Assembly: GCA_963680875.1 (NCBI GenBank)
Contig: OY804575.1
Coordinates: 105,827,505-105,891,504 of the forward strand
Length of the DNA stretch: 64,000 nucleotides
DNA from: Bathymodiolus brooksi
Taxonomy: Eukaryota; Mollusca; Bivalvia; Mytilida; Modiolidae
Direction of reading: 5' to 3'
Part shown: positions 1-64,000 of the stretch, piece after piece
How the letters are laid out: every line of letters begins with the position of its first letter
Position numbering within the stretch: the stretch's first letter is position 1
Translations under genes and position numbers: made by a program
The notes under the pieces: model-generated
The model's database searches: none
The model's input: the letters and a program-made list of their open reading frames with translations, nothing else
What the model was told of the DNA's origin: nothing

Positions 1-568
1 AATAAGGTATTTTGATCATTTGTTTAACGTTCGGACGAAATTTTTAATCGACAACAGTTTTGTTTGCGCTTTTGTTAATATTTTTCAAACACTATGGTCG
101 TTTACAATTGCGCTATGTTGAAATATTAAAATAAGATGAAATGAAACACATATTTACAACACTGACTTTAGTTTCTTACAGGAAGGACACGAATATAAAA
201 GTGGCTTTTATTGCATTATATGCATAATTTTAATGTATTTTGTTTAGTGTAATAGATTTGAAAACCATAGGAACATATTATGGAAACGAAAGTATTTAAT
301 GACAATGAACGAAACACATTAAAGAAACACTTAATAAGATGAGATAAAAGAATATTTATTGCATTTAATTGAACCGAATGTGAAAAGAACATTTATGTTG
401 AACAAACTCGAGATACATTTTCTAAAGGGATGCTATTATTTTTATTTTTCTAACAAATTTCACACACAAACACAAACAACACCATAATAAATTATTTTTG
501 AGAATTTTTGGCATTTCTTATTATAGTTTTGTTTTATTATCTATTATTTTGATGTTCTGTGATCATAG
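1..568. other. Intron of gene A, no coding seen
   Basis: AT-rich sequence up to the acceptor ending at 568. From about 85 it is colinear with 57680-58125, so it belongs to a segmental duplication. Confidence 0.5.
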
Positions 569-715
569 AATGCAGTCCTGGTCGCTATGGTTACAATTGT
601 AATCAAGCATGTGACGGATGCTTATCTGATTCATGTGATAAAGAGCATGGTGTATGTACAAATACATCTGGGTGTAAACCTGGATGGCAGATTGGACAGC
701 CGAAGTGTGACATAG
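569..715 (+). CDS. Gene A exon: EGF-like module, type alpha
   Basis: The exon encodes 49 codons starting with the split codon of ECSPGRYGYNC and containing CDGCLSDSC and GVCTNTSGC. Acceptor ...atcatag|aa and donor catag|gtata are clear. The cysteine spacing is that of MEGF/laminin-type EGF modules. The exon is phase 1-1. It has a broken copy at about 58127-58275. Confidence 0.7.
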   Translation, partial: NAVLVAMVTIVIKHVTDAYLIHVIKSMVYVQIHLGVNLDGRLDSRSVT

Positions 716-1569
716 GTATATGAACAATATTTTTTCATATTTAATCTTTATTCATAGCAAATTAGCTTTCCAAGAAATGTTCAAAGACAATTGACACGAT
801 GACAATGTTCATCAAGACAAACATTACTTGACAAAATTGTTTAACAGTTGAAATTATTGAATGCGATATTTTACTCAATATGTTGTACAAGAAAGTCATA
901 TAATAGTTATATCAACAATGAATAATAAATATACTAAAACAGTTATAACCTTTTGATGTTTGTCAATAGTTGGATTTATAGACCAGATAAAATATATCAA
1001 ACCTCAGACCGCGTCTACAGTAGATATACATTTATATGGTCAATAAATCCTGGCATTAACCTCATGAAAAGTATATGATTGTATATTGTTATACCTTAGT
1101 ATGTTTTGCATTATATCAATGCATCATAAAGAAATTCTACATTTTCACTTTTTTATTAATATCTAAAAACGATCTCCCGACAATGAACTGTTAACAGTAC
1201 CCGAGTTTTTGAGCACCTAGTCAAATTTCATTAGTTACCGACTCACGTGATCATGCATGTGTCGTTAGTGTATAGGAAATAAAGTTATAATATCTAAAGT
1301 TAATACTTTTTGTTTTAATTTCAATGAAATATTAGTTTTAAGCAGTTTTCTTCTGTTACATCACAATATTGTCTTCACCCCTTCGATAAAGTAATAAGTT
1401 AATTTAGGTTAGCAATGTTTTTTTCTATATTGCCCAGGCCCCTGGGTAAGAATGCTACACGAGGATTTGCCCGCAAGCTTGTTTTCCATCTTCCATTCTT
1501 GACTTGTCGATTTATTGATAAACATCGATAAACATCGTTGTATTGGCAGTATTTTAAATGTATTTAATA

Positions 1570-1917
1570 GATAAATCATGGAAGCCAGAATGCGTTTTGA
1601 GTTTTATCATGGGTTGGTGGATATTAATATTTTATCCAGAACCATAGGCGAGAGATAGAATTTACTAATATCCGCCAACTCATGTTAAAACTCAAAGCAC
1701 ATTCTGGCTTTCATGAATTATTTCGATTCTGATATGTCTAAGAATGCAAATACGGTAGTATACTTTAATTGGAAGACGGTACTTTATATGTACGTTTCCG
1801 GACAATGTCACACACAATTTATGCTGCCAAATTCGAGCAGACGATAATTCATCAACATGTACATTTACGACGGGAAAATCATTCACATGAACCGGCGCAT
1901 GTGCTAATGAGATTATA
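1570..1917. repeat. Foldback MITE, copy 1
   Basis: The arm starting at 1573 (ATCATGGAAGCCAGAATG) is repeated in inverse near 1697-1716, separated by about 90 bp. The unit continues to a shared end GGCGCATGTGCTAATGAGA. Related copies lie at 48304-48679 and 61318-61905. It lies in an intron of gene A. No coding capacity is seen. Confidence 0.7.
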
Positions 1918-2652
1918 GCCAATGGATAAATCGCTCGTTTGTATACAAGGCGAAAGAAGGACGTTATGTTAGAATTTATAATATAATATATAAACCGCAT
2001 CCTTAAGTGCTGCTACAATAACGATACATACATATAAATTATGTTTGACCCGAATTTGCATTTTCTGGAAATACTTTTCTTAGAATTTGATCAAACACCG
2101 TGAAAGGTGCAAGTTAGCAAAATCTCAAACACCTTCGGTTAAGATTTAAATCGTATGTGACTCACCCGAGGGTGTCTAAGACTTTGCAATCTTGCAGCTT
2201 TCCTGGTGTTAGACCTAGTATTTCTATCATATTAATAGAAACAAATGCTTTGATTGATTATCAGGAAATAACACGAATGTGTTCATATATTGAGTTCTAC
2301 AATATATACTCACACATAATATACACAAGTGAAAATGCTAATCAGTTCGTTCCTGAAACGAAAACATTTGATTAAAACCAGAGATATGGCCCATCCAGTA
2401 GATCACTTTTAAATATAAAACGGATTCTCGAATTTACCTCAAAATATATGTATATTCATGCCTGTTACACGGGATGTATGATGTTAACGAATACTACACA
2501 TGGCACACCTGTGTTCTCTGCGTTTTCCAAAGGAACGACTCTTCCGAATTTCTGATGATGGTAACCGGATGTAATATAATTTTATTTCTATATCATCGTT
2601 TTCGTTAATGCTTTGGTTTATTATTCATTATTTTTATGTTCTTCTATTATAG

Positions 2653-2796
2653 AATGTAGTCATGGTTACTATGGTTACAATTGTAACGAATCTTGTGATG
2701 GTTGTTTATTGGATTCCTGTGAAAGGGAAAATGGTGTCTGTACAGACACATCTGGATGTAAACCTAGAAGACAACTTGGACAGCTGAAGAAGTGTG
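2653..2796 (+). CDS. Gene A exon: EGF-like module, type alpha
   Basis: 48 codons, ECSHGYYGYNCNESCDGC then CLLDSC and GVCTDTSGC. Acceptor ...ttctattatag|aa, donor tgtg|gtaaag. It is a close paralogue of the exons at 569 and 7167. The upstream intron (about 2430-2650) also resembles 6940-7166, so exon plus flank were duplicated together. Confidence 0.7.
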
Positions 2797-3882
2797 GTAA
2801 AGATAGCAACGCAATGTTTTATATGTTTTTCATAGAGGACGAAGTAACTTGCCAGTTTTTTTAAAAAGATATCAGAACCAATTAATACAACGGCAATACA
2901 TGCATATAAACACAGACAAATATTAAGAAAGATAATTATTACTTGATGAGTATTCTATTAATCCAATGACCTACACAATGTAACTGATCAATGTCTGCGT
3001 TATTGATGACCAGGTGATATGTGTTAGCTACCTAATAGCATTATATTGGTTTTCGGCAAGTACACCACAGTTTTATTTTTAAGCTCACACTGCGTCATCC
3101 CAAGTGGGTGTATAAATAAAACAGTGGTGTCACTCATTATATATAAACATGAATATTATGTCTGAATGTGGAATATACCACAAAGATTCCGCCACACTTT
3201 GTTGACCGCCACTTTAAGAACCACGTTCATTTGTACGAATTTGATTTTGGTGAATGACTTACGTTATTTTAAAATAATTTCGCAGATTTATTGTGCTAAG
3301 ACAGAGTGCGAGGCTACTACCATGATAAAAATCGCAAAAAGTTCGTTTTGGACATGAAATGTATCCAATGTCGCTTTCTATCGACAAGACAGGAGGAAAG
3401 TTTTGTGGTGTAATTTTCGATCGTAAATATTAACAGTGTGATTTTGTTTTATTTTGGTGTATGTAATTTTCCAAGTTAAATTTTGATCTATCCCCTTGTT
3501 CAAGAAGTGCACGGATCAGGAACTAGCACTCCTCTTTTTGTACCCATTCTATCTTAATTTCTTCATCCAATATATTTGCCCCAAATAGCAACGGATTTAT
3601 ATTGTTCTATATTTCGAAAAATCGTTGAAATAATTTTTTCCACCATGCGAAATTTAAGCAAACTCCACGGAAATTTACTTATCATTATCAGCAACCCTGA
3701 ACTGCATAAACTCTACTGAAACAATCACAATCTAGAGAGTAACGTGTGGATTTGCAATATATACACCACACTTTTAACAAAGAGATGGTTACCTAAAAAT
3801 AGTACAAATTAATAATAATACATATCAGAGACAATATATTATTTCATCATCAATGTACACAAAATAACCATTGATTTCTTAG

Positions 3883-4017
3883 AATGTGTATCCGGAACAT
3901 TTGGAAATAACTGCTTTAGAAATTGTCACTGTGTCAACCAACCATGTGATCCTAAGCACGGCACATGTCCTGTCGGTGGATGTGAACGTGGATATAAAGG
4001 CAGTACCTGTAGTACAG
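3883..4017 (+). CDS. Gene A exon: EGF-like module, type beta
   Basis: 45 codons: ECVSGTFGNNC, NCHCVNQPCDPKHGTCP, then GGCERGYKGSTCS. Acceptor ...tttcttag|aa, donor acag|gtatgt. The order alpha-beta here is repeated at 7167 and 7512, pointing to a two-exon duplication unit. Confidence 0.72.
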
Positions 4018-5090
4018 GTATGTGATACGGATGATTAGTTTCAATACCTACCTATTCAATATAAGTTATCTACGTATCGGAGAAAATTAATTTATAAAAA
4101 TTGTTTACGCCTCAATATCACTGTCGTCAAAGAGCTCCGGTCGGAATTGATCTGTCATCTTCCGGTACAAGTCAATTAGGCATGTTTGACATACAGGCGA
4201 CGACAAAAAGCAAGTATTATGATCATATAGTATTATTATATCTTGAATCCAGAAAGATGTCGTTATCGGTCGATTATTTTTACTTGTTTTTACCTATATA
4301 TTACTGTAGTTATCTTCATCGATTACTCAGATATAGATAAAATGATGGACATAAACAATGAAAAATGCTAATAATGAGATTGAAATCATCAAATAAAGCT
4401 ATAAAAGGTAGTTTATATGTGTAATTAAAGTACACAAACCCTTTGTAATGCTTATATACATGATAGTTTGCACTGGCGTGCCACCATGAATAGTTTTAGA
4501 CTTACTACAGTAAAAAACACAATGCTTATTTACGTACATTCGTTCCGGCTCTGTCAGCCACTACTTACCGGTTGGGTCGCAAAAATTGTTTCAGTAGAAC
4601 CAGTTTTGTCTATGTTGAAAATTGAAAGAATAGCAAAAACAGCTCAATATCACAATTATGTTTCCTTTCTGTAATTTATTTAAGGTTCATTATAACACTT
4701 GTCAAGGGTATGTTCGACTTGCAAATTGCAAAAAAAAAAAAAAAAAAAATGTCTTCAATGAATAAAAGTTGTGATAAAAACCCAACAACAACACATAGTC
4801 AAAATATTTTACATGTGGATGTTTTGTATAACATTAAAAGGAAGAAATACAAAATGGTTTGTGCAGAATTGGCATTCACCAAGTCATGATTTTGTATAGA
4901 ATTTATAATTCTTTTTCTTTATTTGCTATGCAGTTGTATTATTGCAATATTCAAAGAGTGTTTGATCAAAAGTAGGAACTCTCACTGTTTATATAGATAT
5001 CAAGTAACTCTTATTGTTTTGGATTAATTTTTGTTTTCAAATAATATATTGAAGGACAATAAGAAATTTTGATTAAAAACATCGGTAGCG

Positions 5091-5300
5091 TAATGGTTAG
5101 CGTGCTCGCCTCGAGTGCGATATATTGTGGGTACGAGCCGCGGTCTTGTCAAACAAGAGAATATAGAATTGGTATTTGTTGCTTCTCCACTAAGAACGCA
5201 GCATTAAGGAGAAAGAGCAACGACTGGTTGGCTCGGAATCAGAATAATGTGTCTGAGTGGAGCGACATATCTACCCAATGACTGTTGTTAGCTCACCCAG
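5091..5300 (+). repeat. tRNA-derived SINE, copy 1
   Basis: The 5' part has a degenerate A box (TAGCGTAATGGTTAG) and a B-box-like GGTACGAGCC, followed by a non-tRNA body containing GGTATTTGTTGCTTCTCC and GACTGGTTGGCTCGGA. The same body occurs at 12398-12605. The tRNA arms do not pair well enough for a functional tRNA. Confidence 0.65.
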
Positions 5301-7166
5301 AAACAGTAACAGGATGTATGCTTATAAGCTTATAAACTTATAAGCGCGGAAAATATATAGTTCATTTCCACTCGCTGCGAAACAGGTAAGAAAAACTCGT
5401 CAAAACTCGTATATATAAATTTTATATTTTCGACAATGTATATATATTGTCTATTTTTTTTCTCCTTCGTTTCACTCCTAAGAAAATATTTTTTTATTAA
5501 CTAAAATAATGTAATATAAATAAGACTCGACAGTGAAGAGTTGTGCGTTCGATACAAGAGATCGCATAGGATTTATTATAGATATATATCAACATAACAA
5601 ATTCATTCAGTCTGTCATTTCTATTACCCCCCCCCCCCCCCCAAATGCAAAATATATACCAATGATTGAAATTCTTTTGGCATTAATATATGTGGATGGG
5701 CGGGGGACTATAACATCCAAAGAACGAACTTTTGTCGTATTACAACTTGTAACGAACGTTGCATTAATCGAGTACACCTAACATTTTCTTTGTATACAAA
5801 CTGCCAAAATCGTCCTTGTAGAAAGGAATTCAATACTACAGCCTTTGTTGATTTGCTTATCTGTAATGTTAATGTAAACATTATACTGTGAAGAAACTTA
5901 AATATCGTATCCATGAAGTTATTTCCACAGAGTGACTTACTTCGTTATCAACGAGTATAAAATTAAAATATTGCGTTATAAAAAGAATCTCCCACTACTC
6001 AATTGATGCGCCTGGACAGCTACTTAAAAGTGAGTGTAGCGTATTGAGCACCAACCGTGATGTCAGTGTCACAAAAAGCATTGTGTTCGCGACAGTAGCA
6101 ATTTAACATAGAAACAACGAATTTTTTATTGTACAAAGTAGCTGAAATTAGCAGCCATGGCGAATATTCATACTATGGATCAGTATTTATCGCCTTTGAG
6201 ATATTTCCTAATCATAACTATTGTTAAATTGCAATATAATGCTCAATAACAATAAGATCAGTGGTATTTACATACTGACAAACCCGGTCATTTATAAATG
6301 ACCCAACCGGTTTGTATACATGTTTACATTTTGACCAAGCCGGATTTCAAAAACATCTGTTGACATCATGTTTTAGGGTATAACTAGTTACTAATTGACT
6401 TTTCATCAACAAAATAGTATTTTTAAGTAAAATCAATCATTCATCAATATTTGTTTCTTTTTGTGCAACATTTAATTCATTCGTAAATGCAAGATATAGC
6501 GATATTTCAGTTGATTGTAATGATTTTGAAGCCGGATTCCTTATAACTTAGAGAAAAATCTAATTTTGCACTGCAAAAATAAATGATATTTGGACAAACA
6601 ATGAAATTAATAATAATAACAATCATAAAGCATCATAATTCAAAACATTATATACACAGTATATTTATAAATACTTATGATAATTATCCGTGTCTGCTTT
6701 GAAAATACCGCTTTAAAATATCGCGGATGTTGACCAAACATTTTCGATCGGAGCTCTTTGACGACAGTGAATATAGCTGAGTATTGTTAAAGTTGGCAAT
6801 ACAATTCAATCAGTAAAACTACGACACGATCACGACAATGACGGCCCTACACAAACAGGTAATGAAGTAAACAACTCAAATACAATGTAGCAGACATGAT
6901 AATTAATATCACACAAGTGAACTCGATTTATTTCTTAAATATACAACGGAATCTCGAATGTAATCCAAAACATGTGAATATTGAAATATATCAAATATAT
7001 ATGATGTAGCGAATACTACTTGAGGGCGATATTTTAACTTCGGGGAAAAAAACTTCTCCTTGATGAAGATAACTGAAAAATCGGCTATAATATAGTCGTA
7101 TATTGACATATAGTAGTTTTATTTCCTTAGTTTATTATACCTTATTCTAATGTTTTTTCAATATAG
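5300..7166. other. Intron of gene A, no gene seen
   Basis: AT-rich. It holds a C homopolymer at about 5629-5642 and a short palindrome around 6285-6319 (ACCGGTCATTTATAAATGAC followed by ACCCAACCGGT). Confidence 0.5.
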
Positions 7167-7316
7167 AATGTATTCTCGGTCACTATGGTTACAATTGTGA
7201 AGAATCATGTGATGGATGTTTGTTAGATTCATGTGATAGGGAACATGGTGTGTGTACAGATACAACTGCATGTAAACCTGGAAGGCAACCTGGAGAGATG
7301 ATGAAGTGTAATAAAG
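7167..7316 (+). CDS. Gene A exon: EGF-like module, type alpha
   Basis: 50 codons: ECILGHYGYNCEESCDGC, CLLDSCDREHGVC, then ACKPGRQPGE. Acceptor ...aatatag|aa, donor aaag|gtataa. The closest relative in the window is the exon at 2653. Confidence 0.72.
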
Positions 7317-7511
7317 GTATAAAACAATATTCTATTTCTGTCTCATATAGAACACAGTAACTTAACAATATTAAAGAACTGTTCACTGATATTTAATGTT
7401 ACTTCTTCTGTTTTGTATCAATCAATGTATTCCTCTATGACGATCGTTATATACATTAATATTCATACATAGCATAGAAAATATGCATAAAATAACATTT
7501 GAATTTTGTAG

Positions 7512-7646
7512 CATGTGGATCGGGAACATTTGGAAATCACTGTTCTCGAAATTGCCACTGTGTCAACCAACCATGTGATCCGGAAAACGGTACATGTCCT
7601 GCGGGTGGATGTGAACGTGGGTATGATGGAATTGCCTGTAGTACAG
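7512..7646 (+). CDS. Gene A exon: EGF-like module, type beta
   Basis: 45 codons: ACGSGTFGNHC, NCHCVNQPCDPENGTCP, GGCERGYDGIACS. Acceptor ...ttttgtag|ca, donor acag|gtatgt. It is a near copy of the exon at 3883. Confidence 0.74.
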
Positions 7647-8061
7647 GTATGTGATACCTGTTCAATACTAACTTTAACGCTAAGGAATAAAAACGTAGAT
7701 ATCAAATTTAGTGCACACAACGCGTTTCTGGAATAACCATTATAAGGTACGTAAGGTTACTTACAAAGTCCCATGAAATGTGATTGTTCCATTTTCCTTG
7801 CAAACATAACCAAGATGGACGGGCGATTTAATCCATGATAAACTCCGGACGATTTCACAAGCTGAACCTGTGTATGAATGCCCAGAATCCAGCATTAGAT
7901 AATAAGACAGAAAGCGAGTGTATGCCTTCTCTTCAACACAATTATGTTGTTGTACCTACAAGGCTTCTAACCGCATTTGTTTGTAAAAGCTACTTAAATT
8001 CGTGTTATTCGTTTTTATTTTTGTTGCAGTTAAAGTCATGCTATTGGTTTCTATATTCCAG

Positions 8062-8199
8062 AATGTACCAGTGGTGACTATGGCTATAATTGTGAACATC
8101 ATTGTAGGATATGCGTTAATAGTTCTTGTGAAAGATATGAAGGCCTTTGTACATATGGATGTATTGACAGGCTCAAAGGCCTCCAGTGTCAAGCAGCAG
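8062..8199 (+). CDS. Gene A exon: EGF-like module, divergent (juxtamembrane)
   Basis: 46 codons: ECTSGDYGYNCEHHC, CVNSSCERYEGLC, then YGCIDRLKGLQC. Acceptor ...tattccag|aa is good. The donor cagcag|gttcat is weaker. Phase 1-1 is kept. It is the last EGF module before the membrane exon. Confidence 0.66.
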
Positions 8200-9382
8200 G
8201 TTCATTAAATATAATTTAGCATTGCCATTTTAATTCCTGTTGCAAGAAATATAAACCAACATGAACGCTGGTGTTTTGAATGTTATTATTTATGCATAAT
8301 GTCATGGAAACTACATACTTGTTTATTTGGCAAATTCATTCATATTTACAAGGTTCACAGTTGATGGTCTTGTATGGAGCTCAATGTAAAATATCAATAT
8401 CAATATTCATGTTCAGTGCACTTAATCATATCCGTACATCTGTATAAATAAAACATAGCAAACAACAAAAATATAACATAAATCAGACAACAATCATAGC
8501 ACTATAACGAAAAGGAGAAAAGGTGTGTCTAAAGGATAAGCTTCAATAACTCTGTGTATGACACCAGTTGTGAAAAATCCTTATTTACCAATTAGTGTCC
8601 AGTTGGTAAGCTATTTTAAATCCTTTTCAACCAACTGATACTTTAAAAAAGACACTTACTTTCAGGAATAGAAGCTACATAAAGTAAAATACTCTCTTAA
8701 AATGTATGGTCGTCATCATGATTAGGCCCTCCATTATGAACATTGGTGACGGTGTGTGTAGCATAACATTATTTATGCATTGGTATTTGCAGCCAATCGG
8801 TTAGAAGTTAGAACAATAGTTCATCTAAATGGTATTGGCAAGCCTCATACTCAATACACCATTTGCATTTTTTCGACTTGATTCTAAAATTTTATGTTTT
8901 TATTTGTTTTCTTGGAGTTAGCTCCCTTCAATGAGGGCAAAGGTGTTCCCTTTCATGAAAGGTTTGTATGAAAATAGCATATTATTTCTCATCTTCTTTT
9001 CACAATTTTGATTTTGTTACAACTTTCGAATTGCTATTAAAATATCCCCTGATTTTTCAAATATCTATCATAAATAAATGTGTATTAAAAATAGCTTTGT
9101 CCTATCCGTTGCTTTTCCAAGAACGGGTACCATTATGTTTATTGTAAGGGAAATAACCCATGTGAAAAAGTAAAATTTTAGAATCATATCCGGAATGTGC
9201 AATAGGTCTATTGATTGCATAAATTATCGTTAACCTATCACGTTGCCTGTGACGACGAACAGGAATAGAACGAATATTCTTTGTATTTCTTCACATTATC
9301 AGATTGCTAATATACTTCCTTGTTTAATTTCACACATTCAATTGCATTACTCTGTAATATGACACGTATTTTTGATTTACAG

Positions 9383-9503
9383 CTACACCACACTCAGATA
9401 AACAAGCTACAAAAGATATAACAATGAATGTGACATATGCAGTAATTGGGACATTCATTGTTACTACATTAGTGTGTGTCATTATATTCATGGCAATATT
9501 GAG
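9383..9503 (+). CDS. Gene A exon: transmembrane segment
   Basis: Acceptor gatttacag|ct, donor attgag|gtatc. It encodes a short Ser/Thr-rich stalk (TPHSDKQATKDITMNVT) and a strongly hydrophobic stretch of about 23 residues rich in I, V, T and F. Together with the 101-bp exon at 11711 the length (222 bp) keeps the reading frame. Confidence 0.68.
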
Positions 9504-10285
9504 GTATCATTTTATTTTCTCATGGCTCGGTAGAGTAATTGTAAGACTTGCACACCTTTAATGTTGATGGTCGTGAGAATGATCTAAACCTAGCCATTGC
9601 TATTTTGTTATTTGCACAGCATATGAGTAATAGAAGGTACTGCTTGACTATAAATCAGGATAATATGTCCCAGTGTATTCTTTCCACATCTGCGTGTTAA
9701 TTCATCTCTCTCTAAAAGGATATTATCATCCGATTATCTAGTAAAAATGTGACCCGTTCTCGCTATGATATTGGCAAAATAGATTCACCTGGCGTTAAGC
9801 AACTATCACTCACATACTAATATTTAAATAGTGGTTGATGTCATTGTATATGACTAATAGAACTACTTGTATGCCTGAGAAGCTTCTGAATTATGAAAAT
9901 TAAATATATCATTTATAAGGGTCAACATTAGAGTGTCCTCTATAGCAACGCTGTTCGTCCGCGTATATGGTTGGCATTTTACGCACATCCGGTGTGAGTT
10001 AGGCACATACAAGCAGATGGCACACGCCACTTTTTATTATGTTATTATGTTATTTAATTATTTGATGGCCTATGCCAAACCAGGAAATTGTCTGTTCATG
10101 CATATCTAAATAAACGCCAGAGAAAACCGAAGGGACAATAGAAAATGAACAACCCAGAGTCACCGGCAATACTGAGCACACACGACACAGGACGAAGACA
10201 AAAACACAACAAAGCGAAGAAATGTAAAAGGATGAAAAACGCGAACTCCACCAGAAAACAGGGATTAAACCAAGGTGCTCGCAGA

Positions 10286-11151
10286 GGGTATGTAGTTTCT
10301 GCATCATATAGGACACCGTCCATGTGATAAGGGTATGTAGTTCCTGCATCATATAGGACACCGTCCATGTGATAAGGGTATGTAGTTCCTGCATCATATA
10401 GGACACCATCCATGTGATAAGGGTATGTAGTTCCTGCATCATATAGGACACCGTCCATGTGATAAGGGTATGTAGTTCCTGCATCATATAGGACACCGTC
10501 CATGTGATAAGGGTATGTTGTTCCTGCATCATATAGGACACCGTCCATGTGATAAGGGTATGTTGTTCCTGCATCATATATGACACCGTTCATGTGATAA
10601 GGGTATGTTGTTCCTGCATGATATAAGACACCGTTCATGTGATAAGGGTATGTTGTTCCTGCATGATATAAGACACCGTTCATGTGATAAGGGTATGTTC
10701 TTCATGCATCATATAGGACACCGTTCATGTGATAAGGGTGTGTAGTTCATGCATGATATAGGACACCGTTCATGTGATAAGGGTATGTAGTTCATGCATC
10801 ATATAGGACTCCGTCCATGTGATAAGGGTATGTTGTTCCTGCATGATATAGGACACCGTTCATGTGATAAGGGTATGTAGTTCAAGCATCATATAGGACT
10901 CCGTCCATGTGATAAGGGTATGTTGTTCCTGCATGATATAGGACACCGTTCATGTGATAAGGGTATGTTGTTCCTGCATGATATAGGACACCGTACATGT
11001 GATAAGGGTACATTGTATGTTGTTCCTGCATGATATAGGACACCGTTCATGTGATAAGGGTATGTAGTTCATGCATCATATAGGACTCCGTCCATGTGAT
11101 AAGGGTATGTAGTTCATGCATCATATAGGACTCCGTCCATGTGATAAGGGT
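10286..11151. repeat. 45-bp tandem satellite, about 19 copies
   Basis: The unit begins with GGGTATGTAGTTCCTGCATC and carries GGACACCGTCCATGTGATAA. It repeats every 45 bp with variants (TAG/TTG, cctgcatc/catgcatg). One unit near 11005-11020 has a short insertion. It sits in the intron between the transmembrane and tail exons of gene A. Because 45 is divisible by 3, long open frames run through it on the minus strand; I regard these as artefacts. Confidence 0.9.
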
Positions 11152-11710
11152 GTTGATTTTGCCTCTTTCTACGATTTCTCGATAAGTTTATGATAAGATT
11201 ATAGGACAGTTCCGACAGTGTGCTATTTTCTGTTCTTTATGTTATCATTTCTGTATTGTGCATATCTTACACAATACTGACTAACCCTAAAAAAAAATAA
11301 TACGAGAGTTCTGGTTCATGTGTGTGAGTATAGCCACAAACAAACTGTATAACCTCAGATATCAGTATGGTGTCCTTTATGTTTTAATGCTAGATATCTT
11401 TTGTAGTCATGCACAGTTCTTCTAAATTATATTACAGTTATATAGTGTACCTAAGTTTTGCGTGTTGAGTAGCGTCATATGAACAACTCATGTTCGTGTA
11501 CTTTATTGTATTTGACAGAATATCATATCTGGTCAACCAATATAAGATTAAAATTCTGAAAGCACATAACTCCCATTAAGAAGACCAACGCGAGTTAATC
11601 ATGTGTAACACTTTCACAGTGATAAAAAAGACAGCGACGAGTCCTGAAGGTGATAATATACTGACTTCTAAAACAACCGTGGCGGAGTTAATAGACATTG
11701 TTTATTTCAG

Positions 11711-11811
11711 ATATAGAAGACATAATACAGATGGAAATACAAAGAAGCATAGTGGACAAAGGTCGAGAGGATTTAACAATGGTGCTTTCACCAACGATTA
11801 TGCCAATACTA
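11711..11811 (+). CDS. Gene A exon: cytoplasmic tail 1
   Basis: Acceptor ...tatttcag|at, donor acta|gtaaga. The encoded segment is basic then polar (RRHNTDGNTKKHSGQRSRG, then FTNDYANT). It includes one tyrosine in NDYANT. Confidence 0.6.
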
Positions 11812-12397
11812 GTAAGATTATTTCTGACACAACTCTAATAGCATGCAATTTTATTTATTTTGGTCATGTATAATTATAGACAAAAGAACGTGGTTTTCAT
11901 CTATTGAAATATTCTTTGTAGCATGTTATCTTCAACTGGAAGTAAGCTGTGTCTATATATAAATTTACATGAAATATAATTGCATAATGACTATCACAAA
12001 ATCCCCATCATATACGTGGTAAAATGTGTGGTCAAATTAAGGACCATCGCGGAAACATTCTGAACATCATTGCAAATGTAATTTTCATATGGTATGAATG
12101 TATACATGTACATCATGCAGTATTGCAAATATAATTACCACGACAGTGAATCAGTAGTGCTTAAAGAATGCTGCTGTAATTAACCAAGTTGTGTATGAAT
12201 CGCACAACTTGTGTCACTCTCCGCTAACGAATGCAAGCATTATGTTTTTGGAGAACCAAGTTAATACATGTAGCTCTGCTATATAAATGAGTATTGCCTT
12301 TCGATATTAATTATGACTCAACAAACAATATATCATTCAATCGATCAGATAATACCAAAATTAACTTATCTAACAATATCAATCCTAATGTATTTAC

Positions 12398-12605
12398 CCG
12401 CATGGTGTAATGATTAATGTGCTCGCATAGAGTTGGGTAAATCATAGGTTTGAACCCCGGTCGTGTCAAAACAAGACTATAAAATTAGTATTTCCAGGTT
12501 CTGCGATAAGCACATAGTATTCAGAAGTAATTGCACAGACTGGTTGGACTCAGAATCATGATATTGTGTCCGTGTCTATCCCCCGAGTGTTGTTTCAGTG
12601 TGCTA
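12398..12605 (+). repeat. tRNA-derived SINE, copy 2
   Basis: Box A-like CATGGTGTAATGATTAATG and B box GGTTTGAACCCC are followed by the same body as copy 1 (ACTATAAAATTAGTATTT, GACTGGTTGGACTCAGAATC). It lies in the last intron of gene A. Confidence 0.68.
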
Positions 12606-13691
12606 GCACTATGAAAATTCAACTAAACGTGTTGTTCTATTTCAAAGCTAATCTCAGCCAGCATCATCTTATTGATAAGTAACATGTTCTCGCAATTATT
12701 ATGGTAAAAATAATTCATTCATTCTACTGTATTGCTTACAAGAAGGAGATTTACAAGGACTCTTTGTCATTATTTCATTGTCTGATCAACCTAGAATAAC
12801 TGCATTCGTATCTGATCAAATTCTGAATGAATGTGTATTATGCTGTTTTTGACTTGAGCGACTTATGAAATCTGATATTGGCTAACACATTGATGATTAA
12901 AATGAGAAATTAAATAGTCCCTAGTTCTGATATGTCTGAGTGAACGGACATGTAACAGTGCTGTAACAGGGCATATAATTTCATCTGTACACTTTTCTAA
13001 TATTAATGTAGTAGATAATCTTAGTTGGTCCGTTTTAGAAAACGAAATTGCTACATACGCACATTTTGAAAAGTGTTTAAAGTTGAACATCTGATCTGTT
13101 CATATATTTCAAGGATACAAGCATCCGTAAATCATGCAGTCCATTCAACATTAAACAACAACGTAAGGCTATCATATAAACTCTAGCAGTAGATGGAGCA
13201 CATCCTAAATAAGACATATACGCAATACAATGTTAATCTTTTTAAAATATATAAATTTGCATTATAAAATATTCATAGCCATAGACAATTCCTATGATAT
13301 AATTTAATCTCTTTTATGCAATTTTGTGTTCTTTACACACATTATTGTGTTGTTTTATTTTATAATATTTTTCCTTTTTGGGTTATTAATCAACTTTATA
13401 AAATTTATAATTCCGCTGAATTATGTGTCTGATTTATTGCTGGAATTGGCGTACAACATCAACCAATCAATCAATCAAAATATAATTCTTGAAGACCAAT
13501 TTCCACAAAAACACTGGTTCATAACAAAGTCAATTAGCCATTTAATACATGTATTTTACAGTAAAATAAATAAATATTGCTGACGTAACGCATTTGTAAA
13601 CAGTTGATTGTTTTAAGAATTTGCATACTACTTAAGAAATAATAGAACTGGAATTTCAAAGATTATGATATAATGTTTTTATTCTTTGCAG

Positions 13692-13771
13692 TTGAAAGAA
13701 ATACGGAAACCCATTATGAAGACACAATTCTTTCAGCTCACGGACAGGAGGAAACATATGATACAATCTGA
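13692..13771 (+). CDS. Gene A last coding exon: cytoplasmic tail 2
   Basis: Acceptor tctttgcag|tt. The frame set by the previous exon gives an acidic tail with THYEDTILSA and QEETYDTI, then TGA at 13769-13771. Two or three tyrosines in acidic context (DYANT, HYEDTI, TYDTI) suggest phosphotyrosine docking. The C-terminal DTI could also be a PDZ ligand. Confidence 0.6.
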
Positions 13772-16700
13772 CAAAAATGTTCGAAATTCCAACAATATGA
13801 TTCAGTGAAATGACTTATCTGTTTATTATGAAAACAAATAGAAAAAATAGTAAAATTTATTTATCTAATATAGTGAGCTCAACGCGTTTTTGGAATAACT
13901 TTCACCCAGTATACTCAAGGTCATAAGATCGGATTACATATGATGTCTCTAGACATATAATAAAGCATTAAATAATTTACATATATGCATATTAATATTA
14001 CTGTATTATGTTTATATATAATATATATTTCTCTGAACGACTATTCAAGTCAAAGGAACTTTCTTTAAAGTGAACATATGGTGGTCGGATTCGACTAAGC
14101 ATTGTATCACCAAACCATGCCAGTAACTAACGAAAGGTCACTCATCATGGTGTACTAAAACGAAAAACGTTGTCCTGACATAGCTCAAATTGGCATTAAA
14201 CAAACATAGCAAATCGTAGTAATAGCACTAGTCTCAATCAAATGGAAGATTTAATCTATTGTAATACAAACCAGTTGAGTAAGAGTAGGACATTTTGGAA
14301 TTCAATTTCACTTTCTACCCCAAGATCTATATTAATGAAATTTGTAATCGTTGTTTCACGATTTTCAACCTGCCTATCATCACACTCAGGTTCCCACTAA
14401 ACATTAGGTTATATTTGATTTAGTGGGCCTGCATTTCAAGAAGTTTTCCCCTTAGTTCTACGTTTTCCCACTGAAGCTGGTCCTTGTCAGATTCTATGGC
14501 AGACACCCTAGTTTCCACAATATTATAGTAAACTTCCTCGTCGGAAATTCTTTGTGATTGCTGTCTCAAATCATTTCTAATGTCAAGAATATATTATTAT
14601 CCAATTTATTGAAAGGTTTTTCCATGGTAGTTTATTAAGTATTTGGTTCATTTGGTTTATAGTACCGTTATTAAACAGTATTTGTAACATAGAATTGTAA
14701 GTCTGAACATGAGAGGTATGATTCTGTACTGGCAATGTAAAGGTATTTGAGTTCAGGGATGTTGCAGAGATTGACATATCTACATTACTCGGCGTACGAA
14801 CGTATGGGGATCGTTTATTTATTTATTTTGATAAAGGCGAGATGCGTCGTTTTATCGTTGCAATATACAATTCTGAAGTATATACTCGAACATATTATTG
14901 ATGAAATACAATTTCTGTTACTCATGTTTAACAAAACTTGATTTGTCGATAGAAATAACTATGGTGCACTCGCTTGGGTAAGATGAAGCTCGTTATGCCA
15001 AGACTTCCCGCCAATTCTTTTACTTATGTCGATTTAAGTTTGTGACCTTGACCAAAACATTTGTGTTTATTTATAAATTTTAAAACACCAGATCAGTTGT
15101 TTGATACAGATACAAAACGCCCAACGAATTATGATGTTCAATTTATTGATCTAGTTTGAAGGGATTTTCAAAATTACGAAGGCGATGGTTAAATCGCAAG
15201 CGCTCGTGGCTCGGAATTACCTATTAACCCCCCTCCCTCTTTTCTTTTTTAACTTTCTGTTTACATTTTTATGTTCAATCAAATTTCTTTTATTTCATCT
15301 CTTTTTCCTGAATTTAACTTGTTCGTGTCAATATTCTGTGGATAGCCTTTATTTTGTTGACACCTGTTAGTTCGTTTTAAAATTAGATTGTATGAATATG
15401 GACACGAACAAGTTAAATTAAGGAAAAAGATGAAATAATAAAGCAATTTTATTGAAAATAGATATGCAAACAGAAAGTTTAAAAAGGGTGGTTGTAATTC
15501 CGTGTTACGAGTGCCTGTGTGTTATATTAAATGTATGTGTCTCTGCATGTAAATTAAAGAATATGCTAAAAAGAATTAGAAGAGACAGTTTGTCCAATGG
15601 AAGGAAATCTATGCATCATCGTTTCCAAAATATATGTCCACTTTACAAGGACATATCAGGGCGCATCTACATTAACGCAAAGATTAAAATTCACACAAGT
15701 TAATCACTGTAACTGGATGAAAAAAATATGTTCAAGTCGGTATCATAATGACAATATTTTCAAAAACATACACGGTCACCAAATGAAATCTCAGTGAAAA
15801 GAAGTTTTGAACATTTGTTCATGTATTTACGCTTTCCTGATGAAAAAACAATATTTACTTTCCTTTATAAGTATTTTTTTTGTGCTTTAAATCAAAGTTT
15901 TAAATCTTTAGTCTGTGAACATTTGTTTATAATGAGGTTTAGAGGACGAGCATTTAACATTTAAGGGTGTTTATGTTTTTCCCAAACCATAACTTTTTAT
16001 GACACGAAGCAAAAATATTTGTTCTATGAAAAATCAATTAATATTATTCAATTATTATTACAATTTATTTGTGAAACTGGAGGGTCATATAATTAAATTT
16101 TTGCATCTTTCAGATCAAGATATTTGTTTTTTATTCGACTTGGGGACATTTTATTTTACAAACATAAAAATATACCCATACATTAAAATTAAATGGTCGT
16201 TCCTTAAGTAAAAATTGCGAAAATACTAATATGATTTTTTTTTCAAGAGAGACAAAATTAAAGAGTTATCAATATATACACAAAGTTCGTGAATTATGGA
16301 CATTTGTTTGGCCTTTTTACAATTGACAAAATGTGGTTACAGTGCAAGGAAGGGGCATATTTTTCTTTTATGGCAACAATTTTATTAGTAACTGAATTGT
16401 TTTCCTTGTCAGATTTGCAAGCTTCCCGTTTCCTGTGCACGCCCATGTAACCTTTTGCTACGCCACTACATATGTATAATGTACAGTAAACATCAGATTG
16501 GACGAAGGCAGTCGAACTTTTAGAGATTTAAAATGTCGAAATTTGTTTATTAAAAAAAAAAATCGAAACGTTGACGTTTTATGAATGTTTCTAATACGCT
16601 TCCGTAGCTCGTAGATTTCATCGCATTATCATTTTAAACAATTAAATAACAGTTTTAGAAAGAATTTGACAATTTGATTCACTGGGAATGGAATATAGAG

Positions 16701-18382
16701 GATTACAAAATCATTGAACCTTTTGTTTCTTAAATTAGGATTTATTTTTATATGCAAAGAAATTGTTGTATTTCGCAATGGACATACACGAACGATTCCT
16801 TTATTATTTGGCTAATGACTAACAATAAGTAAATGAGGTAGAGATGGTGAATATTCCCACACTGTATATTTATTATTTCTAGGTGAAAAGTGTACTCGAT
16901 ACGATATACAAATTACAGGTGATTGTTCGGGCTTTGGTCTGTGCGATTTTTATTAAAGGACTGGGAGCTATAAGGGCCAAAATCGGCCCCACCTCAGTTG
17001 TCGATAAAATTTTCTCCAAAATGTATTCACATTATGTGCTTTTCAGAAATAAATACAGTTAGTTAATATGTGTATCTAATTCCTCACAGCGGATTGACAA
17101 AGTCAGGTAATGAAAAGCACTGAACGTCATTTTTTTCAGAATACAGAACGTACGTATCATTGTATTATAATGCATATCTTTAAAAAACAAAAACAAAAGC
17201 AAAGCATAATAAAACTCAATAAACAAAGCATAACTTTGACTTAATATGCAATGTGGATTGATTTCAGGAATAAAAACATGTTCCGAAGCTGTATTATGAA
17301 ATTAAAGTGAACGAATAGTAATGTCGCAACGTCACCCATTTTCGATGGTCTCCTGTTTTCGACGGTTTGTTTCACGTGATAAAGTCTCTCATTATTTTGA
17401 TCGCTTCATTTGTCAGAAGTTATATTATGATGCTGAAATTGCATGAATGATCACCTTTAAATGTAAGAACTACGTACCACATCTATTATTTCACGTTCAA
17501 ATTGTAGTTTTTCGTAATTCATTTTTTCGTCACATTAACAAAGCTTTAATCATTTAAAAATTATATCTCATACAGACCAATTTTGGTTTCATCGTTTGCT
17601 ATGACATTGATAATGTACATATTGAGGTCATATCAATTCAGAAACTTATTAACATTGATCGTCGAAAACTGGTCGAAATGTTGGTATTAATCTTAAAAGA
17701 AGTAATAAATAGGTTTATTTGGACAATAGAACTTTGTCATATTTGAATTTTTTTTAAACACTTTTTTAACCGTACTTTATTCTTAACGACAACCAATGCG
17801 ATGATATATTCCAGTACATTTTTACGGACCACCATCAAAAATCTATAAAAAAAAATGCCAAGGTGCGGGTTGAGAGAAGTCCAATATTTAAAGATCGCTT
17901 TTTTTTTATAAGATGGAAATATTTTGAGAAATGGTGTGAAGCAAAATGTTTAATGTGTAACGATTTTAGCTAGGAATCTGTGAGAATTATTTTTGTTTTT
18001 TTGATAAACTGATAACAAGTTTACAACCATATGATTAATCGTGTAGGTAAAATGTGTGTCGCTGCCATGAGTCTCTGTATGATTGTTTTTATTGTCACTA
18101 GAAAAAGAGGAGATGGTAGATATTATTTTGCTTTGTGACAAACCAACAACAACACTCCTAATAAACTGTTGCTATCAGAATCTGCTGTAAATTGTCTTTT
18201 ACGTGTAATGAGTGTGTCCTTTACATCCCGCGCTAAGGGATGTATTAACTTTGTTCCTTATAGCTGTCTGGTGTCCCTTTCACATAAAGTCGGCGTTTTC
18301 CTAGAGGAAGCCATTTGTTATTTTATTTATGCCAAATTCGCAGTCATGTTAGGATTCTAATAATAATAGGTTATTATACATT
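13772..18382. other. Intergenic, no gene seen
   Basis: AT-rich. At 13872-13925 it holds a fragment of a dispersed repeat (around ACGCGTTTTTGGAATAAC) that also occurs near 7715 and 52740. It also holds the foldback at 15222-15495. No convincing coding or RNA gene. Confidence 0.5.
15222..15495. repeat. Imperfect foldback, arms about 110 bp
   Basis: The segment 15222-15340 (including TTTAACTTGTTCGTGTC) is inverted at 15393-15495 (GACACGAACAAGTTAAAT), with a loop of about 50 bp. The arms differ by small indels. Confidence 0.6.
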
Positions 18383-18388
18383 ATTATT
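18383..18388. other. Polinton target-site duplication, left (ATTATT)
   Basis: ATTATT directly precedes the element end AGTAGGGTGTG and is repeated at 36322-36327 directly after the other end. A 6-bp duplication and AGT termini are the Polinton norm. The flank is itself TTA-rich, so chance adds some uncertainty. Confidence 0.7.
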
Positions 18389-18717
18389 AGTAGGGTGTGT
18401 TCAGTTTTAGTCCCCCTAAAAACCTGTGGCGTTGTGGCGTCCCCATATAAGGCCATAGACACACCCATTTTCCATATAAGGGCATAACCCTACACCCCAG
18501 AACTGACGTGACAAAAATTTGAAATCCATATATGGTCATGACGACGCTCTCGTCGTAGTATGACTCATGGTAAAAGAATTCCCCGCACCTCGACGACCAA
18601 ATATGGTCCCCCTTTCGATGCAATATGATTCATCACATTCCACCGTCTCGAGCGCACGTTGACTCAAAACGGAAGGGTGACATCCATATTAGATTAGGAC
18701 ATGTGTTCACCAATCAA
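18389..18717 (+). repeat. Polinton left TIR
   Basis: It matches the reverse complement of 35996-36321 almost throughout. It starts AGTAGGGTGTGTTCAG. Its inner end fades after CACCAATCAAA. It contains a small hairpin ACGACGCTCTCGTCGT and the transcription-factor sites listed separately. The first gene (ATG 18784) begins about 65 bp inside the TIR end. Confidence 0.93.
18443..18666 (+). promoter_or_regulatory. Immediate-early type enhancer in left TIR (4 CArG, 2 AP-1, 1 CRE-like)
   Basis: Perfect CC(A/T)6GG boxes lie at 18443-18452 (CCATATAAGG), 18472-18481 (CCATATAAGG), 18526-18535 (CCATATATGG) and 18597-18606 (CCAAATATGG). AP-1 TGACTCA lies at 18561-18567 and 18660-18666. A CRE-like TGACGTGA is at 18504-18511. 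CArG boxes bind SRF, TGACTCA binds Fos/Jun, and CRE binds CREB/ATF. The combination is that of growth- and stress-induced immediate-early promoters. Function is inferred. Confidence 0.7.
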
Positions 18718-18783
18718 AAACGTCCAACAGGCGTATACAAGACCTAGTTTCGTTACCCTGGGTTTATTCACAAGTCGATCGAG

Positions 18784-19407
18784 ATGGAGAAAACACGTTG
18801 TAGCATCGAGTTAGGAAACAACAGGTTCGTTCAAGCTTCTGAATGGAAAGTCGAAATCAGAATTGACGTCAGAGAATGGGAGATCAAGGACGGAAAACAG
18901 ATACCCACGAAAAAGGGGATCAGTCTCCCCCTACACAGATGGAAGATGCTCGTAGACAGTCTCGAGTTTTTGGACCAGGCCCTGGACGAAAAGAGAGAAT
19001 ACGCTACACACCTCGGAAGAAACGTGTACTCTATCGTGAAAGCAAACGGCATCTGCGTGGACCTTAGACAGCACTGGCTACCACACAATCAAACAGAAGT
19101 CGTGCCTACCAAGAAGGGAATAACGTTAAGACGGGGAGAATACGCCAAATTTAAAAATGTGGCCAGTGTGATCTGTGACTTTGTACCAAAACTGAATTCG
19201 GTAGTACCGTGTCCTTACAGATCGGACCACATGAACCAGTTGGGTTTCTTATCCTGTCCAGAATGCAACCCAGATCATTTTGCGGAATGGTTAATAGATT
19301 GTGACATTTGTTATAATGCCGGACTAGTGAATGACATTGTGTATACTGTTATTTTCACATGTATATGTGGATACATTTTATTTTCTTGTGTATTAAAGTA
19401 TGTGTAA
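18784..19407 (+). CDS. PC4-like transcription coactivator, tandem domains
   Basis: 207 residues, intact. Residues about 5-66 match the PC4/Sub1 (p15) ssDNA-binding fold: VEIRIDVREWEIKDGKQIPT, then KKGISLPLHRW and a helix ending FLDQAL. Residues about 75-140 are a second, diverged copy (CVDLRQHW, PTKKGITLRRGEY). A CPYR...CPECNPDHF cysteine patch follows. The last 25 residues are hydrophobic, which is odd for a nuclear protein and may reflect a lost earlier stop or a membrane tail. PC4 binds melted promoter DNA and helps TBP/TFIIA-driven transcription. It can also act as an ssDNA-binding replication protein. It is the first gene beside the left TIR enhancer. The next gene is 1.3 kb away. Confidence 0.78.
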   Translation: MEKTRCSIELGNNRFVQASEWKVEIRIDVREWEIKDGKQIPTKKGISLPLHRWKMLVDSLEFLDQALDEKREYATHLGRNVYSIVKANGICVDLRQHWLPHNQTEVVPTKKGITLRRGEYAKFKNVASVICDFVPKLNSVVPCPYRSDHMNQLGFLSCPECNPDHFAEWLIDCDICYNAGLVNDIVYTVIFTCICGYILFSCVLKYV

Positions 19408-20723
19408 ATTTACCGGTTTTCTTCGTCTTGTAAACCATGGAAGTTCAAGAAGTACTTTTCTGATCGCTAACTTTGTGGTCTTATTTCAAAAGTATTCGTG
19501 CGAAGAAAAGTACTTTTCAAGATTTCATACGTTTTGATTCACACAAAACTATTCAAATGTAAACCATGACCTCGGTTAACCCAGACACAACAATACACTG
19601 ACCGCGACCTATCAATTTCACAACACGCCCAGTGACTTACAATGAAAACATTCCAGTGTGTATCAATCAACGATACACATCACTCAACAAGACATTATGT
19701 TATATAATTCGATCATTGACTTCAATAATTCCCGAGGAAATAATAATATTCCAATATTAACTATCATTAAAGATTTATCTGAATAATAATCAAAGATGTC
19801 TTAAATATAAACAGACGCTATGATACACAAAAAAATCAAGATCTGTATATAGTAATCCAAGTAACTGATCACACGCCTTATACATTATACAATTATCTGA
19901 TTAGGCCATATTTTTCCTGTAAATTTGACCAGACGCTTTATTTATGTGATCGAGACCGACCGATACAATACCAATCCTGCATATCTTCAGAATATATAAA
20001 ATTTCATTCGTTCGTTAATGAATAAAAAACGTATATTTTTTCCACACAAAATAAATACATATTTTTGTTTTCAAATAACAGGACGAGTGTTTTTTCTATT
20101 CACAAAACTAAACTTAATAGTATGTGCACTGCAGTCCACTGACACTGACTGACCATAATATAAAGTCACCCCCATTGGTGTATGTTAATGCAATTTGTGT
20201 ATGTTGTATCATGATTATGCAATGACTCACCCCTTCCTAGATGTGCTTAGCATTGTCCATATAAAGTTAACTCTCATCGGCATACGATCGATAATGACTC
20301 ATCACGTACCCCGCATGAAAGATAACTTTATATGTTCAACAGATTGCGCATGTTGTATCATGCTTATGCAATGACTCACAAATACCGCATTGCGTCAAAA
20401 TCACATAATCACCTCGACAGTCCTATCCCCGTATGAATCATACAACGTGTACAGGCTTGTCAAATGAGTCACCCAGTTATTAACCGCACCCATCGCTACC
20501 TGAAAGCTATATTTGGACCCACGGGTTTCTCGCATGACGCAACCCATATCGCAACTAGTGTCTTGACCTTATACGGAGAAAAGACTTCCGCTGGTCACGG
20601 CCAATGAAAAGCACTGACTTCAATTTTGAGATCCGTATATAGTAATGTTTTGTAAAATAGCTAACCATTGGCCAGGAGGGTTTATGGAAACCCGTGTTCG
20701 AGGCATTTCGAGTCATTTTCACG
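19408..20723. other. Non-coding leader region between PC4-like and PolB genes
   Basis: No coding region is convincing on either strand. The right half is rich in AP-1 sites and a duplicated block (next feature). The rest is AT-rich. Confidence 0.5.
20199..20471 (+). promoter_or_regulatory. AP-1 rich control region with duplicated block
   Basis: TGACTCA or its complement occurs at 20223-20229, 20295-20301, 20372-20378 and 20465-20471. The block ATGTTGTATCATGATTATGC plus AATGACTCAC (about 20201-20230) recurs at 20350-20379 with one change in the ATCATG(A/C)TTATGC core. It lies 250-500 bp upstream of the zinc-finger/PolB ATG, so it probably controls that gene. Confidence 0.55.
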
Positions 20724-21048
20724 ATGGAGTTCCAATGCAACGTTTGTGCCAATATCTTCTCCAGAAACGCTGATTTGAAAAGACACAAAGAATCCGTTCA
20801 TGGCGAAGGAGCCTTTTCGTGTGACAAATGTTTCAAAACGTTCAACAGAAAGGACGCGTACGTAAGACACGAACGTACTTGTTCCATAATATGTAAATAC
20901 TGTGAAACCGAATTTGACAGTGGAAGCGATTTATCCATCCATGTACAATCACAACATACGGACAAAAAGTATATATGTGTTCCAAATGTGGAAAGAAATA
21001 TTCCAAAAACAGGAGTTAAGGAAACACCAACAAAAATGTACTAACACG
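20724..21048 (+). pseudogene. PolB gene exon 1: C2H2 zinc fingers (frameshifted)
   Basis: ATG at 20724 starts MEFQCNVC. Three zinc fingers follow: CNVC...H...H, CDKCFKTF...H...C and CKYCETEF...H...H. A fourth begins as YIC in the first frame. Its middle and its HQQKC end are read in the two other frames, so there are two small indels near 20970-21010. The frame reaching HQQKCTNT ends exactly at a splice donor acg|gtaagt (21049). Phase 0 matches the acceptor at 25688. The fingers therefore look like the N-terminus of the polymerase, as seen in other Polinton PolBs, and may bind DNA ends or the promoter. Confidence 0.7.
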
Positions 21049-21377
21049 GTAAGTGATTTCACACTACGGACGATTATTAATTATATAAAGAGTGTTGTAA
21101 AATGCATCCGTCAATACGATTTTCACTATATATATTTTACGGATTGGTTTACATGATTATAAAACTATTTTAGCTGTGACATATTTATCAAAATTGATCA
21201 GATTATCACACATTATCAATAGACATTTAGTGTTTTTATACCCCCTCCCCCCCTCAGAATTATTTTCAAAATAATTAATCATATATAGCGGAAAAAATGA
21301 ATTGACGGATTCCTTTTACACGACTCTGCATTAATACCTAGAAGAATGAATATTCCAATATACTAAATCCATAATAA

Positions 21378-24221
21378 CACTGGTATTAAACTGATGTTCG
21401 TAACTTTAGTTACCTACATCCCAACATGGCGGACACGGAAAATGGTAAATTAGAATATCCTTGTTTTCTCTTTGTTTTTAGTTTATTTTCAAATATTGTC
21501 ATTTCAAATGTAAGTAACTGTAGAATTATTTTTGAACGATGTTCGTAACTTTCAAATATGATGTTGGTAACTTTAAAGTTTGGTGTTTCTAAAATCATGT
21601 TTAAAACATTTAAAGAACAACGCTTTGTAATAAATAAAATTTGAAAACAAAGAAAAACATCCCTGAAGTGATAGAAAGGGTAATCGGGGTGGGAGATATT
21701 ATATAATGCACGAGAAAAAAATACAGAGCGGAGGATGAGAGGGTTATGAATGAGTGAGATGAACGAAAGATGAGGGTAGCGGGGGAAGAACACCTTGCCC
21801 AACGCTCGTTTCCAATTAGCAATAATAAACACGTGGCTTTGGGTTTCCTGTAATCTTACAGCGATGAATATCGAGAATGACCAGATAATTAATAGTGTTG
21901 AGGCCGATGCGGCAGTCGATTCAACATATGTAGTTGTAAGTATTATATTGATATTTCTATTTGGTCTTGGACTGTGTGCTCTAGAAGGGTCTTTCATAAA
22001 CTACGACCTTGCAATAGGGCGTGTTGTCTTCCGACCTTTGGGTGTTTAGGACCTCCCATGGATGGCGACCTCCGACATCATCATTAAATTCGATGAGGGC
22101 CATTCTGGGTCTCATATATAAATTCTAACAAAGTATATTTGTATGTATATTAACAGTTCTATGTGTAAATATGCCGTGAATTATTACCAAATTAATTGTC
22201 CTTTGTGTTTTTTGCTATTTTTAATAAAAAATGGACACACCAGATCATGTATTTTAAGAATGACACATCTAATTATTTCCCTTTAATGCTGAAATGAAAC
22301 CAGATTAATTTGTTATTAATTTGTTAGACTATTGTACTAAATACAGATAAATAAAGATTTATAATCCTTTTTAGCGAATCTATAATTTGTAAGTATTAAA
22401 ATTGGATTAATCTATGGTAAAGCTGTTTTCAAAAAGTTCATATTTTTATATCATACCATTTCAAGTTTTACAAATACATATATTTTTATAAATATGCATT
22501 GAAATTGACAGGATGTTAGTCTGAACAGTCTTGACGGTATATAAACGAATTAGTTTAAAGGGGCATCATCTGTCAAAATCGTAAATTTTTGTTACCCATA
22601 AATACTATCAGATATGATTGATTCCTTAATAAAACGTGTTTCTGTAACTTATAAATGCTATGAAATGTACGTGCATCGGGGAAAAAAGGTGCAACTGCTC
22701 GTGTTTTGAGATCGATCAAGAAATCGACACCATCTTATTAATTATCGGCATTGCTTATGGAGTTTGCCGAATCGTCATTAAATTAGTACAACAATGCACT
22801 TATTTCTTATTTTCTATGAATCTGCTTTTAGTCGGCGTTAATTACGGACAAAGAACCATGCAAGTTTGCAGTTAATAAGCGACAAAATACAAATTATTTA
22901 TTTTTACCTGTCACTAGTAAGGTCAGTTGCATATGGAGAAAGCGAGGCCAAATTATTTGCTTGCAAGGAAATAATAAATCGATGGTCATTTTCGTTCTCA
23001 AAAGGCGAAAAGTGGTACGATAAGCTGTTTAATGTGAAATATTTACCTTTATTTCATCATTTTAAATCTATTTACCAATTTCCAAAACATATAATTTTTT
23101 GGGTCAAAATCGTAGCTGATGCCTCTTTAATATCAATAGTTTTTTAAATCAGGATCGCATACATGAATTTCCTTCACCCATGTTAAATATAATTATACAC
23201 ATAGATTTCCTACAAGTCCCTTATCTGTATTCTTGTATACTTTAGTAAATATGTTGCTATATGTAATATATCTCTACCGACAATATTTATGTAGTACAGA
23301 TACATTGCTTTCAACAGCAAACTTATTAAAGGGGTACGCACAAGATACAAATAGGTTAGAAAGAGACTTATTGTAGCAAGTCTATAATTGTTTACATTGA
23401 CATGATTACGATGTTTCATGGATCAACAAATCTTCAACTGTCAATAAGTCGCATGTGACGCTAAAGTATATCAATATCCTAAAAATTTGAGAAAGGTAGA
23501 ATACTGTACATGTATGCGACCTTGAATTGTTTTTTCTTCTTAATACTCGTTCTATATGCTTTCGTTTCGTTGTTTGTTGTTCTTTTTACTTTTAAGTTGT
23601 TTACATGCTTAATTTTGCTTTTAAATTGAAACCAACAGTCTTCTGAGATTGGTAACACATGAAACTATCTGCAATAATGAAAATATATTCTTGTAATCGA
23701 ACGAACAGACATTGGTTTGATGTAGACGAAACTAAAAATTACACCACAAACTATTGCATATTTGATCATGAGAGAGGACCAATAAAATCTACTTAAAACC
23801 AGTACTAAAATAAAATTTATGAAAGACCATCATTCGATCAGTCATGCAGAAACTAGATTCAATCTCTCAAACTGTTTCTTAACGAGCAATTAAACACGTT
23901 CTTATTATTTAACAGTTATGGAAATCTGCAGTTACGGACATCTCTTTAAATATCTTTCTAACGTTACGAAAATCACTTCAAAGAGCTACGTACATCCTTC
24001 AATTTTTTTCAAGTTAATATTTCAATGTTCTCATAAGAGTTTCGTCATTATTATGTATGCATTCGAGTATCTAATATTTCCACCTGTAATCACACCGTAT
24101 GGACTTACTAATAAATACTACCGATAAAGAGAAAACAAGGATATTCTAATTTACCATTTTCCGTGTCCGCCATGTTGGGATGTAGGTAACTAAAGTTACG
24201 AACATCAGTTTAATACCAGTG
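21378..24221. mobile_element. Nested non-autonomous DNA transposon with 96-bp perfect TIRs
   Basis: 21378-21473 is the exact inverse of 24126-24221 (ends CACTGGTATTAAACTG). The subterminal motif GTTCGTAACTTT is repeated inside. No transposase is recognisable in the 2.6-kb interior. The CACTG start hints at the CACTA/Chapaev group. Flanks share only ATAATA at slightly different distances, so the target duplication is unresolved. Identical TIRs mean a recent insertion, later than the Polinton itself. Confidence 0.85.
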
Positions 24222-24489
24222 CAATAATACACAGAGATATATATAAATATATATATTTTTAATTTTTAGGCCTAAGGTAAGCAACCTCACATACTTCCGA
24301 AAAATACACATTTACCGTCGACAGGGAAGTTCGTTTCTTTGTTCGGAGTCTTGTGGCACGTAAAGATCAGAATGTTGTATATAATTTAATTAGCGGGTAC
24401 TTATTTAACTTGTAGTTTCTTATTATAGGTACATCAATATATTTAAATATTTATTTAAATAAAGGTAATAACAAAATTACCGAACTCCG

Positions 24490-24700
24490 AACAATCTTAC
24501 AAAGGGAAAGTCAAAACTCATAATTATATAAACAGACAAAATCAGTCAACAACCGGAAAACTGTGAAAACCGTAATGACCCTGACTTGGTACAGGCATTT
24601 CTAAAGAAATGGTGGGTTGAATCAGATTTTAAGGCGCCAAACCTCCCGCTCTCATTACGGTTCAAAGGTTCCGGCTGTCACTGTAACAGTATTTAAATAC
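24490..24700. repeat. Possible dispersed bivalve repeat fragment
   Basis: The stretch with GGCATTTCTAAAGAAATGG and CGCCAAACCTCCCGC reminds me of a repeat common in mytilid genomic clones. This rests on memory, not on a second copy in the window. Confidence 0.25.
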
Positions 24701-24939
24701 AGGAACAAAATAGGTAAAATAGTTGTCAAAGCAGTACCATATTCGGTGACGTAAATGTCAAAAATATTTTTACGTCACACATTGACAAAAAAAATTCTTG
24801 ACATATTTGACTCTTTATCTTTATACATTTTCACTATATGAAAATGCATCGCTTACAATTTTTTCTGCAGAGACGGAATATATTTCGACAAGATATTGGT
24901 ATCGGAATATAAACTTTTTAAGACGTTTTTAATAAAATA

Positions 24940-25062
24940 TTTACCATTAAATTCTTATAAATAAATAAATAAATAAATTGGAAATAATAGAACAATATAT
25001 TTACATATTTAATCAAATATTTACAATCAAATTCTTATAAATAAATGAATTGAAAATAATAA
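24940..25062. repeat. Local direct duplication, AT-rich
   Basis: TTCTTATAAATAAATAA... followed by GAAATAATAGAACAAT is repeated about 75 bp on as TTCTTATAAATAAATGAAT and GAAAATAATAAAACAAT. Confidence 0.5.
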
Positions 25063-25688
25063 AACAATCCTGTTTTACTATAATTTATTTACGATTGGTT
25101 CCTTAATCTATACACCGAGATATCGTGTCATTCGCTCGCAGGAATTTACACATTATGCTACACACAAAACTGATAAAATCTGATGATAAGCAATTTACAT
25201 CAAGATGATTCATAGCAAATCCTCTCACGAAAAGAATTATAACTCGGATGTATAAAATGTATGTCGAAGATGATAAGAGTTAGCTCCCATTTAGCGTTAT
25301 CTTATTGCATTTTATTTTTCACCCGTTAAAATGATTAAATGTATAGTCTTACATTATCAATAGCCTTCGTTTATTTATTTCTGGATTTAAACAAAAGCGT
25401 TCATTTATCACGTGAACAAACATAAGTGAAATGAATTTAATTATCCCCAGTGTTTTGAAGGAAGTATACTGTAAAGTGCGGCACCGAACGGGAATGTGAA
25501 ACGGTATACCGTAAAATACGTGCCGATCTCATGGAATGGATTTATAGCTATAATGATACATTTTATCATGTTAATTACTGGGTTATAATGTAAAATACGA
25601 CCTGGACTGGGAATGGTATGCTTTAAAAGACGGCATGGGATTTAAATTTTTCATTCCCACGTATAATTATTTTCGTCTTATATTGCAG

Positions 25689-28600
25689 GAACCTTCCAAT
25701 CAATCTCCGCAACCGGGACCCAGTTCATTACCAGAACCATCCATCACCCAGGACGAAAACAAGTACATATGTCATCGATGTATCCAGCGTTTCCCCGACC
25801 GTGGTCAACTCTACCTCCACGGGATGCAGGAGCACTACCAATCCGGCGGTGGAGCCTTACAAGCCAGACCCTGGGAAGACGACCAGACCAGTCGAAGGGG
25901 ACGATCGACTCAAGAACGTGTACGAGGCCAACGCACCCATCATACTAGAGAATCACCAGGAAAGTTCAGTATCCTCCAGCTATAACGTCCCGCTCACCAA
26001 CGACTTCACCGTACCTGAAATGATGGAGCACGCCGAGCGCATTTACGACCGTCAGGGACACGCTTTCCGCCTCAACTTAGAGTTTGGACTCATCCTCAGA
26101 CATACGGAAACCGGCGAGTACAGATATTTCCGTGCATTTGCCAACGAAGCTCTTTTCGAGCGTCCTGTCTACATTTCCAGACGTAAAGACTTAAACAGAC
26201 TGTGTCTCCGTCTTCAACGCTTCAACGTCTCCGACTACATTTTACGTCACAGACCCGACACCAAGTGGAAACCGTACCTGATCACCAACGTCCGGTTCGT
26301 CTTGTACCACTTAAACTATCCTTTGGGAAACGTCGTTCAACTACCAGAATACCTCACGTCGTCCAAATCGATCGTCGCTCTTGACAAAAAATTCCACAAT
26401 CAAAAGCACTATAAAGATCACCTCTGCGCCTTCCGGTGTCTCGCCGTGCACTGAGGACATCTGGGAGACCGATGGGAAACTGACACCAAAGCCTTGTTCG
26501 ATCGATGGGTCCAATTTGCCAAAGACAAAGACTTAGACGTTTACGTGGACACCGCTACCGTCCCGGGACTTCCGTTGCATCAGATGGCGTACTTCGAGAG
26601 ATGTTTTTCCATCAACGTCAACGTCTACCACTTACGCGACGACGGCGTGGCTCTGACCGTCTATAATTCCCGATGTCATCACGACGACACGACGCACGTC
26701 AACCAGTTCGATCATCATCTCAGTTACATCTCCAATTTACCGGCCTACATCCAGAAATACCAGTACGGCACCTGCGACAGACACTTCAAGCATGTGAATA
26801 GCATGAAACCTCACCAACTGAAATGTACCGGTCAAACCGTCTACAATTTCAAGGGCGGATTCCACAGCAACCCGAAAACGATCTTCGACAAGTTGGAAGA
26901 ACAGGGCATCCACGTCTAAGACCCTGTCTATCCTTGGTTCGTCGTCTACGATTTCGAAGTCATGCTCGCCCCCATTAAAGAATCGAATTCGGCCAAACTG
27001 ACCTGGACTCAACGACACGAACCCATCTCAGTCTCTGTCTGTTGCAACGTCGAGGGATTCTCGGAGCCACACTGCATCGTCGAACCCGACGTCGAAACGC
27101 TCGTGCGTAAAATGGTGGAATACATGACCAGAATCGCCCTAAGGTCGTACGAACTGGCTCAACAAAAATTTTCCGATGCTTTCGCCCAACTCGACGCTGA
27201 CATCAACAATCCAATGCGGGCCCTCCTGGAAGACGACGACGACGATGACTATAAACTCAACGCCTTCCTCGATGACGATGAACTCCAAGAGGAAAACGAG
27301 AAGGAGAAGAACGTCTACAAAAAACTCAAAGAAGAACTAGACGCCTACTGTCGCCAAACCATCGTTCTTGGATTTAACTCGGCGAAATACGACATGAACC
27401 TCGTCAAGGCACATCTCGCCAAACAACTCGACATGCACGGTCCGGGCGAAACATTTACCGTCAAACGTAACAACAGCTATGCTTGCTTGGCCAACGAGAC
27501 CTTCAAGATGTTAGATGTCACTTCCTATATGAGTCCTGGGCTTAGTTACGACAAGTTCCTTAAAGCTTTCGACGTCGTCGAAAATAAAGGATTCATTCCG
27601 TACGAATGGTTCGACGGCGTCGACAAATTAAATCATCCAACTCTACCATCCCACGAAGACTTCTACAGTTCGTTGAAAGAATGTAACATCTTGGCGGAAG
27701 AATACCAGTTCTGTCAACACGTCTGGTCCGACTACGGGATGTCGACCTCCCAAGATTTTCGGTTCTTCCAGGCCCTCGAAAATTTACAGAAGATTTATTT
27801 CGACCGTGGTATCGACGTTTTCAAGACCTCCATCTCCGTACCCGGACTAGCACGCGGATACTCTTCGACACAGGGCGCCAGGCAGGAGCTTCCTTCGCCC
27901 TCTTCGACGAAGCCAACAGCGACCTCTACGATACCATCAAGCGGAATTTAACTGGCGGACCCTCCATCATTTTCAATCGACACCACGAAGTGGGCCAGAC
28001 CTACATCAGAAACTATTTCACCAGACCGTGTCAAAATATCCTTGGCTTCGACGCCAACGTGTTATATCTTTGGTCCATCGATCAGGAGATGCCGACAGGT
28101 ACGTTTGTTCGACGTAGGCTGACAGACAACTTTAAACCTCAAAAACGCGATAAGTACACCCTCATGTACGTCTCCACCACTCACAAGGTCTCCACATTCG
28201 ACACAAATTAAACACCGGCAAAAAAAAGAAGATCGGTCCGTACCCCGTTGACGGCTACGACGCCAATACCAACACCGTCTACCAATTCCACGGGTGCTAC
28301 TGGCACGGTCACAAGTGTTGGATGACCAAGAATGTCAAGGATCAGAAATGGCGTGAAATCCGTCAGTCCAAGTACGACAAGACCGTGAAGACCACCAGTT
28401 TGATCCAGGTTCAAAGATACAAAGTCGTCGAGAAGTGGGAATGTCATTTTCGAAATGAAATCAGAAGAAATGACAAGTTAAAAACCTTCTACGACTCCAG
28501 GAAACCACCTACACCGCAACGATCCGTCACCGAAAACGAAATTTTAGAGGGTGTAGCTAGCGGTCGACTCTTCAGTATGGTGGAATGCGACATCCGGGTT

Positions 28601-29991
28601 CCCGCCAAATGGCCGTCTTACTTTCAACATCCAACCATGACGCCGTACGAATACTTCGAAGAGAGGTCACCTTTGTTCTGTATCACCGACGTACCGTTCG
28701 ACTTCATCGGCGAACACATGCAAGATCACGTCCAACGTTTCGAATTATCGGAGAAACCTCGACGACTGCTGGTAGGAGGCATGCGGGGCCGAGAGATGTT
28801 GATCGCAACTCCACTTCTGAAATGGTGTCTAGAACACGGCATGGTGGTGACCAAGATCTATCAAGTGGTTGAATTTACGCCGCACCGATGTTTCCAAGAG
28901 TTCGTGAAAGAGGTATCGGACGGTCGTCGACTAGGTGACGCGCACCCCAATAAAGCCATCATAGGGACACTAAAAAAGTGGAAGGCAATAGTGCATACGG
29001 CGGCACCATCATGGACCAAGAAAAGTTCCAGTCCGTCACCTACGTCCAGGGCGAGGGCAGGGTCATGCTAGAAGCCAACAAACCGCAATTTAGAAAAATG
29101 ACGACTCTGTTGGATCAAGACGAATACTTCGAAGTTGAAAAAGCCAAAGAGAAATTAGACATCAATCTACCAATTCAGATAGGCTACAGTACGCGAAATT
29201 ACGCATGCTCCAATTTTATTACGACTACCTGGACGTGTACGTCGACAGAGCCGATTTTGCGTACTGTGAGATGGATACAGACTCGGCATACATGGCCCTG
29301 TCGGACCCACGTTCGCTTCCGTCGTCAAACATGAAATGAAAGACTCATACCAACGAGCACTGACCGGATGTTGCAGGGACGACGTCGATCCACAATGGCT
29401 TCCGCGCACCTGCTGTACAAAGCATGCAAATATGATAAGAGAACCCCCGGATTATTTAAACTCGAATACGAGGGTGACGTCATGATTGGACTCTGTTCGA
29501 AAACTTATATAATTCAAAAGATCAAGACCGTTCCCACTTCCAACACAAGGATGGCAGCCTTCCGACTCTTCAGACGTGCCAAGAAACTCCCACGACTCGT
29601 CCATCGTCCACGATAGGTGCGTGAAGTGAAATTTAGCTCCAAGGGAATCACCAAGAGACGGGTCAAGGCCCCCATGACAACATTTCGACACGTTCTCAAC
29701 ACCCAACGTGTCGGACCGGGTACGTTAAAAGGTTTCCGAGCCCGCAACAACGGTATAGCCACATACCAACAGAAAAGAAACGGGTTCGCGTACTTCTACT
29801 GCAAGAGGAGAGTCTTGGACGACGGTGTTTCCACCGTACCCCTAGATCTAGAGCTGTGTCCGATCAAAAAAGAACCGATGGACGAAGAGGAACAACCCAT
29901 GGAAGTCGTCGACACTGAAACATCGATGGAGGTGGATACTCCTGTGGTGTTAAACGACAACGATAAATACATTATTCATCTTGGAAACTAA
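25689..29991 (+). pseudogene. Protein-primed family-B DNA polymerase (PolB), exon 2, broken
   Basis: It replicates the element. Order seen: a C2H2 finger (YICHRCIQRF) after the splice site; the N-terminal Polinton region (MMEHAERIYDRQ, RRKDLNRLCLRL); CAFRCLAVH; a second finger with its first Cys replaced (KYQYGTC); ExoI YDFEVML near 26950; ExoII GFNSAKYDMNL near 27380; FIPYEWFDG; motif A DANVLYLW near 28050; motif B GNSAYGG near 28990; motif C MDTDSAYM near 29275; KFSSKGITKR near 29630; end TAA 29989-29991. Breaks: frame change about 25850-25900, TGA 26452-26454, TAA 26917-26919, frame changes near 27860, 28215 (in an A8 run), 28975 (in an A6 run), 29185, 29300 and 29420, and TAG 29614-29616. 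Catalytic residues are all still present. Confidence 0.93.
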
Positions 29992-30074
29992 CTTTGAAAA
30001 CGAAAAGATACAAGGTTCTCAACAACGCTTGTCTGAAGTTTACGAGTGGTCTTGGTGTTCAGGAGTCGGCTCAT
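29988..30074 (-). CDS. 28-residue ORF behind a TATAAGAG element
   Basis: It starts MSRLLNTKTTRKLQTS and has a net positive charge. The ATG (30074) lies about 26 bp downstream of the motif at 30100-30110, the same spacing as for known genes. The stop TAG overlaps the PolB stop TAA head to head (CTAA at 29988-29991). I recognise no family. Small basic peptides occur in adenovirus-like virions, but that is only a guess. It could also be a 3' leftover. Confidence 0.3.
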   Translation of the reverse strand: MSRLLNTKTTRKLQTSVVENLVSFRFQS

Positions 30075-30099
30075 TTTTTCTCGTCAGTCTCTAGTTCTT

Positions 30100-30110
30100 C
30101 CTCTTATAAA
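30100..30110 (-). promoter_or_regulatory. TATAAGAG-type promoter element (h)
   Basis: Minus strand TTTATAAGAGG. The TAA at 30104-30106 is also the ATPase stop codon in the conserved C-terminal frame. The 28-residue ORF follows about 26 bp on. Confidence 0.5.
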
Positions 30111-30724
30111 TGTTTGGGAACGTACACTATCGGGTCTACTCCCGGGAACACGCGTGTTCTCAGTATGTAGGTGTCTTCCGAGTGAGGTGACATGTCCAAG
30201 ACCAGGTATCCGAACGGAAGCGGACGTCAATATCTTGGAGCGTCCGGGAAAGAGTTGTCTCCCCAGCGTGGCGACCTTAGACACGTCCCTTACATTTTTC
30301 ATCATAACGAGATATGTCGTGTTTAATGCGATGGTTCTCGATTTCGTTCCTCTGGGGAAAATGTTCTGTGTGATGAAAACGACGCTCAGTCTGCGGTGGT
30401 GACCTTCCTGGGTATATAACAATTCTGTGCGACTCGGTGCATCAAATCGTCCAACGCGATCAGTCGGTGACGTCTGTCTGCCGTGAATTGGTCGATGACT
30501 TCCGGTGAGGGTGGTCCTTGGTGAAGCGTGATGCTTGGGATGGTCTTTGCCATTTCTTCGAACAGCGGTTGGTGAATGCCTAAACAGTATATGATCTCGT
30601 TCTGAGGGGCTTCGACGTACATGTCCTTGACGGTCTTCAATAATTGGAAGACGAACCGGGTCTTTCCACTTCCCGTTTGTCCGGTCAGGCACGTACTGCT
30701 GCAAGGTAAGATGGGAAACACCAT
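30104..30724 (-). pseudogene. FtsK/HerA-type DNA-packaging ATPase, frameshifted
   Basis: Start ATG 30724. Walker A GQTGSGKT at residues 15-22. Walker B HRLIALDDLM at about residue 85-94. The sensor region SVVFITQNIFPRG, then KNVRDVSKVATLGRQLFPGR, is read in a second frame after a change near 30405. The conserved end (GYLVLDM ... RVFPGVDPIVYVP) is in a third frame after a change near 30240. About 207 codons, a usual length for Polinton ATPases. It would pump the genome into the capsid. A promoter element lies about 30 bp upstream. Confidence 0.9.
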
Positions 30725-30752
30725 GATTCGAATCGGCTCGCTCCTTCTTCTT

Positions 30753-30762
30753 CTCTTATGGC
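30753..30762 (-). promoter_or_regulatory. TATAAGAG-type promoter element (g)
   Basis: Minus strand CCATAAGAGA, about 30 bp upstream of the ATPase ATG at 30724 and inside the last codons of the membrane-protein gene. Confidence 0.55.
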
Positions 30763-30986
30763 TTGACCACTTTCAACGTGGGACTGGGTAGGTCGTATCC
30801 GATGGCACTGCTGAGTAAGGTGATCCACAGTTCGTTTTTCCCGTTCTGTAGCGATAGGTTTACGATCGACGTGACGATGATGACGTAGACGACTATCATC
30901 TGGCAGAAATACACGATTTCCGATTTCGGTAGTTTGCTTCCCATCACGTTGCATCGTTTGCTGTGCGTGCTACTCTCTCGATCCAT
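30756..30986 (-). CDS. Small single-pass membrane protein
   Basis: 76 residues, intact. The N-terminus is polar and basic (MGSKLPKSE at residues 15-23). A hydrophobic helix covers residues 24-44 (IVYFCQMIVVYVIIVTSIVN). The rest has LQNGKNELWITLLSSAIGYD and an LPSP motif. A small membrane protein of this kind next to protease and ATPase is a regular Polinton gene; its role (virion membrane or entry factor) is unknown to me. Start at 30986 is supported by a promoter element 30 bp upstream. M15 is an alternative start. Confidence 0.75.
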   Translation of the reverse strand: MDRESSTHSKRCNVMGSKLPKSEIVYFCQMIVVYVIIVTSIVNLSLQNGKNELWITLLSSAIGYDLPSPTLKVVKP

Positions 30987-30996
30987 GATGTCCTCC

Positions 30997-31434
30997 TCAT
31001 TGGATTATCTTCTTTCCTCTTATGAATTTCAGTACTTTTCTATCGTTTTCCCTGCTAAAGTTTTTCAAGACGTCGCGGAAAGAACAGTGTGGATATCGCT
31101 CTCGAACGAAATGAATGCAGTAGGCTCCGCAGGTATCGCTGTCTTCCGGTTGAATTTGGTCCGGCCAGTAAAGATATCCCGGTCCGTTGTTGGCTAGGAC
31201 GTATTCGAAGCGTGAGTTGTAGGTTTTCGCTCGCTCACCCATTGAGTCGAAAAATTCCGGAGGTCCGAGTCGAGGGAAATGGAACACGGTCCAGTGCGAT
31301 CCAGGCATCGAACACGGATCGGTGTTGACGACGTACGTTCTGGGTCTCTTCCCGATCGAGATGGGCAATTCGTCCGCACATATCACTCTGACGGGGAAGT
31401 CTTTCAATCGTCTTTCCAGTTCCAAATTGTTCAT
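30997..31434 (-). CDS. Adenain-like cysteine protease (capsid maturation)
   Basis: 145 residues, intact. Ulp1/adenain fold signature: GSHW with His47, EFFDSMG with Asp63, IQPEDSDTCGAYC with Gln95 and Cys102. All catalytic residues are present. It is shorter than adenovirus protease (about 200) but usual for Polintons. The ATG (31432-31434) overlaps the stop of the capsid gene (TGA 31431-31433) in an ATGA, and no TATAAGAG element lies directly upstream, so its expression may depend on the capsid transcript. It is predicted to trim capsid precursors. Confidence 0.92.
   Translation of the reverse strand: MNNLELERRLKDFPVRVICADELPISIGKRPRTYVVNTDPCSMPGSHWTVFHFPRLGPPEFFDSMGERAKTYNSRFEYVLANNGPGYLYWPDQIQPEDSDTCGAYCIHFVRERYPHCSFRDVLKNFSRENDRKVLKFIRGKKIIQ
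31015..31024 (-). promoter_or_regulatory. TATAAGAG-type promoter element (f)
   Basis: Minus strand CATAAGAGGA, inside the last codons of the protease gene and 30 bp upstream of the membrane-protein ATG at 30986. Confidence 0.55.
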
Positions 31435-32662
31435 TGTAGCAAGACACTGCGGGATTGATCCACGTGTGCGATCCGAGGAAACTTGCCGTACATGAGAACT
31501 GTAACGCTTTCCAGTAGGGGCGTACCGAATCTAATTTCCAAGCGACAATCTCCTCTGCGTTTGGCATTGAAGTCGTCGTCGTCGTCCACGTTCAGGGTGT
31601 AAATTGCGTATCCTCCACCGTAGACTGAGTAAGAAACGTCGACGTCGTTTCTAAAGGCCGACAACGTCCTGTAGGCTTACACGTAATTTTTTTCGGTGAA
31701 GTTGGGCTATAACGGTTTGGCGGGTACGATTGCCCGTCGACGTACAGGGACAGAAAATTACAATCGAACGGTTGGAAATTGAACGGCGACTTCTTATAAT
31801 TTCCACTGAAGGCTTCCCTGCTGACGATTCCAACGATCAGTTGCGAGGGGACGTTCTCGCTGTGGCTGTACTCTCCTTTAGACAGGGAAGCGATCTTGAA
31901 GGACGTACTGACGTACGGATACATGGCCGTCCCGTTGGCCGATAGTTTACTGTGGGCCATCAACACTCCGGCGTTGGGTTTCTGAAGGCACAGCTTGAAA
32001 CTGGCGTCCAAGCTCTGTACTGCGTATGCGGCTCCTTCATCGCCGGACATCAGGCGAAATGCGTTTTTGCTGGGCCATAGCTTCAAGGTCAGACTGACTC
32101 CGTTGACGATCAAACGTTTCTGTCTAAAGACGTCCAGGTGAAGGGGTCCTTCCAATTCCAAGAGGTGACCTTCGTCCGTGTACATGGAACGTGTGCACAG
32201 ACCTGCTCCATTTCTCACGTCGTCGTGGTATCCAGGCGAGTCCTTCTCGAAGGGTTGCGAGTTCCGTAACACTCTGTCGTTGGCACTCGTCTCCAGTAGC
32301 GTGTCGATGTAGGCTTTGTACGGGTAATTGGTTCCGGTCTGCGTAACGGAAGTCTGTTTGAGACTGCACTCCACTTGCAAAAAGACGGCTTGTAAGGAAA
32401 GATTGACCAATCCGACGTTGGCGTCTTTGGCGACGGGCTGTCCCAGGGCGTTGGTGAGTCGAAGTTTGATTTTCAGAGTACTTCTCCTCAGATCCATGTA
32501 TCCGACAGACTGCGGTGGAATCAGGAACTCCAACGGGGATTCCCGGCTTATTTGGTTGGTGGGTCGGCATTCGATCCATTGCCTGGTGTGGACATCCGTA
32601 TTGGTGAGCGGAGGCGTGAATACCGACAGTTCGTCTTCGTGGTTCTCTTCCAAGTGGTTCAT
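31431..32662 (-). pseudogene. Capsid protein, probably major (double jelly-roll), frameshifted
   Basis: About 410 codons. Conserved Polinton capsid blocks in order: LEFLIPPQSVGYMDL, VGLVNLSLQAVFLQVECSL, NYPYKAYIDTLLETSANDR, LELEGPLHLDVFRQKRLI, VNGVSLTLKLWPSKNAFRLM, LIVGIVSREAFSGN, SPFNFQPFDCNFLSLYVDG, then in another frame YGGGYAIYTLNVDDD and RLEIRFGTPL. The frame changes between about 31670 and 31720, with an in-frame stop there. I take this as the major capsid protein of the F54H12.2-like family because of its length and two-part pattern, but cannot exclude the minor one. Start 32662 overlaps the stop of the upstream gene (ATGA). Confidence 0.85.
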
Positions 32663-32964
32663 GGTTCGCCCAGTTGGTTGAAAGAACCTCTGGGTTTCTT
32701 TCCTCTTATAACTTTCTGTCGAGCCAATTCCGACTTGGCCATCTCGAGAATCTGCGTCACCAGTTCGACTTTGGGAGTGTCTGGTTCAACTTTGTGAGTG
32801 TGGGGTCGCCAGCGGGCACCTCTTCCCACGAGGTATCTGCCTCGGTGATCGGCTAGAGCTCTTCCCTCCGACACGTCGGTAAAGTGCTGCTCCCATTTCT
32901 TGTAGTCAGGTACGTAGGGTACCAATCGCTTGTTCTTGTGATCGTAGATTTCTATAGACCCCAT
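32659..32964 (-). CDS. Conserved small Polinton protein, 101 residues
   Basis: Intact. It starts MGSIEIYDHKNKRLVPYVP, with KKWEQHFTDVSEG and the block DHRGRYLVGRGAR, then a helical, charged C-terminus (VTQILEMAKSELARQK). The 'KW.QHF...D..GRY.VG.G' pattern is familiar from Polinton proteins lying next to capsid genes. The function is not known to me; a virion or core protein is likely. The larger frame extends upstream to 33309, but that part belongs to the penton-like gene. Confidence 0.65.
   Translation of the reverse strand: MGSIEIYDHKNKRLVPYVPDYKKWEQHFTDVSEGRALADHRGRYLVGRGARWRPHTHKVEPDTPKVELVTQILEMAKSELARQKVIRGKKPRGSFNQLGEP
32702..32712 (-). promoter_or_regulatory. TATAAGAG-type promoter element (e)
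   Basis: Minus strand GTTATAAGAGG, about 40 bp upstream of the capsid ATG at 32662, inside the end of the 101-residue gene. Confidence 0.6.
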
Positions 32965-33361
32965 CTTCGTTTTCTCAAATGAAGCGTGCAGTACAGTCGA
33001 TCGATTTTGAATCGACAGGGTTGAAGTCGATCGTCTCTTATAAATATTCGCACTCGATTCAACTCCATCTGACGCATCCTCGTGTAATAGGGTCTTCCGA
33101 ATTCTAGGTCTAACTGCGTCGGGTCGACGGAGCGTAAAACCGGCAGGAAAGTATTTTTCTTGGACGAGATCGGAGCACAAGTAGAGACGTTCGGTTCGTC
33201 GCTCCGTCTGCGGATGCAAGGTCAGTTCCGTCAAGGCGCATTCCCAGCTTCCTTCCAACAGATACGTCTTGGGTAAGTCCACCACGAAGTCTCCGGCGTG
33301 ATTGTTCACGTGGGTCGATTAGCGAATCCCCGCAGTACAGATAAAAGTAAAATTCCTCCAT
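32952..33361 (-). pseudogene. Penton-like minor capsid protein, frameshifted
   Basis: About 137 codons from ATG 33361. N-terminus MEEFYFYLYCGDSL. After a frame change near 33305 comes GDFVVDLPKTYLLEGSWECA followed by LTELTLHP. After a second change near 33145 comes PVLRSVD, then FGRPYYTRM and NRVRIFIRDD, ending at TAG 32952-32954. The 'F..L.S..S... N..G.F.V.LP....L.G.WE.AL.E' pattern is that of Polinton single jelly-roll minor capsid proteins. The 101-residue gene starts inside its last codons. Confidence 0.75.
33034..33045 (-). promoter_or_regulatory. TATAAGAG-type promoter element (d)
   Basis: Minus strand TATTTATAAGAG, about 70 bp upstream of the 101-residue gene (ATG 32964), inside the penton-like coding frame. 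The spacing is longer than at the other sites. Confidence 0.5.
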
Positions 33362-33388
33362 GATCACTTTGTCTGTAGGGTGCGCGGT

Positions 33389-33399
33389 TCCTCTTATTA
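33389..33399 (-). promoter_or_regulatory. TATAAGAG-type promoter element (c)
   Basis: Minus strand TAATAAGAGGA, 29 bp upstream of the penton-like ATG at 33361. The first TAA (33397-33399) is the stop codon of the preceding gene. Confidence 0.6.
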
Positions 33400-33740
33400 T
33401 TGTTCGCCGGACCTAATCGATAAGACGACGGCTAGATTCAGGTAGTGCGGTCTAAGCAGACGAGGCACGAGGTTGTGATACGTCACCAGTGTGTTTCTCT
33501 TACGTCGTAACGATATTCTGGGATCGATAACCTGTCTCAAGATCAACGACGTTCCCTAAGATGTGTGGCGTCTTGTGGGAGGACGCGAATGGATCCTCAA
33601 ACGATGTAGCCCGCGACTTCCTCCCAAGCTTCCATCTGTTCTCTCGTCATGTAGCGCACGAGCAGTTTTCTGATCGTCTTGTTGGCTTGTCCTAGTTCCC
33701 TGAGAAAATGAATGCGTCGGTACACGAGGGATTGATCCAT
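33397..33740 (-). pseudogene. Small basic helical protein, frameshifted; function unknown
   Basis: ATG 33740 gives MDQSLVYRRIHFLRELG, KTIRKLLVRYMTREQMEAWE and VAGYIV then TGA. Near 33540-33600 the sense moves to another frame: RISLRRKRNTLVTYHNLVPR, then LLRPHYLNLAVVLSI, ending at TAA 33397-33399. About 114 codons, rich in Arg, Leu and Lys. Polintons often carry a short basic protein of this look near the capsid genes; a DNA-binding core protein is a guess. Confidence 0.5.
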
Positions 33741-33753
33741 GATTAGAAAGACG

Positions 33754-34830
33754 TTATCCCACCGATCTCTTATAGTCTTTTAGCGAGGCCGTGGTTATCC
33801 AGCTGTTGAATTTCGAGGGTCATCCCATCCATTTGACTAACGCGTCATTGCGTCGTCGGCGAATGACTTTTTCGATACTGTACACCGTCTGCTCGGTTAC
33901 CTTCACTCTGTTAAATTCCGGTTGATAAAATGTACCCCGTACGGCGTCACCGCACGTATCCTTTAACGTGTAATAGGGCATGCCTTCCTTCATGCCTCGA
34001 TCGTCCACCACGAAATATTCCATCGTCCATCGTTCGTCGTATTCCCGATCGAACGGTTGTCTCACGTGCGAGATGCAAACGGTGTATCCTTTCCGGAACA
34101 CGTAACGTCATGTCGGTGCCTTGGCGTACTGTCTGGTGTTGTACTGGAGTTTCCACAAACGGGCTTCGTCTTTCTTGGTCACCGCTCGGGGAGGCATCTT
34201 GATGGAACAATGATAACGTCCGTTGTAGCTCTGGGTGATCTCGTCGAGAACATCGATCCAGCGATGAGTTTGATGACGGGATAGGTAACGAAGAGTTTGG
34301 ACTTCAGCGTCTTGATGCATCTTTCGGCGTAGGAACTCTTCTGTTCGTTCTGTGTCTAGAAGTGGTCCACTCTCTCGGCCTTCAATAGTCGTTGCACCTC
34401 TCTGTTCCGGAATTCGACGCCCTTGTCGGTTCTCAGCTTGGTGGGTTTTTGACCTCGACGGAATAAAGTCTGCAGCGCGGACGACATTTCCTTGCCTCGA
34501 GTGGAGCGTAAGGGAAACGTGTGTGCGAAGCGGGAAAAGACGTCGATGGCCACTACAAAGTAAGCGTACCCGTCGTTGTCTTGGGCAAACGATTTCATCA
34601 CGGCGGTAGTCGATGAACGGGGCGATCACTTTGCGTCTCCTGAATTTTCTGTTGATCTGTCTGTGCAGACCGAACGTTTCTTGTGTTTCCAACCATTTTC
34701 TGATCTTAGCTTTTACCAGCACGTATTTTCCTTCTTGACGGACGGCCTTGTACAGTTTGTCCACGCCACCAAACGAACCCGGATGTTGCGGGTTGTAATA
34801 TATCTTTTCCAAGTAGTCTTGATAAGTCAT
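33754..34830 (-). pseudogene. Retroviral-type (rve) integrase with chromodomain-like end, broken
   Basis: ATG 34830. The N-terminal zinc-binding-like part YYNPQHPGSFGGVDKLYKAV is followed after a frame change near 34605 by the DDE core: FVVAIDVFSRFAHTF (first Asp), LRTDKGVEFRNREVQ (second Asp), then TAG near 34352 and SSYAERCIKTLKSK (Glu). A frame change near 34300 leads to THRWIDVLDEITQSYN, and another near 34105 to the SH3-like end and IEKVIRRRRNDALVKWMG, a chromodomain-like motif cut by TGA 33820-33822. The stop is TAA 33754-33756. It inserts the linear genome with a 6-bp duplication. The TGA sits where related proteins have an aromatic residue. Confidence 0.92.
33766..33776 (-). promoter_or_regulatory. 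TATAAGAG-type promoter element (b)
   Basis: Minus strand CTATAAGAGAT, 26-36 bp upstream of ATG 33740, inside the last codons of integrase. Confidence 0.55.
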
Positions 34831-34834
34831 CGTC

Positions 34835-35015
34835 TTATTGAATCCTCTTCTTTTCGTCCAGAAATGTCTCGATCATCTCGTATTTCCATTGAGGTTCCGC
34901 CAAGTATTAGGTATTCTCTTGCTTTTTCGAGATTGGTCTTACTCAAGGCCACTTACACGTCGCTGGGTTTCGCCGCAAACAGTAAAAGAACGTACGTCTT
35001 ATCCACCGACCACGT
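34835..35015 (-). pseudogene. Decayed small ORF, about 60 codons, unknown
   Basis: The frame WSVDKTYVLLLFAAKPSDV has a TAA, then VALSKTNLEKAREYLILGG. A frame change leads to QWKYEMIETFLDEKKRIQ and TAA at 34835-34837. The codon at 35013-35015 is ACG where an ATG is expected, 5-16 bp after a promoter element. It directly precedes integrase. It looks like a helical protein; I do not recognise the family. Confidence 0.4.
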
Positions 35016-35019
35016 ATCC

Positions 35020-35030
35020 CCTCTTATAAG
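35020..35030 (-). promoter_or_regulatory. TATAAGAG-type promoter element (a)
   Basis: Minus strand CTTATAAGAGG. The TAA at 35024-35026 is the stop of the TBP-like gene. The small decayed ORF follows at once. Confidence 0.6.
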
Positions 35031-35529
35031 TATAGAGCGAGCTCTAATAGTACGTTACAAATATCGTCCAGGTCACTCAACCGCTTGATTCCCGTGATAA
35101 TCGTCTTTCCGGACAGGTGACAGATGAAATGCATGCCGTGACGTCGGAACATGACGGCAGGAAACATTTCGGGTTCGTAACTAAAGTCTTTTGGCAATCG
35201 AGTCGGGTCGTTTCTGTCGGTCAATTGGTGAGCTGCGACGCCGTGACCACTCGGACGTTGGTGAGTCGTACGGGATAATTCATCTTTTGCAATTGTCTTG
35301 CATATCGGCGAAGACGACGTCGAACGTCTTGTAGGGAAAGGCATTTCCCGTTACAGTTGATTTTTCCGTTGGAGAACAGCAAGCAATTTCCTCCTATCTT
35401 TCGATGTTGCCAAACGACGGCGGAAAACACTTTGGGGTCGTAGCGGGCATTCGTCACTCGATACGTTAGCACGCGTAGATCGAGGCTGCATCCCAAGTCG
35501 GCTTGTACCCCCACGTTGGTCAGTTGCAT
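35024..35529 (-). pseudogene. TATA-binding protein (TBP) homologue, one frameshift
   Basis: About 168 codons, the size of a TBP core. First repeat: TNVGVQADLGCSLDLRVLTY, TNARYDPKVFSAVVW, CLLFSNGKINCNGK, then RRLRRYARQLQKMNYPV. After a frame change between about 35224 and 35265, second repeat: PTRLPKDFSYEPEMFPAVMF, CHLSGKTIITGIK. The saddle signature (NxGC.LDL; R..NA.Y.PK.F.AV; F.SGK...G; SYEPE.FP) is clear. Of four DNA-intercalating Phe positions three are kept; the one before LSGK in repeat 2 is His. TBP nucleates transcription by binding TATA boxes. It sits behind the CARD gene near the right TIR. Confidence 0.85.
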
Positions 35530-35838
35530 TAAAACGATCAGCCAAATCCTCGAACTCTTTCAAACGAAGGGCTTCGACTAAAGCGGAAAAAGCCGGGGTC
35601 CTCTTCTCACTAGGATCATCAACAGTTGTCGAACTTTATTCTTCACCGTGTTTTGGTATAAAATGTCTTCTGCTTGTTCGTCGTTGAGAATGCGTTTCTC
35701 TACCAGATGTCTTACCACGGGATCTACGGGAGTTTCGGTCACCAGACGGACGAAATTCTTGAAGAGCTTCTTTTTATCGCGTGTGTCCATGGGGAAGGTT
35801 CTCGAGAAAATAACGATAGTATCGAAGACATTCGACAT
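35530..35838 (-). pseudogene. CARD (death-fold) protein, one frameshift
   Basis: The better start is ATG 35790 (good context, MDTRDKKKLFKNF). An earlier in-frame ATG is at 35838. Helices match a caspase-recruitment domain: KLFKNFVRLVTETPVDPVV, RHLVEKRILNDEQAEDILYQ, TVKNKVRQLLMILVRRGP. The diagnostic 'RRGP.AF..L..AL' end is reached only after a 1-nt frame change near 35590, continuing as LKEFEDLADRF. CARDs bind other CARDs in caspase, IAP, MAVS or inflammasome signalling. A lone viral CARD would most simply act as a decoy; this is inference. It is the first gene inside the right TIR, with a TATATATG box about 50 bp upstream. There is no gap to the TBP-like frame. Confidence 0.75.
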
Positions 35839-35839
35839 A

Positions 35840-35995
35840 TATATGGTGTCTAGGTTTGATTGGTCTATTTCAATTCTTTTTTTTTCATTGGTGGGTACGT
35901 ATGCTTCGATCGGTGTGAAGGTGAGTCATCGAGTCGAAATTATGTATTTTTTTCATATTTTTATTTTTTACGAGGTCAGGTCCGGGGTGGGGATA
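35840..35995 (-). promoter_or_regulatory. Leader between right TIR and CARD gene
   Basis: No coding. Minus-strand CCATATATATG near 35840-35850 is a TATA-like box for the CARD/TBP unit. Confidence 0.4.
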
Positions 35996-36321
35996 TGATT
36001 GGTAAACACACATCAATATGGATGACACCCTTCCGTTTTGAGTCATCGTGCGCTCGAGACGGTGGAATGTGATGAATCATATTGCATCGAAAGGGGGACC
36101 ATATTTGGTTGTCGAGGTGCGGGGAATTCTTTTACCATGAGTCATACTACGACGAGAGCGTCGTCATGACCATATATGGATTTCATATTTTGTTGTGACG
36201 TCAGTTCCAGCGTGTAGGTTTATACCCTTATATGGGAAATGGGTGTGTCTATGGCCTTATATGGGGACGTCACAACGCCACAGGTTTTTAGGGGGACTAA
36301 AACTGAACACACTCTACTACT
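35996..36321 (-). repeat. Polinton right TIR
   Basis: Inverse of the left TIR. The outer end ..CTCTACTACT has three extra bases compared with the left end. Confidence 0.93.
36039..36264 (-). promoter_or_regulatory. Immediate-early type enhancer in right TIR (4 CArG, 2 AP-1, 1 CRE)
   Basis: CArG at 36099-36108 (CCATATTTGG), 36170-36179 (CCATATATGG), 36226-36235 and 36255-36264 (both CCTTATATGG). AP-1 TGAGTCA at 36039-36045 and 36138-36144. A perfect CRE TGACGTCA at 36196-36203, where the left copy has TGACGTGA. All four CArG boxes are intact although the TIRs have drifted. Confidence 0.7.
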
Positions 36322-36327
36322 ATTATT
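36322..36327. other. Polinton target-site duplication, right (ATTATT)
   Basis: Copy of 18383-18388 directly after the right end. Confidence 0.7.
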
Positions 36328-36661
36328 ATACAGCTATAATTTTAATCCAATCAAAAACACCCATTTAAGACATGTGACCGTACATTATTTTTCCTGTATT
36401 GTACAACCGGAAGCCGTATTTTTTCCGTATTGGACATCCAAGACGGTTTTTTGTCGTATTGTACATTATGTAAGGGAAGTAACTCGTTGGTTTTTGTCGT
36501 CTGCTGTAAATTATTTTTAATTGTAATCTACAATCAAATTAACTTGTTCGATATTTAACAGTTTGAGGGAAAAGTAAATTGTTTAGAATAATTGTTGATC
36601 AGTTATTTTACTGTTTTTAATTCATTTTTAGAGTTTACGAGATCTGTATTGATACAGAACA

Positions 36662-36692
<31 letters not shown>

Positions 36693-37110
36693 TTCTGATT
36701 TAAATTTTCGCACAAATAAATAATTTTGTGAGACTTGGGAAATTCAAGCAGTATAATAATTATGTAAAGCTGGATATTGAATGGAACATTTCTGATTTCA
36801 TATATAAAGAAAAATAAATGATTCCATTCTCCCAAAACTTGTCTGTCCCATGGTAAAACAGTAGCCCCTTTCAGGCTTATTTATACATTATCGGCGACGG
36901 TCGCCCGACCATTGCCGATTGTCGTGCAAAAATCGTGCAATTTTCGCTTTCTATTGTTTTCATTAAATAAGAGAAATATCTTAGAAAAATCTACTGTATA
37001 CTAATTTAACACCGTCACTTTTTATTGAAGTACCTGAACTAAGTCAGGAGGGGTCATTTATACGTGTGTTAGGGATATCGAATTTACATACATGTATCTC
37101 TACGATTTTT
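36328..37110. other. Intergenic, no gene seen
   Basis: AT-rich, with a T homopolymer of about 27 at 36662-36688. Confidence 0.5.
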
Positions 37111-37447
37111 CTATTGAATGCTGGAACTGTTCCGACAGTGTGCTATACATTTTTTCATTTTATTATAGGTTATGAAAAAAACCCAGTTGAGTTTCAATTG
37201 CTAAAAAAAAATATGGTTGTGATCGTCTTCCGTAATTAAATTCGTCAAAATGAAATACAACCGAATCAAATGATGACTTTTTTCAACCTCATTTAAAATA
37301 TACCTTGACATTCTTTCATACATCACGTTCACGAACTTTTATTACAACATTATTTCACTCAAGTTTACATTTTTTCCTGTTCTAGTTAAAGGACTTTATC
37401 AAACAGAATCATACAGTTTACATGTAATGCAGTTAATACGCATTTAA
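37111..37447. repeat. Direct repeat, copy 1 (about 338 bp)
   Basis: Closely similar to 37806-38147. Both contain GTTCCGACAGTGTGCTAT and GGACTTTATCAAACAGAATC. A related GTTCCGACAGTGTGCTAT also occurs near 11207. Confidence 0.85.
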
Positions 37448-37557
37448 GAATCCCAGCTTTATATTGCTCATGCTCAGCAACGCACCACTTTCGGCTTTTT
37501 TTTATTATCTCATCGATGATCATGAGATTCACTAAGATAAATAGCACGGTCCGTGCA

Positions 37558-37561
37558 ATAT

Positions 37562-37660
<99 letters not shown>

Positions 37661-37663
37661 TTT
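37558..37663. repeat. (TTTA)n microsatellite, about 26 units
   Basis: Uninterrupted tetranucleotide run between the two direct repeats. Confidence 0.97.
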
Positions 37664-37805
37664 GATGTCAGTATTTCAAATGTTGACAGAGTTTTAAATT
37701 CAACAGGGGTAGACTTAATTACCTTTCATCTTAACTGAACTTGAGCCGTCGTGGTCGTATGGTAGTTGAATTTACAACTACCTGTGCAATCGTTGCCTAT
37801 CACCA

Positions 37806-38147
37806 CTATTGAATGTTGGAACTGTTCCGACAGTGTGCTATATTTTTGTTCATTTTATTATAGGTTATGAAAAAAACCCAGCTGAGTTGCAATTGTAAAC
37901 AAAAATATGGTTGTGATCGTCTTCCGTAATTAAAATCGTCAAAATGAAATACAACCGAATCAAATGGTGACTTGTTTAAATCTCATTTAAAATTTACTTT
38001 GACATTCTTTCATACTTGTACATCACGTTCACGATCTTTTATTAGAACACTATTTCACTCAAATGTACATTTGTTCCTGTTCTAGTTAAAGGACTTTATC
38101 AAACAGAATCATACAGTTTACATGTAATGCAGTTAATACGCATTTAA
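37806..38147. repeat. Direct repeat, copy 2
   Basis: Partner of 37111-37447, same orientation, offset about 696 bp. Confidence 0.85.
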
Positions 38148-40684
38148 ACCACAGAAGAATATTTCTATTTTCCACACCTTGTAGTGTGGGGTCGCTATTG
38201 TGCATGTGAAATATTAATTGCAAACCCCATTGACTGGCTATTTGCTGCCTGTCTAGAATATATAATTTTTTGCTCGATCGACAGTTCAGAAGCTAGAAAA
38301 CGATATGATGAATATTGTCTGTCAATCATGCAAACAATAACTTATGCACATGACAGAACGCATTTTCAATGCACTACATACACAACATTTTGATGCATCA
38401 TTTGTCCATTGGAGGTTGATTGAAGAGAATGGAACGTCATCTAAGCGCTTGGAATATTTGAACATTTTCCCGTCGTTTTTCAAGAAATTAACACCTCGTG
38501 CACCAAAAAATACTTTAACAGTATTTGTGTTTTATTTATTTTGATAATCTGGTAAAATATTGTTCTGGTGCACGACTGCAGAGGTGCTTAATTTCTTCGA
38601 ATACGGTCGAAATATCTCGGGCAAAATTCTGCGAAATACGGAAAACAAATAACGCTCATGCCGTCACAATGACGTCAAATACGTATGGATTTTGTTGGAA
38701 ACAAGTTTTAACATCAAAAGTATGATGTTGTCTATTATATAAAATACATCAAATTTTAATCAAATATTCTCTAAGATAATGATTCATTAAATATGGGGCC
38801 ATATATGGCACTTATAATCCCCAGCTCTTTTTATTTCATTGACGCCGGATTGCATGCACTGAGTTTTTCTCCTGGTTTCAATGTACACACACTGTATATA
38901 AAATAAATACAATTATTTACAGAAACATAAGTTATTTACTGATGAATTTCATTACTTGAAATGAATCATAAAATGTACAGAGATTGTGTATATAATGGTC
39001 TCATATATACAATCAGAAGAGTGAAAATATTGATTTTAAGGGTCTGGCTGAGGTTATAAATAAATCAATATTTAATAACCTCCACAATCATCCACCAACA
39101 AAATATTTTGATATAATCATTAACCCTCTATACTCAAAACAACTGCTCAATTTGGTGTTGGTGGAAGATTGTGGAGGTATATAAAATAGCTAAAATGTAC
39201 ATTAAATATGTCGTTTATAGTACATTTTTCGCATTATCCGTCTAATTATGATGTCATTATGACGTCATAACGCACCCAATTTCACGGAAAGATATATTTT
39301 TTGAAAATTTGTTTATATAACAATTAAATTAATAAATTGTTTTTTTTTCTATGTCAAACAGTATTTTTCAATATAATGTGGGGCCAATTTTGCACCTTAG
39401 TGCTCTCTTATTCAATTTGCTTGATATTCGCCGAAAATATAGTATGAATAAAAACCTGGAATGTTCTTTAGTGTGTATTGACATACATGTATGATCAATT
39501 ATATTAACATAATAATTAACAATATGTGATCCCGTGTGTCATGCGCAGTGGACTTAAGTCGAGTAATGTAGGTTATGTTGAGTAATGTAGAGTAATGTCA
39601 TTTTGTGCAACATCACTAGTACTTGGGGGGGTTGCACTTGGACCTGTATCGGCAAAGAGATATGTTGAGATTGTTGGAAATTCATGGGTGTGCTGTGTTG
39701 TACTGGCGAAGGTTGAAAATTAATGTTTCTAAACTCGTGACCATATATTGATTCATTTGCACAAGCAATTACATGTGAAATATTGGACGATCCCAATTTG
39801 TTTACATTATGGATGGGTGACGCCATATTAGGTGGGGTCTGTGTACATTTCTCGCGTCTTTTTCTCTTTTTAGCTTTGCCAAAATCCATACAAATGCCAT
39901 TGCTCGTGTTATTCAATACATATTACAACAATTTGTAAACAATTTCAAATCATAGTCATGATTATTCAAAACAATTTTAAAATTTCATGACGGAGTCTCT
40001 CTTACGTGGGTCCACTCATTTCGACTCCATATTGACCGATCTCCAGAATTATGAATCCACCAAGGTTATTTCACTTCGGGCTAAAGCCCTCGGGGCAAGT
40101 AACTTTAAATGGGTTGATAGTTTTGGATATCCACCTCCTAACAAGGCCGCAAGTGTATTTTACTAGATAATAATAACCTGAGATATTTATGAATACTGTT
40201 AATATGTCTCGGAATTGTTTTCTGTGGTAAAGACATTTTTCTAGCTATAATTCTTTCTCTTACTTTTCCCAAACAATGATATCGTTATTTTCATATGATG
40301 ATAGGCATATTATATTGACAATTTTAGTGTAGTGTCTTTAAACATAAAGGCGAGGTTCATCTAGCCTTTACCCGTTTTGCCCCAAAGTACACATATACTT
40401 TATATTCTATGACACTGCATTAATATTATGTTTATCCTGCAGAACAATGCCATTAATCAATTGACGTTCATATTTTGAACTAAATAATAAAATTATAAAA
40501 TTATTCCTTGATTATATCTTTTGATATTTTCTGTAAGAGAACTAGATTTACAACTAGGTTTCAAAATCTCAACAAGTAACATCTGACAGGGGTACCAGAA
40601 AAAGCTTTATTTCGATCAGTGACAGTATATATATACAACAACAAATTATCCAGTCAATGCAATATGCCTGCTCCTATTGACAAA
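38148..40684. other. Intergenic, no gene seen
   Basis: AT-rich apart from the foldback above. An open frame of 120 codons on the minus strand (39554-39916) has no recognisable domain and low-complexity content; I do not call it. Confidence 0.4.
39080..39185. repeat. Short foldback
   Basis: ACCTCCACAATCATCCACCAAC near 39100 is inverted as GTTGGTGGAAGATTGTGGAGGT near 39160, loop about 40 bp. Confidence 0.6.
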
Positions 40685-40700
40685 GTACAGGATATATGTT
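40685..40700. other. LINE target-site duplication, left
   Basis: GTACAGGATATATGTT, repeated exactly at 44680-44695. Confidence 0.9.
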
Positions 40701-41003
40701 GTTTTTTTGTTTGTTTTTTTTTAACAACAATATATTTTTATTAAAAATGCTTGTTACATTCTTACTTCAAAAGCCCAAGCTACTTATGAAGTATTTCATA
40801 TTAATATTTTCTTACATAATTAAAATACTTTCAAATAATATAATATAACTGATAAGTATCAGACTTTAAATAAATATACCTACACATACGCACCTACATC
40901 TACACACATACATCTATGCATATACACACATACATATGCATGCATACATATACATATATACAATGCATACATATTTACATTTCAATATTTTCCCTTATTT
41001 TTG

Positions 41004-44000
41004 CTAACAGTTTACTATTTTGGATTTTTGCAGCTGGCTTATTCTCGTAATATATTCTCTCACAAATAAAGAATATATGTTTGCTTGTTTGGTCTTTTGT
41101 TCAGATACATAATATGCTTTGTATATAGAAAATCCTAAAATTGTTAAACAATAGTTGAAATCAAAATAATCTTTATCAAATATCTTATACCCAAAAACAA
41201 TATGTCTTAATGTGACAAAATTTTCTATATTAGATTTTTTCAATATTTGTTTTATTTTCACCCAAAATTCTTTCAGATAGGGACAAGACACAAAGTAATG
41301 TAGATAGTCTTCATCTTGACCACAGAAATTACATTGGCTATTAATAACAATTCTCCATTTCATTAATAGTTTCTTTGTAGGAATTATATATTGCAATAAT
41401 TTCCATCTGAATATTTTTAGCTTATTTTCTTCTAAATAATGAAAAATGAAAGAGTAAAGCTGACTCATGTTTGGTTTTTCATTTATAGACAAGTACCTTA
41501 GCCATGTATTTATACCTATTGGTTTCAAAAATTTTACATTAATATATTCATTATAAAAATATTTGTTGGACAGTTGTGACGGGTCTATACATTTTCCATT
41601 TACTATAAACTTATCTTTTTGAAAATTTACAACACTTTTAATAGAGTTTTGAGCCTGTAATGTATGGTACCATTCATTAGGTATCGCTTTTTTTAGGCAT
41701 ATAAATTCAGATATCCAATTATTCTTGTATTTTAATTTATCTAAAATTAAATTCTGACTTATTTCCCCGTTTTCATTTAAAATATCATTGATATAAATTA
41801 AATCACTATTTATCCAATTATCAAACATTAAACTTTTATTTTTAAACATTATAAATTTTTTCACCATATAAGCTGTTTTCTAATCTCTGCAAAATGTGAT
41901 AGCGTTTTTGTTTGACCTCCACCCATTTTTATCCAGGTTTGCAATATTTCTTTATAAAAATCAGGAATATATCTTAAATAATCTTTAATTTTTTTGTATT
42001 CGATATTCATTGAAAATATCAACCAATTCTTACCAAATTGTCTAAAGTATTTATATGGTATCAATTTCCAATTGTCCATTTCTCCACCAACAAATCTACT
42101 TACCCATGATGCTCCCAGTGATGCAAAGTAACTTCCTATGTCTATCATATTTAAACCCCCCATTTCAAAATTACCTATCATAGTGTTTCTTTTAACTTTG
42201 TCTGGTTTACCATCCCATATAAATTTGAAAATTTACTTTCAATTTCTTTTCTATATTTGTCTGGCACGACACATGCACTAGCAACAAAAGTAAATATAGG
42301 TATGACTAACGCTTTAATAATCATAATTTTCCCAAGAATAGTTAAATTTCGTTTTCCCCAAGAGAAGAATAAGGTATTCATTTTATCTATTTTATTTTCC
42401 CAGTTTAATTTTTCACACTCTTCTTTATTATTACCAAAATATACACCCAATGTTTTAATAGGTTTTTCATACCATTTAATGCCCTCTATTTTATCTTTAC
42501 TGTGCTTAAGTTTTCCTACCCAAATTCCCCCAGTTTTATTTTTGTTCATTAATAATCCAGAAAAAGACCCGAAAGTTTCTATTTCATTAAATGCTATATA
42601 TATTTCTTCTTTAGACGTACAAAATAAAGTTGTGTCATCAGCGAGTTGCGATATCTTAATGCTATGAGTTGTTTCGTCTACTTGTATTTGAAATCCCTTA
42701 ATATCTTTATTTTTTCTAAGTCTTGAAGCCATGATTTCCACTGACAAGACAAACAACAAAGCTGATAAAGGACACCCTTGACGAATTCCTCTTGTATTCT
42801 TAAACATTTCTGAGACCCATCCATTGTTCATTACACACGTTTGTATATCTGTATATAAAGGTTTTACCCAGTTAATGAATGATTCATTGCTTAAGAGTAT
42901 TTAGCATGAAATTCCATTCCAAAGAATCAAAAGCCTTTGTAAAGTCAACGAAAATTATAGCCCCTTCTATTTTATATATGTCTGCATAGTCTATGATATC
43001 CTGTATTTGTCTAAGATTAAAACCAATCAATCTATTTTTTACATACCCTGTTTGATCTACGTTAATTATATTTGGTAAAACTTTTTTCAAACGTTGTGCT
43101 AAAACATGTGAAATCAGTTTAAGATCTACATTCAAAAGAGAAATCGGACGTTAGTTATCAAGACATAAAGGATCCCCCTTTTTAAATAGTAACGATAAAA
43201 TACTTGACCGTTGTGAATAAGACATTAAAGCTTCATTGTAACTCTTATTATAGATATCCGTAAGAACAATTTTTAATTTCCCCCAAAATGCTCGGTAAAA
43301 TTCTACGGTTAACCCATCTAACCCTGGAGATTTATTCAATTTCATGTTTCCTATAGCCTCAGAACATTCAGTATCAGTTACCTCCCCATCACAATCTAAT
43401 TTTTCTTTGTCGTTTAAAATCTTATCTAATTTTGTATCAAAAATATATTCTTTTGATGAAATTTCATCTGTTTTTTTCGACGTATAAAGTTTTTCATAGT
43501 AGTCCTTAATTGTATTAAGTATTTCCCCTTGTTCTTTAATAACTTTATTGTTTTCATCTAGTAGCTTACTAATAGATTTTTTAACCTGTCTTTGCTTTTC
43601 TAAACCCAAAAAGTATGAATTATTCTTTTCACCCAATTCTACCCATTTTTCTCTCGACCTAATTTGCGCCCCTTTTGCCTTTTGGTTATAAATTTGTTCT
43701 AGTTCTTTCTCAATATCATTAATTCGTTTATCTAAACTTTCGTCTGTGATATCTAAAGAGTCCCGATGTGATGATAAATCTTGTAGTTCTTTTTCTAAAG
43801 ATCTTCTAGCTTCTCTTTTAAATTTTGATTTACTTTTACAATATATAATAGTTGCTTCTCTAATTTCTATTTTTAGAACGTCTCATACAAGCCGACAATC
43901 TACGTTATTGTTTACCTTATCGTAAATATATTTATCAATCAGATTATTAATCAATAGTTGGTACTCTACTTCCTGTAGTATTGAATTATTGATTTTCCAA

Positions 44001-44451
44001 TAACCCCTACCCTTTTCGGAAACCCCTGGTATAAAATTTATATATACACTTTGGTGATCAGTAGATTGTATGGTTACAGGTTTAATTTTACATGTTTCTA
44101 CAAGAGAATAAAAATCTGTCCCAATAAATATCATATCTATACGACTGGCCTCTGTTTTATCCTTCCGTCGCCAAGTAAATTGTTGTTTATCTTGATTAAA
44201 TTTTCTCCAAATATCTGTTAAATTATTTGTTTTATAAACGTTTTTAAACTTGCTACTGGTTGTATAAATGTACCAATTTTACATTTACTTTTCCTATCAA
44301 TTGGCATAAGAGTTTCGTTAAAATCACCCCCAACTATTGGTATTCCAGTCCCATGTTCCTTTAAGAATCTACTTACATTTTTAAAAAACACATTTCTCAA
44401 TGTTCTGCATTTAGGTGCATATATACTTACCATTGAAAACATTTTCGACAT
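41004..44451 (-). pseudogene. LINE ORF2 remnant: endonuclease, reverse transcriptase, zf-RVT
   Basis: In order: APE-type endonuclease (MVSIYAPKCRTLRN, PIVGGDFNETL; later RIDMIFIG), a linker rich in Lys/Glu, reverse transcriptase (NKSPGLDGLTVEFYRAFW, IIFVDFTKAFDSLEWNFM, GIRQGCPLSALLF, ISQLADDTTLF with LADD in place of YADD), thumb region, and a C-terminal zinc knuckle CNFCGQDEDYLHYFVSC. Several frameshifts and stops (near 44218, 43880, 43640, 43150, 42880, 42180, 41865) break it. Confidence 0.85.
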
Positions 44452-44659
44452 TTGTTAACCATAACGACCGTTCAGGCTTGCGAGACCCAAACACATCTTC
44501 ATCTTTAAGAAAGATCGGTTTCACATTTTCACTTTCTCTATAATGAGATTGGGTATAGCCTTGTTTTGGGAATTGATTATTGTGTTCATTTGTATCATCT
44601 GTATCTTGATTTTTATCTTGACGGTTGTTCCCGGACACAACTTGGGAGTACGACGCCAT
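44411..44659 (-). pseudogene. LINE ORF1 start fused to ORF2 remnant
   Basis: 82 codons, polar N-terminus typical of an ORF1 leader (MASYSQVVSGNNRQDKNQD), then a tail without ORF1 RRM or zinc knuckles. It marks the 5' side of the internal deletion. Confidence 0.5.
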
Positions 44660-44679
44660 TTTTTCATTGTTTACAAGTT

Positions 44680-44695
44680 GTACAGGATATATGTT
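44680..44695. other. LINE target-site duplication, right
   Basis: GTACAGGATATATGTT. Confidence 0.9.
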
Positions 44696-47028
44696 AATGA
44701 TATTGGCCAGAGATGAGATGATATTTGCTAATTTACGTGTCTAAGATGATGACACCGGGATATTTCCATTTTTCAACTATGACATATCTATTTCCACATT
44801 GCATGTTTGTTTATTTCTGGAATTGAAAATCACACGTTAAATCAAGCCAAATTAATTTAAATGGAAATTAATGGCAATAATGAATTATTCGAGATTCTTG
44901 GACGAAAAAATTAAAATCCGAGGCGACAAACCTTCAGAATCTATGTCAAAATGTCTGAAATACAATTTAAATTGGCGAGTTTGACATAAAATTTAACATT
45001 GAATAATCTTGTGATTTGGCGGTAAACTTTCTGGAATCAATTTGGATTCCACAATAATAGATGACATTTTATTGACTAATCTTGTATTTCTAGCTTCTAA
45101 TCCCCAGGTTTTGACATTGAATACAACATTATCATTTGGTATGCAAACGCAACTTCAAAGAAATGTCTGCAATCATTACCGAGACAGAACATCATTTGGA
45201 TATTAACAATAACATTTAATTATTGAATAGTTAACTGACACCTTATATTTCCGCATTAAATGCTATTATTTGAGAAATCTAATGAACAATCCACCCAGCC
45301 TGAAACTGCAGTCACGTAATCAAAATATAATTTAAATATGATGAATATTTATGAGGAAAGTATCAATTGCTGGAATTCTGTTGATGCCTTGGGTGGTTAC
45401 ACCCAGCCACAATGACCGGTACAATAATCACAGGAAATGACATAGCCAGAAATGAGGGGTTATTTGATAATTACAATATATTATTTTAAAGCAATTTGTA
45501 TGACAAATTAATTGAAAATGAAATTGTCAGTGAAATGTTGTGTTTTTTGGAATGGCTTCTTAATTGAGCTTTGTTTATACATGTATGCATCAATTTACGG
45601 TCGACTCTTTTTGAAGTAATACACAGAGCATAATAGATAAACTACGACTGCGGTCCGAGTTAGCCTATGAATGGATCTGAGTAGTTCTATACTACGGACT
45701 GCGATCATCTGAGAGAGCAGTCTCAGATATCGTGAGCAGATATGTCCACGGATCGAGTTGTCCCTTATCTATTATCACAAGTTTATCATTTGAGTGCACG
45801 TAAAAGTCAGTATGTATAAACATCCCGTAAGATAAAATCCGCTAAACTAATGTTCGGAACACAAACGGAATTTTCGCCGGAATCTTTATTATCGAACTGC
45901 TTCATTCTTGTTAAATATGATACACATGACACATTGTGTGCTGGAGAAATTGTGTGTGTGTGTGTGTGTGTGTGTGTGAACATGAAGGCAATAGATGTAA
46001 TTTCAGAGCGTTCATGTGTATGTGTGTGCTTCCATCCATCTGTTCGTGCGTGTGTGTATTACTTTTTTAGGCTGTATTTATAGTTTCACAATGTGATATA
46101 AGAATACTTCTCTCGTATTCTGTTTTCGTGTTCATTGCACCGTGTGTGCGAAGTAGCCATCTATATACCAGTAATACTAAAGCGACAAAGCTGAACAGAT
46201 GTCGCGTTTATCGACAACATTAAAAAGTACTGATCAACTGCAGGATATGAGCCATTTCTCACTCATTTAACGATATGAGTTAGGGTCATCACACTTATCC
46301 AGGTGTAATGTGTAGAACGACAATAAAGTCGCTGCTCCTTTAATTTGGGTCCATGTGTCAAGTTTGTATGAAGTTGATGGTATCGTATGTTCATTTACAT
46401 TAATATCCTTTCTTACTAATTCATTAAAAAATGTATGTTTATTATATAGAAAAACACAAATGGAAAAGGTTGATATATTTTTGTTCCTGAGCACAAACAA
46501 TATTTCTTTTATTTTAATATATGACATGATAACTAGATCATATTACTTATATCCATACACAGATTCAATCATGGTACAAATCTTGACTTCAACACTCTTT
46601 ATATATCGGTTCTACTTCTGTAATAGTAGAGGAGAGATACACATTCATATTATGTTAATACATTTAACTAGGATATCTTGTTTTGTCCAATACCCACATT
46701 TTAACATTGAGTTCAATAAACCACATATATAAAGATGGACAGGTATCATTATATTTCTATTATGATTTTCTGTCTTTATCTTGTGATTAATGAGATATTT
46801 TAAAGTAATATGAAAGGCGGATATCGTGGAATTTTTGGATTAAATATATTACTTAATATGCCGCTTAATGTAACTAAAATCAGCTGCATAAGATTAAAAA
46901 TCCGCTCAAAAACAGAATTTATGAGCAAATCGTAAAATATTTGACAGCAGATAATTATGTTGTGCACAACAGTAATGCAAATGATATGCGCGTGACCCAA
47001 GATTTGAACTTTTTCGGGGAGATTGAGT
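44696..47028. other. Intergenic, no gene seen
   Basis: Contains a (TG)n run of about 14 units at 45952-45979. Otherwise AT-rich. Confidence 0.5.
45952..45979. repeat. (TG)n microsatellite
   Basis: Uninterrupted TG repeat. Confidence 0.95.
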
Positions 47029-47699
47029 AACGGGTGTGTTCGATTTTTGTTTAAGTTATCTCCCTTTTGGAAACCTGGCTGTCAAAAGTAAACATTTATT
47101 TTTATTTTGATATGTTTTATTGATATATGTTGTAATGATAAGGCTATTTGTAATATATTTATCGTATTTAAACATTGACAAACTTCTGCAAATAAAATTT
47201 GTTAAGAAATTTGCAGAATCAAAATAATAACCATACCATTGTCAAGGTGACGAATGTCTTATATAATGCTTAATGTTTACATTTTCAAGGTTAATACATT
47301 TTCAATACTTTATATAGTCAACAAAAGCCATAATATAACAGAACATAAAAATCAACAATTGTAAAGGCTTCAAATACATACTGCACAAAAAATAGATGCA
47401 AAAACGGCGGTAAAATACCAATATCAAAAATAACCTAGGTACCAATGAGGTTCGAATGTAACAAATCAACCCAGAAAAAACATGATGTGGTGAGCAGCTA
47501 ACAAAAAGTTTATATTTTAAAGCATTCTGGGGTTAAAGGTAATCTAAATTTAAAGCCGAAAATTAACAAAATTTAGTCTCCCATTTTAAGCTATCCCCAA
47601 AACAAATAGATTGGGTACTACTCCTATAGAAGCAGGATCAAAAGTTATACTTTTTTTATACACTTTATTCAATAAAATCACATATATACATAATAAAAT

Positions 47700-49260
47700 A
47701 CTACATAAGTAGTAGCAATATCACAGATAAATTAACATAATACTATAATTTTCATTTTCATTTTCAATAAAAGGTTACATTCAATATATAGTCTTTCACA
47801 TTACAAAACAAATCATTGTTACACCAATATTCATTGAATTTCAGTATTGGTAACCTTTCAAAATCTGCCAAAATTCTTAATTAAAAAGTAAAAAAAATAT
47901 AATATATTTGAATTTACATTTTTATTTTCAAATTTTTTCACATTTCTATTTAGCCAAACAGTTTTACAACATAGAGATATAATCATTAAAATTACACTTT
48001 TTATTTTATTATTACTGATATCAATATCTTGAAGTACAATATTTTTTAAGTTTTAAGCAAAAAATACCATTAGACAAAGCAAATATCCAATTTTTAATTA
48101 ATAATAACAGTTGTGAATTAAAAGTACATTCAAAGAACAAATGTCTTAAAGTTTCTACTTCATGACAATATACACATTTATACGATTTAGAAACATTATA
48201 TTTAAACATTAAAATATTAACTGGTAGAATTTCATGTATAATTTTATACATAACATAGAAAACTTGTCTATACATTTATCAAAATCATTTTTAAATACAA
48301 CAGAATAATTAAGAAATAAATCATGGAAGCCAGAATGTGTTGGGAGTTTTAAACATAGATTGGCGGATATTAGTATTTTATCCCGAGCCAGAAGCGAGGG
48401 ATAAAATTTACTAATATCCGCCAATCCATGTTAAAACTCAAAACACATTCTGGCTTCCATGATTTATTTCGATTCTGATATGTCTAAGAGTACAAATACG
48501 GTAGTATACTTTGATTGGAAGACGGTAATTTATACATACGCTTGCGGAAAATGTCGCACACAATTTATGTAAGTCGAATAATACTGCGCCCTCTATCGGC
48601 ATTATAATTCGGGTCACAATTTATGATGCCAATGGAAACGTCAGTCACATTCATCGGCGCATGTGCTAATGAGATAATACGAAGAAATAATTCTGTTTTT
48701 TTTAACAAAGGGAAAGGGTGAGGTCATGTTAGAATCAATATTAACGTTTCGTTCTACTATTTTAATTACATGCTCATCATTGTCTAATACTAAGTTGTAC
48801 AAAGTTTTCGTATTATATTGTCCTGATACGATATCATTACATTTATCATTAAACATATTCAGTACCTTTAAACATTTATAATAAAAAGGTGATGCAAGGT
48901 CACTATGCGGAACAGATAGTGACGCTAAACTAAAATTTAGATCCCTTAATGGATAACCTATCCAATATATTGAAAAGTTTACGAATTTTGTATTTCTATT
49001 GACAATACTATCTTGTATATGTTTTAAACGTAAAGCATATACTTTATATTTAATATTAACAATATTTAAACCACCTGACTTTTTAGTTAAATACATAGTT
49101 TTACGGACCAATGGCTCCGATTTAGAGTTCCACACAAAATTAAAAATGAGACGTTGAAATTTAAAAATATAATACACTACCAATATACCATATTTTTGAC
49201 GAAGCTAAAACATTAACAGCAATAGATTTTTCTAGTAAAGACAAAATGTCTGGATTTCCA
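47700..49260 (-). pseudogene. Second LINE fragment (reverse-transcriptase C-terminal part)
   Basis: The thumb/C-terminal region of a LINE ORF2: FKFQRLIFNFVWNSKSEPL, MYLTKKSGGLNIVNI and, beyond a MITE insertion, VMYKIIHEILPVNIL with a zinc knuckle CVYCHEVETLRHLFFEC. No catalytic part is seen. It differs from the element at 40701. Confidence 0.7.
48304..48679. repeat. Foldback MITE, copy 2 (inside LINE fragment)
   Basis: Arms about 60 bp, nearly perfect: TAAATCATGGAAGCCAGAAT at 48318 and its inverse ending at 48468. It interrupts the LINE frame between VKKNRII and the FDKCIDKF part. Confidence 0.8.
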
Positions 49261-49601
49261 TAAATTTAATACTTTTTCAAATTTTACATAAATAGGATGC
49301 CAAATATCATCTTGAGTTACATTATTATCAATTTTAAACCAACAATTTTTATACATTCTACAAAATCAATACCAACATTATAATTTTCTTTTCTATCTTT
49401 CCATGCTCCTAACCATAAATCTTTTGTTTTATTTTTGTTCAATTTAGACCCTGACGCTAGTTTACCAAATAAATTAATTAAATATAAAAAATTCTTAATA
49501 CTCTTGTCAGTGGTTAAAATACCAGTGCTGTCATCAACAAAAACAGCAATTGTACATTGTTCGGGCGAACCCGGTAACCTTCGTTATTATATAGATAGCT
49601 G

Positions 49602-49763
49602 TGAATTACAGAATTTTCCGAGTTAAATAAAAACGATAATTTCACAGTGAAATTATCGTTATTAATTTCCCTCTCGCTATATTTCGTTGTCGGAACTACT
49701 TTTCCAACAACGAAATGGCGCGAAATATAGCGAGAGTGAAATTATCGGAAAATTCTGTAATTC
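49602..49763. repeat. Hairpin element
   Basis: Outer arms TGAATTACAGAATTTTCCG and its near inverse CGGAAAATTCTGTAATTCT. An inner palindrome CGATAATTTCACAGTGAAAT and a long pairing CTCGCTATATTTCG / CGAAATATAGCGAG give a branched, cruciform-like fold. Confidence 0.75.
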
Positions 49764-50206
49764 TACGCTACACACGTAATATAGTGCAATTAAGCTCATT
49801 TTATATTAAATTCGATTCGAAACATTTTTTTATCTATATGATAAATACTATAACTAATTGACGAGTTTCCTTATCAAAAATATGTCACTCATGATCAAAT
49901 AATATTGTAGGCCATACTGTTAATAGCCAATGGTTCCTTGAACAAGTTGAAAATGTAAATATTAAACATCATATAAAACATTCGTCGCCTTGATAATGGT
50001 ATGGTTATTATTTTAATTCTGCAAATATCTTAGCAAGTTTTATTTGAAGAGGGTTGTCAATGTTTAAATACGATAAATATATTACAAATAGCCTTATCAT
50101 TACAAAATATATCAATTAAACATATCAACATAAAAATAAATGTCTACTTTTGACAGCTAGGTTTCAAAAAGGGAGATAATTAAAGCGCAAATCGAACACA
50201 CCCGTT

Positions 50207-51683
50207 TATCTTTTCTTGATCGGCAATCATAGGACCAAAACTTTTCTTCACGAGGTATAATGATCGGCAATCATCGGAACAAAACAACCGAAAGTTAATT
50301 AGTCTCCAGAACAATGGCGAGAACGAAAAACATGCACACGGATTTGCAGATTTCTAGTTATTGGGAGCATATTTCGACTTGAAACATACATGCATAGCTT
50401 AGTAAAGGTACCACCGTATTACAAATGAATTTTCGGGGAAAAATTTTCTTCACCCAAAACTGGTGTAATATTACTTGAACTCCTCTTCCTGATATACTTC
50501 TTATTTATATCTCTCGCTCTCTATGTTAACAACATAAATGAGGTGACACCTTTTGTTATTATTATTTGTTTTTAATATTGCCATTAATTTTAATATTTTT
50601 CTGTGTGTGTTTTTTTTTTTAATTTTTATTAATCTGTTCTTTTTTCATTGGAGATTATTAATAATGTAGAAAAGTATAACCACATTCTATGCCTGTTGAT
50701 ACAATGTAATTGTAGGTAACATTTCACCAATACACACGAACTATATTTTATTGTCAATACAATGCATGGTATATTCGACAATCTCTTTTGATCGAATTCA
50801 CGGTCATACTGTTTTTTTAAATAATAGTTTGGTGGTATTTATGCATTTGACTATAAACAAACTTCCTGATTCTGGTTAAAGTACTTTTGTAAATTTGCAT
50901 ACGTTTAAATGATCTGATATATATTTACTATCAAATACAATATATAAAACGAGTATTATTATGAAGAGGGAATATAATAATTGTCATACCTGATTGATAT
51001 TTAAAATTTTACAGAATCATTTAACATGTATTTTACTTGGGGGTATCTAGGTTGCATACACTGATAAATCTGGTAGATAAGGAGGCATGCATTCCGCGGA
51101 GAAGGCTACAATTATGTTTATGAATGTGGTGTCAAGCGCCACCCCGACATTGATATTTCTCAGCCATTTTTAATTTGGGCTTTTACCCACAGAGCTGCTC
51201 AGCACGTCCCATGTGACAGATAGAGAGAGCCTGCTGGATGGGGTTGTTAGGTTATAATACGAAAATCCTCACCATGGACCATCATAGTGTGATGTATTTA
51301 TTTTCACCTGCATAATATTCGATAGCTATATTTTCAGAACTGTATACCACTTTCCTTTGACGACACAATAAAAGGAAAACCATAAATTATCTTAATTTAA
51401 TAGTAGAAGCACATATTAAGAATAAATATATATTAAAAAAAAATGTAATACAATCTTAGCTTAAGCATTGCAAATTAAATTGAACGTTAAATCGTTACCT
51501 TAGAAAATCTCACTCGATCTATTATGTCTTAGGGGTTCAGCAATATACATGGGCGGAGTTCCGTGATATATTTGTATACATCTGATATCGTTGATGTATT
51601 TTGCGTATCCTCGTTTTCACCTAACGTACTATATTTTGTTGCTGGAAATCGTCAGGAGACAATTGTCAATATATAGGTTTATA
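50207..51683. other. Intergenic, no gene seen
   Basis: AT-rich, nothing recognised. Confidence 0.5.
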
Positions 51684-51850
51684 GTGTTTAACGCCACTTT
51701 CAATAATATTTCAGTTACATCGTGACCGTCAGTTTCATTTGGTGGAGGAAACCGGAGTACCCGGAGAAAACTGCCGACCTGTCGCAAGTCACTGACAAAC
51801 TTTATCACATAATGTTGTATCGAGTACAGCTCGCCATGAATGGGGTTCAT
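51684..51850 (+). repeat. Molluscan dispersed repeat, copy 1
   Basis: GTGTTTAACGCCACTTTCAA, then GGTGGAGGAAACCGGAGTAC, then GACCTGTCGCAAGTCACTG. Sequence of this form is widespread in mollusc genomes. Confidence 0.7.
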
Positions 51851-52410
51851 GAAAAGTAGACATAATGTATTGGAGAAGGGATCTATGCTTTTTTTTATTT
51901 TTTTTATTTCATTTTTACAACCAGGTTTCCTGTTTGATCTAAGGAATGGTGTTTTTGTCTACATTTGTACGAGTTGAAATTAAGCGCACAAGTAAATGTA
52001 CATGCGAACAGAAATCATTCTATATATTTTTCTTAATAACCGGTCGTATACAAATGTTCAATGTAAGCAAAATTTAGCCACACTAAGAACATTAATATAT
52101 AATGGTAGGGAGTAACCCTTGATCGATATACAATGTATATCTATAATGAGCTTCTGTCCTAAATAATTCATGCTATCTTCAACAATATATTTTGTGCGAA
52201 TATTCAGGATCTTAACAAACCTTTAGTAAATGTGTTCCATTGTATTTAAACATTCAGTTGTAAAAAGACTTCCTGATTCTGGTTGACTCTTTAAATAATG
52301 TGTATATTTAAATAATTTTACAGTTATATATTGTCGTAGGCATATTATATATACTATAAATAGTGAATGCATAAAGATATTACATAAAATAGGTAAGTTG
52401 ATGAAAAGGG

Positions 52411-52602
52411 GGTATGGTGTTTAACGCTACTTTCAACAATATTTCAGTTAAATCGTGGCGGTCAGTTTTATTGGTGGAGGAAACCAGAGGACCCGCGGAG
52501 AAAACCATCGACCTGTCGCACGTCACTGAAAAACTATATTACATAATGTTGTATCGCCTGAGCACGATTCGAAATCAAAACGTTAGTGGTGATAGGTACT
52601 GA
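52411..52602 (+). repeat. Molluscan dispersed repeat, copy 2
   Basis: GGTGTTTAACGCTACTTTCA, GGTGGAGGAAACCAGAGGAC, ending in AGCACGATTCGAAATC. Confidence 0.7.
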
Positions 52603-52814
52603 TTGCATAGGTAGTTGTAAATCCAACTACAATACGATCACGACCACGACGGTCCCTTTGACGTAAAAAAATATCTAGAACTTTTTGCATATTCATATCA
52701 TGATTAATAAAAATGTAGATATCAACCTTAATGTGCACGGCATGTTTCTGGAATAACATTCATCAGGTACGTTCAAAGGCGAAAGATTGGTAAGACAAAT
52801 AATTGCTTGTTTGT

Positions 52815-53012
52815 TTGATGGTGTTTAACGCCACCTTCAATAGTATTTCGCTGTATCGTGAGGGTCAGTTTTATTGGTGGAGGAAACCGGAGTACTCGGA
52901 GAAAACCATAGAACTGTCGCATGCCAGTAACAAACTTTTATCGCATAATGTTGTACGCCTTGTCCTGATCGAGATTCGAACTCGCATCATCAGTGGTGAT
53001 AGGCTTTGATTG
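52815..53012 (+). repeat. Molluscan dispersed repeat, copy 3
   Basis: GATGGTGTTTAACGCCACCT, GGTGGAGGAAACCGGAGTAC, ending in GATTCGAACTCGCATCATC. Confidence 0.7.
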
Positions 53013-53204
53013 CATAGGAGTATTGGGAGCAATAAAACCAAAGGGTCTAAACAGGATAGACAAAATCAGATAAGGTCACCTATACATGAGGGAGGAGAAC
53101 CTTAGCTTTGATAAAAATTACATAAGTTAGGAACTGGAAAATTCAATAATTAATATATCTAATGTGAAGATTTATAGTAAAGGTTTCTTCGATCAATGAA
53201 ACTG

Positions 53205-53756
53205 AACGCCATGATATAATTGAAATATTGTTGAAAGTAGAGTTAAATACCTATTCTACACTGACACACATCTTTTAAATGACTATGTTGTTTTGACTTC
53301 ATACAATATACTATGTACCATACTATATTATAAATCTTCACTTAATGAAATGTATCGGTACCTCAATGTGAATATACATGTCTTAGATTTCAGTAGTATT
53401 AATGGACGAACCATTCACATTTATCGAATATGTCAGTAGTGTTCGCATGACTAATTGGATTTTTTTCTGCATTACATAAATAATACCACTAACATATTGA
53501 TGGCTATTTGCATAGTTCACTTGCATAGCAAGTTGTTTGATCAAATGTCCTCCCTGTACGTTACTACCTTTTCAGGAACTAATCACATTCATTATAGAAA
53601 AGTGGATCATATGTCTTGTTGAATATTTTTTTATTTGTCATTTTTGCATGTGATAAAGGTTGTCAGTGACTTGCGACAGGTCGGTGGTTTTCTCCGGATA
53701 CTCCAGTTTCCTCCATCAATAAAAATGACTGCGACGATATAACTGAAATATTAATT
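53205..53756 (-). repeat. Molluscan dispersed repeat, inverted fragments
   Basis: A short inverted piece at about 53205-53252 and a longer one at about 53655-53750 (GTCAGTGACTTGCGACAGGT, GGATACTCCAGTTTCCTCC). Confidence 0.6.
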
Positions 53757-53759
53757 ATA

Positions 53760-54994
53760 CAGTAGAGTTCGTTTATAACGAAGTCCAAGGGACTCTCGAT
53801 CTTAGTTTGTTATAGGCATCGTTCGATATAAGATGTAGAATTACCTCCCCTTTTGAAAATCGGACAGTAGTCCTTCGCTGGCTCGAACTCGAAGGGACTG
53901 TCAAAATCTGTTCTAGCTATCGGTAGTTCGAGCCACCGAGGTCGCGTAATTTTAGAGAGAAAAAAATCTGGTTCTGAACCGGGCAGTTTCATTACGCTAT
54001 GATAACTGATGCACAGTAAAGTGAGCCTTTATCGTAATTTTTTTTTAATCCGTTAGACAGTTCTCAAAGACTACGGCTTCTGAATACCTCTTTGGTATCT
54101 TCAAATGTTTCTTAGAACCGTTTTTTCAACTTTGTTCACTATCTATTTTATAAACAGGAAATATGAAGTCGGGTATTAACACTTGGATCGATTTCGGTAT
54201 AATGCTGATAATTTTGATATATATATTTAATGGCCAATTTTAAGATTGTAGCCATTTTCCTTTTTTTTATTTGAACTTGAAGAATAATTGTTTCTTTTTG
54301 GTATTATATACACATAAATCTAAGGTTAATCGAAATTTCAGAACGAGTACATTTCTTTTGTTTTTGGTATTTAGATGAACCTTGAGACCACGCATGTTTG
54401 TTGTTTAATTAAAGAGTCTATCATCAAAGAAAAAATAAACAACAGCGAATGAATTAATCTCACAAATAACTTTGTTTTTAATTTCTTTAGCTTGTGCATC
54501 CATTCATTAAAATTTAGATTACGTTTTATTAATTTTTAATGCAATAAATTAGCGCGTACATGTATGTCATTAATTGACAACTTGTTAATCACATCATTTA
54601 ATACCCATTTTATTGTTTGAATATTTTAAAGAAAAGTCTTGAATGACATCATTAACAACATCAAAGGTTGGATTATTGATTTTTCAATTATCAACAACGG
54701 AAGTGTCAAGTGCACTTGACCATTTTAATATGTGATCGTCCGTGCGTAACAGAAGACAAGTAAACGATTTGCTTGTTCAGCAATTTTCTTTGTTATATCA
54801 TGTAAATTTTGAGGAATAAAAACGTTGTTTGGGTTTAACATTCTCTTCGTTATAAGCCTGATTTCGTTAAAAAAAATTCGCAATAGGCCTTCACAAATAT
54901 ATTGTTTAAATAGCGATGGGACCGGGGATTTATCTTTACTTCGCTATAAGCCTGATTTCGCTACAAGCCTGTTCGTTATAAACGAACTCTACTG
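53760..54994. mobile_element. Non-autonomous pogo/Tc1-mariner-like element
   Basis: Ends CAGTAGAGTTCGTTTATAAC and the inverse GTTATAAACGAACTCTACTG, each flanked by TA. 1235 bp with no transposase. Further copies of the TTCG(T/C)TATAAGCC motif lie near the right end. Confidence 0.75.
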
Positions 54995-55056
54995 TATATA
55001 GCTAATGTTTTCTTCAAATAAAGTTATATTTATCATGAATTGTGTTATGTATATAG

Positions 55057-55287
55057 AAAACTTGGCACCAAACGGAACTGCATCCCAGAGTACATTTTGC
55101 TGGAAACCTAAGAACCTTTCTTTAACAGCAGATGTAGCCATTAGTGGTGGACGTAGCGATACCTTTGATACTCTAACATGTTCTATAACATGGTATGAGC
55201 CTTTTCAACGTTTTGCGTGGTGGATGTTCACATTTCCTGTAGATACAGTATATGTCACAAATGTTACGATTTATTACCGGTTCATCA
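55057..55287 (+). CDS. Locus B exon: fucolectin-like domain, first half
   Basis: 77 codons: NLAPNGTASQSTFCWKP, LTADVAISGGRSDTFDTLTC, then WWMFTFPVDTVYVTNVTIYY. 'NLA.n..asQSt......a..A.dG' with a late aromatic strand is the pattern of fucolectin/F5-8C domains found in mollusc MEGF proteins. Acceptor tatatag|aa, donor atca|gtaagt. Confidence 0.6.
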
Positions 55288-55600
55288 GTAAGTTTTTTTA
55301 AATATGGAAATTTCAACTTAGTTGTGTTTCCTTAATGACCTCTGACGGTTTAACAGAAAAGTGTTATGTCATATTGTATTGCATCGAATTATTCATTAAA
55401 CAAAGCAATTGTAAATAAATTTATAATGGGCGGTATTAGGAAAATTAATTCGAACGGTGTGTTGGAGTATTTTGTGGTGTATGGGCTGATCCGGTTTCAA
55501 TTTTACTTTACAATAGTCAGTTGTGTAACGGTATTCATGCAAATAATAAAAAAAATTGGTAATATTGTATTATTATTATTTTTTTAATAATGTTTTGCAG

Positions 55601-55825
55601 CCCTTCAAAATTTAGCGGGATATTCTTTATACATCAGTAACTCAAGTACACCAAAGACTGCTGGTCATCTCTGTTATCATCACATAGGACCAGAACCTCC
55701 ATCCGCAAATTGCAATCACTTAGGAAAAAATATAATTTTCTATATTGAACGATTGATCACAGCCAATAACCCTCTTGGAAAAAATAATTTTGCTATTGTG
55801 GAATTATGTTATATAGAAGTGAATG
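55601..55825 (+). CDS. Locus B exon: fucolectin-like domain, second half
   Basis: 75 codons: LQNLAGYSLYISNSSTP, HLCYHHIGPEPPSANC, then NNFAIVELCYIEVN. The closing 'L.E....V..' strand is typical. Acceptor ttttgcag|cc, donor aatg|gtaagt. Confidence 0.6.
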
Positions 55826-55914
55826 GTAAGTACATCTTAAGTAAATTTTTCTTTTTTTCTAAATATGACAGGTAAATAACAAATGACTATAAACATCAAG
55901 TATATATAAATACA

Positions 55915-56045
55915 GGGTGTGGATGTGGTCGAGTGGTCTAGGGCGCTGGACGTAAGGCTAAGCGAATGGTGCTGCAGTGTATCAATGGTGTTAGTTCAAA
56001 TCTCGTCGAGGGAAGACCAACACATTGACAGCTCAAAAATCTAAT
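55915..56045 (+). repeat. tRNA(Leu/Ser)-like SINE head
   Basis: GTGGTCGAGTGGTCTAGGGC (A box) and GTTCAAATCTCGT (B box) with a long variable region; it diverges into AT-rich sequence. Confidence 0.5.
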
Positions 56046-56844
56046 TCTAACACTGTTTGGTTTAATGTTCAGACGTATATATATATGTGTGTATTCCATC
56101 ATACCACAATATCTCAACTGTGGCTAATTCTAATTATGCAACCGTTATATTCCGCTCACCTCGTTAGCTCCATTAATGCCTGAATGTATGCAGTCAAAAA
56201 GTGGAAATAAAGCAAATTATATGCATGATGAAATTCTTACATTGAACATACATGATAAGTAGGCGGAACTAAGTGTATTTACAAATATCAGTGGTGGAGC
56301 ATTTAATTTGTTTTCATTGTATACACACATGTATCATGGACATTCTAGGTGAAATTACATATAGTATTGATTCGCCGTATTGCGCACAATAAGTCTCTCG
56401 TTGGTGATTCGGTGTCCGGTACAGCGAGATCAAGTCCTGATAAGACGATTATCGCTAGATGGCATATATATCGTACTTGCAAACTTACAAGAAAAGTTTG
56501 AAGAATCCGGAAATCGCAACACAATGGCCAACAGAAAAAGGACAAAAGGACAAACAACGATCTACAAAACATATACATAAAACTAAATATCGAGTAACAC
56601 GAATCCCACTAAAAACCAGGGATGAACATTCGTGTGTTATCTAATTAAATCGAATTGCAGAATGTTGTAGACGTAAACTAGAGCTATATATTGACGCCAT
56701 TTAACAATATGACTTAGGTATCTTTGTTGTATTCCAAGTGTTTATTAGACTCAAGCAATGAACTCTTTTGTATTTCACGTTGTCATAGTAATATTGAATG
56801 CATAATGTAAATATTTGAATAATAAATCAAAATTCTATATATAG

Positions 56845-57045
56845 GATGCTATAAAGGTTGGTGGGATAGTAGCTGCAGTAAGCCATGTCCAGCTACATGT
56901 GTAAGTGGACATTGTTTACCTGGTAATGGTACCTGTGTGTGGGGCTGTAATCCAGACAACTGTCTAAATGATATATGTGATACTGCCACCGGTAAATGTA
57001 CACAAGGTTGTAAAATAGGAGGACGTGGGGCCTACTGTGACAGGG
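56845..57045 (+). CDS. Locus B exon: MEGF-type cysteine module
   Basis: 67 codons: GCYKGWWDSSCSKPCPATC, HCLPGNGTCVWGC, CDTATGKCTQGCKIGGRG. The even Cys spacing fits two EGF-laminin-like modules. Acceptor tatatag|ga, donor aggg|gtaag. Confidence 0.7.
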
Positions 57046-57586
57046 GTAAGATTACTAATAGCTAATGATCATATATACTCACACACGATAATGATAGATT
57101 AAAAAAAAAGGAAATCAGCATTAAATTGATTGTAAATATACGATATTTATATTTGAAATTCTAATCTCAATTGTTCATATTTCTAATGTTTTGTTGTTTT
57201 TTGGTAATTGAAACAAGTCACGTAGAATTTACTAGTTTGATTGTACTTTCTAACTCAATACAGGTAAAACAAAGTTCTTTAAATTTCATTTTTGAAACTT
57301 TCTAGATTTTTTTATGTTTATGAAGTTTTGTTAGATTGTAAAGTGCGAAAACTAAAACTATAATTTGCATTGGAATACATGCTTTCAGTTCCCGTTTATA
57401 TTTATATATTTCAAGTGATCCAACTGTTGACCAATGGTATGTCTGATTAGTAACTAAAGACGGTCGGTTCGATAGTTGTTGTTTGCATTGCAATAATACA
57501 TTTTCAATGTTCAAGTTCAAGTACTTGTCAGTTCTGAAGCTCAAATTTGCCAGAATTGAAATACGTGTATTGTGCTTTGTGAAAAT

Positions 57587-57645
57587 TGGTACATGTCCTG
57601 CTGGTGGATGCCAACGTGGATATAAAGGGAATACATGTAGCATAG
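57587..57645 (+). pseudogene. Truncated EGF exon (type beta, 3' half only)
   Basis: Only GTCPAGGCQRGYKGNTCS and a donor tagcatag|gtac remain. The 5' half and the acceptor are missing, compared with the exons at 3883 and 7512. Confidence 0.65.
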
Positions 57646-57679
57646 GTACGAATTTATTATTTTTGTTAGTACTTTGGTC

Positions 57680-58990
57680 GTTTACATTTGTGATATCTTG
57701 AAATATTATAATAAGATGAAATGAAACAAATATTTACAACACAGATTTTAGTTTGTTACATGACGGACACGAGCATAAAAGTGGATTTTTCTGCTTTAGA
57801 TGCATAACTTTAATGTATTTTTTAGTGTAAGGGATTTGAAAACAAGGGAAACATATTATGGAAACGAAAGTATTTAATGACAACGAAAGAAATACATTAA
57901 AAAGCACTAATACTAGTAATGTGAGAGAAAATAATATATTTGCATTTTGTTGCACCGAATGTGAAAAGAACTTTATGTTGGACAAACTCGAGATACATTT
58001 TCAAAACGGATACATTGTTTTTATTTTCTAGCACATTTCGCAGACAAACACAAGCAACACCGTAGCAAATTAATATTGAGAATTTTTGTTTTATTATCTA
58101 TTATTTTGATGTTCTGTCATCTTAGAATGCAGTCTTGGTAACTATGGTTACATTTGTAATCAATCATGTAACGGTGTTTATTTTATTCCTGTGATAAAGA
58201 ACATGGTGTCTGTACAGATACATCTGGATATAAACCTGGATGGCAGTACGGACAGCCGAAGTGTGATATAGATATGGAAACAATATTTTTTTTATAAATA
58301 ACAGACAACTGACACGATGACAATTTACAAACTGACAGACATGAGGGGAAAATATTTATTCTTTAGTAGTGCATCAATCAAGAACAAACTTTCTAAGCAA
58401 TGTATCTCACCAATGTCTGCTTTTATTTACCATCATTATTTAGATTAATGTACAATTAGGCGTTAAAATTAGGCGTTCTATGAATTATTTGCATGCAAAG
58501 TTATGTTTATTGTCATACATTACATGAATTTAATATTTATAATTTTCAACTACATTTATGTAACGGGAAATTTGACTCTTCAATAGAACAAGTTTAACTG
58601 GAAACTATTGAAAGTATCACTAACGACATTCAAGCTTATTCTAAACCTTGGCATTATGAGGTCGATACAAAATAGACAATGACATACAATGTACGAACAA
58701 TTTGCAGTCTTAAACAATCAAATGTAAGAAGTTATAATAAACATTGACGAACATTATAATTGTTGTAGATTTAAGCATTTTGATTAATATTGAAAATTAG
58801 TGAAGGGGTTTTTTCTATATGTAATATCAATAGCAAATTGAAAATAAAACAGTGATAGCCTTTTGATATCGGCATATACCTGGATTTATAGACCAGGTAA
58901 TTATATCGAACCTCGGACTGCGTCCACGGACGACATGCTTTTATATTGTCAGATCCTAGCATTGATTGCATCAAAATACTATAGTTGTAT
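57680..58990 (+). repeat. Segmental copy of window left end
   Basis: Colinear with about 85-1090 through intron, exon and following intron (for example GAAACGAAAGTATTTAATGA in both), with scattered substitutions and indels. Confidence 0.85.
58127..58275 (+). pseudogene. Broken EGF exon (copy of 569-715)
   Basis: Starts CSLGNYGYICNQSCNG, then a 1-base loss compared with the exon at 569 destroys the frame and the remaining cysteines. The donor is changed to gatatgga. Confidence 0.75.
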
Positions 58991-59118
58991 ATTATTTCCT
59001 ATTCAATATACATAACATTACCATTGACAATCATTATTTAGATTACAGATCATACATATCATGTACAAGATATTGTTTCATAATGAATATACACAAAATA
59101 AGCATTGATCTTTGTAGT

Positions 59119-59185
59119 ATGTGGATCAGGAACATTTGATAATAACTGTTCTGGTAATTGCCACTGCTTAAACCAACCATGTAAT
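59119..59185 (+). pseudogene. Truncated EGF exon (type beta, 5' half only)
   Basis: Acceptor ctttgtag|ta; VCGSGTFDNNCSGNCHCLNQ, then PCNN and unrelated sequence with a stop. It corresponds to the first half of the exons at 3883 and 7512. Confidence 0.65.
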
Positions 59186-59189
59186 AATA

Positions 59190-61317
59190 AGTTTAGTTAT
59201 TATGGATATTACAAATTATTCTTGGTGATATGAAACTTTGAATAAAGTTATATTTCAAACTGACTTTATTGTTATGAACATGCATATACGACCTAAATAA
59301 ATTGAGACATGATAGTTATACATGTATATTTATTATGTTTATTAGTGTACTCAGATATATATAATAATTTACTTTCAATTATGAAATAATTTAGTTTAAA
59401 TGGTGGAATAATGCATTTTTTTGAAATTGCACAACTACAAAACTGATGTCACTGACAAGTTTTGCTTCTGTTCTGTTTGAAACCAGGGTGAGAATTTTAA
59501 ATGATTTTGCTAAGCCTATCACCTATTCAATATGAACAAGTTTACTGGATATTTTTCTATCTCTTTGCACTGTTTTTCCAGACATCCTATTTCTTTTCTT
59601 TAAAAATGTTGGAACATCAATTGTGACATCTGATCCTCCATATGCAGGAGACAGATATGACACAGGTCCACCAGTTGAACATCCAAACAATACGTTTACT
59701 GTGTTCCTGTTCTATATGTAGAATAAGTAGATCATTGTGCAACCTGATGTTTTGGTTTTTGGAATGATATTTTTGTGTCATCTACAATAAGTGAGGTTGG
59801 TTAAATTTTATTTCAATCAGATGGACTATAACATACTAATTCACTATGTGGACACAAAGCTAACTCCTGCCATTGTCTAGACACAACATTTATCCAGGAT
59901 ATTGATTTTCAAAATTTAGCTGGTCCACAGTCTGCTGTATGCATATTTCAAGCTATATACTCCACCACCTCGGGAAGCCAATACAAAGGTGTAGGTATGA
60001 TAAGGGCAGAAATTGGCCGAAAAAATAGACAAATTATAAATGAAACGTATAGCTTTCGTTGTTTCTTGATTTTATAAAACCTTTTACCCCAACTACTATT
60101 TTGGTAACAATTTTCCATATTTGCACGTGCGATGACGTCACACTAGTCAATGAAAAGTCTATCGTTTCGTGAAAATATATGAAATCTAACAAGAAAAGTG
60201 TATTTAATGTCAATTTTCAGTATAACCACAAGCAGGCACCAACGGCATATTTTAGTATGATGTTTAATATACATAAACACATATCTCATTTAATTTTTGT
60301 GTTGGTACCCGAGTGTGGAGAGTATGAAATCTGCAATCAAAAAATAATTTTAAGGTCGATTTCTTGTCAGCGGCCATTTTTTATTGACCGTTTTCATCCG
60401 TAATAGACAGAAATAGAAATCGACCTTTTAATCTCATCAAAAATAAAGTTGGTTATCGTAGTTGTTTTGCTACGGGAGTAAAACTTGAACAATTTTTATG
60501 AAACAGTTTTGACGTTAAATAAATGTTGGAGGTGATTTACTGCCGACCTGATTGTGCATTGAGTCCGACGTGTTTTTTTTAACCCTCAGTGGAATTTCAT
60601 GTGTTACTATTCTAAAGTATACTTTAATATTATCCCCACAATTCACAAAAAGTACAGAAAACAAAACAAGCAACCAAAAAGAAAATTAGTACGTCAGATT
60701 ATCTTAGAAATTAATTCATTTGACATGTAAACACATCGGAACTTTCTATTTTTATTAGTCCCTTTACTTTTTATTATTTTGTTTTCTTTAACAAATATAT
60801 TTTATTTAGCTCTTTCGCAAAGTGAATTGCCGATGAATAATTGTATTAACGTAAATTTCATTTATATATAGCTTAATATTAACGTTGCGGTGGCATAATG
60901 GTTTAGCACACATGACTGCCGATAACAACATCGTGAGATCAATATTTTATTCTTACTTATTTCAATAAAGTATGGAAAAACAAACAATATATTTGATAAT
61001 TCATAATTCATCTAATACAGTACATATAACGATATAACATGCATGTTTTAACATAGTACACGGATGTCAGGTTTGATTTACATATTCGGTGTTTTGTTTA
61101 TAATGGTCCTTTTGTTATCCCTACTAAGAATGTCATTGATATAGTCTATCGTTTATGAGATGAGTCAGTGATAAATGTGTAGTATTACTTGGAATTTTAG
61201 TGGTATGATTTTACTATAATGGACCATGACCGATAATACAGTATTACCAAGCATTCTATTTATATAATCTATCACGTTTTACTTTTCTCAACAAAAAAAA
61301 AATTGAAGATATAGTAA
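59190..61317. other. Intergenic; unclear remnants
   Basis: Near 59582-59730 and 59850-59990 short frames (SDPPYAGDRYDTGPPVEHP; LCGHKANSCHC) look like protein remnants but I cannot place them. A degenerate tRNA-like head GCGGTGGCATAATGGTTTAG lies at about 60888. Confidence 0.3.
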
Positions 61318-61905
61318 ATATAAATTACGGTCTTCCAATCAAAGTATACTACCGTATTTGTACTCTTATACATATCAGAATCGAAATAAATCATGGAAGC
61401 CAGAATGTGTTTTGAGTTTTAACATGGATTGGCGGATATTAGTAAATCCCTCGCTTCTGGCTCGGCATAAAATACTATTCTCTGATGTTCTCGTGGCAAG
61501 TAGAATTTTGATTGGCTAAAACTTCAGGCAAGCCGTACGGTGACAGAAAATCAATAATCGCTCTCACCTATATGCTGTCCATTTACATTGTGCACAGCAG
61601 ACGACACACATTTCACAAGATGACAGAAAATCAATAATCGCTCTCTGTGATCTTTGTCCAAAGATACACGTATTTATGTTTTTACTATAATAAGGATATA
61701 CGTATTAATGTTGGAACATTCAGATAAAAATGTTATCAGTCTCTAGATGTTATATATCCCGTTTTAAAGGGCAGTGGTTTTGTTAAAAGGTTCACCACTG
61801 CCTTTAAAAACGGGATATATAACATCTAGAGACTAATATATCCGCCAATCCATGTTAAAACTCCCAACACATTCTGGCTTAGATGATTTATTTCTTAATT
61901 ATTCA
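61318..61905. repeat. Foldback MITE, copy 3, with internal insertion
   Basis: In inverse orientation relative to copy 2: outer unit CCGTATTTGTACTCTTATAC, arm ATCATGGAAGCCAGAATG at about 61392. The second arm is displaced to about 61845-61890 by about 350 bp of extra sequence. Confidence 0.75.
61739..61833. repeat. Near-perfect 39-bp hairpin inside MITE copy 3
   Basis: GTCTCTAGATGTTATATATC at 61739 and its inverse ending at 61833, loop 17 bp. It lies in the segment inserted into MITE copy 3. Confidence 0.85.
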
Positions 61906-63376
61906 ACATGGATTATATCCTCTCCTGCCGCTGTTGCGCTGCTTTACCATGTTATGCAGTTGACTTGGTTCCTTTGACATTCTAATTACTGAGAATAATT
62001 TCCTCTCATGATTTAAAAAATAAAAAGATCAACATTCGGTTATAAAATGATTTTAAAAAAACAATTTACAGAGATCAGCATTGAAGAGTTTCTGCGGTTG
62101 GTAGGGATAATATTTGGTTACTAGGGACATTGTAAGGTTTAAGGAATTCTTATAATATATACTGGTTAGTAAATGATTAGATGTCTCTAGATCTGCTAAG
62201 GTGTTGTTGTAGAATTTATTTTTCTTGATTAAATAAAAGGTCCATGAGATCTACAGGAAAATACTGTGCATAGGGAAACATGTTGCTATGGACGGGGCAT
62301 AGCTATGAATACAAATATCAAAATGTATTTTTGAAATATGAAATGACATTTGTAGTGTGTATAGCTTGACAAAAATGTACCGCTTAATCAAATATCAAGT
62401 CGAAAGATCATAGATGTCAAAATTCAACCATTAATTGCAATAATATAGGCTAATTTAATGTTTACAAAACAGTTGCTAGGGTGACAAAACTACACAAAAA
62501 TACTATATGCTACCATAGAGAATTGGAATATTATTTTTAGAGTGTACATACACAGAATATAACATTTTGTCGAAAAGACTATGCAAGATATGTAAAATAA
62601 AACCACCATATTTGAATTTCCTATGATTAATTGGGCCCTCCTCCATTTACGTTGCTAAGCAACAAAGGACAAAGTGAAATCATAAAAAAAATGTTTTTCT
62701 TACCTTTCAATGATTGTGTTTAATATTATATCTATATAAACAGTTTCTGAGATTGGGCCAAAATCTACCCTTATTATACGCACTCCTTTGATGTTGGTGT
62801 ATTTTGCCTACTCAATATGAATTAATACTGATCATAATACATTGTCAGGTCTAAAGTTTTCAATGGCAAGGGATGGCCAAGCTGGAGTTTGATATCCAAA
62901 TTCCTATTATTGTGGAAAACACAACACTTTTGTCATTTCTTTTGCATTTAAGCAAGACTAATTTTCACTCTAAACACGTCCCTTTTCCCCTACATCAGAT
63001 ATACACAGAAGTCCACATTCCTCTTCTTCTTTTGTTAAAAACTCAAATTTTGTTTCATTTGTAATTTGTTCCCAAGTCTGTCACCTCCTTCAGATGCACT
63101 AGATGGGCATTTTCTATAACATACCACTTTTGAAACACCCACTCACTCCCTTTTTAGCTGTTTCCTATAAACATTGGTACCAGCAATAAATAAAATACAA
63201 AAAAGTTAAAATGGAAAAATAGTATTTCTATTCATTAATATTTTCTGATGATAAGCTTAATCCCTAATATGTGATGGCATGCATCAATCTTACAAATAAA
63301 CATGCTAAGTAATCACTGTAAAGATTGCCATCTCAGCATGTAATATTAAATAATAAATATAGATACTATAAAGTAT
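61906..63376. other. Intergenic, no gene seen
   Basis: AT-rich, nothing recognised. Confidence 0.4.
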
Positions 63377-63552
63377 AGTCAAACCTGTATTAAGAGGTCA
63401 CCTTTGGGACCAATAAAAATGACCTTATAAGACAGGTGACCTCTTAAAAGAGGTTCAATTCATATGAATTTTGCTATGACAGGACAAGAAAAAGGTGACA
63501 TTTTAATACAGGTGACTGCTTAATAGAGGTGACCACATGAGCAGGTTTGACT
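63377..63552. mobile_element. Small MITE with AGTCAAACCTG ends
   Basis: Ends AGTCAAACCTGTATTAAG and CAGGTTTGACT. Between them lie several AGGTGAC(C) repeats in both orientations. About 176 bp, no coding. Confidence 0.7.
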
Positions 63553-64000
63553 GTGCATAGATATTAATTATGAACCAATATTAAAGAAATGATATTTTGC
63601 AATAAATAAAATATTTATTATGTGAAGTTGTCTTTATATTTTCATTTAAGATATTTCTTTTTATTATATTTATTTATATTTAAAATTATAAAATCTAATA
63701 TATAGAATTAATAAAAATATATAAATATGAAATGTATAATCCTAAATTAAACAATGCTATTAAATTATTACATTTTACAGTTTAATTTTAATTTACTTTT
63801 ACCAAAACTTGTCACTGGTGTATAATCATATTCTAGGCAGTTCATAGCAAACAATACTGCTTTTGTATGGTGTCCATTCTTTATGTTTTTACTCACTTAA
63901 TTCTTTTTAATTGCATTTAATATTTCTTTTTTATTTGATCATCATTAGGAAACAAGTTTCCACCTCTATGAGCAAATAATATGCACAACAATATGTAGAA
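63553..64000. other. Intergenic, no gene seen
   Basis: Very AT-rich, nothing recognised. Confidence 0.5.

Follow-up and report, generated by a model that had tools for sequence, protein, structure and literature searches.

A recurrent, minimal TATA-binding protein gene with a predicted altered base-reading surface in Polinton-type elements of Bathymodiolus brooksi

A Polinton-type element lying at about 18.4-36.3 kb of the 64,000-nt stretch of Bathymodiolus brooksi DNA analysed here (the window) carries a TATA-binding protein (TBP) gene, and this gene is a recurrent, selected component of the element, found in two gene-order types. The element family is predicted to encode a minimal TBP of about 168-175 residues, whose residue pattern indicates an altered, polar base-reading surface on a predicted TBP fold, with the intercalating phenylalanines and the TFIIB contacts mostly kept. 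Our main reading, to which we assign a probability of roughly 0.6, is that this altered-specificity TBP serves the element's own late promoters.

In the window, the TBP gene occupies positions 35024-35529 of the minus strand, with an ATG at 35529 and a stop just under 35024. Repeat 1 is read in the frame 35221..35559 (minus strand), which matched Pfam PF00352 with an E value of 1.9e-13 (50.5 bits, positions 3-85 of the 85 in the profile), and repeat 2 in the frame 35024..35350 (minus strand; E 4.2e-5, 23.7 bits, positions 28-79 of 85). As the curated cut-off of this family is 22.9 bits, both pieces lie above it, repeat 2 narrowly. When compared with solved TBP chains in the PDB, the N segment gave a best E of 4.8e-19 and the C segment one of 4.7e-8; judged by sequence, the matches of both segments are well beyond chance. 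The initial annotation, which had proposed a Polinton with its own TBP, was right in both the coordinates and the reading, including the single frameshift between the repeats (two frames, one frame change). A profile built from 35 relatives found 35 different PDB sequences with E values no higher than 0.001, the best reaching 4.9e-32 over profile positions 3-168. The modelling that had been suggested as a check gave a confident result for an intact relative: P0001, whose sequence is that of the 168-codon frame at L010, was modelled by AlphaFold2 with a mean pLDDT of 93.4 and a TBP-like order of strands and helices. Model confidence, together with a profile match that spans the full length of TBP chains, predicts the saddle fold for the element TBP.

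The element is about 18 kb long (~17.9-18.0) and is bounded by ~0.3-kb terminal inverted repeats (TIRs), at 18377..18690 on the left and 36015..36330 on the right, with 92% identity over 337 columns. Its ends are readable as AG...CT at 18389 and 36321, perhaps the true ends of the left and right TIR, respectively, and ATTATT is found outside both, although the flanks are AT-rich, which makes this target duplication weak, and another 6-base candidate exists there. On the minus strand, inward from the right TIR, lie the CARD, TBP, integrase, penton-like, putative capsid and protease genes, a small ORF and the ATPase, and on the plus strand, inward from the left TIR, the PC4, C2H2 zinc-finger and polymerase genes. 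The CARD-domain gene (35354..35925, minus strand) lies immediately upstream of TBP, overlaps the TBP start and is broken into two frames, 35578-35925 and 35351-35635; the first piece matched PF00619 (E 3.5e-10), the second had no Pfam match, and both match the same place in other copies. Its product might possibly be an apoptosis or immune regulator of the element. The integrase gene (33820..34872, minus strand), downstream of TBP, is broken; a Pfam search with the window's own pieces gave no match, while its relatives in L024 and L023 matched rve with E values of 2.8e-5 and 3.1e-6, both under the Pfam cut-off. The penton-like ORF (32662..33412, minus strand, broken frames) was recognised from its position and its conservation in other copies, with no database match, and the putative major capsid ORF (31592..32785, minus strand, ATG at 32662) is an open frame conserved in L020, L024, L027, L028 and L063 for which database searches gave no match. 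The protease ORF (30997..31530, minus strand) had no Pfam match of its own, and its relative at L020:6034-6450 matched the adenovirus endoprotease PF00770 above the cut-off (E 2e-5). The packaging-type ATPase piece (30386..30772, minus strand) has a P-loop and weak Pox_A32 matches under the cut-off.

On the plus strand, a PC4-type protein (18748..19407, start codon at 18784) adjoins the left TIR and matched PF02229 in two stretches (E 3.2e-23); it is followed by the C2H2 zinc-finger ORF (20661..21044; PF00096, E 1.4e-12) and by the DNA polymerase block (25575..29991), whose broken frames are conserved in L023, L025 and L028 and gave no Pfam polymerase match. The names penton, major capsid and DNA polymerase are putative, given by resemblance (by motif in the case of the polymerase) without a library match. 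TIRs, size and a short target duplication were all found in the window, and an adenovirus-type protease through the relative in L020, features that support assignment to the Polintons. The window copy is a dead relic.

A search of the 2.0-Gb assembly for the TBP family returned 19 matches, 15 of which were element-type by sequence (the window and 14 others), the remaining 4 being read as exons of the host TBP (L001, L007) and of a TRF2-like gene (L015, L019). Among the 15 element-type loci, the integrase lies directly downstream of TBP in 10, and CARD and a TIR match lie upstream in 8 each; at L002 and L013 TBP alone matched, and the near-copies L004 and L005 have their integrase fragments on the opposite side. 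Both TBP repeats are in one frame at two loci, L003 and L010. At L012 the polymerase block, ATPase, TBP, integrase, penton-like, capsid, protease and PC4 genes follow one another on one strand, and L003 shows the same gene order from TBP through PC4, with no ATPase or polymerase matched in the 8 kb on the other side of its TBP. As to the intact relative at the same place beside the TIR, which the annotation had named as supporting evidence, one-frame copies exist and a TIR match lies upstream at 8 of the 15 loci; the TBP of L012 sits mid-array, directly upstream of the integrase, between it and the ATPase, and not beside a TIR. Searching with the L010 protein gave 42 matches in 34 places (8 second matches of one place were dropped), many of them short. 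A cluster of short, broken TBP matches on C14, at about 77.3-78.5 Mb and including L004 and L005, looks like an element fragment spread by local duplication.

Between element lineages dN/dS was about 0.15, with dN 0.166 and dS 1.136 for L010 against the window (155 codons), 0.170 and 1.075 for L010 against L011 (167 codons) and 0.196 and 0.871 for L002 against L003 (88 codons); the comparisons with the broken window copy include a small share of inflation from out-of-frame stretches, and synonymous sites were saturated between L010 and L003. Within lineages the ratio ranged from 0.38 to 1.15, as for decaying insertions, and these values were not counted as evidence because out-of-frame stretches inflate them. 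The between-lineage comparisons indicate that selection maintained a working TBP for as long as the elements were active.

Residues were counted in 178 full-length rows out of 191 proteins, which were the best-scoring of two profile lists and are therefore biased in favour of the profile; residue positions and their roles were taken in part from Table 1 of PMC12529657. Most of the 178 rows keep F116 (177), F190 (178), F99 (160), N69 (169) and T215 (167), as well as the TFIIB-contact residues E186 (152) and E188 (170), and L189 (151). The canonical TATA-reading set was not found, V122, T124, N159 and V161 being replaced by polar residues in most rows: at V122, 122 rows have Asn and 22 have Gln; at T124, 146 have Asn and 22 have Gln; Thr takes the place of N159 in 174, and Ser that of V161 in 173. 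The window copy also has Asn at both V122 and T124. At F207, in repeat 2, Phe was found in 99 rows and His in 67, and the His may weaken DNA bending. Repeat 1 of TBP reads the 3' half of the TATA box, and Asn in this repeat would accept the G of TATAAGAG.

A candidate late core promoter was found on the minus strand of the same element, where ATAAGAG occurs at 30101, 30753, 31017, 32703, 33035, 33391, 33767 and 35021 (30101..35027). The coding strand carries all 8 sites of the structural-gene block (29999-35100) and the opposite strand none, whereas 500 shuffles of the block gave a mean of 0.326 and a maximum of 3. The 18.0-kb element holds 11 copies of the motif, compared to 6 in the remaining 46.0 kb of the window, and the corresponding figures for ATAAGAGG are 5 and 0. 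Six of the eight sites are followed by a frame of 25 codons or more whose ATG lies at +33 to +47, counted from the first base of the site, and five have an ORF start (at least 45 codons) 20-50 nt downstream, which was reached in 3 of 20000 random placements; some sites fall inside coding sequence. In unbiased 7-mer counts TTATAAG, TATAAGA, ATAAGAG and TAAGAGG lead in the window block and in L028 and rank 1st, 3rd, 4th and 8th in L027; ATAAGAG is 7th in L024 (4 versus 0.34) and missing from the top eight of L020, L023 and three polymerase blocks. L063, from the window's lineage, has 5 and 0 copies on the two strands, and L064 has 1 and 0. The TBP-integrase junction carries ATAAGAG in 9 of the 15 loci (L003, L006, L008, L009, L011, L012, L016, L017, L018) and lacks it in L002, L004, L005, L010, L013 and L014, some of which are truncated, L010 lacking it despite its open TBP frame. 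ATAAGAG is enriched in the window's lineage; the strong signal is confined to copies of this lineage, which are not independent of each other. A search for narrow TATA strings in the 160 nt before ten gene starts, which would miss TATAAG, yielded just two TATATA (zinc-finger and CARD genes).

The TIRs carry a different set of sites. Four CArG boxes are present in the left one (18443, 18472, 18526, 18597) together with two AP-1 sites, and four in the right one (36099, 36170, 36226, 36255) with two AP-1 sites and one CRE. For the right TIR, the four CArG boxes (shuffle mean 0.024) and the two AP-1 sites were each reached in 0 of 2000 shuffles, and the CRE in 12 of 2000. Among the 24 TIR copies that reach 250 bases, the window's two included, 6 hold 2 CArG boxes, 12 hold 3 and 6 hold 4, and an AP-1 site is present in 23. 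The motif columns were conserved at 0.920 versus 0.848, a value reached by 8 of 287 circular shifts, while a second CRE-like site was less conserved (0.65) than the remaining TIR. Taken together, the set of CArG, AP-1 and CRE sites resembles an immediate-early, c-fos-like enhancer. As to PC4, a match on the opposite strand within 30 kb was found for 5 of the 34 TBP places in a comparison that covered 31 of the 150 listed PC4 places, and L003 and L012 have weaker PC4 matches. The genome has numerous PC4-like matches (570 candidates, of which 150 were scored), many of them away from TBP, which makes the link between TBP and PC4 a loose one. The element PC4 also matched 107 public proteins, with Mytilus names among them. 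A divergent PC4 place on C8 (L061, L062) was considered as a TBP-less control and rejected, PC4 alone having matched there.

If the TBP serves late promoters, host factors would start the early genes from the TIRs, and the element TBP would then recruit host TFIIB and RNA polymerase II to structural-gene promoters with (T)ATAAGAG as their core, roughly 20-50 nt ahead of the start codon; PC4 may help as a coactivator or may instead act as a single-strand binding protein in replication. That the element would choose its own promoters, as the annotation had supposed, becomes more likely given the residue changes and the ATAAGAG sites. A fuller scheme for these virus-like transposons of bivalves, with immediate-early-like TIRs driven by host signals (CArG, AP-1, CRE), an early TBP, perhaps with PC4, and a private late promoter (T)ATAAGAG read through the herpesvirus-convergent Asn, is offered tentatively, with the odds somewhat against it as a whole. 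The weakness of the motif in lineages other than the window's counts somewhat against both the late-promoter reading and this two-stage one.

The herpesvirus comparison runs as follows. According to PMC12529657, KSHV ORF24 has N485 and N487 at the positions of V122 and T124, 100% conserved in beta/gamma-herpesviruses, and is without the TFIIB-contact acids. The element TBP is like the beta/gamma-herpesvirus TBP mimics (KSHV ORF24, EBV BcRF1) in being virus-encoded, with a TBP fold (predicted for the element), the phenylalanines kept and Asn at V122 and T124 (PMC12529657, PMC4893493), and Asn at these two base-reading positions suggests an apparent convergence. Those mimics work with host RNA polymerase II at late promoters with a non-canonical TATA (TATT), a use that is proposed for the element TBP as well. 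Compared to ORF24, the element TBP has no additional domains around its minimal core, retains E188 and E186, lost in ORF24, and has Thr/Ser instead of Asn/Asn at N159/V161; the element motif is ATAAGAG rather than TATT, and the element has an integrase and TIRs.

The same retention of TFIIB contacts alongside changed base-reading residues would also suit a working TBP aimed at the host, tying up TFIIB or occupying host promoters and so weakening host transcription; a decoy, however, has no need of a conserved, specific polar reading surface, and ATAAGAG before the structural genes would be left unexplained, so that we regard this as unlikely. It is also rather improbable that the TBP works as proposed while ATAAGAG serves as an initiator or in translation, or simply reflects common descent and Ile-Arg codons. 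The 33-47 nt to the ATG in six of the eight sites suits an initiator, and by our reading two sites are within conserved coding stretches, but the coding-strand enrichment and the placement before ORF starts speak against it, as does the persistence of the 7-mer at some L024 places although between-lineage synonymous sites are saturated. A role in integration or replication, with TBP tethering the integrase to promoters or marking the TIRs, draws on the position of the integrase directly downstream of TBP at 10 of the 15 loci and under either gene order, an adjacency that perhaps reflects operon order only, and its chances appear slim.

In a tree of 39 rows, from which archaeal, giant-virus and mirusvirus TBPs were left out, the five cellular rows (Arabidopsis, yeast, part of human, host TBP exons and host TRF2-like exons, the last short and long-branched) fell on one side of a 100/99 branch. 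Capture of host TBP exons in the window copy alone, the refutation foreseen in the annotation and favoured by the broken state of this copy, has next to no probability given the 14 other element-type places, the host TBP exon being just 38% identical over 63 residues (other elements, about 52-92%) and grouping with human, yeast and Arabidopsis across that branch, and the host gene having at least two exons whereas the element frame is not split by exons. Element TBP and host TBP and TRF2 share the profile and, by prediction, the fold, and differ in base-reading residues, introns (none in the element) and branch.

A two-sequence TBP profile matched 152 public proteins (E <= 0.001), and the 120 listed include names from Mytilus edulis, M. 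galloprovincialis, Crassostrea virginica and Pinctada imbricata. With a profile of seven divergent members the number rose to 3602, Mercenaria mercenaria being among the 120 listed, and the remainder may include cellular TBPs. Most relatives have 160-190 residues. Two listed relatives carry the names of clam-symbiont MAGs and are probably host DNA. Scans of IMG/VR viral contigs and prokaryote genomes found no contig encoding the relatives, so the context of those beyond the host genome is read from source names. A public Crassostrea virginica 'TATA-box-binding protein 2-like', labelled as a host gene, is probably an element gene.

The element shares TIRs, adenovirus-type protease and a size of ~18 kb, and putatively an integrase, with Polintons/Mavericks and adintoviruses. 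To our knowledge, TBP, PC4 and CARD are not part of their usual gene set, and we know of no mechanism for the control of Polinton genes in animal cells. No report of TBP or PC4 in animal Polintons was found in the open-access literature searched, most subscription papers being outside its scope. An altered-surface TBP beside a candidate matching promoter would give a direct handle on Polinton gene control and would be a naturally occurring TBP of altered specificity. In bivalve genomes, with their many copies, TBP residues could be traced alongside promoter letters from one lineage to the next. African swine fever virus and poxviruses bring their own RNA polymerase, unlike the element, in which no RNA polymerase subunit was found. 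B263R of African swine fever virus is a predicted TBP (PMC5825884), poxvirus VITF-3 is a TBP-like factor for viral promoters (PMC12917281) and a TBP gene is reported in 59% of mirusvirus genomes (PMC10132985); mirusviruses are large DNA viruses of eukaryotes that belong to a different virus group. In the passages searched, PMC11071296 and PMC11071308 contain no mention of TATA.

Some minor features of the window were also recorded. Within the polymerase block, a stretch at 28154-29068 resembles a Vsr-like endonuclease (PDB best E 3.2e-5; PHROG endonuclease E 2.1e-6). Elsewhere in the element, two 119-base inverted arms, 92% complementary and 2.6 kb apart (21371-24228), perhaps mark a nested insertion. 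An array of 45-base repeats at 10150-11169 comprises 17 registered copies and has long open minus-strand frames, and broken minus-strand frames at 41004-44740 resemble, as judged by eye, a reverse-transcriptase retroelement.
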